Virus record (IMG/VR): IMGVR_UViG_3300034374_011314 | Location: 1 to 28,611 of that record | Reading direction: 5' to 3' (one strand) | Source: a virus | Length of the DNA stretch: 28,611 nt | In this document: positions 1-28,611 of the stretch, piece after piece | How positions within the stretch are numbered: position 1 is the stretch's first letter | How the letters are laid out: each line of letters opens with the position of its first letter | The notes under the pieces: generated by a model | The model's database searches: none | What the model saw: only the letters and a program-made list of their open reading frames with translations | Told to the model about the DNA's origin: nothing | Program-made: the position numbers and the translations under genes

Positions 1-1128
1 GCTTATGATAATTCCCAGAACAGAGCCGTATTTTCTGCAGCAAGAAATACCAGCCCATATACAAATATGAATACTCTAGCAAGTCCTGGTTATGGAACTA
101 CCATACTTCATTGGGAATCTTCTGTAGATAATATTATTGGAAGCGGTGAAGGACAGCACGAGTCTTTAGCTCATTTCATTAAATCTCTATACGATAATGA
201 TTGGTCTGGAAGAATATATGCAGACTCAGAATCATACCATAAACTTTTCTTTGCTTGGCTTAAAGTAGCTATGCCAAATATAGATGTAGATGCTGCTTTC
301 ATCCTTTATAATATAACAAGACAAAGAGAAAGTCTTGTAGAAGTTGATAATATGGCAAGCAGATCGTTTTCTGCTGATAGAGTTGCAGACGCAGACGCAG
401 AAGTAATATACACTCAAGCAGAATTTGCTAGTGCATATAACGCATTTAATGCAGCAGATACTATTGACTCTTCTTACTATACATCTGTTCGTGATGCTTT
501 AAGAGACACTCTGTGTATTGAAATTCAGCTCGCAGCTTATTTGTGTGGCGATATCACAATTACTCCTATTGCAATAAAAGGTCAAAGAATACATTCAAAA
601 ATTGGCTTTGGAATTGTTAGTGATCTAAGAGAATATATTAGAGATAATATTATGACAGAAAAAGTTCGCTCTATGACTGGCGTAACATTGAACTGGACCG
701 ATCCAAACTGGATGACTTCACTTAGAGCTGCGAATTCTGATATGGATTTTCTTTTTGACAGATCCTACGACGCCCTTGTAGAAAACTGGGAATACCGTGT
801 TGCGCATTGGGATGTAGGCTTGGGATGGCTTCAATGGGTTGTAGATAATACAAACGCAGACGATGCTAACGACGTCGAGCTTCAGGATGTTATTAAAGGT
901 GCTGAAGGAATGCTTAATAGAATAGATGGAACAAACTTATCTAACACAGAAATAAGAGATACAGCTTGGGAAGATATTATTGCAGATGATATTACTTATC
1001 AGGGAACTACTAAAGTTTGGCACTATGAATATATGCAGGAAAAAATAAATACATTTTGGATTGAGTATCTTTATCAATTAAAAATTGCAGAAAATACAAC
1101 TCAGTTAAATAAATTCAGCCATACGTAA
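1..1128 (+). CDS. Unidentified protein, 5' end outside the window
   Basis: The frame is open from the first base of the window. The first internal ATG (base 67) has no purine-rich ribosome site before it, so the gene most likely starts upstream and at least 375 residues are visible. The protein is soluble in character, with no membrane segment, rich in Asp, Glu, Asn and Trp, and it looks helical in its second half. Around visible residues 35-90 a stretch containing ILHW and, about 35 residues later, GRIYADSESYHKLFFAWL vaguely recalls the layout of DUF1835-type proteins, but this is too weak to name it. It ends 12 bases before the first radical-SAM gene, with no terminator or promoter between them, so it is probably in the same operon. 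It could be a substrate-binding, carrier or accessory protein for the radical-SAM cassette, or an unrelated virion protein. Its function is unknown. Confidence 0.75.
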   Translation, partial: AYDNSQNRAVFSAARNTSPYTNMNTLASPGYGTTILHWESSVDNIIGSGEGQHESLAHFIKSLYDNDWSGRIYADSESYHKLFFAWLKVAMPNIDVDAAFILYNITRQRESLVEVDNMASRSFSADRVADADAEVIYTQAEFASAYNAFNAADTIDSSYYTSVRDALRDTLCIEIQLAAYLCGDITITPIAIKGQRIHSKIGFGIVSDLREYIRDNIMTEKVRSMTGVTLNWTDPNWMTSLRAANSDMDFLFDRSYDALVENWEYRVAHWDVGLGWLQWVVDNTNADDANDVELQDVIKGAEGMLNRIDGTNLSNTEIRDTAWEDIIADDITYQGTTKVWHYEYMQEKINTFWIEYLYQLKIAENTTQLNKFSHT

Positions 1129-1140
1129 TAAAGGTTTGTA

Positions 1141-2250
1141 ATGATTAATATGATTGATGTCACCGAGACCGGTGATAAGTGGGGCTCTGACACCGCTGCA
1201 AATCTAATTTTCGAAAAAAGAAATAAGTCGTGCGAGATTGTTGTAATACTCTTTGAGTACTGCAACTTTGCGTGTTCATTTTGCCCACAAGATCATAATA
1301 GTAAAAAAGGTATGAACTATGAGTCTATAGTATCTAAAGCAGATATTATTGCTGAATATATTAATCAAAATAGTTTTGCTACAGAATTTGTTGTTCGAAT
1401 GATCGGCGGTGAACCATTTAATGACGCCATATTAAAAGATTCTAATCTCCTAGAAGCCTATAGAGATCTCGCAAACGGTGTGAGAGAAAAAACAAATCTT
1501 ACAGATCAAGTACTAGAATTTATTTGGATCTCTAATTTTAGTATGGTTGATACAAGAGATCAAATTAAACAGTTCATGGACGAGCAAGGTGAGGATACTA
1601 CATTCGTCGTATCTTTTGATTTAAAAGGTAGATTTAATCAAAAGAACTTACAGATATTTAAAGAGAATATCGAAATATTTGCACCTTATATTCGTAATAT
1701 AAACTCCGTGATTACGAAACAAAATATTCAAGCTCTTCTTGCAGGTGACGAATATTATGATTACTTGTACAGTAGATTCGATTATTCTTGGGATCAATAT
1801 ATTAAAGGAACGGAACACAACGACGTTGAGATACCTTTAGAATCAGAAGTTTTAGCTTTTTATAAATTATTGGTTGACAAATACCCAAAAGTAGAATATA
1901 TTATACCTTTTATGCAGCCAAAAGACCATCAGATGCATACGATATGTTCTCGTGGTAATGGTGCTGCTATTGATTGGGACAATAAGATTATTCCAGAAGG
2001 ATGTGTTGGCTCTCATTATTTAAAGAAGTTCAATTCTCCTTCTTACCGACAACATAACGGACCAGATAATTTTCTTGATAATACTTTAACGAGCTTCCTT
2101 GATAAATATAATTGTCATGCTTGCGAATTTTATCAAAGATGTCCTATGATGTGTTTCTCAGGAATAAAAGCTGGAAACATGAAGCAGGACATGGACGAGT
2201 GTATAAACAAAGAACTATTTAGATATGTAGATTCGAAGAGAGATAAATGA
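1141..2250 (+). CDS. Radical SAM enzyme with SPASM domain
   Basis: This is a radical S-adenosylmethionine enzyme. It has the cluster motif CNFACSFC (Cys41, Cys45, Cys48), followed by the SAM-contacting GGEP motif at residues 89-92. The C-terminal third has the full seven-cysteine SPASM layout for auxiliary Fe-S clusters: Cys269, then Gly287-Cys288, then CX2CX5CX3C at Cys325, 328, 334 and 338, and a last Cys354. SPASM proteins are best known as peptide or protein maturases (sactionine and thioether formation, sulfatase maturation), although some act on sugars or other small molecules. The 369 residues fit a single-domain radical-SAM/SPASM enzyme. An AAAGG ribosome site lies 6 bases before the ATG. 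The stop overlaps the next start as ATGA, so the two are probably translationally coupled. The substrate is unknown. Confidence 0.9.
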   Translation: MINMIDVTETGDKWGSDTAANLIFEKRNKSCEIVVILFEYCNFACSFCPQDHNSKKGMNYESIVSKADIIAEYINQNSFATEFVVRMIGGEPFNDAILKDSNLLEAYRDLANGVREKTNLTDQVLEFIWISNFSMVDTRDQIKQFMDEQGEDTTFVVSFDLKGRFNQKNLQIFKENIEIFAPYIRNINSVITKQNIQALLAGDEYYDYLYSRFDYSWDQYIKGTEHNDVEIPLESEVLAFYKLLVDKYPKVEYIIPFMQPKDHQMHTICSRGNGAAIDWDNKIIPEGCVGSHYLKKFNSPSYRQHNGPDNFLDNTLTSFLDKYNCHACEFYQRCPMMCFSGIKAGNMKQDMDECINKELFRYVDSKRDK

Positions 2251-4163
2251 GTAAAAAATTACGTTTAGGTTACATGTCACCACCTCATGCAGACTGGCAA
2301 ACGCCGTCTAATTTGACGTGGATGATGTTAGAAAGTCATTATAATCATGAGGGAATGTATCCCGATAAAGTAGAGTTTGTTCCTGCAACATACAAATTTG
2401 ACGTGTATCGATCTTTCCAAGAAATTAAAGAAGATATGGAGCAGGGAGAACCTCTTGACGTATACTGCTTTAGTTCATATATTTGGAACTATCAGATGTG
2501 CGATGAGGTTGCTAAGCTCGTAAGAGAGCAAAACCCAGAAGCTATTACGGTAATCGGCGGACCTCATATTGGTCGTAACGAGCCAAAACTAATGAATCTA
2601 AGATATGAACTATATGATTATATTTGTCAGGTAACCAAGCCCGGCGAAATATTCATGAACTCTCTGCTTGATGGATATTTTAATAATTTAAATCAATGGC
2701 CAAAACATGAAGATGTAACTTGGGAATGGCGCTCAAATAAAAAAGGTGTTCTAAATATCGCAGAACAAGATTATTCTGTTTATGAAGAACATATGGATTA
2801 TCTTAAAGAAATGCGCGAGTGGGCTCGTACTCAGGTACTTGAGCCATTCATGGCATTAGAATCTACTCGTGGTTGTCCATTTAAGTGTGCCTTCTGTGAA
2901 TGGGGCGGGGGTATTGGTACTAAGATCTATAAGAAAGATCTAGACATTTATAAGCGAGATGTTGAGGCTTTGAAAGACGCAGGCTTCCGAGATGCCTATC
3001 TTACCGATGCAAACTTCGGCGCATTCTTAGAAAGAGACATCGAGATCTTTGATTGGACCTTTAAGAATGGATTTAATCTTACCGACATCTCAACTTTTAA
3101 ATCAAGAGACCTTGCAAGAAGAAAGAAACTTGTTGATGCGTGGTTTGACACGTTAGGAACAGGCGAAGAGAAGCACTCAGAAGTGTTTGTACCTGAGCAA
3201 GGTTCTCATGCATTGTTCTTTATGGGCTCGGCAGAAAATCAGGCTATGGGTACCACAATTCACGTATTCAATGAACAGAATACGAGCCGTGGAATGGTTG
3301 ATAATTTTGGTGAGCAAGATGGAGAAGACTGGGAAGATAATATTAGAAGAAAGCAAGCAGCAGAAGGCGAAGCTCTTTATATCTCAGTAGTTCCAACAGT
3401 AAGTATCCAAAGTATTAGTAAAGAAGCTATGGATGTAGTAAATAGAGTTGATCTAAATTTAGAAGATAAGTTAGCACTCGCTCGCCATATTAATCAGCGT
3501 TGCAACGTTGAAGGTTATCCAAAGCCACCCGTAGAATTAATTCTAGGAATGCCTGGATCTACTATAGATGACTTCTATAATGAGTATGAGATCTACTATA
3601 ACTTTAAATCATACGGTTCATGGAGACATGACTATATGTTCCTACCAGATTCTGAACTTACAGATCCTGAATATATAAAAAAGTATGATATTGAAGTTGT
3701 GGAATGCTATACCGATGTTATTGAAGAAGGCGGGGCTGATAATAGATATGGTCTATATCGTGGCCTAAAGTCTTACTTTAAAACAATTGCATCTTGCTAT
3801 TCATTTACTCGCGAAGAATTTCATGAGATGTGGTTTATGAATGTTTGTGGTAATATTCTTTTGCAAAAGCATTATGATACATTTAAAGATGTTCTTACTC
3901 CAGCAGAGTTTTGCAGAATGTGTTACGCTGTAATTCGTGATTGTATTCCTGGTTTTGACGAAGTGCACGAAAATATTGTAGACATTTTGAATCCAGACAC
4001 TCCACCTCGTGGATTGAAAAGAATTATTGGCAACAAATCTAGATTAGAATGCATCATGGAACTGACTCAAGGTGATAACGAAATCATTCTTCTTAACGAA
4101 CTCTTTGTAAGAGCATTTTCTCAGACTACTCAAACAAAGGAATTAGAGTATGCAACTGCCTAA
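2247..4163 (+). CDS. Cobalamin-type radical SAM enzyme (class B-like)
   Basis: This is a two-domain radical SAM protein of 638 residues. Residues about 5-150 resemble the Rossmann-like B12-binding domain that precedes many radical SAM methyltransferases and cyclases, with VIGGPH near 102-107. The cluster motif is CPFKCAFC (Cys210, Cys214, Cys217), introduced by ESTRG as is typical of this family. Later the TIM-barrel signatures VSIQS and LILGMPGST match strands 4-5 of B12-binding radical SAM enzymes. The classic DXHXXG cobalamin-ligand motif is not seen, as in several family members, so cobalamin binding is inferred. Residues about 305-376 look like an insertion, polar and rich in Gly, Glu and Asp, between the barrel halves. 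Known relatives methylate unactivated carbons or rearrange small molecules. The substrate here is unknown. The gene overlaps the previous one by 4 bases and the next by 14. Confidence 0.88.
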   Translation: MSKKLRLGYMSPPHADWQTPSNLTWMMLESHYNHEGMYPDKVEFVPATYKFDVYRSFQEIKEDMEQGEPLDVYCFSSYIWNYQMCDEVAKLVREQNPEAITVIGGPHIGRNEPKLMNLRYELYDYICQVTKPGEIFMNSLLDGYFNNLNQWPKHEDVTWEWRSNKKGVLNIAEQDYSVYEEHMDYLKEMREWARTQVLEPFMALESTRGCPFKCAFCEWGGGIGTKIYKKDLDIYKRDVEALKDAGFRDAYLTDANFGAFLERDIEIFDWTFKNGFNLTDISTFKSRDLARRKKLVDAWFDTLGTGEEKHSEVFVPEQGSHALFFMGSAENQAMGTTIHVFNEQNTSRGMVDNFGEQDGEDWEDNIRRKQAAEGEALYISVVPTVSIQSISKEAMDVVNRVDLNLEDKLALARHINQRCNVEGYPKPPVELILGMPGSTIDDFYNEYEIYYNFKSYGSWRHDYMFLPDSELTDPEYIKKYDIEVVECYTDVIEEGGADNRYGLYRGLKSYFKTIASCYSFTREEFHEMWFMNVCGNILLQKHYDTFKDVLTPAEFCRMCYAVIRDCIPGFDEVHENIVDILNPDTPPRGLKRIIGNKSRLECIMELTQGDNEIILLNELFVRAFSQTTQTKELEYATA

Positions 4164-4647
4164 ATTAAAATGGTCCTACGAAGACTTTGAAGAGTACGTA
4201 TTAAGTCATGAAGCTTATATGTATGATCGCACATTATATATTGACAATCGTGGAAAAGATGTTAAAATAGTATCAGATGACTACAATGAGTACTTAGCAA
4301 AGGTACAAGTAAAGCTTGCAGAATCTAATGATACAATAAAGGTTGAAGGTATCGAACACGTTTGTGGCTTTAAAGAAGGCACCATTCATGCTTTTAGATA
4401 CTGGAAAGAATCGCCAAGTTTTGGTGTACATACTGACCCAGTTGATGTATTATTACATGTAAGTGCTGGTCACAAAACAATTGAAGTGAACGACGTTATT
4501 CATAATCTTGATGAAGGTGATTTTTGGATGATACCAGAAAATACTCCTCACAGAGCATTGAATGTACGAGAAGGATTAATGTTTAGTTATGGTTTGTCCG
4601 ATACAGAGCAATCTGAGTGTATACGTCAAGACCACCGAGACGTGTAA
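4150..4647 (+). CDS. Cupin/JmjC-like putative Fe(II) oxygenase
   Basis: This is a small protein of 165 residues with a double-stranded beta-helix (cupin) signature. An HXD motif (His94-Thr-Asp96) opens the first cupin motif. It is followed by a strand-turn-strand containing GHKTIEV, then EGDFWMIP, and then a distal His134 in TPHRA. HXD plus a distal His is the iron-binding triad of 2-oxoglutarate oxygenases of the JmjC/Cupin_4 kind, so the protein may be a hydroxylase. A non-enzymatic cupin or another metal enzyme is also possible. An AAAGGA ribosome site (4136-4141) supports the ATG, which lies inside the end of the preceding B12-type gene. Its position between two radical-SAM genes implies a shared pathway. 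Its last 59 bases overlap the next gene. Confidence 0.7.
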   Translation: MQLPKLKWSYEDFEEYVLSHEAYMYDRTLYIDNRGKDVKIVSDDYNEYLAKVQVKLAESNDTIKVEGIEHVCGFKEGTIHAFRYWKESPSFGVHTDPVDVLLHVSAGHKTIEVNDVIHNLDEGDFWMIPENTPHRALNVREGLMFSYGLSDTEQSECIRQDHRDV

Positions 4648-5650
4648 CTTAAATTGCTTCCACTGCTTTACAAGCGGAATCAACGGAGCTAAGATATACT
4701 TTGACCCAGTGGCTACCGCTAACTGGGTTAATCAGTTATATGATGGCACAAAAATATGCCACTTTGAATATCACGGTGGCGAGCCTATGCTTGCTAAAAC
4801 CGAAGATCTATTTGAATTCTATAATAGAGTACAAAGCGTATGGGGCGTAAGAGGTTCATTCGGTATTACAACTAATCTTACATATAAGTTAACAGATGAT
4901 AGATTAGATTTCTTTTCTCGTGTAATGACAGGCAAGCGTATCGGTACCTCATGGGATCCAACAATACGCTTTGCAAATGAAAAGCAAGAAAAGCTTTGGG
5001 AAGACAACGTAAGATTCTTAGTAGATCAAGGATTCATTCTTAAAGCATTTGTATCATTATCTAAGGACGTTGTCAATAGGTCTCCTCGAGAAATGATTGA
5101 TTATTTGAGAGGTCTTGGCATCACGGAAATATCTTGGGAACGTATTACCGGTAATGGTAATGCTTTGTTATATGGCGAAAAGCTTTATCCTACGAATGCA
5201 GCACTTCAAGATTTCTTTATGAGAGCATATGAGGAATGTTATGATATAAGAGAGGAGTTTGAAGATGTCTTCATGGAAACGGTCTATAACAAATTTGAAA
5301 AAGGACTCTTACACCAAGGAACGTTTTGCAGAGATTGTGAACAAAAATTATTTACGATTAATGCGGATGGTACTATTGCTGGCTGCCCTAACGCTGCTCC
5401 TACCGATCATTATGGCAATATTAAACAATCAGTAGAAGACGTTATAAATAGCAAGGGGCGGCAAAAGGTAATTATCGACGAACAAGTCATAAGAGATCCA
5501 CGTTGCTATTCGTGTCCGGTATTTGCCTATTGCCACTCCGACTGCCACCAACTTGAATGGCAAGGTGATGTTTGTCCTGCACCTAAAACTTTGATGATGG
5601 AATTGTTGAATGGAACTAATAATAAAGCCGACAGAAGCTTGCAACTTTAA
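4589..5650 (+). CDS. Radical SAM enzyme with SPASM domain
   Basis: The radical SAM motif is CNLNCFHC (Cys19, Cys23, Cys26) and the GGEP motif is at residues 63-66. The C-terminus carries a complete SPASM domain: Cys247 and Cys250 (one of them the first ligand), Gly261 and Cys266, then Cys306, 309, 315 and 319 in CX2CX5CX3C spacing, and Cys329. Strand-turn FTINADGTIAGC is the usual SPASM opening. The 353 residues match the family of peptide or protein maturases such as anaerobic sulfatase-maturating enzymes, but no sulfatase or recognisable precursor peptide is in the window. The only plausible start is the ATG inside the cupin gene, a 59-base overlap. A GAAGGA stretch lies about 13 bases before it, a little far for an ideal ribosome site. 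The product is probably translated by coupling to the upstream gene. Confidence 0.9.
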   Translation: MVCPIQSNLSVYVKTTETCNLNCFHCFTSGINGAKIYFDPVATANWVNQLYDGTKICHFEYHGGEPMLAKTEDLFEFYNRVQSVWGVRGSFGITTNLTYKLTDDRLDFFSRVMTGKRIGTSWDPTIRFANEKQEKLWEDNVRFLVDQGFILKAFVSLSKDVVNRSPREMIDYLRGLGITEISWERITGNGNALLYGEKLYPTNAALQDFFMRAYEECYDIREEFEDVFMETVYNKFEKGLLHQGTFCRDCEQKLFTINADGTIAGCPNAAPTDHYGNIKQSVEDVINSKGRQKVIIDEQVIRDPRCYSCPVFAYCHSDCHQLEWQGDVCPAPKTLMMELLNGTNNKADRSLQL

Positions 5651-6662
5651 GTGTACTTTCTGTTCGTCTACAGATATTGATCCGAATAAAGCAAAGCTTT
5701 TGGATCATGATTATATTTTCAAATTTTTAAAGAGGTATCCTCACACTCGCACCATTATCGTAAATGGTGGCGACCCTTTGATGGTGGAACCTAGTTATTA
5801 TTGGAAGATTATAGATCATTTAGATGAGCATGACTATCCTGCGAATATTAGTTTCACAACCAATTTATGGCCTTTTGTTGTAAAGCCAGAGAAGTGGATA
5901 GATTTATTTCGCCATCCACGTCTAGGAATATGTACCAGTTTCCAATATGGTAAAGGTCGTTTAAAAGGCGATTACACAATCTTCACAGAGAAAGATTTCT
6001 GGTTAGCATCGAATAAGATGCTAGATCTTGTTGGATATCGTCCAGATTTTATTGCAGTTATGACTGATGAAGATGCACCAGATGCTATTCGTAATGTTGA
6101 GCTTGCTAAGGAAATGGATGTCGAATGCAAACTCAATTATGCTATGGCCTCTGGTATACAAGGGTCCACTTACAGACTAAGTAAGATTTATGAGACTTAC
6201 GTTGAAATTTACGATCGAGGTCTGTGGAAGTGGGAATATAATACCAAGCAAATGATGCGGAGGTTAAAAGGTAATGCAACAAGTTGTCCACAAAATCGTC
6301 GATGCGACGAACACATACGGGCCTTCAATCCTGGAGGTGATTACTATTCTTGTGGTTCCTTTGGTGATGATAGGGATTATCCTATCTCCTTTGACTATGA
6401 GTTAAACGGAGGATTTTCCACTCCACTACAAGATGACTTTAATATTCAAACATTAAAGCAAGCCTGTTATAGTTGTCCCATGTTTGAAATATGCAATGGC
6501 TGTAAAAAGACAGTGCGTGATATGAAACGAGAAGGGCAAGCAGAATCTCATTGCAAACACATGAAATCTCTTGCCCCTCGTATTTTAGAAATTAACGGAT
6601 TAGATCCAAACAGTGTAACCCCATATGTGAATGAGGAAATTGATGTTCTCAGTATCGATTAA
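5610..6662 (+). CDS. Radical SAM enzyme with SPASM domain
   Basis: The radical SAM motif CNFKCTFC (Cys11, Cys15, Cys18) is close to the N-terminus, with a GGDP variant of the SAM motif at residues 53-56. The C-terminal SPASM-type cysteines are Cys226, Cys232, Gly243 and Cys248, then Cys286, 289, 295 and 298 (CX2CX5CX2C, one residue tighter than usual), and Cys315. The protein has 350 residues. It differs clearly from the preceding SPASM proteins outside the motifs, so this is not a recent tandem duplication. The start lies inside the preceding gene (41-base overlap) with only a weak TGATGGA upstream, which suggests coupled translation. The substrate is unknown. A peptide or protein maturase, or a small-molecule enzyme, is equally possible. 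Confidence 0.88.
   Translation: MELIIKPTEACNFKCTFCSSTDIDPNKAKLLDHDYIFKFLKRYPHTRTIIVNGGDPLMVEPSYYWKIIDHLDEHDYPANISFTTNLWPFVVKPEKWIDLFRHPRLGICTSFQYGKGRLKGDYTIFTEKDFWLASNKMLDLVGYRPDFIAVMTDEDAPDAIRNVELAKEMDVECKLNYAMASGIQGSTYRLSKIYETYVEIYDRGLWKWEYNTKQMMRRLKGNATSCPQNRRCDEHIRAFNPGGDYYSCGSFGDDRDYPISFDYELNGGFSTPLQDDFNIQTLKQACYSCPMFEICNGCKKTVRDMKREGQAESHCKHMKSLAPRILEINGLDPNSVTPYVNEEIDVLSID
6633..6637 (+). promoter_or_regulatory. Ribosome binding site deciding the start of the fifth radical SAM gene
   Basis: GAGGA lies 5 bases before the ATG at 6643, inside the 3' end of the preceding gene. It makes 6643 a better start than the in-frame ATG at 6631, which has no purine-rich stretch before it. Confidence 0.6.
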
Positions 6663-7566
6663 TCCAACCTATTTTTGTAATTTTAATTGTGATTTCTGCT
6701 ATCTCAGTGCAGAACAATTACGTAACAGGCAAACAGCTTCTATTGACACGATTATGGCACGATTAAGTGAGATTAAGCCTACTGTGACACACATCGATCT
6801 TTATGGTGGTGAGATTGGTATTCTACCTGATACATATTTAGATGATTTGATCGATAGAATTAAAGATAAATACGAATGCACAATATCGATTATCACCAAT
6901 CTTTCTGCAATACGCAAATCATTTCTTAGAGAAGATATTGATCTATCTGTATCATATGATTTTGGTGCTCGCGAGAAAGAGATGATCGTGTTCGGTAATA
7001 TGCTTAAGTTAAATAGACCATTTTCGGTATTGACATTAGCATCAGAATATGTTATAAATGAAGATGTAGACTATATGATTAATATGTTTAACACTCTAGG
7101 CAATCTGATTGCTGTAGAGATTAAGCCATTTAGCTCTACAACTCATCGTAAGCAGTATGTTACTGATCTTGAATACGAAGAGTTTATTATGAAATGGATT
7201 GATAGTCCTATTGAGAAGAACTTTCAATTCATAAATCAAGATAAGATAGAGGAATGTTTAGATGGCAATTATAACGCCTTTAGCGATGATCATGTGTATA
7301 TTACTCCTAACGGCAAGTTTGGTGTATTGGATTTCGACCTACTTGGTAATGAAAGCTTTACGGAACTGGAATCCTTTCTAGAATATGAACAATGGACCGT
7401 AAAAGAAAAGAACAGCGGCGTATCAGATATATGTAAAGAATGCAAATATTTTGGAAAGTGTTTAACCGAGCACTACAAATTTGTAGCATTCCCACCAAAA
7501 CAAAACGGTTGCAACGGTTATTTCAACCTACTAGAATGGTATAATGAAGACGCAGTACGAGTATAG
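6643..7566 (+). CDS. Radical SAM enzyme with reduced C-terminal cluster domain
   Basis: The radical SAM motif is CNFNCDFC (Cys12, Cys16, Cys19 from this start) and a GGE motif is at residues 55-57. The C-terminal cysteines are reduced compared with the neighbouring SPASM enzymes. The strand-turn TPNGKFGVLDF, where the first auxiliary-cluster cysteines would sit, has none; only Cys264, 267 and 273 (CX2CX5C) and Cys290 remain. That would allow at most one auxiliary Fe-S cluster (twitch-like). The start at 6643 is preferred over the in-frame ATG at 6631, because GAGGA at 6633-6637 lies 5 bases before 6643 while 6631 has no ribosome site. This leaves a 20-base overlap with the previous gene. It is 307 residues long, the shortest of the five. 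Its substrate is unknown, and it may work with or regulate its neighbours. Confidence 0.87.
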   Translation: MFSVSINPTYFCNFNCDFCYLSAEQLRNRQTASIDTIMARLSEIKPTVTHIDLYGGEIGILPDTYLDDLIDRIKDKYECTISIITNLSAIRKSFLREDIDLSVSYDFGAREKEMIVFGNMLKLNRPFSVLTLASEYVINEDVDYMINMFNTLGNLIAVEIKPFSSTTHRKQYVTDLEYEEFIMKWIDSPIEKNFQFINQDKIEECLDGNYNAFSDDHVYITPNGKFGVLDFDLLGNESFTELESFLEYEQWTVKEKNSGVSDICKECKYFGKCLTEHYKFVAFPPKQNGCNGYFNLLEWYNEDAVRV

Positions 7567-8290
7567 AGTACAGTATCAACAAGAATATAGCAGAAAAGAC
7601 GATCCTCATTTACGAAGTGTAGAAGATGGTCATCGTTATGCTATGTTTGAAAAAGGTAATCTACATCTCGTCAACGGAAGAACTTACATGTTCCGAGATC
7701 ATCTTGGACAATATGTAAGCACATTTGTAAGTCAGTACTCAGATATAATCGATAATAATTTAGAGCCCGGTGTAAAAAGGGCAGTACTTGAGTTACATAA
7801 GAAAGGTTACTTGACGTATACAAGTTGTCAAGGCCACGACGATTCCAGACACAGGTATATTGGAGTCGTATTTAATACAAAAGAGCAGAAACAAGAGTTT
7901 ATAGAAGAGGTGAATAAACTTCGTTGTGATATTTACTGGTATGACAACGCAATAAATACAGTCGAAAGGCCAAAGAAACCAGTACCTTGGTGGTCTGACG
8001 CAATACACCTACATATAGTTTATGATGATTTCTCGTTTGCTAATTCTCCTATTGCAGACAGGAAAGATAAACCATACACCGACGAGGATCTTACCAAGTT
8101 TTGGAATATTCAAATGAATCGTGAATATACTCATTACGAATCAATTGTATTTACGTTTGGTTACCCAATGGTAGAAAGAAACATGTGGGAAAGAATTAAG
8201 AAGTTATTTTTCTATAATCACTATAAAGTCACCAGTGCATATCTAGATTTTTGTGATAAGGCACAATTATTAAAGGAATACGAGGCATAA
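7544..8290 (+). CDS. Conserved-looking unidentified protein with SCQGH motif
   Basis: I do not recognise this protein of 248 residues. It has no signal peptide or membrane segment and is rich in Tyr, His, Arg and Asp. The centre carries KGYLTYTSCQGH (Cys95, His98) followed by DDSRH, which looks like a small conserved functional patch, possibly metal- or nucleotide-binding; phage and bacterial proteins with a comparable TxSCxGH stretch exist but have no agreed role that I can cite. A second cluster, WWSDAIHLHI, lies near residues 148-157. The gene starts 23 bases before the end of the fifth radical-SAM gene and its stop overlaps the next start (TAATG), so it belongs to the same transcript as the radical-SAM cassette. 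It may be an accessory factor. Confidence 0.8.
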   Translation: MKTQYEYRVQYQQEYSRKDDPHLRSVEDGHRYAMFEKGNLHLVNGRTYMFRDHLGQYVSTFVSQYSDIIDNNLEPGVKRAVLELHKKGYLTYTSCQGHDDSRHRYIGVVFNTKEQKQEFIEEVNKLRCDIYWYDNAINTVERPKKPVPWWSDAIHLHIVYDDFSFANSPIADRKDKPYTDEDLTKFWNIQMNREYTHYESIVFTFGYPMVERNMWERIKKLFFYNHYKVTSAYLDFCDKAQLLKEYEA

Positions 8291-8700
8291 TGAAAGAATG
8301 GAAAATCAGGCAACAATATTTCAGTATGGTTAATGGAGATGCAGAATATAAAGATGATCTGAGAGATGTAGAAATTAATTTAGTAGAAGGCGAGGATATT
8401 ATTACAGAAGCAGTTCGCCACTTCGAAGAATACGTAGATGAATGGATCTACCCATCTAAATCTTATGTTGTTGCTATTTGTTATGCCACTTGGATCGAAG
8501 ACGATTTTGATGAAGATTTCTATGATACATTAAACGATGCGGAATTGTTACCACACGATCCGTATTTCGTTCCATACGATGAAGACCGTTATACATATGA
8601 CGCTATTCTTGATGCTATCGGTGAAGTTGATATGACTGGTATGGTACCGGATATCTATGAATATTATAAAGAAGAGATTTTAGAATCTGTAGATGAATGA
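8290..8700 (+). CDS. Small acidic unidentified protein
   Basis: This protein of 136 residues is strikingly acidic (long runs of Asp and Glu, for instance around residues 74-84) and Tyr-rich. No signal peptide, membrane segment or catalytic motif is visible. The start overlaps the previous stop as TAATG, with GAGG close by as ribosome site. Its own stop overlaps the next gene as ATGA. The charge suggests a DNA-mimic, inhibitor or binding-partner role, but nothing in the sequence proves one. It joins the radical-SAM block to the 2-oxoglutarate oxygenase block, so it is probably co-transcribed with both. Confidence 0.78.
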   Translation: MKEWKIRQQYFSMVNGDAEYKDDLRDVEINLVEGEDIITEAVRHFEEYVDEWIYPSKSYVVAICYATWIEDDFDEDFYDTLNDAELLPHDPYFVPYDEDRYTYDAILDAIGEVDMTGMVPDIYEYYKEEILESVDE

Positions 8701-9200
8701 ATTATGAAAAACTAAAGCGTGATGGATACTGGCATTTTAATGATCCACGGCTCTTTACTTATTTAAAGTGGTTCTATAGATGTCCTATGATAAGCAATCA
8801 TGGAATGAAGTATCCAATTCATTATTGGCCAGTAGGTCTATGGCTGTTAAGAAAAACGCAGAAGAAGATTGATAAGTTAATTTTAAAAAATACTTTTTGC
8901 ACCTTTGGTAATGTAGATGCTTGGAGAGGTATAGATCAAAAAACAGATGTGTGGCACACAGATCATATAGAAGGATCTAATATAGCTTTCTTAATGTATT
9001 TAACAGACATGGATGAATCAACTGGTGGCGGGATTGAAATCAAAAGAAGAAAATATAATTTGTACGATACCATATATCCAAAAAAGTATGACATTGTCGT
9101 TTTAAATCAAACTGACTATTTTAGACATAGAGTTATAAACTTAAGAAAGTCTATAAATAGAGATGTGGCAAATATAGAATTTAATATTATGGAAAGGTGA
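8697..9200 (+). CDS. Putative 2-oxoglutarate/Fe(II) oxygenase (prolyl-hydroxylase-like)
   Basis: The core of a prolyl-4-hydroxylase-type 2OG-Fe(II) oxygenase is visible: HXD at His87-Thr-Asp89 in WHTDH, a hydrophobic strand FLMYLTD, a GGGIEI turn, and a distal His144 in FRHRV followed by Arg150 or Arg155 as candidate 2-oxoglutarate contact. At 167 residues it is short but contains the whole double-stranded beta-helix. Such enzymes hydroxylate protein side chains or small molecules. In phages of this type several often occur near structural genes with unknown targets. The start overlaps the previous stop (ATGA). The gene is 4 bases from the next oxygenase. Confidence 0.78.
   Translation: MNYEKLKRDGYWHFNDPRLFTYLKWFYRCPMISNHGMKYPIHYWPVGLWLLRKTQKKIDKLILKNTFCTFGNVDAWRGIDQKTDVWHTDHIEGSNIAFLMYLTDMDESTGGGIEIKRRKYNLYDTIYPKKYDIVVLNQTDYFRHRVINLRKSINRDVANIEFNIMER
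9152..9159 (+). promoter_or_regulatory. Possible T4-type late promoter box inside coding sequence
   Basis: A perfect TATAAATA lies 46 bases before the ATG of the oxygenase gene at 9205, a distance like that of the intergenic boxes in this window. It is inside the end of the preceding gene, and the genome is AT-rich, so it may be chance. Confidence 0.3.
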
Positions 9201-9204
9201 AAAT

Positions 9205-9900
9205 ATGGATAATCCAAGTATTGTAAAAATTCATCCAACTCACATTTTAATTAAAGATAATCTTCCTTTTACTGATGAAGAAATGGATGAACTAAGAATA
9301 TGTGCGCATGCTACATGGACTCATCATTATGAGCACGGCATTGGAGAGCCAGGATATCATGTAAACTCAGATCCTTTTCCCTTATTTACAGAAGAAAACA
9401 TTAAGCTGTTTCCAGTCTTAGATAAGGTGAGAGAAGAGTTTAAAAAAGGTTTTCTTGAGCTTGCTGAATCGTATGAAGGCAATACTCTTACAAAGCAACA
9501 AATTGATGAAATGATCGCAAACCAACATGGGCAAATGCCTGTCATGAAAGAAGGCGATTATATTGCTTTGCATACACATCCTGGTTCCTTAGCATATGGA
9601 CTATTCTATTTAGATGATGTTGATAATGATAAGGAAGGCGGAGTACTACAACTTTGGGATCCATCATTCCACACAAATCCTGGTATGAGAAATCCTCAGA
9701 TCTATGAGGTGGATACGAGAGCTCGAAGAATGGTTATTGTTCCGACTTATATCTGGCACAATGTCACTCAATACTTTGGTAATGAAAGAGTAACTGTTGT
9801 TTGTAACCTGTCAATTCACCCGGATGTGGAAAGAATCATGACTTATAATGGTGTGAAAACAGAAGGCCATGAAAGTGGCTACGATCCGGCGCAGGTGTGA
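9205..9900 (+). CDS. Putative 2OG-Fe(II) oxygenase (2OG-FeII_Oxy_5-like)
   Basis: This protein of 231 residues resembles the 2OG-FeII_Oxy_5 family of marine phages and bacteria. It has a HTHPGS motif (His123 and His125), a GLFYLDD strand, a GGVLQLWDP strand, and the distal IWHNV (His185) with Arg195 ten residues later, the expected place for the 2-oxoglutarate-binding arginine. In this family the first motif often reads HXH rather than HXD, so metal-ligand geometry should not be assumed from the classic triad. The ribosome site GGAAAGG lies about 8 bases before the ATG. A possible late-promoter box lies 46 bases upstream. The next oxygenase starts one base after the stop. The target is unknown. 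Confidence 0.82.
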   Translation: MDNPSIVKIHPTHILIKDNLPFTDEEMDELRICAHATWTHHYEHGIGEPGYHVNSDPFPLFTEENIKLFPVLDKVREEFKKGFLELAESYEGNTLTKQQIDEMIANQHGQMPVMKEGDYIALHTHPGSLAYGLFYLDDVDNDKEGGVLQLWDPSFHTNPGMRNPQIYEVDTRARRMVIVPTYIWHNVTQYFGNERVTVVCNLSIHPDVERIMTYNGVKTEGHESGYDPAQV

Positions 9901-9901
9901 T

Positions 9902-10462
9902 ATGATTATTGAAAACTTATGGCCTACTCAAGTAGCAAAAGGCAAGTTCAATATGCCAGGTCTTGCTGAGCATATTCTTACCGAGTATGATTTACAGTCA
10001 CCACCTAGTGATGTTGGTGGATATAACATTATGGACGACGGCTCGGATGTTATTATTGACTTTGAAGAGATGGTTTATCAAAAGTTTGATGAGTATTTGA
10101 AGAAAACTATAGGTAAAAAGATTACAGACTATCGCCAGTATGAGATGAAAGGATGGATAACCGGCCACGGCAAAGATTATTCTATGACAATTCATAATCA
10201 TTCCGGAGCTCATTTGTCGGCAGTCTTTTATGTATTAGCAGAGGATCGGAGTTCTGGTGGGGATATTGTTTTCTCAGATCCAAGAAGTAATGCTAATAGA
10301 GGATATGATGAGTGGTTTGATCCAATGTTTGAAAGATACCATCATCAACCAGAAACCGGAGATTTTATGATATTTCCGAGCTTTACATATCATCATGTTA
10401 ACCCGTATTACTCGTCATTACGAATATGTGTACCCGTAGATCTCTATTTGTATAGAGGTTAA
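9902..10462 (+). CDS. Putative 2OG-Fe(II) oxygenase (2OG-FeII_Oxy_5-like)
   Basis: This is a family relative of the preceding gene, starting MIIENLWP, a common opening for 2OG-FeII_Oxy_5 proteins. It has HNHSGAHLS (His98 and His100), the strand AVFYVLA, GGDIVFSDPR, and a distal His164 in YHHVNP with Arg174 ten residues later. The start at 9902 is chosen over an in-frame ATG at 9869 because the family N-terminus begins here and the start then follows the previous stop by one base. It has 186 residues. Nearby paralogy with the preceding gene suggests an old duplication, but overall similarity is confined to the core motifs. The target is unknown: a virion protein or a metabolite. Confidence 0.82.
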   Translation: MIIENLWPTQVAKGKFNMPGLAEHILTEYDLQSPPSDVGGYNIMDDGSDVIIDFEEMVYQKFDEYLKKTIGKKITDYRQYEMKGWITGHGKDYSMTIHNHSGAHLSAVFYVLAEDRSSGGDIVFSDPRSNANRGYDEWFDPMFERYHHQPETGDFMIFPSFTYHHVNPYYSSLRICVPVDLYLYRG

Positions 10463-10466
10463 AACA

Positions 10467-10509
10467 TATAAATAGACAGAGTACCATAAATAAAGCAATC
10501 AAATAAATA
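10467..10509 (+). promoter_or_regulatory. Three tandem T4-type late promoter boxes
   Basis: The 81-base gap before the structural-type genes holds TATAAATA (10467-10474), CATAAATA (10485-10492) and AATAAATA (10502-10509), spaced 17-18 bases apart. In T4 the late sigma factor gp55 recognises TATAAATA as an extended -10 element. The first copy is a perfect match and the others differ by one base. The gene at 10544 lies 34-70 bases downstream, with its own GGAG ribosome site. Confidence 0.65.
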
Positions 10510-10543
10510 AGGTTGTCAACTTAACCAAAATGGAGATGAAATA

Positions 10544-10942
10544 ATGGCTTTCTCATACAGCACAACTGTTACTAACCTGAAGGTTAGAGATCAGGTAAAC
10601 AGCGAAGGCGTTACTCTAAGCAACGCTGTTGTTCAAACATATTGGAAACGCACAGGAACGGATGCAGACGGCAACGAAGGTACCTTTTCAGGCGCAACTC
10701 CTTTTACAGCAGAAAACGTGCCTGCTGGTTCTTTCGTGGCTTTTGAAGATCTTGAAGAAGCTACTGTAGTAGGTTGGATCAATGCAGTAATTGATGCAGA
10801 TGCAGCCTATAAAACTCACATTGATGAACAAATTCAAAAACAAATTGACGCTGGCTTAGAAGAAGATCGTAACCCTCCTTGGGTAGTAGCAGAAGAAGCA
10901 CCAGCGCAATCTGACGCAGATCCAGACGCACCAGCAGAATAG
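10544..10942 (+). CDS. Small structural-type protein, paralogue of the next gene
   Basis: This protein of 132 residues has an N-terminal beta-rich part and a helical second half, ending in an acidic Asp-Ala-Pro tail. It shares with the next gene the pattern LSxAxVxxxWKR (here NAVVQTYWKR), a following acidic DADG turn, and a helix VVGWINAVI in the same relative position. The two are therefore probably diverged paralogues. I recall similar small proteins near tail genes of marine T4-like phages without known function. Placement directly after late-type promoters and before sugar and fibre genes suggests a late, perhaps virion-associated, product. The GGAG ribosome site is 8 bases from the start. 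Confidence 0.85.
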   Translation: MAFSYSTTVTNLKVRDQVNSEGVTLSNAVVQTYWKRTGTDADGNEGTFSGATPFTAENVPAGSFVAFEDLEEATVVGWINAVIDADAAYKTHIDEQIQKQIDAGLEEDRNPPWVVAEEAPAQSDADPDAPAE

Positions 10943-10949
10943 GTGAATA

Positions 10950-11288
10950 ATGAACTATTCTTGGGAAATACTCAAGCTCACCACACAAGAGGAAACGAGC
11001 TCTGATGGTTCCAGCCTTTCAGATTCTATTGTAAGAATTGACTGGAAACGCAGAGCTGTTGACGATGACGGTACAGAAGCAAGTTACAAAGGTGTTACCC
11101 ATGTTTCAGCTTCAAGCACTTTGGCTGAAGATTTTATTGCACTAGCTGCAGTACAAAAATCTCATGTTATTTCATGGATTGAATCTAACATGTCAGACGG
11201 TGATGTCGCAATCATGAATAAGACTTTGCAGGATAAGATAAATACTAATAGAGCAACAAGGAGTTCTTTTAAACCTGCTTGGAACTAA
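10950..11288 (+). CDS. Small structural-type protein, paralogue of the previous gene
   Basis: This 112-residue protein is aligned to the previous gene by the DSIVRIDWKR segment, the DDDGTEA turn and the helix HVISWIES. It lacks the acidic Asp-Ala-Pro tail and ends near a Pro-Ala-Trp, where the paralogue has Pro-Pro-Trp. The gene starts 7 bases after the previous stop with an AGGTGA ribosome site. Its function is unknown, and a shared role with its neighbour (for example as a heteromer) is only inferred. There are no cysteines and no signal peptide. Confidence 0.82.
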   Translation: MNYSWEILKLTTQEETSSDGSSLSDSIVRIDWKRRAVDDDGTEASYKGVTHVSASSTLAEDFIALAAVQKSHVISWIESNMSDGDVAIMNKTLQDKINTNRATRSSFKPAWN

Positions 11289-11313
11289 GTGAATTTTATA
11301 TTATGGAGTTAAG

Positions 11314-12357
11314 ATGCATGATCTGTACACAGGCGGCCTAGCCACCTATGCCCTTAAAAGAGGCGGAACAATTAAACCGGTTATCCTGCCAACGGAAGTT
11401 TTAGGATCTCACGGCGAAACCGGTTTAATGAATCCATCTATTTTCCTTCATAAGGGAAAGATTCTTTTAAACATACGTCACGTCAACTATATTCTCTATC
11501 ATTCAGAAGGTAAAAAGTATCCCCACCAGTGGGGTCCTTTGGTGTATGTGCATCCAGAAAATGATGTATCCCTCACGACATATAATGTTATGTGCGAGCT
11601 TAATAATGATTTAGATCTGCTTAATGCTCAGCGTGTGAATACATCTGCCTTCGATACTAAACCTACATGGAACTTTATTGGATTAGAAGATTGCCGACTA
11701 TTTGAGTGGGACGATCGTCTATTCCTATGCGGTGTTCGTCGCGACTGTTACGATGATAAAGGCAAAGGCCGCATGGAAATGCAAGAGATCGAGTTTATTG
11801 ACGGTGAATGGAAAGAAGTGTCTCGTAATCCTATTCCTGCACCAAATGGTGATGAAAGTTATTGCGAAAAGAACTGGATGCCGGTAAATGATATGCCATT
11901 CCATTTTGTAAAATGGACTAATCCCACCCAGCTTGTAAAATACGATATTGAAGAAAGAACATGCGTAGATGTTGTTAATGATCCGGACAAATATAAAGAG
12001 TACAGTCAATTTGATTTTAGAGGTGGTTCCCAAGTAATTCGTATCAATGACCAGCAAAGAATGGCGATTGTTCATGAAACAAATCTACTACGAGATCCTT
12101 TTCAAAGAAAAGATGGTTGTTATAACCACAGAGTTGTAATATGGGATAATGATTGGAACATTGTTCATGTGTCGAGAAGTTTCCACTTTCTAGGAACATA
12201 TTACGATCATGTAAAGAATACCGATTACAATATTGAGTTTGTAACCGGCGCTGCTATTTTAGATCAAGATATTTTGATTTCATTTGGTTGGCAGGATAAT
12301 GCAACTTATATATTGAGAATGCCGCTTAAAGCATTTGAGAATTTCTTGAGAGGTTAA
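11314..12357 (+). CDS. GH130-like beta-propeller protein (glycosidase/phosphorylase-related)
   Basis: This protein of 347 residues shows repeated beta-blades and signatures of the five-bladed beta-propeller glycoside phosphorylases and related proteins (GH130-like): NPSI early, GLEDCR at residues 123-128 (the family usually has a G.EDPR motif), FRGGSQVI in the middle and ISFGWQDNATYI near the end. GH130 enzymes phosphorolyse or hydrolyse mannosides. Phage and viral relatives are often found beside glycosyltransferase and FkbM genes and may act in glycan decoration. The Cys in place of Pro in the EDPR motif is unusual. The ribosome site is GGAG before the ATG. The next gene, with an FkbM-like methyltransferase domain, begins one base after the stop, so the two are probably co-expressed. 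Confidence 0.65.
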   Translation: MHDLYTGGLATYALKRGGTIKPVILPTEVLGSHGETGLMNPSIFLHKGKILLNIRHVNYILYHSEGKKYPHQWGPLVYVHPENDVSLTTYNVMCELNNDLDLLNAQRVNTSAFDTKPTWNFIGLEDCRLFEWDDRLFLCGVRRDCYDDKGKGRMEMQEIEFIDGEWKEVSRNPIPAPNGDESYCEKNWMPVNDMPFHFVKWTNPTQLVKYDIEERTCVDVVNDPDKYKEYSQFDFRGGSQVIRINDQQRMAIVHETNLLRDPFQRKDGCYNHRVVIWDNDWNIVHVSRSFHFLGTYYDHVKNTDYNIEFVTGAAILDQDILISFGWQDNATYILRMPLKAFENFLRG

Positions 12358-12358
12358 T

Positions 12359-13600
12359 ATGAAATTTGAAAACCTACATTTGTTAAATGATGTTGTAATG
12401 GATTATGATAATCCTGAGAAGATCTACAAACTTGCTTTTGAATATGATAAGCTTAAACAAGGCGCTGCAGCTTTTGGTTGGTATCTACGAGCAGCAGATA
12501 TGTCAAAAGGTGACACCTTTGAATCTAAATGGCTTCAATATAAATCTATTCTTCGTGGCGCTGCAATCTTCCATAGAGCTGGCAACAGAGATCATACAAC
12601 AGGTGGTTTATATAAGATGGCTATTCAAACTTTGCCTGAAAGACCTGAAGCATATTACCTGTATTCTAAATGGCAGATGGATAGAAGTGATTGGAGAGAA
12701 GCTTTAGTATATTCTAAGATAGGATTGAATTGCAACCACGATCCTATTGTAGACCCTGATCTTGACTATCCAGGTGTGCTTGGATTGAAATATGTAAATG
12801 CAATGTCTGAATGGAAAACAAACGGTAGAGATGATTCTAAGAATCTATTGTTCGATCTAAAATATAAGAATAAGCTTGACTCTGTTACAGATAATGAAGT
12901 AACTGGTGTTCTTAACAATATTGGCTATCCAAGTACATTGACATACACTCCAGAATTATACGAGAAATGGAGATGGAAGTTTGATGGCCAAGAATCAATT
13001 GAAAAGAATTATTCAAGACACTTCCAAGATATGTTCGTTTTGGCCTTTACAAATGGTAAGAAACATGGTACATTTATAGAAATAGGTTCAGGACATCCTG
13101 AGCTTTACAATAATACTCTGCTTCTTGAAAAAGATTTTGGTTGGAAAGGATTGTCAGTTGACAACTCAGAAAGATTCTGTTCTCAATTTTCGAGATCGAG
13201 AAATACTACTATCATACAAGCAGAAGCAGATAAAATTGATTACAACATGTTATTTAAATCAAATTGTGTAGAAAACTTTATTGACTTTATTAGATATAAT
13301 GCAGACTACGCATCTATTACTGCTCTTCAAAATACGCCTTTTGATAAGTATGAGTTTACAGTAATTCAAGTTCAGCACAATGCATGTTGGTGGGGAGACG
13401 AGATGAGAGCTAAGTCTCGTGAAATATTGAGCAAGATCGGTTATATTCTATTTGTACCTGATGTTGCAATTAACGAGACAGATAACTATGAAGATTGGTG
13501 GATTCATCCAGGATTCCTTACACCAATGAATGAGAGAATGAAAGCTCCAGAAGATACAAACTTTGCTTGGAGATATATGATGAAGGAATATAGAGTATGA
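12359..13600 (+). CDS. Helical-repeat protein with FkbM-like methyltransferase domain
   Basis: The N-terminal half (about residues 15-200) is made of amphipathic helices in TPR-like pairs, similar to the repeat region that follows glycosyltransferase domains in some sugar-modifying proteins. The C-terminal half has the SAM-binding loop GTFIEIGSG (from Gly237), then a GWKGLSVDN strand that fits motif II of FkbM-family methyltransferases, and acidic residues after it. FkbM enzymes methylate hydroxyl groups on sugars or polyketides. Together with the neighbours this suggests O-methylation of a glycan or polyol. The whole protein has 413 residues and overlaps the next gene as ATGA. Methyltransferase assignment is reasonably sure; the repeat assignment is less so. 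Confidence 0.7.
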   Translation: MKFENLHLLNDVVMDYDNPEKIYKLAFEYDKLKQGAAAFGWYLRAADMSKGDTFESKWLQYKSILRGAAIFHRAGNRDHTTGGLYKMAIQTLPERPEAYYLYSKWQMDRSDWREALVYSKIGLNCNHDPIVDPDLDYPGVLGLKYVNAMSEWKTNGRDDSKNLLFDLKYKNKLDSVTDNEVTGVLNNIGYPSTLTYTPELYEKWRWKFDGQESIEKNYSRHFQDMFVLAFTNGKKHGTFIEIGSGHPELYNNTLLLEKDFGWKGLSVDNSERFCSQFSRSRNTTIIQAEADKIDYNMLFKSNCVENFIDFIRYNADYASITALQNTPFDKYEFTVIQVQHNACWWGDEMRAKSREILSKIGYILFVPDVAINETDNYEDWWIHPGFLTPMNERMKAPEDTNFAWRYMMKEYRV

Positions 13601-14343
13601 GAGTAGTTGTAGTTACAGGTGGATTTGATCCACTTCATTCAGGACATATCGCTTACTTTAAAGCTGCTAAGGAACTGGGTGATATTCTTTGTGTAGGACT
13701 TAATAGCGATGAATGGTTGGTTCGTAAAAAAGGCCGGCCATTTATGCCGTTTGAAGAACGTAAAGCAATTGTAGAAAACATCAAATGTGTTGGTAATGCT
13801 TTCGGTTTTAATGACGACGATAACAGCGCTATTGCTGCAATTCAACATGTAAAAGATATGTTTCCACGTAATTCTGAAATCGTGTTTGCAAATGGCGGAG
13901 ATCGTACTAAAGACAATATTCCTGAGATGGTATTCGATGATGTAGAATTTGTTTTTGGCGTAGGTGGCGAAGATAAAAAGAATAGCTCATCATGGATTCT
14001 ATCTAACTGGGATAAACCTGAAACTCAGCGCAAATGGGGAAAGTATAGAGACCTAGATCAAAATGGACATTGGAAAGTAAAAGAACTATCAATTGATTCT
14101 TCATTGAGCGACCAAAGACATTTCCATAGATCCGAACATTGGCATATTGTAGATGGTGAGCTAGAGATGATTCTTGAATTCTCAAACGGTTATAAGACTT
14201 CTAAGATCTATGGATCTGGCGAAAGTATTGATATTCCTCTTAATACTTGGCACAAAGCTACTAATGTAGGTGAAAATGCTTGTAAAGTAATTGAAGTTTG
14301 GATGGGTGATACACTATCTGAAGAAGATATTGAAAGAAGATAA
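13597..14343 (+). CDS. Cytidylyltransferase (TagD-like) fused to a C-terminal cupin
   Basis: Residues 1-140 are a nucleotidyltransferase of the glycerol-3-phosphate cytidylyltransferase/HldE-C type: GGFDPLHSGH with His14 and His17 of the HXGH motif, a GLNSDEWL strand, PFEERKAIV, and KNSSSWIL where TagD has its RTXGISTT-like motif. Residues about 165-240 are a cupin like the C-terminal domain of mannose-phosphate guanylyltransferase/isomerase proteins: RHFHRSEHW (His175, His177, His181) and a distal WHKA (His219). The fusion could couple activation of a polyol or sugar phosphate with isomerisation or epimerisation, but the substrate is not visible. The gene is followed by a short gap with a late-promoter box and then by fibre genes. 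Product linkage to virion or host-surface decoration is inference. Confidence 0.82.
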   Translation: MRVVVVTGGFDPLHSGHIAYFKAAKELGDILCVGLNSDEWLVRKKGRPFMPFEERKAIVENIKCVGNAFGFNDDDNSAIAAIQHVKDMFPRNSEIVFANGGDRTKDNIPEMVFDDVEFVFGVGGEDKKNSSSWILSNWDKPETQRKWGKYRDLDQNGHWKVKELSIDSSLSDQRHFHRSEHWHIVDGELEMILEFSNGYKTSKIYGSGESIDIPLNTWHKATNVGENACKVIEVWMGDTLSEEDIERR

Positions 14344-14354
14344 TCACGTTTCTT

Positions 14355-14362
14355 TATAAATA
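14355..14362 (+). promoter_or_regulatory. T4-type late promoter box
   Basis: A perfect TATAAATA in the 62-base gap lies 44 bases before the ATG at 14406. An AAGGAG ribosome site (14393-14398) follows. This is probably the late promoter of the fibre genes. Confidence 0.7.
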
Positions 14363-14405
14363 ACAATGAAATGTCTTTAATCCCAAAAAAACAAGGAGAA
14401 AGCGA

Positions 14406-14813
14406 ATGGCTTTTCAATTATCTACTGCGGTAAGAAACGCTACATTGGCCGCTATTGAGACTACTGTGGGAACATCACCCATTCTAACTATCTCAACGAA
14501 CAACCCACCTACAGACTGTGCCACAGCAAACACAGGCACAGTTCTAGCTTCAATGACTCTACCTTCTGACTTTATGCAGGCTCCAGCGGGTGGTGTGGTG
14601 CAACTCTCAGGCACGTGGCAGGATCTTTCTGCAGATGCAAGTGGTACAGCAGGGCACTTCAGAGTTTTTGACAGCACAGGCACTACGTGTCACATGCAGG
14701 GTACTATCACAGCTACTTCAGGCGGCGGTGACATGGAGCTTGACAACACAAACATCGCAATCGGGCAGCAGATCCAAATTACAGCGTTTACGATTACAGC
14801 CGGCGGAGCATAA
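14406..14813 (+). CDS. Small beta-rich virion-type protein
   Basis: This protein of 135 residues is rich in Thr, Ser, Gly and Ala, has alternating hydrophobic strands, and opens with MAFQLS like many phage tail-associated proteins. There is no enzyme motif, signal peptide or coiled coil. It stands first after a late-promoter box and directly before the long fibre gene, so it is probably part of, or an aid to, the fibre. Good ribosome site (AAGGAG, 7 bases before the ATG). No precise function can be assigned. Confidence 0.8.
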   Translation: MAFQLSTAVRNATLAAIETTVGTSPILTISTNNPPTDCATANTGTVLASMTLPSDFMQAPAGGVVQLSGTWQDLSADASGTAGHFRVFDSTGTTCHMQGTITATSGGGDMELDNTNIAIGQQIQITAFTITAGGA

Positions 14814-14819
14814 TACAAA

Positions 14820-17813
14820 ATGGTAAAGTTGGTCAACCGAGCAAAGGAGACCACCTCTACCACCGGCACAGGTACTCTTACATTAGACGGAGCTGCCGGT
14901 TCGTATCAAAGTTTCGCTGCCGCAGGTGTTACGAACGGCGACACTATTAGTTACGTAATTGAGGATGGCAACGATTGGGAAATTGGTTCCGGCGTCTATT
15001 CGGATGTGGGTTCCATCACACTTACGCGCGTCGTAACAGAAAGCTCTGACGGCGGTACTGCTCTTAATCTTACAGGTAATGCACAAGTATTTGCTACAAT
15101 TTTAGCAGGTAATATCTTGCAACCTGAAGATGATATTGCATGGACAGGTGAGCAAACTTGGACAGCAACAAATACTAGCTGGGTTAAAATCGATGGATCC
15201 ACTGGGTGGATGACCATAGATGAAAATAACCGTTTGCAATTTGGTGCTAATACATCAATACCTGACGCTCATATGTTTACAACTGGTTCTGGTTTTGGAA
15301 TCCTTACCAATAATGGAGATATGAATCTTAACCAGACTGGTAGTTTTTCTGCAGGTACGCATGGCGATGTCAATATTAGAGCTAGAAACTCAGCAGATAA
15401 TGGATTAGCAACTTACTTTAAAGCTGAAGGTGCTTCAGGTTCTGCTAAAATTATGTATGATGGATCTGAGGTAATTTCTACAGTAAGTGGTGGTATTACT
15501 CTTACAGGTACACTTAACTCTCATACTATTCCAGCTGGTTCTGGAACATTTGCTCTTTTAAGTGACATTAATTATCCTCCAGAAACAAACGATCTTTCAT
15601 CTGTAGTAACATGGGACATAGTTCCTGATGCTTACGTATCTAATACGAGTGTTACACAGCACCAAACTGATCTTAGAATTACTGAGAGTCAGATTACAGA
15701 TCTTGGAAACTATGCATCAGCAGCTCAAGGTACTAGTGCTGATACAGCATTTAGCTGGGGCGATCACGGTGTTGAAGGTTATTCAACAATCACATATGTA
15801 AACACTAAGACCGCAAACTCAGCCAATTGGGACACTGCATACAGCTGGGGTAATCATGCTTCACAAGGATATGCTACAACGACTGCTCTAAACGCTGCTG
15901 TTACGAATTCATCAAACTGGGATGCAGCTTATAGTTGGGGAGATCATGGTGTTGAAGGATACGCAACAACTTCATATGTAGATACAGCAGTAGCGGGTGT
16001 AGTCGATTCAGCACCAGCAGCGCTTAATACTCTTAATGAGTTGGCTGCTGCTTTAGGTGACGATGCAAACTTTGCAACTACGACTGCAACTAATATTGGC
16101 ACAAAACTTGCTAAAGCTTCAAACCTATCAGATCTAACTAATGCTGCGACAGCAAGAACTAACTTAGGTTTAGGAACTGCTGCAACTACCGCATCTACAG
16201 ATTATGCAACATCTGCCCAAGGCACTAAGGCAGACACGGCACATGGCTGGGGCGATCATGCGCTGGTTGGTTACTTAACAAGCCAAACATCTCACGCCGA
16301 CGTAGTTGTTGACGGCGACTTTGGTTCTCAAGGACTTATGAAAAGAGGAGCTTCGGCTGGTTCCTACTCTATTGTTACCGATAATAGTGCTAACTGGAAT
16401 ACTGCATATAGCTGGGGAGACCATGCATCTGCGGGTTATCTCACGAGCTATACAAACAACTATGCGTCAAGTCTATCATTTAATACTACAAACGGAATAT
16501 TAACTGTTAATAGATCTGGCTTAACAGCTTTAACTGTGGATTTAGATGGTCGTTATCTTACATCCCAAACTTCACACGCTGATGTAGTTGTTGATGGTGA
16601 TTTTACATCGCAAGGTCTTATGAAACGAGGCGCAACTGCAGGTTCTTACTCTATTGTTACGGACAATAGCGCAAACTGGAACACGGCATATGGCTGGGGA
16701 GACCATTCGGCTGCTGGATATCTAACGTCACAAACATCTCATGCTGATGTTCTTGTAGACGGTGATTTTTCTACTGCGGGTCTTATGACCACTAATGGTT
16801 CAGGAACCTATAGTATTACGACCAACAACAGTTCTAACTGGAATACAGCATATGGCTGGGGAGATCACTCTACAGCAGGTTATCTAACGTCTGAATCATT
16901 TACAAGTCTTGTACAAGATACAACACCACAACTTGGTGGTGATTTAGATTCAAATAACAAGCATATCCGCATGGGAGACTATGATTATATCTATTTTGGC
17001 GCTGATAGCGACATGGAAATCGCGCACGAGTCAAACTACGGCGGAGCCAACTTTATTAGATCGCTCAATGAAACATTATATCTTCAAGCTCAAGATTTTT
17101 ATATTCAAAATGCATCTAGTCAAGAAATAATTAGAGCAAACTCTACAGGTCAAGCTATAATTAGCTATGCAGGTAGCTGGAGATTAAGAACTAATAGTAG
17201 TGGAACGAATGTTGATGCTAATCTAGATTTTGGTGCTAACGTAGATGCTAACTTCAGTGATTCATCTTCTATTAATGTGGGAGCCGGCGGCCTTGTTAAT
17301 ATTCTTGGAACAAACACTCAATGTCCTGATTTAGAGATTCAACATTTAAATAGCAATGGCTATGTTAGAAGTTGGCACGGAGATCTTGTATTGTGGGCAG
17401 CAGGAGTTGGAGCTTCTCATGATGTAAGAATCTTAGGATCTAAATCTGATAATTCATATGGTGGCACAGAATATTTCAAAGCTGATGGATCTACTGGTGA
17501 GGCTCAGCTTTTCCATTACGGAACGCAAAGATTTGCTACAAAATCTTCAGGCGTTGAACTCAAAACTAGTACTGGCTCTGCCGGCAATGTTAGATTAACA
17601 AATGGCACTGATACACTCCAAATTAATACGGATGTGGCCGGGTATCAAGTGATCTCGTCAACTGGTGAGATGCAGGTTAGCATGGGTGACTGGACTATAA
17701 CGTCTTCTGGTACTGAGCTTATATTCGCTCACAGTGGTTCTAATAAAATGAAAATAGATTCCAACGGTAATCTAACAGTGACAGGTAACGTGACCGGTTA
17801 TGGAACAGTCTAA
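14820..17813 (+). CDS. Long tail fibre protein with WGDH repeats
   Basis: This 997-residue protein is probably the main fibre. Its N-terminal about 100 residues (KLVNRAKETT, GAAGSYQSFAAAGVTNGDT, YVIEDGNDWEIG) follow a pattern I know from marine phage tail fibres, where they probably anchor the fibre. The middle (about residues 305-690) contains seven copies of an NWxTAYxWGDHxxxGY motif, partly nested in longer units with SQTSHADVVVDGDF and GSYSI. The C-terminal third is Ser/Gly/Asn-rich beta-structure ending GNLTVTGNVTGYG, as in trimeric phage fibres, and is the likely receptor-binding end. There is no cleavage or chaperone motif. The stop overlaps the next start (TAATG), so fibre and adhesin are made together. 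Confidence 0.9.
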   Translation: MVKLVNRAKETTSTTGTGTLTLDGAAGSYQSFAAAGVTNGDTISYVIEDGNDWEIGSGVYSDVGSITLTRVVTESSDGGTALNLTGNAQVFATILAGNILQPEDDIAWTGEQTWTATNTSWVKIDGSTGWMTIDENNRLQFGANTSIPDAHMFTTGSGFGILTNNGDMNLNQTGSFSAGTHGDVNIRARNSADNGLATYFKAEGASGSAKIMYDGSEVISTVSGGITLTGTLNSHTIPAGSGTFALLSDINYPPETNDLSSVVTWDIVPDAYVSNTSVTQHQTDLRITESQITDLGNYASAAQGTSADTAFSWGDHGVEGYSTITYVNTKTANSANWDTAYSWGNHASQGYATTTALNAAVTNSSNWDAAYSWGDHGVEGYATTSYVDTAVAGVVDSAPAALNTLNELAAALGDDANFATTTATNIGTKLAKASNLSDLTNAATARTNLGLGTAATTASTDYATSAQGTKADTAHGWGDHALVGYLTSQTSHADVVVDGDFGSQGLMKRGASAGSYSIVTDNSANWNTAYSWGDHASAGYLTSYTNNYASSLSFNTTNGILTVNRSGLTALTVDLDGRYLTSQTSHADVVVDGDFTSQGLMKRGATAGSYSIVTDNSANWNTAYGWGDHSAAGYLTSQTSHADVLVDGDFSTAGLMTTNGSGTYSITTNNSSNWNTAYGWGDHSTAGYLTSESFTSLVQDTTPQLGGDLDSNNKHIRMGDYDYIYFGADSDMEIAHESNYGGANFIRSLNETLYLQAQDFYIQNASSQEIIRANSTGQAIISYAGSWRLRTNSSGTNVDANLDFGANVDANFSDSSSINVGAGGLVNILGTNTQCPDLEIQHLNSNGYVRSWHGDLVLWAAGVGASHDVRILGSKSDNSYGGTEYFKADGSTGEAQLFHYGTQRFATKSSGVELKTSTGSAGNVRLTNGTDTLQINTDVAGYQVISSTGEMQVSMGDWTITSSGTELIFAHSGSNKMKIDSNGNLTVTGNVTGYGTV
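15745..16890 (+). repeat. Imperfect in-frame repeats of the tail fibre
   Basis: Seven imperfect copies of a WGDH-containing unit (one reads WGNH) lie in this stretch. Longer units that begin SQTSHADV start near 16281, 16563 and 16728. The copies diverge at the DNA level but keep the reading frame. They encode repeated beta-turn/strand modules of the fibre shaft. Confidence 0.85.
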
Positions 17814-18832
17814 TGGCTCTACAAGCATCAGGTGCAATTTCTATCAATGACCTGCACATAGAAGCTGGAGGTACCAGTGGAACGTTGTGTACACTTAATG
17901 ATGAAGATATTAGAGGTCTGATAGATAAAGCTTCTGGCGCTGCATCTAGTTTCAACCAGTTTTATGGTGCATCTGCTGGCTTCACTGTTTCTACAAACAC
18001 TCAAGAGATGGATCTTGCAACTTATGCTACTGCGCAAGGCTGGGATGGAACTTCTGCCGTAACCTTAAATATATCTTCTGGAGTTTATGTTTGGTCTAAT
18101 GATATTAATGGCGCAGGATTGACTATTTCTGGATCCTTCCCAAACGGTGTTATTATTAATAATGAAGGCTATATTATAGGTAAAGGTGGTGCCGGCGGTG
18201 GTGCCGGTAATGGCGGCAACGGTGGTGCTGCGATTTCGATTTCTACGTCTGATTCTGTTACTATTAATAATTTATCAGGTGCCTTCATCGCAGGTGGCGG
18301 TGGTGGCGGAGCAAGCTCTAGTGCGGCCTATGGATGGAGAGCAGGTGGCGGCGGTGGTGCAGGTGGCGGATCTGGAGGACCTTCTGGTAATGCTGGTGGA
18401 TCAGTTGGAAATGTAGGAACAGATGGTCCTAACGGCACTAGAGGTACGGAGGGCGGTCACGGCGGTGGCGCAGGTGGTGGTTCTGGAGTAACATTCTGGG
18501 ATGAAGGCACGAGCTTTAATGGTGGCGGGGGCGCAGGCGGACGTATTTTGCCAGGCACTGGAGGTACTGGTGGTTTCTTAAGCAATTCTGGATCTGGCTC
18601 AAGTAATAATATTTCTGGCGCTGCAGGCGGTTCTGCAGGAAATCCAGGCGCTACCGGCGGATCAGATTCTCGTAGTTCTACTACAGCAGCAGGATCTGGT
18701 GGCGGCTGGGGTGCAGCTGGAGGAAACGGCGGTGGTGGTGTTGGTGGCACCGGTGGTGCTGCTGTCCTACGAACTGGAGGTGCAACTTTTACTCAAGGAA
18801 TATGGACAGGAACAGTTTATGGAAGCGTCTAA
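17813..18832 (+). CDS. Glycine-rich tail adhesin
   Basis: This protein of 339 residues begins with a conserved-looking head (MALQASGAISINDLHIEAGG, then SLNxxDIRGL-like TLNDEDIRGL and FNQFYGAS) seen in many phage tail-adhesin-type proteins. Residues 120-325 are dominated by long Gly runs (for instance at residues 124-137, 162-196 and 290-315) with short Ser/Ala/Asn spacers. Such polyglycine-II-like modules form receptor-binding tips in T4-related phages. The final segment contains TQGIWTGTVYGSV. It is translationally coupled to the fibre upstream. It probably binds the tip of that fibre, and its Gly loops are the likely host-specificity region. Confidence 0.85.
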   Translation: MALQASGAISINDLHIEAGGTSGTLCTLNDEDIRGLIDKASGAASSFNQFYGASAGFTVSTNTQEMDLATYATAQGWDGTSAVTLNISSGVYVWSNDINGAGLTISGSFPNGVIINNEGYIIGKGGAGGGAGNGGNGGAAISISTSDSVTINNLSGAFIAGGGGGGASSSAAYGWRAGGGGGAGGGSGGPSGNAGGSVGNVGTDGPNGTRGTEGGHGGGAGGGSGVTFWDEGTSFNGGGGAGGRILPGTGGTGGFLSNSGSGSSNNISGAAGGSAGNPGATGGSDSRSSTTAAGSGGGWGAAGGNGGGGVGGTGGAAVLRTGGATFTQGIWTGTVYGSV

Positions 18833-18845
18833 GAGGTAAAAACAG

Positions 18846-20009
18846 ATGTTAGGATTTATTCCTCCAGCGGCAGCACCTTCAGCTCAGGATCAACCTGGCA
18901 TCGAAGCTTCTTTAGAAAAAACGCTGGCATTTACATTAGAATCTGAAGGTCTCAAAGAAATTTGGGGGCAGATGAATGCTACCCTCTCGTTCGAGACAAC
19001 TCAGCCTACCGCTGGTGAAGTAGATATTGTAGGTACTGTTACTTATCCTGAAGGTGAGGTTGGGTTCTCATTAAGTGCTGAAGGCGATGTAAAGATTATA
19101 GCAGAATCATTCGGCGCAGTTGTATATCCAATCACACCTACTTTACAATCATCAGCAATCAATATCATAGATGGCCAGCTTAATAGCAATTTAAGCTTTG
19201 ACCTTTATGCGGAATCTAAGAAACGTGTTGGTAATTTTGCAGGCACAGTAGACTACACAGCCAACTCTATCGGCCAGGTAATTATTGCTGGTGTTGCTAA
19301 TAATCTTCTTAGTTTCTCTTCAGATGATACTGAAGGCGATGTTATTGTCGAAGCCGAAGCAGTCCCAGCAGGAATCATTACATTTGGAGTTGCCGCATCG
19401 GCAGGAGTTCTTGTTAGCGCAATATCTCAATCGATCCCATCTCCAAATTCTGTCACTACTGAATTTACAGCATCTTCTACAGGTGAAGTTGTTGTTAAAG
19501 GTGTTGGTGATGTAACATTTAACGTTACTACAAATAATAATACTGAAGGTGATGTTCTAGTAAGCGATACGGGAGCTGGAGCTTCTGTTGGATTTACTCT
19601 TAACGGTGAAGGCGATGTAATCGTTACGGGGGCTGCAGCAGGTACATTTAATATTACAAATGAATTCGCGGGCAGACATGTTTATCCTCAGTTCCCTGAA
19701 GCTAATAGTGCAATATCATTTACAGTAGCTTCAACCGGTCTACTATCAAACCGTGGTAGATTAAATCTTTCATACTCATTTGATTTCTCAGGTAGACTTG
19801 CCCAGTTTAGTGATGGCGAAGGAGCCGGTACTATTGGATTTACCTTTAAAAGTAAAGGTGTTAATGTTACAGAACACGTATACAGTAGAGATGGTGTAAA
19901 CGGATTGTCGTTTATTGGAAACGGATACAACGGTGTTATCATAAACCAACCTGATAACGGTGTTAAATTGTTAGCCAATGGCACTACTGATGTAAAACTA
20001 CTACGTTAG
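18846..20009 (+). CDS. Beta-repeat structural protein, probably fibre-associated
   Basis: This 387-residue protein has at least six diverged modules in which an aromatic strand (such as VGFTLNGEG or TFTASSTG) is followed by a GDVxV or GEVxV strand and an acidic turn. The unit is Val/Gly/Glu-rich, predicted to be all-beta, and has no cysteine. Composition and location among fibre genes fit a shaft, tip or capsid-decoration protein. There is no sequence motif that fixes the role. The AGAGG ribosome site is at 18832-18836. The gene ends in a perfect hairpin that overlaps its stop codon and touches the next promoter box. Confidence 0.8.
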   Translation: MLGFIPPAAAPSAQDQPGIEASLEKTLAFTLESEGLKEIWGQMNATLSFETTQPTAGEVDIVGTVTYPEGEVGFSLSAEGDVKIIAESFGAVVYPITPTLQSSAINIIDGQLNSNLSFDLYAESKKRVGNFAGTVDYTANSIGQVIIAGVANNLLSFSSDDTEGDVIVEAEAVPAGIITFGVAASAGVLVSAISQSIPSPNSVTTEFTASSTGEVVVKGVGDVTFNVTTNNNTEGDVLVSDTGAGASVGFTLNGEGDVIVTGAAAGTFNITNEFAGRHVYPQFPEANSAISFTVASTGLLSNRGRLNLSYSFDFSGRLAQFSDGEGAGTIGFTFKSKGVNVTEHVYSRDGVNGLSFIGNGYNGVIINQPDNGVKLLANGTTDVKLLR

Positions 20010-20015
20010 TAGTTT
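19995..20015 (+). other. Perfect inverted repeat across the stop codon
   Basis: A 9-base perfect stem (AAACTACTA with TAGTAGTTT) and a 3-base CGT loop contain the stop codon of the preceding gene and end directly before a late-promoter-like box. It is AT-rich and lacks a T run after the stem, so it is not a classic terminator. Confidence 0.4.
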
Positions 20016-20023
20016 AATAAATA
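20016..20023 (+). promoter_or_regulatory. T4-type late promoter box
   Basis: AATAAATA, one base from the T4 consensus, lies 28 bases before the ATG at 20051. A GGAG ribosome site (20038-20041) follows. It is probably the promoter for the neck-gene operon. Confidence 0.55.
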
Positions 20024-20050
20024 AAAGTAAAATACTCGGAGAAAAGCGCA

Positions 20051-20383
20051 ATGGCGGCTACTTTTTATATAAAGCAGAATGATACGGCACCATCGATTGA
20101 AGCTGTCCTAACCGACTCAAACGGTAGAGCTAGATCACTGGCAACAGCATCTGCAGTTAGATTTCACATGAAAAAAGAAAACGGCACTGCTGTGATATCA
20201 TCAGGAGCCGGCTCTATCGTGAACGCTTCAAAAGGAATTGTAAAGTATGAATGGCAGTCCGGTGATACAGCAAATGTTGGTTCACATACTGCAGAGTTTG
20301 AAATTGAGTATTCAAACGGGCAGATCGAAACATTTCCCAACTCAAGCTATATCAAGATAATTGTTAAAGGCGAGTTGGCGTAA
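20051..20383 (+). CDS. BppU-like immunoglobulin-fold protein
   Basis: This 110-residue protein matches in pattern the N-terminal domain of phage baseplate upper proteins (BppU): FYIKQNDTAPSIEAVL, a short DSNGRA turn, VRFHMKKENG, KGIVKYEWQSGDT, then HTAEFEIEYSNGQIETFP and a final IKIIV strand. The usual family member is the head of a larger protein; here the domain stands alone. It may be an attachment or adapter subunit for the fibres. It lies 11 bases before gp13 and after a late-promoter box. Confidence 0.75.
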   Translation: MAATFYIKQNDTAPSIEAVLTDSNGRARSLATASAVRFHMKKENGTAVISSGAGSIVNASKGIVKYEWQSGDTANVGSHTAEFEIEYSNGQIETFPNSSYIKIIVKGELA

Positions 20384-20394
20384 GGGGATTAAAT

Positions 20395-21138
20395 ATGGCA
20401 CAGCCAACATCAAGAGAAGAATTCACAGAATATGTCCTAAGAAAAATTGGTGCGCCGGTCATCCAAATTAACGTGTCTGATGAACAGGTAGAAGATAGAA
20501 TCGACGAGGCTATTTCTTTTTGGAGAGATTACCATTACAATGGAAGCCAATTAGTTTATCTTAAGCACCAGATTACTCAAGAAGACAAAGACAACGGATA
20601 TGTTACACTACCTCAGAAATTGCTAGGGATTCAGAAAGTATTTGATCTTGGATCATCTATTTCTTCTGGCACAGGCATGTTTAATGTTAATTATCAGTTT
20701 GTGCTTAATAACGTAAAAGACATCACTGGATACGACGTTTCATCGTATTACATGACTATGTCTCATATTGAATTTATGGCTGAGATTCTAGTAGGTAGAC
20801 CTCTTATTAGATATAATAAACACGTAAACAGATTGTATATTGATGCGGACGAAAGCAGAACTGCTGTAGGAAACTATATCATTATCGAAGCTTACGACGT
20901 AATAGATGAAGATTTCTATGAAGAAGTCTGGTCAGATCGTTGGCTACAAAACTATTCTGCTGTTCTTGTAAGAGAGCAATGGGGTTTGAATCTTACTAAA
21001 TTTAATAACATGCAACTTGTTGGTGGTGTTTCATTTAATGGAGAGCAAATTCTAGCGGAGGCACGAGAAGAAAGAAGAGCGATGGAAGAAGATGCTATTT
21101 CCTCGCTTCAACCACTAACGTACAACTTTATTGGATAA
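20395..21138 (+). CDS. 13: Neck protein gp13
   Basis: This is the T4 gp13-type neck protein (247 residues here; T4 gp13 is about 309). It completes the head and forms the portal-to-tail connector. Signs of the family are an N-terminal helix (REEFTEYVLRKIGAPVIQI), then DEQVEDRIDEAISFW, a LKHQITQEDKDNGYVTLP strand pair and the mid-protein FVLNNVKD. It is followed directly by gp14 and gp15 in T4 order. The good AAGGGGA ribosome site supports the ATG. It is assigned from pattern and gene order; no catalytic residue is expected. Confidence 0.85.
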   Translation: MAQPTSREEFTEYVLRKIGAPVIQINVSDEQVEDRIDEAISFWRDYHYNGSQLVYLKHQITQEDKDNGYVTLPQKLLGIQKVFDLGSSISSGTGMFNVNYQFVLNNVKDITGYDVSSYYMTMSHIEFMAEILVGRPLIRYNKHVNRLYIDADESRTAVGNYIIIEAYDVIDEDFYEEVWSDRWLQNYSAVLVREQWGLNLTKFNNMQLVGGVSFNGEQILAEAREERRAMEEDAISSLQPLTYNFIG

Positions 21139-21141
21139 ATC

Positions 21142-21831
21142 ATGGCCACCAATGTTTTCTTCAGAAACTACGATAACTTCAACGAACAGAACTTAATCGA
21201 CGATCTGGTGATCGAATCGATTCAGATCTATGGTCTTGATGTTATCTATGTTACGAGATCTATCCAAGGTGAGGATAGTATCTTTAATGAAGACGATATG
21301 CCGCTGTATGATGAAACATTTAACTTTGAAGCTTATGTTAAAAATGTTGATGGATTTGAAGGCGAAGGAGACTTCCTATCTAAGTTTGGTCTTGAGATTA
21401 GAGATTCTGTCACCTTTACTGTTGCAATTCGCACATTTGAAAGATTTGTTACTAAAGAAGATCAAAATAAAGTACGACCTCTTGAAGGTGATATCATATT
21501 CTTCCCACTTAATCAGAAGATGTATGAGATCAAATATGTTGAGCACGAGAGTGTATTCTATCAATCTGGCGCATTACAAGTATACGACCTACGTTGTGAA
21601 TTAATCGAAGCATCAGGTCAAAGATTCGACACGGGTATTCCTGATATTGATGAATACTTTACACTTAATAATATGGATGTTACAACAGCCTCTAGATCTA
21701 CTCTTACAGCCGTTTCCAATACATCAAACTCATTCGCTGATAACCTATTCATTGAACAGGCTGCAGACGATATTCTAGACTTCTCTGAAACAGACCCGTT
21801 CAGTGAAGTACTTGATATTCAGGATTCATAA
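21142..21831 (+). CDS. 14: Neck protein gp14
   Basis: This is the T4 gp14-type neck protein (229 residues; T4 about 256). It forms the head-tail connector ring with gp13. The opening FFRNYDNFNEQNLIDDLVIESIQIYGLDV and the strand YVTRSI are characteristic, as is an IFFPLNQKMYEIKYVEHE motif in the second half. It ends with an acidic SETDPFSE tail. It lies 3 bases after gp13 and 2 bases before gp15, so the three are co-translated. Confidence 0.85.
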   Translation: MATNVFFRNYDNFNEQNLIDDLVIESIQIYGLDVIYVTRSIQGEDSIFNEDDMPLYDETFNFEAYVKNVDGFEGEGDFLSKFGLEIRDSVTFTVAIRTFERFVTKEDQNKVRPLEGDIIFFPLNQKMYEIKYVEHESVFYQSGALQVYDLRCELIEASGQRFDTGIPDIDEYFTLNNMDVTTASRSTLTAVSNTSNSFADNLFIEQAADDILDFSETDPFSEVLDIQDS

Positions 21832-21833
21832 CA

Positions 21834-23939
21834 ATGGCAATAGCAAATTACTTCTATAATCAAACAACAAGAAAATATGTTGCCCTGTTTGGTACACTCT
21901 TTAATCAGTTAAAGATTAAACGAACAACCAATGATGGAACCGTATCACAAGATATTATTGTACCTCTTTCCTATGCTCCATTCCAGAAAGTGTTGGCAAG
22001 GGTGCAGCAGGATGCAAACCTTCTTAATAGTAGAAGAGCTGCGATTCAATTGCCTCGTATGTCTTTTGAAATTACAAACATGTTCTACGATCCTGCTCGT
22101 AAGATAAGCACTACAAGAAAAGTCTATACGACAACTGCAGAAGATAATGAAGATAATAGAAACATTCTTTATTCTCCAGTTCCATATAACTTAGACTTCT
22201 CTTTGTATATTATGACAAAGTATTCAGAAGACGCCACAAAGCTTCTTGAGCAAATTATTCCATTCTTTACACCAGATTGGACCGTAACTGCAAGAATGAT
22301 GGATGATATTGATCCAATTGATATTCCTGTCGTTCTAAATGGCATTACAGTAGAAGAACTATATGAAGGTGACTTTGAAACCCGTCAATCTGTTCTTCAT
22401 ACTCTTTCTTTTACTCTTAAAGGTTGGTACTTTGGGCCAATCAAAGAGAAGAAAGTTATTAAATTTGTTGAAGCTAATCTATCTTCTGATACTGCTACAA
22501 ATGCAGCGTTCCAAGAACAAGTGCAAGTATATCCAGGCTTGAGTCCTGACGGAAATCCAGTTACACAACCAGTGGCTACTGCTAGCGCTATTGCATCAAT
22601 TGCAAACGGAGGAGTTTCTAGCGTTTCAGTTGTAAGTGATGGTGAAGGCTATGATGCTAATAATGTTCCGGGAGTTACAATCACACCTCCTTCTATCGTA
22701 ACGGCAACGGCGGCCGCAACGGTTGTAAACGAGCTTATTACTTCTATTGACTTGACTAATGCTGGTGGATATTATTCAACAGTTCCAAATGTTTCCATTT
22801 CAAATCCAGACGGACCTGCTCAACTACCAGCAGCTACTGCTAACGTAATTGCTGGCGTGGTTGATTCAATTACACTTACCGAAGGCGGTAGATATTATTC
22901 TTTGCCTCCAACGGTTACTATTGCTCCACCGCCATCAATTGCACCTGTATTTAAGTTTGGAGATGACGCTCTTTTTCATTCGGGAAATCCTAATACAACT
23001 ACAATACTTGGGAATCCAAGCGCAGACATAGATACTGGGCCAGATGACGGTTATGCTCTTGAGCTTTGGTTCTATCCATTCAACGCAATTGGGAACAGAG
23101 TCATTCTATGGAGTGACAGGTGGAAGTTATGGTATAATTCATCTGCAGTAATTTACTCATTTGGGCCAAATAATATTTCATTAAACGAATCTTTAAATCT
23201 AAATCAATGGAATCATATTCGTATTGAGCATGTTAACGTTTCAGCAAGAATTACAGTAAATGGAAATGTAAGTAATCTACAGAGTCCGGGCGGTGGTGCT
23301 GTTAATAGAACTTACCAAGTAATCAGAGCAGGAGCAGATCCAGTTCCTTCAAGTTCTATTGCACAAACAAACGTAAATGATAGTTTTTACGGGGCTATAG
23401 ATAATGTTACTTTTAATGCCATTACAGAAATTACTGCAAATACTACTATACCAACTGTTGCTTCTACAGGTAGCTTTGCAGAGTACAATTTTGATAAAGA
23501 TATCGCAACAGCAAATGCTACTGTAACAGACGGTGAAGTTATTGCAATTAACCTCATAAACGGCGGTTCAAATTATAATTCTGCTCCTGCCATATCATTC
23601 AGTGCAGCAACAGGAAACCCAAGTGACTATTCTGCTAGCGCAACTGCTACGATTAACAATGGTTTGGTTGACAGCATAATTGTTACTGATCCTGGTAAGT
23701 TTTATGTGGATCCAGTAATTACTATAGATCCTCCAACATCTAATACTGCTACAGCGACTGCTGCTGTCGATGTTAACGGAAATATAAGTAGTATTACAAT
23801 AACAAATGCTGGTAAGGGTTACCTTACTGTTCCATCAGTTACGGTTGACGCTCCAGCAAACAACACTATTTGGTATCAAGATATTGAAGAAGACGACGAC
23901 TGGGGTGTCATTAGTGTAGTGGTTGATTATGAGGAATAA
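21834..23939 (+). CDS. 15: Tail completion/sheath stabiliser gp15 with a large insertion
   Basis: The first about 220 residues are a T4 gp15-type tail terminator: it opens MAIANYFYNQTTRKYVALFGTL, then has VLARVQQ, a PRMSFEITNM strand and WYFGPIKEKK. The final residues (IEEDDDWGVISVVVDYEE) fit the normal gp15 C-terminus. T4 gp15 is about 272 residues; this one is 701. The extra about 450 residues between about 220 and 680 are six beta-repeats (three at about residues 245-372, three at about 558-678) around a LamG-like lectin-type domain (about 372-535, with YALELWFYP and LNLNQWNHIRIEHV). The core caps the tail tube and sheath. The insertion may add a carbohydrate-binding decoration at the neck. 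No frameshift is seen. Confidence 0.82.
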   Translation: MAIANYFYNQTTRKYVALFGTLFNQLKIKRTTNDGTVSQDIIVPLSYAPFQKVLARVQQDANLLNSRRAAIQLPRMSFEITNMFYDPARKISTTRKVYTTTAEDNEDNRNILYSPVPYNLDFSLYIMTKYSEDATKLLEQIIPFFTPDWTVTARMMDDIDPIDIPVVLNGITVEELYEGDFETRQSVLHTLSFTLKGWYFGPIKEKKVIKFVEANLSSDTATNAAFQEQVQVYPGLSPDGNPVTQPVATASAIASIANGGVSSVSVVSDGEGYDANNVPGVTITPPSIVTATAAATVVNELITSIDLTNAGGYYSTVPNVSISNPDGPAQLPAATANVIAGVVDSITLTEGGRYYSLPPTVTIAPPPSIAPVFKFGDDALFHSGNPNTTTILGNPSADIDTGPDDGYALELWFYPFNAIGNRVILWSDRWKLWYNSSAVIYSFGPNNISLNESLNLNQWNHIRIEHVNVSARITVNGNVSNLQSPGGGAVNRTYQVIRAGADPVPSSSIAQTNVNDSFYGAIDNVTFNAITEITANTTIPTVASTGSFAEYNFDKDIATANATVTDGEVIAINLINGGSNYNSAPAISFSAATGNPSDYSASATATINNGLVDSIIVTDPGKFYVDPVITIDPPTSNTATATAAVDVNGNISSITITNAGKGYLTVPSVTVDAPANNTIWYQDIEEDDDWGVISVVVDYEE

Positions 23940-23942
23940 AGA

Positions 23943-24383
23943 ATGTCAGATGATAGAATTGCTCAAAGCCTAGGGTTAACTCCTCTAAAAGAAATTAAAG
24001 AGGAAGAAATCACCGCTCCTGCGATAATCGAAGAACCAGCACCTCCTGCGATTGTTAGTGAGGGCGATGACGAGAACCTTCGTGATCTAGAGCAAGTACG
24101 TCAAAACATTCAAGGTGTTATGGCAACGGGTGAAGAAGCAATGAGAGAGATGCTTGAGATTGCAAAACAATCAGAACAGCCAAGAGCATTCGAAGTTGTT
24201 TCTACATTAATGAAAACTATGCTAGACGCTAACAAAGATTTTGCAGATATTTCAACTAAGAAGAAGTTCGCAAAAGAAGAATTAGATGCACCTAAGCAGC
24301 AAGAAACAAACATTACAAATAACAATCTAATAGTATCAACGGCAGATCTTCTAAAAATGATTAAAGGCGATAACGATGTTTGA
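23943..24383 (+). CDS. 16: Small terminase subunit gp16
   Basis: This 146-residue protein matches the T4 gp16 place and general structure: an acidic Pro-rich N-terminal region, then long helices with LRDLEQVRQNIQGVM and FEVVSTLMKTMLDANKDFADISTKKKF, which fits the coiled-coil core of the small terminase ring that regulates gp17. T4 gp16 is about 164 residues. The GAGGA ribosome site is good, and the last 8 bases overlap gp17. Assigned by gene order plus helical core. Confidence 0.82.
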   Translation: MSDDRIAQSLGLTPLKEIKEEEITAPAIIEEPAPPAIVSEGDDENLRDLEQVRQNIQGVMATGEEAMREMLEIAKQSEQPRAFEVVSTLMKTMLDANKDFADISTKKKFAKEELDAPKQQETNITNNNLIVSTADLLKMIKGDNDV

Positions 24384-25980
24384 GATGATGAAGGGTTACC
24401 TAGGTAACACTAATCTAAAACGGGTTGGAGAACAAATTGAGTGGACACCCGATCTTCTCAAAGAGTATATGAAGTGTGCAGATGATCCTATCTACTTTGC
24501 AAGAGAATACATTAAGATTGTTCACGTTGATAAAGGATTAGTTCCTTTTGAAATGTATGACTATCAAAAAAAGATTGCAGACAAGATCTTTAACAATCGT
24601 AGAGTTGCAGTTCTTACAGCCCGCCAGTCTGGTAAAACAACAACAGCTGTTGCTGTTATCCTTCATTACATATTGTTTAATGAATACAAGACTGTAGCCA
24701 TCCTTGCAAACAAAGGAGATGCCTCCAGAGAGGTTATGGCGAGAGTTAAGTTAGCTTATGAAGCCTTACCTAAGTGGCTGCAGCAAGGGATAGAAGAGTG
24801 GAATAAGGGTAATATTGCATTAGAAAACGGGTGCCAGGTACTTGCTGGTACTACATCTTCTAGCGCAATTCGTGGTAAATCTGTTAACTTCCTATATCTA
24901 GATGAGGTTGCGTTCATCGAGGGTTACGATGAATTTTTTGCTTCAGTGTACCCAACAATTTCATCTGGTGAATCCACTAAGCTTCTGATGACCTCTACAC
25001 CCAATGGTTTGAACCACTTTTGGAAAACATGTAAAGGTGCAGAAGAAGGCACAAACGGATATGAATTCGTTAAAGTAATGTGGTATGATGTACCAGGACG
25101 AGATGAAAAATGGCGCAAAGAAACTATTGAATCTCTTGATCATGATGAAGAAAAATTCAATCAAGAATATTGCTGTGAATTCTTAGGTTCTTCTGGTACT
25201 TTGATCTCAGGATCTAAACTTAAAGAGCTGTTTCCAGAGCAGCCTATTATGAAGAGCGAGGGATTCATACAATACAAAAGGCCTGAAGAAGGTAGAAACT
25301 ATGTTATCACTGCTGACGTTGCAAGAGGAAAAGGGCTAGACTATTCTACATTTAATGTTATAGATACTACAGAAATGCCTTATCAACAAGTAGGCGTCTT
25401 TAGAGATAACTTAATTGGACCGATTGATTATGCTTCGGTCTTGTTTAGAATTGGTAAGCTTTATAATGAAGCTGCAATTCTAATTGAAATAAATGACATC
25501 GGAGAACAAGTGTCTGATGTCCTCTTACTTGATTACGGATATGAGAATTTGCTTTATACCGCAAATAATGGAAGAAGCGGAAAAGTTCTAACTGGGGGAT
25601 TCGGTAAACGGGTCGATAATGGAATTAGAACTACAAAACTTGTAAAAGGAACAGGTTGTTCAATGGTCAAGATGCTGATCGAACAAAACCAACTTATTAT
25701 TAGAGATTATGATACCATTCAAGAATTGAACCGTTTTTCTAAGAAAGCTAATACATTCCAAGCAGAGCCTGGATTTCACGACGACCTCGTTATGAATCTA
25801 GTTATTTTTGCATGGATGACCGAACAGCCTTATTTCAAAGACTTAACGGACATAAATACTTTAATCAAACTTAGAGAAAAAACAGACGAGCAAATTGAAG
25901 AAGAAATGTTACCGTTTGGATTTGTTGATGATGGTGATAGCACACCAGGTTTGTGGGATGACGACGGCCTCAGATTATGA
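24376..25980 (+). CDS. 17: Large terminase subunit gp17
   Basis: This is the packaging motor ATPase/nuclease of 534 residues (T4 gp17 is 610). The Walker A motif is ARQSGKTT at residues 82-89 with catalytic Lys87. Walker B is LYLDE with Asp176 and Glu177, followed by a coupling SVYPTISSG and a TSTPNG motif. The C-terminal RNase-H-type nuclease has VITADVARG with Asp314 and HDDLVMN with His468, Asp469 and Asp470 as metal-site residues. It pumps DNA into the prohead through the portal with gp16. The gene is overlapped by gp16 and followed by a late-promoter box. Confidence 0.95.
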   Translation: MFEMMKGYLGNTNLKRVGEQIEWTPDLLKEYMKCADDPIYFAREYIKIVHVDKGLVPFEMYDYQKKIADKIFNNRRVAVLTARQSGKTTTAVAVILHYILFNEYKTVAILANKGDASREVMARVKLAYEALPKWLQQGIEEWNKGNIALENGCQVLAGTTSSSAIRGKSVNFLYLDEVAFIEGYDEFFASVYPTISSGESTKLLMTSTPNGLNHFWKTCKGAEEGTNGYEFVKVMWYDVPGRDEKWRKETIESLDHDEEKFNQEYCCEFLGSSGTLISGSKLKELFPEQPIMKSEGFIQYKRPEEGRNYVITADVARGKGLDYSTFNVIDTTEMPYQQVGVFRDNLIGPIDYASVLFRIGKLYNEAAILIEINDIGEQVSDVLLLDYGYENLLYTANNGRSGKVLTGGFGKRVDNGIRTTKLVKGTGCSMVKMLIEQNQLIIRDYDTIQELNRFSKKANTFQAEPGFHDDLVMNLVIFAWMTEQPYFKDLTDINTLIKLREKTDEQIEEEMLPFGFVDDGDSTPGLWDDDGLRL

Positions 25981-26003
25981 GCTCTTAATCAAATAGTCAT
26001 TTT

Positions 26004-26011
26004 TATAAATA
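26004..26011 (+). promoter_or_regulatory. T4-type late promoter box for the tail genes
   Basis: A perfect TATAAATA in the gap after gp17 lies 59 bases before the gp18 ATG. The ribosome site AAAGGAG (26057-26063) is strong. High tail-sheath output is expected, which fits a dedicated promoter. Confidence 0.75.
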
Positions 26012-26069
26012 GAAACAGTGATATACGAAAAAACAAAAACGCGTTTCTAAATACATAAAGGAGAAAAAT

Positions 26070-28031
26070 ATGGCTTTTTCCGTAAGTCCTTCCGTTATTG
26101 TTCGCGAAGTGGATGCGAGTGCGGCGGTACCAGCCATCGCAACACCACCTGCGGCAATTACTGGAGTCTTCCAATGGGGCCCAGTAAACGACCCAATTCT
26201 AATTACAACAGAAGATGAACTAGTAGACCGCTTTGGAGCGCCTACTGACGATAACTATGAAACATGGTTTGCTGCTGCAGACTTTCTTTCATATTCAAAT
26301 GCATTGTTTGTTGTTCGTGCAGATAATGGTTCAACTAAAGCGGATCACACAAAAATAGTTCTCGACGGTAACAATGACGTTATCGTAGATCAAACAAATT
26401 ACGGTGCATTTCAAGCTGCCTATGTTGGTGAGCGAGGTAACAACCTAGAAGTTGCATACGTCAGCGCAACTGGATATGAAACAGATATTGCAGATGTGGG
26501 TGATATTACAGCAAACAGACCTTCAAATACACAAATCGCTCAAGAGTTTAGCTTTAACTCTAATAGTGTTGTGATTGAGGTTGCAAACACTGATCAGATC
26601 ACTGCTATTGCGGCCGGTGATGTTCTTACAGTGGGTAATGCTTCTGTAGGTTATGCAGAAATGAAAGTTGCTACATTCACAGAAGAAGCAATCACAAATG
26701 CAGGTGCAAACACCGACCCAGCTGCTACAGATGATGATTTTGTAGAATACTATCGATACACAATTACATTTAGCAACAGATATCCACTTGCTGAAGAAAA
26801 CCTTAACAAGGTAAGCTTTGTTAAAAAGTGGAAGCACGCAAACCTATTTGGTAAAGCTCCTGATACAGGTAATATACACATTGCAGTAATGGATGCGGGT
26901 GGCGGAATTACAGGAACTGCTGGTACAGTTCTTGAAAGATTTGAAAACGTTTCAACATCAACAAGCGCTACACTTCCACAGGGTACATCAAACTACTACA
27001 AAACAGTTATCGACAACTTCTCAAAGTGGGTAGATGTTGCTAACACTGCTGTAATTGGAACAGCAAGCACTAGCATTGCTAAATATGAAAGACTAGGTCA
27101 AACTGCAACCGGTACTGTAGGTACAGATGCACAGACAGAGTCAACTGCTTCATTGGCTGCATATGGTTTTGCAGTAGATACTCTTAAGAATGCAAACGAG
27201 ATTGACATCAGCTCAGTAATCGTAGGTAAGAGCGATGACTCTGCACAAAGAGCAAACTACATTCTGTCAAACGTTGTAGAAACTAGAAAAGACTGCGTGA
27301 TGTACGTATCTCCTTCTAAAGAAGCAGTGGTTGATGAACTTAAAACAAATACTAAGCTTACAAACGTAATTGCACACAGAAACAAGATTCAAAACAGCTC
27401 ATACGCATTTATGGATTCTGGTTATAAATATCGTTACGATAAGTATAATGACGTATATCGTTATACACCACTTTGTGGCGATATGGCAGGTCTAGCATCT
27501 CGTGTAGAAACTTGGGAATCACCTGCGGGCTTCCGCAAAGGTTTGATTAAGAATGTTATTAAACTAGCATTTAACCCAAGCAAACCACAAAGAGATCAGC
27601 TTTACTCAGCAGACATCAACCCAGTAATGGCTCAGGCTGGTTCAGGCATTATGCTCTTCGGAGATAAAACAATGCTTGGTCAAGCATCAGCATTCGATCG
27701 TATCAACGTACGTCGTCTATTTATTGCGGTTGAGAAGTCTATTGCTACTGCAGCTGAAAGCTTCTTGTTCGAACTAAATGATGAGTTTACGCAAACTCAG
27801 TTTAGAAATATTGTCGATCCATTCTTACGTGACATCCAAGGGCGTAGAGGTATTATCGACTTTAGAGTTATTTCTGACTCGAGAGTGAACACTCCTGAAG
27901 TGATTGACCAAAACAAATTCCGCGCAAGCATCTTCATCAAACCAGCGCGTTCTATCAATGTTATCGAACTAACATTTGTAGCAACAAGAACAGGTGTCGA
28001 GTTTGATGAGATTGTTGGTCAGTTAACGTAA
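26070..28031 (+). CDS. 18: Tail sheath protein gp18
   Basis: This is the contractile tail sheath subunit, 653 residues (T4 gp18 is 659). The N-terminus SVSPSVIVREVDASAAVPA, then GVFQWGPVNDPILITTEDEL and DRFGAPT, are typical of contractile-tail sheath proteins. The C-terminal domain with QGRRGIIDFRVISD, FRASIFIKPARSINVIEL forms the extended-strand lattice that links neighbouring subunits. It forms the sheath around the gp19 tube and contracts on infection. Own late promoter and very strong ribosome site. The gene is immediately followed by gp19 and its promoter box. Confidence 0.95.
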   Translation: MAFSVSPSVIVREVDASAAVPAIATPPAAITGVFQWGPVNDPILITTEDELVDRFGAPTDDNYETWFAAADFLSYSNALFVVRADNGSTKADHTKIVLDGNNDVIVDQTNYGAFQAAYVGERGNNLEVAYVSATGYETDIADVGDITANRPSNTQIAQEFSFNSNSVVIEVANTDQITAIAAGDVLTVGNASVGYAEMKVATFTEEAITNAGANTDPAATDDDFVEYYRYTITFSNRYPLAEENLNKVSFVKKWKHANLFGKAPDTGNIHIAVMDAGGGITGTAGTVLERFENVSTSTSATLPQGTSNYYKTVIDNFSKWVDVANTAVIGTASTSIAKYERLGQTATGTVGTDAQTESTASLAAYGFAVDTLKNANEIDISSVIVGKSDDSAQRANYILSNVVETRKDCVMYVSPSKEAVVDELKTNTKLTNVIAHRNKIQNSSYAFMDSGYKYRYDKYNDVYRYTPLCGDMAGLASRVETWESPAGFRKGLIKNVIKLAFNPSKPQRDQLYSADINPVMAQAGSGIMLFGDKTMLGQASAFDRINVRRLFIAVEKSIATAAESFLFELNDEFTQTQFRNIVDPFLRDIQGRRGIIDFRVISDSRVNTPEVIDQNKFRASIFIKPARSINVIELTFVATRTGVEFDEIVGQLT

Positions 28032-28037
28032 TAAATA
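28030..28037 (+). promoter_or_regulatory. T4-type late promoter box before gp19
   Basis: AATAAATA starts inside the gp18 stop codon, 22 bases before the gp19 ATG. AAGGAG (28046-28051) is the ribosome site. It is one base from the TATAAATA consensus. Confidence 0.5.
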
Positions 28038-28059
28038 GATTTAAAAAGGAGAAAAGATA

Positions 28060-28593
28060 ATGGCATTCAATATCAACCAGTTCAAATCAGAACTCGTCGG
28101 TGGCGGTGCACGTCCTACGCTTTTCCAATGCCAAATCACTAACCCGATTTCTCCAGCAGCAGATATTAAAGTACCATTCATGGTACGAGCTGCTGGGATT
28201 CCGGAATCAGTTGTAGGCCAATTTGTCGTACCATACTTTGGACGCCAAGTTAAATACGCAGGTGATAGAGTATTCGCGGATTGGACAGTCACGGTCATTA
28301 ACGATGAAGACTTTGCTATCAGAAACGCAATGGAAGCTTGGTCTAACGCAATCAACTCGCACGATTCAAATACTAGGGCATTGCCACAGGACTACAAATC
28401 AACTGGACAGATTACTCAGTTCAGTAAAGACGGTAGCCCTCTACGTACTTATATCTTCGAAGGCATGTATCCAATTACAATTGATGGTATCGCGATGGAT
28501 TGGCAGCAAACTGACTCAATCGAAGAATTTAATGTTACATTCCAGTATGATTTGTGGAGAGTTGAAGGCAATACCGGCATCCCCACTACTTAA
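28060..28593 (+). CDS. 19: Tail tube protein gp19
   Basis: This is the tail tube subunit, 177 residues (T4 gp19 is 163). It begins MAFNINQFKSELVGGGARPTLF, like the tube proteins of marine T4-like phages, then PFMVRAAGIPESVVGQFVVPYFGR, and ends with a strand EEFNVTFQYDLWRVE, the usual C-terminal signature. The subunits stack as hexamers to form the inner tube for DNA passage. The 18 bases after the stop contain GAAGGA, probably the ribosome site of the next gene; in T4 this would be the portal gp20, which lies outside the window. Confidence 0.93.
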   Translation: MAFNINQFKSELVGGGARPTLFQCQITNPISPAADIKVPFMVRAAGIPESVVGQFVVPYFGRQVKYAGDRVFADWTVTVINDEDFAIRNAMEAWSNAINSHDSNTRALPQDYKSTGQITQFSKDGSPLRTYIFEGMYPITIDGIAMDWQQTDSIEEFNVTFQYDLWRVEGNTGIPTT

Positions 28594-28611
28594 TTTATAT
28601 AATGAAGGAAT

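Follow-up and report, generated by a model that had tools for sequence, protein, structure and literature searches.

A radical-SAM gene cassette of tailed phages is encoded together with a Cys-His-tailed protein, its predicted substrate

Related radical-SAM systems

In proteusin pathways, a radical-SAM epimerase, a B12 radical-SAM methyltransferase and an Fe(II)/2OG hydroxylase act on one ribosomal chain, and the leaders are nitrile-hydratase-like. The cassette described here had these enzyme classes in common with the proteusins, whereas two of the Cys-His (CH) tail proteins encoded with it showed no Pfam match when scanned. The precursors of three-residue cyclophanes (triceptides) are short peptides, whereas the presumed substrate of the cassette would be a protein of 124-364 aa served by several enzymes. 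The triceptide enzymes XncB, OscB, MscB, HaaB and YhhB are described in section 16 of PMC11002830 as joining an aromatic residue or His at position i to the Cbeta of residue i+2, with HaaB and YhhB as known His examples. The likeness to the cassette lay in SPASM radical-SAM enzymes and in the residue spacing of the tail, while the curated 3-CyFE family was not reached among the matches listed (RS5 with GrrM/OscB, 33.6 bits against a cut-off of 310; with AmcB, 28.9 against 425).

The His-Xaa-Ser system (HxsA/HxsB/HxsC/HxsD) likewise combines His-Xaa-Ser repeats with radical-SAM proteins. HxsA matched one variant tail (L328) weakly at 16 bits (cut-off 121.65) and gave no match in four other tail proteins scanned. 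HxsB matched RS3 weakly over nearly the full length (30.7 bits, cut-off 370), and HxsC matched RS1, RS4 and RS5 at 17-25 bits, below the cut-off of 268. In contrast to Hxs, the cassette repeat was normally CHxS, loci of at least 16 kb each had four to nine radical-SAM genes, and most of the loci were in phages. In NCBIfam, RS3 and RS4 scored highest with the darobactin and dynobactin maturases DarE and DynA, at 46 bits each against cut-offs of 650 and 450, and the presumed cassette substrate differs from theirs.

S74-type fibre proteins are covered, as Bdellovibrio MAT fibres, in sections of PMC10769870, the main text of which does not contain the term 'radical SAM'; genes of this type lay beside the bacterial cassettes inspected here. 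A 'radical SAM gene cluster' is mentioned in part of PMC7070040 for Pseudomonas megaplasmids, and was rejected as the same system because RS4, used as sole query at a threshold of 1e-20, matched none of 72,556 plasmid records. Earlier publications already contain cassette gene lists and report 12 radical-SAM genes in one T4-like genome, and a literature search found no paper on the CH tail or on a link between tail and cassette.

Organisation and extent of the cassette

The window analysed was the stretch of 28,611 nucleotides of IMG/VR record IMGVR_UViG_3300034374_011314 (Table 1). A first-pass annotation had described five overlapping radical-SAM genes with a cupin among them, in a T4-like phage, at 1141-7566. 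The ORF positions agreed with this, the CX3CX2C motif of the radical SAM superfamily was present in all five proteins, and T4-type terminase and tail sheath domains were identified. The overlaps were 4 bases for RS1/RS2, 14 for RS2/cupin, 59 for cupin/RS3, 41 for RS3/RS4 and 32 for RS4/RS5. The proposed limits had to be revised, as the cassette ended at about 10462 and started upstream of the window. The 3' extension comprised u248, the 136-aa SM136 and three 2OG-Fe(II)-type oxygenases. The 5' part, in which two partner genes follow the gene of a 192-aa protein, was found in an overlapping contig of 100% identity; there the tail-protein gene was about 1.1 kb and the start of u353 44 bases upstream of the window.

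Table 1. Features of the cassette and its upstream part; negative positions are upstream of the window.
Feature	Position	Strand	Remark
Fibre-type gene end	-2390..-1722		upstream, overlapping contig L010
CH-tail protein	-1722..-1144		upstream, overlapping contig L010
f14	-1131..-34		upstream, overlapping contig L010
u353 3' part (f21 family)	1..1128	+	partner gene between tail-protein gene and RS1
RS1	1141..2250	+	radical SAM, SPASM-type C-terminal cysteines
RS2	2247..4163	+	B12-type radical SAM, nearest KedN5-type C-methyltransferases
Cupin	4150..4647	+	Pfam Cupin_2, 27.1 bits, cut-off 27.2
RS3	4589..5650	+	radical SAM/SPASM, nearest DarE-type peptide maturases
RS4	5610..6662	+	radical SAM/SPASM
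RS5	6631..7566	+	radical SAM, reduced four-Cys C-terminus
u248	7544..8290	+	protein without named family; in 15/90 sources
SM136 (phrog_20737)	8290..8700	+	core partner
OGa	8697..9200	+	2OG-Fe(II)-type oxygenase, 26.6 bits, cut-off 27
OGc	9205..9900	+	2OG-Fe(II) oxygenase, 31.8 bits, cut-off 27
OGb	9869..10462	+	2OG-Fe(II) oxygenase, 50.1 bits, cut-off 27

Enzymes and partner proteins

All five proteins matched Pfam Radical_SAM; RS4 and RS5 passed the curated cut-off and RS1, RS2 and RS3 were below it. The Pfam SPASM cut-off was passed by RS3 only. Seven to nine C-terminal cysteine columns were conserved within the families of RS1, RS3 and RS4 and four in that of RS5. RS2 showed a B12-binding match below the Pfam cut-off (26.3 bits against 32.1), and its best NCBIfam match was the KedN5 subfamily of B12 radical-SAM methyltransferases (102 bits, cut-off 700).

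Among the matches listed, which for RS3-RS5 were the best 25 of 35-39, no NCBIfam enzyme family was matched at cut-off by any of the five; the only model passed by RS3 among these was the SPASM domain. The best partial matches listed for RS3 and RS4 were, in addition to DarE and DynA, PapB and sulfatase maturase, and identity with the latter was rejected as far under its cut-off. RS1 had QueE as best match at 26.7 bits against 260, and with NrdG2 at 21.9 against 131 both QueE and NrdG were rejected. The best match listed for RS5 was prokaryotic viperin, also rejected as an identity (42.1 bits, cut-off 180), and viperins were the nearest structures to RS5. The earlier reading of three full SPASM sets, one reduced set and one B12-binding-type N-terminus, in genes unlike the QueE and NrdG of phages, was thus borne out. 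The resemblance to peptide maturation that it noted was seen in RS3 and RS4, the best partial matches of RS1 and RS5 being QueE and viperin instead. With no known subfamily at cut-off among the matches listed and a recurrent gene set, its suggestion of an undescribed phage modification pathway gained support.

The partner proteins were predicted with high-scoring structures (pLDDT 95.5 for f14 and 91.9 for SM136), and neither model had a PDB match at E 0.001. Foldseek and VIA-align produced nothing convincing for the two, the best Z for f14 being 4.3 over residues 1-55. The f14, f21 and tail proteins scanned had no Pfam family and only chance-level or weak HxsA-type matches in NCBIfam, and the PHROG matches of f14 and the tail protein were to unnamed PHROGs only. 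No RRE family (PqqD-like recognition domain) was among the matches listed in the Pfam and NCBIfam scans of the cassette and tail proteins.

The Cys-His tail protein

The 192-aa upstream protein ended in CHNSCHTSCHSSRGRR. The tail consensus was CHx[SN]-CHx[SN]-CHx[SAN]-RxRR-stop, with a near-invariant C-terminus on a variable body. A DNA-pattern scan of IMG/VR found at least 120 stretches, and 115 of the 120 among the matches listed were in frame and ended at the stop; L100, L135 and L210 were out of frame, while the ORFs of L149 and L152 were of low complexity and did not stop at the motif. A total of 140 distinct tail proteins of 124-364 aa were obtained, with bodies in about 10 blastp groups and a Cys-free body in 99. 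The search pattern preset the C, H and R residues; the free positions -13, -9 and -5 were Ser, Asn or Ala in 134, 139 and 140 of the 140, which places His at i and such a residue at i+2 as in the cyclophane systems.

The enzymes and the CH tail go together and are encoded in the same loci. All 115 tail stretches among the matches listed were in records with cassette radical-SAM genes: 110 had a cassette family match (E 1e-4) in the same stretch, three were on known cassette contigs and two were in records with RS4. A candidate precursor with a conserved core is thus encoded alongside the enzymes, as in RiPP pathways. In the reverse direction, 35 RS4 records reached 25 kb, the length required for this comparison, and 30 of them had the tail; in the five without it, the distance from RS4 to the end of the contig was 0.2 to 7.7 kb, whereas in L041 the tails were found on that side at a distance of about 10.5 kb. 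The tail was also present in 7/7 INPHARED records found via the enzymes. Among 84,980 bacterial and archaeal genomes, 17 C-terminal matches less one 29-aa ORF (L227) left 16 real tails, 15 of them beside cassette genes. The exception was the MAG contig L261, which is 5.4 kb long and has a tail; no cassette gene was found on it and no RS4 in the 1.0 Mb genome.

For 93 of 182 tails f14 was the next gene, within 200 bp; for 69 the next gene was outside all defined families. Two variant tails reached via the enzymes, CHSSHSSHSSHSSRGRR and CHSNHCSHSNHGSRGRR, were directly before f14. The variant of L328 kept only the first Cys and retained the H-x-S spacing, with the enzymes present.

Proposed function and alternatives

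A conserved enzyme set that travels with a protein ending in a shared Cys-His-x-Ser repeat suggests an enzyme line for the chemical remodelling of that end. We predict, with a probability of roughly three in four, that the cassette encodes a maturation line of RiPP-like type, by which the C-terminus of one virion protein is crosslinked and tailored. The tail protein would be a virion part of the tail, fibre or baseplate region, because it opens the virion cluster of phage Atu_ph07 and fibre-type genes are near it in some loci. In Atu_ph07 it is gp170, the first gene of the virion-protein cluster whose limits are given as CDS 170-215 in a section of PMC6102473, and its presence in virions is inferred from those limits. 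The link to phage fibres was partial: the fibre-type family f23 was within 200 bp upstream of 8/180 tail ORFs and within 5 kb upstream of 49/180, many stretches being cut. In the Bdellovibrio-type loci inspected, cassette and tail adjoined pilin and S74-fibre genes; homology between the Bdellovibrio fibre-like gene and f23 was unsupported (hhalign probability 1.3%).

The SPASM radical-SAM enzymes RS1, RS3, RS4 and RS5 would act on the tail, with f14 and SM136 as putative recognition or scaffold proteins. The period-four unit, with His at i and Ser, Asn or Ala at i+2, has the geometry of three-residue cyclophanes, so His-to-Cbeta crosslinks (His-x-Ser/Asn) are a first guess, made from spacing alone; Cys thioethers or Cys ligands are the second. 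An optional methylation by the B12 radical-SAM enzyme and a hydroxylation of the 2OG-Fe(II) type could complete the process. The rigid modified end may then assist in binding to, or breaking through, the envelope of a Gram-negative host or prey; such a role would account for the sharing of the system with Bdellovibrio-type bacteria.

A tip that binds metal without modification, with the cassette acting on something else nearby, is improbable. Phage spike tips do carry His-coordinated metal, the Cys/His spacing suits ligation (each chain would offer three Cys plus three His, and a trimer nine of both) and the bodies are almost without Cys. Such a tip predicts tails without enzymes, whereas every IMG/VR tail record among the matches listed had them and L261 was the sole enzyme-less case among the 16 genome matches; the L328 variant also retained both spacing and enzymes with a single Cys.

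Slightly less probable still is a tail that carries or yields a small product, its modified end being cut off and released as a cofactor or toxin by a PQQ- or mycofactocin-like logic. Bacterial sets of several radical-SAM enzymes and oxygenases do make small products. However, proteins of this length in about ten body groups are unlike a leader, no Pfam peptidase was found among the cassette proteins scanned (u248, SM136, f14 and f21 being without assigned family), and gp170 heads the virion cluster as published in the section cited. That the cassette makes a sugar or nucleotide derivative, either for the glycans of fibres or envelope or as a nucleotide against host defence, is very improbable: genes of the GH-like, FkbM-like and cytidylyltransferase families lie downstream in 29, 24 and 24 of 90 sources and RS5 resembles viperins, which act on nucleotides, but the three genes had no match in the jumbo-phage or Bdellovibrio-type stretches examined, RS3 and RS4 resemble peptide or protein maturases, and the tail is left unexplained.

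If the maturation line is real, phage particles would bear at the end of one protein a non-ribosomal-looking structure built by several radical-SAM enzymes (up to nine in the loci inspected), which to our knowledge would be new for virion biology, and the roughly 10 kb devoted by these phages to oxygen-sensitive chemistry would be explained. The system would also add many new candidate enzymes for peptide modification, for which a target of 16 residues is defined, and six isolated carrier phages would allow direct testing. Its presence in both phages and Bdellovibrio-type bacteria suggests that the two face the same obstacle, the Gram-negative envelope. More tentatively, and at less than even odds, the system could be an unrecognised class of protein maturation, in which a line of several radical-SAM enzymes builds a warhead bearing crosslinks, methyl groups and hydroxyl groups on a fibre-tip C-terminus; with it, contractile-tailed phages, and predatory-type bacteria with pilus-anchored fibres, would lock onto or pierce that envelope.

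Distribution of the cassette

RS4 was the query of the IMG/VR enzyme scan. The cassette is not a chance assembly, as its genes recurred together in dozens of IMG/VR phage contigs. The gene set was also present in six isolated jumbo phages and in Bdellovibrio-type genomes, so that it is conserved in other phages with an inner order that differs between groups. RS4, RS3, SM136 and f14 matched an identical set of seven INPHARED records (six phages). Some entries overlap: L090-L094 duplicate contigs from L010-L015, L173 and L189 are on one contig, and L255, L274 and L301 are from one MAG. The RS4 tree needed two changes for the Bdellovibrio-type rows; a single origin of their RS4 may be compatible with this tree, which does not settle whether phages or bacteria were the donors. 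Finally, among 26 well-covered loci, OGb was present in all and RS2 was optional (11/26).

Radical-SAM cassette of the phage fragment

The window was a 28,611-base fragment of a virus record with T4-type terminase and sheath domains, which bore out the T4-like phage setting proposed in the first-pass annotation. The five radical-SAM open reading frames (RS1 to RS5) with overlapping ends described there at 1141-7566 were present as claimed; neighbouring ends shared 4 to 59 bases, and CX3CX2C was found in all five. RS1, RS3, RS4 and RS5 matched phrog_1802 (E 6e-28 to 2e-57), and profile kinship was found for the pairs RS1-RS3, RS3-RS4 and RS4-RS5 (hhalign 96.7 to 99.0%). The proposed B12-type member was also recovered as RS2, which profile searches identified as a separate B12-type enzyme apart from the other four. 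RS5 was followed by u248, SM136 (136 aa) and the 2OG-Fe(II)-type oxygenases OGa, OGc and OGb, the first of which scored slightly under its Pfam cut-off.

Occurrence in phages

The cassette is real and widespread. A scan of IMG/VR with RS4 produced 139 relatives, of which the best 80 were used. The clustering sample consisted of 90 sources (the window and L006-L094), all picked via RS4 or RS2 and some duplicating one contig; among these RS4/RS2-chosen sources, RS4 was present in 90, RS5 in 86, RS3 in 82, an OGb-type oxygenase in 79, SM136 in 74, RS1 in 67, the cupin between RS2 and RS3 in 62 and RS2 in 27. For the well-covered subset (26 of the 80 RS4 loci, those flanked by 7 kb or more of available sequence on each side), RS1, SM136 and OGb were each found in 26, RS5 in 25, RS3 in 24, f14 (a partner gene upstream of RS1) in 22, the cupin in 21, a further radical-SAM family, f0, in 14 and RS2 in 11. 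Radical-SAM genes numbered four to nine in each of the 26 loci that reached 16 kb or more. In addition, RS4, RS3, SM136 and f14 each matched the same seven of 50,697 phage records (INPHARED), namely Phosso, FLC6, FLC8, SURPRISE13, DT01 and Atu_ph07 (two records), and RS2 had no match in those 50,697 records.

Beside the cassette, the window carried a second block with a DUF7936 pair, a GH-like gene, an FkbM-like gene and a cytidylyltransferase + mannose-6-P isomerase gene. This block was retained in one group of relatives, the GH family being present in 29 of the 90 sources; GH, FkbM and CTPt had no match in the jumbo-phage or Bdellovibrio-type stretches compared.

A nearly constant C-terminal tail linked to the enzymes

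Comparison of neighbour genes showed one family upstream of the cassette with a variable body and a nearly constant C-terminus, CHx[SN]CHx[SN]CHx[SAN]RxRR-stop (the CH tail). For the window, this gene was placed via L010, a stretch with 100% identity to it across 14,659 bases. Scanning IMG/VR with a DNA pattern for CHxxCHxxCHxxRxRR gave at least 120 stretches; among the matches listed, the motif was in frame in 117 and at the stop codon in 115, and 110 of these 115 C-terminal tails had a radical-SAM family match inside the fetched stretch. Of the other five, L123, L173 and L205 share contigs with L014, L061 and L012, which carry the cassette, and RS4 was present in the records of L198 and L211. 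In the reverse direction, the tail was found in 30 of 35 RS4 records of at least 25 kb, and the reversed pattern had zero matches; the five records in which the tail was missed had a contig end 0.2 to 7.7 kb from RS4. All seven INPHARED records that carry the enzymes also had the tail. Overall, the cassette is bound to a precise C-terminal tail; co-occurrence gives good support to modification of this tail by the cassette, though it is unproven.

In 182 cases, the gene lying no more than 200 bp downstream of the tail was f14 in 93, f0 in 18, f21 (another partner gene) in 2 and outside the families defined in 69. In L017-L065, f0 was on the opposite strand in up to five tandem copies. Of 139 distinct rows of this family, 138 had CX3CX2C, and the family was seen both in phages that have two CH-tail genes and outside that set (DT01, L074).

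The distinct complete tail proteins (n = 140) were 124 to 364 aa long, their tail-less bodies formed ten blastp groups and 99 had a body without any Cys. The Cys, His and Arg positions were preset by the pattern, so their invariance is no independent evidence. At pattern-free positions, -13 was S/N in 134 of the 140 tails, -9 was S/N/A in 139, -5 was S/A/N in 140 and -3 was G in 127. Two variant tails, reached through the enzymes, end YCHSNHCSHSNHGSRGRR and WCHSSHSSHSSHSSRGRR.

Coordinates of cassette genes and neighbouring features
Feature	Sequence	Position	Remark
CH-tail gene	window	-1722 to -1144 relative to base 1	upstream of the window, placed via L010; protein end CHNSCHTSCHSSRGRR
u248, SM136, three 2OG-Fe(II)-type oxygenases	window	after RS5, up to 10462	tightly packed
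Second block	window	10544-14343	
184-209 aa family	L304	7150-7704	
184-209 aa family	L306	17694-18323	
184-209 aa family	L312	5929-6528	
184-209 aa family	L311	6546-7148	
184-209 aa family	L327	1329-1883	
Second RS4-like copy	L326	13482-14489	G089:C1

Possible chemistry

The best partial family matches were DarE for RS3, DynA and sulfatase maturase for RS4, and viperin and GrrM for RS5. The nearest solved sequences were 8vpo, 5wgg, ChlB and a sulfatase-maturating enzyme for RS3, a sulfatase-maturating enzyme over nearly the full length for RS4, and viperin for RS5. As stated in passages of PMC11002830, HaaB and YhhB crosslink His C2 to Cbeta, and cyclophanes of this type join i and i+2. The H-x-[SNA] repeats of the CH tail, three to four per chain, fit this geometry, from which His cyclophane-type crosslinks might be guessed. 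The folds of f14 and SM136 were confidently predicted with no PDB match at E 0.001, and for this reason we infer a function of the two in recognition or scaffolding.

Link to the virion

The CH-tail protein of Atu_ph07 is gp170. The relevant passages on this phage report 131 virion proteins by ESI-MS/MS, mostly in the clusters CDS 31-76, 170-215 and 284-329, and name gp182 as a baseplate wedge subunit (PMC6102473). Counted on from gp170, gp182 had 129 aa. This is close to the length of the small baseplate wedge protein of T4, and since it fits the wedge label, the gp numbering agrees with that of the paper. From the cluster limit at CDS 170, gp170 itself was probably detected in virions. In SURPRISE13, a baseplate assembly gene and a virion structural gene were followed by the cassette. 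The fibre-type family f23 had a phrog tail-fibre match in the single member scanned and was upstream of the tail ORFs within 200 bp in 8 of 180 and within 5 kb in 49 of 180, many stretches ending early. The CH-tail protein is better supported as a virion protein than as a fibre tip, because gp170 opens a virion cluster while f23 adjacency is partial.

Relation to described systems

In the published passages concerned, the 12 radical-SAM genes of one T4-like genome were treated under Fe-S metabolism (PMC5332604), and cassette genes for cupin, radical SAM and 2OG-Fe(II) oxygenases were listed for Burkholderia jumbo phages with no function given there (PMC11898562, PMC8066314). Titles and abstracts retrieved from the open-licence literature on phage RiPPs and viral radical SAM contained neither the CH tail nor its enzyme link. 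We call the cassette radical-SAM, RiPP-like maturation because its logic and its types of enzyme are familiar; what is new is the substrate, the setting and the scale.

Bacterial carriers

The CHxxCHxxCHxxRxRR pattern gave 88 stretches in 84,980 bacterial and archaeal genomes. Seventeen were C-terminal; one of these was a 29-aa ORF that matched by chance, and of the 16 left, 15 were accompanied by cassette genes. Eight of these 15 had names of the Bdellovibrio type, a group that includes predators. The flanks of several loci look chromosomal from genes recognised by eye (those for pyruvate kinase, ribosomal protein bS20 and SecA, and an operon for cytochrome oxidase), and L215, L234, L253, L255, L274 and L301 resemble phage contigs that were placed in MAG bins. 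In a MAG named Rhodobacteraceae Water_Bin34, FZLS01000005, FZLS01000029 and FZLS01000078 (L255, L274 and L301) had two CH tails per contig and are apparently co-binned phages. A strong RS4 match (E below 1e-60) was found in 8 of 95 genomes of one Bdellovibrio-type family, which makes it an accessory trait there.

Genes with a prepilin N-terminus and Peptidase_S74 adjoined five bacterial cassettes; the Pfam cut-offs were passed in both genes tested (L304, L312) and the gene was recognised by eye in L306, L311 and L327. According to PMC7070040, Pseudomonas megaplasmids have a 'radical SAM gene cluster' accompanied by genes for chemotaxis and type IV pili, with no purpose assigned there. This pilus pairing is reminiscent of the bacterial cassettes, but RS4 had no match in 72,556 plasmid records at 1e-20. 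A conserved family of 184-209 aa (GKCYxDTxEGA..C..RCQKSVxGIASD) adjoined the pilin-S74 gene in all five Bdellovibrio-type loci examined. Finally, L326 had a second RS4-like copy close to a variant tail, with two stops within the genome-search alignment whereas ORF calling gave an open 337-aa frame.
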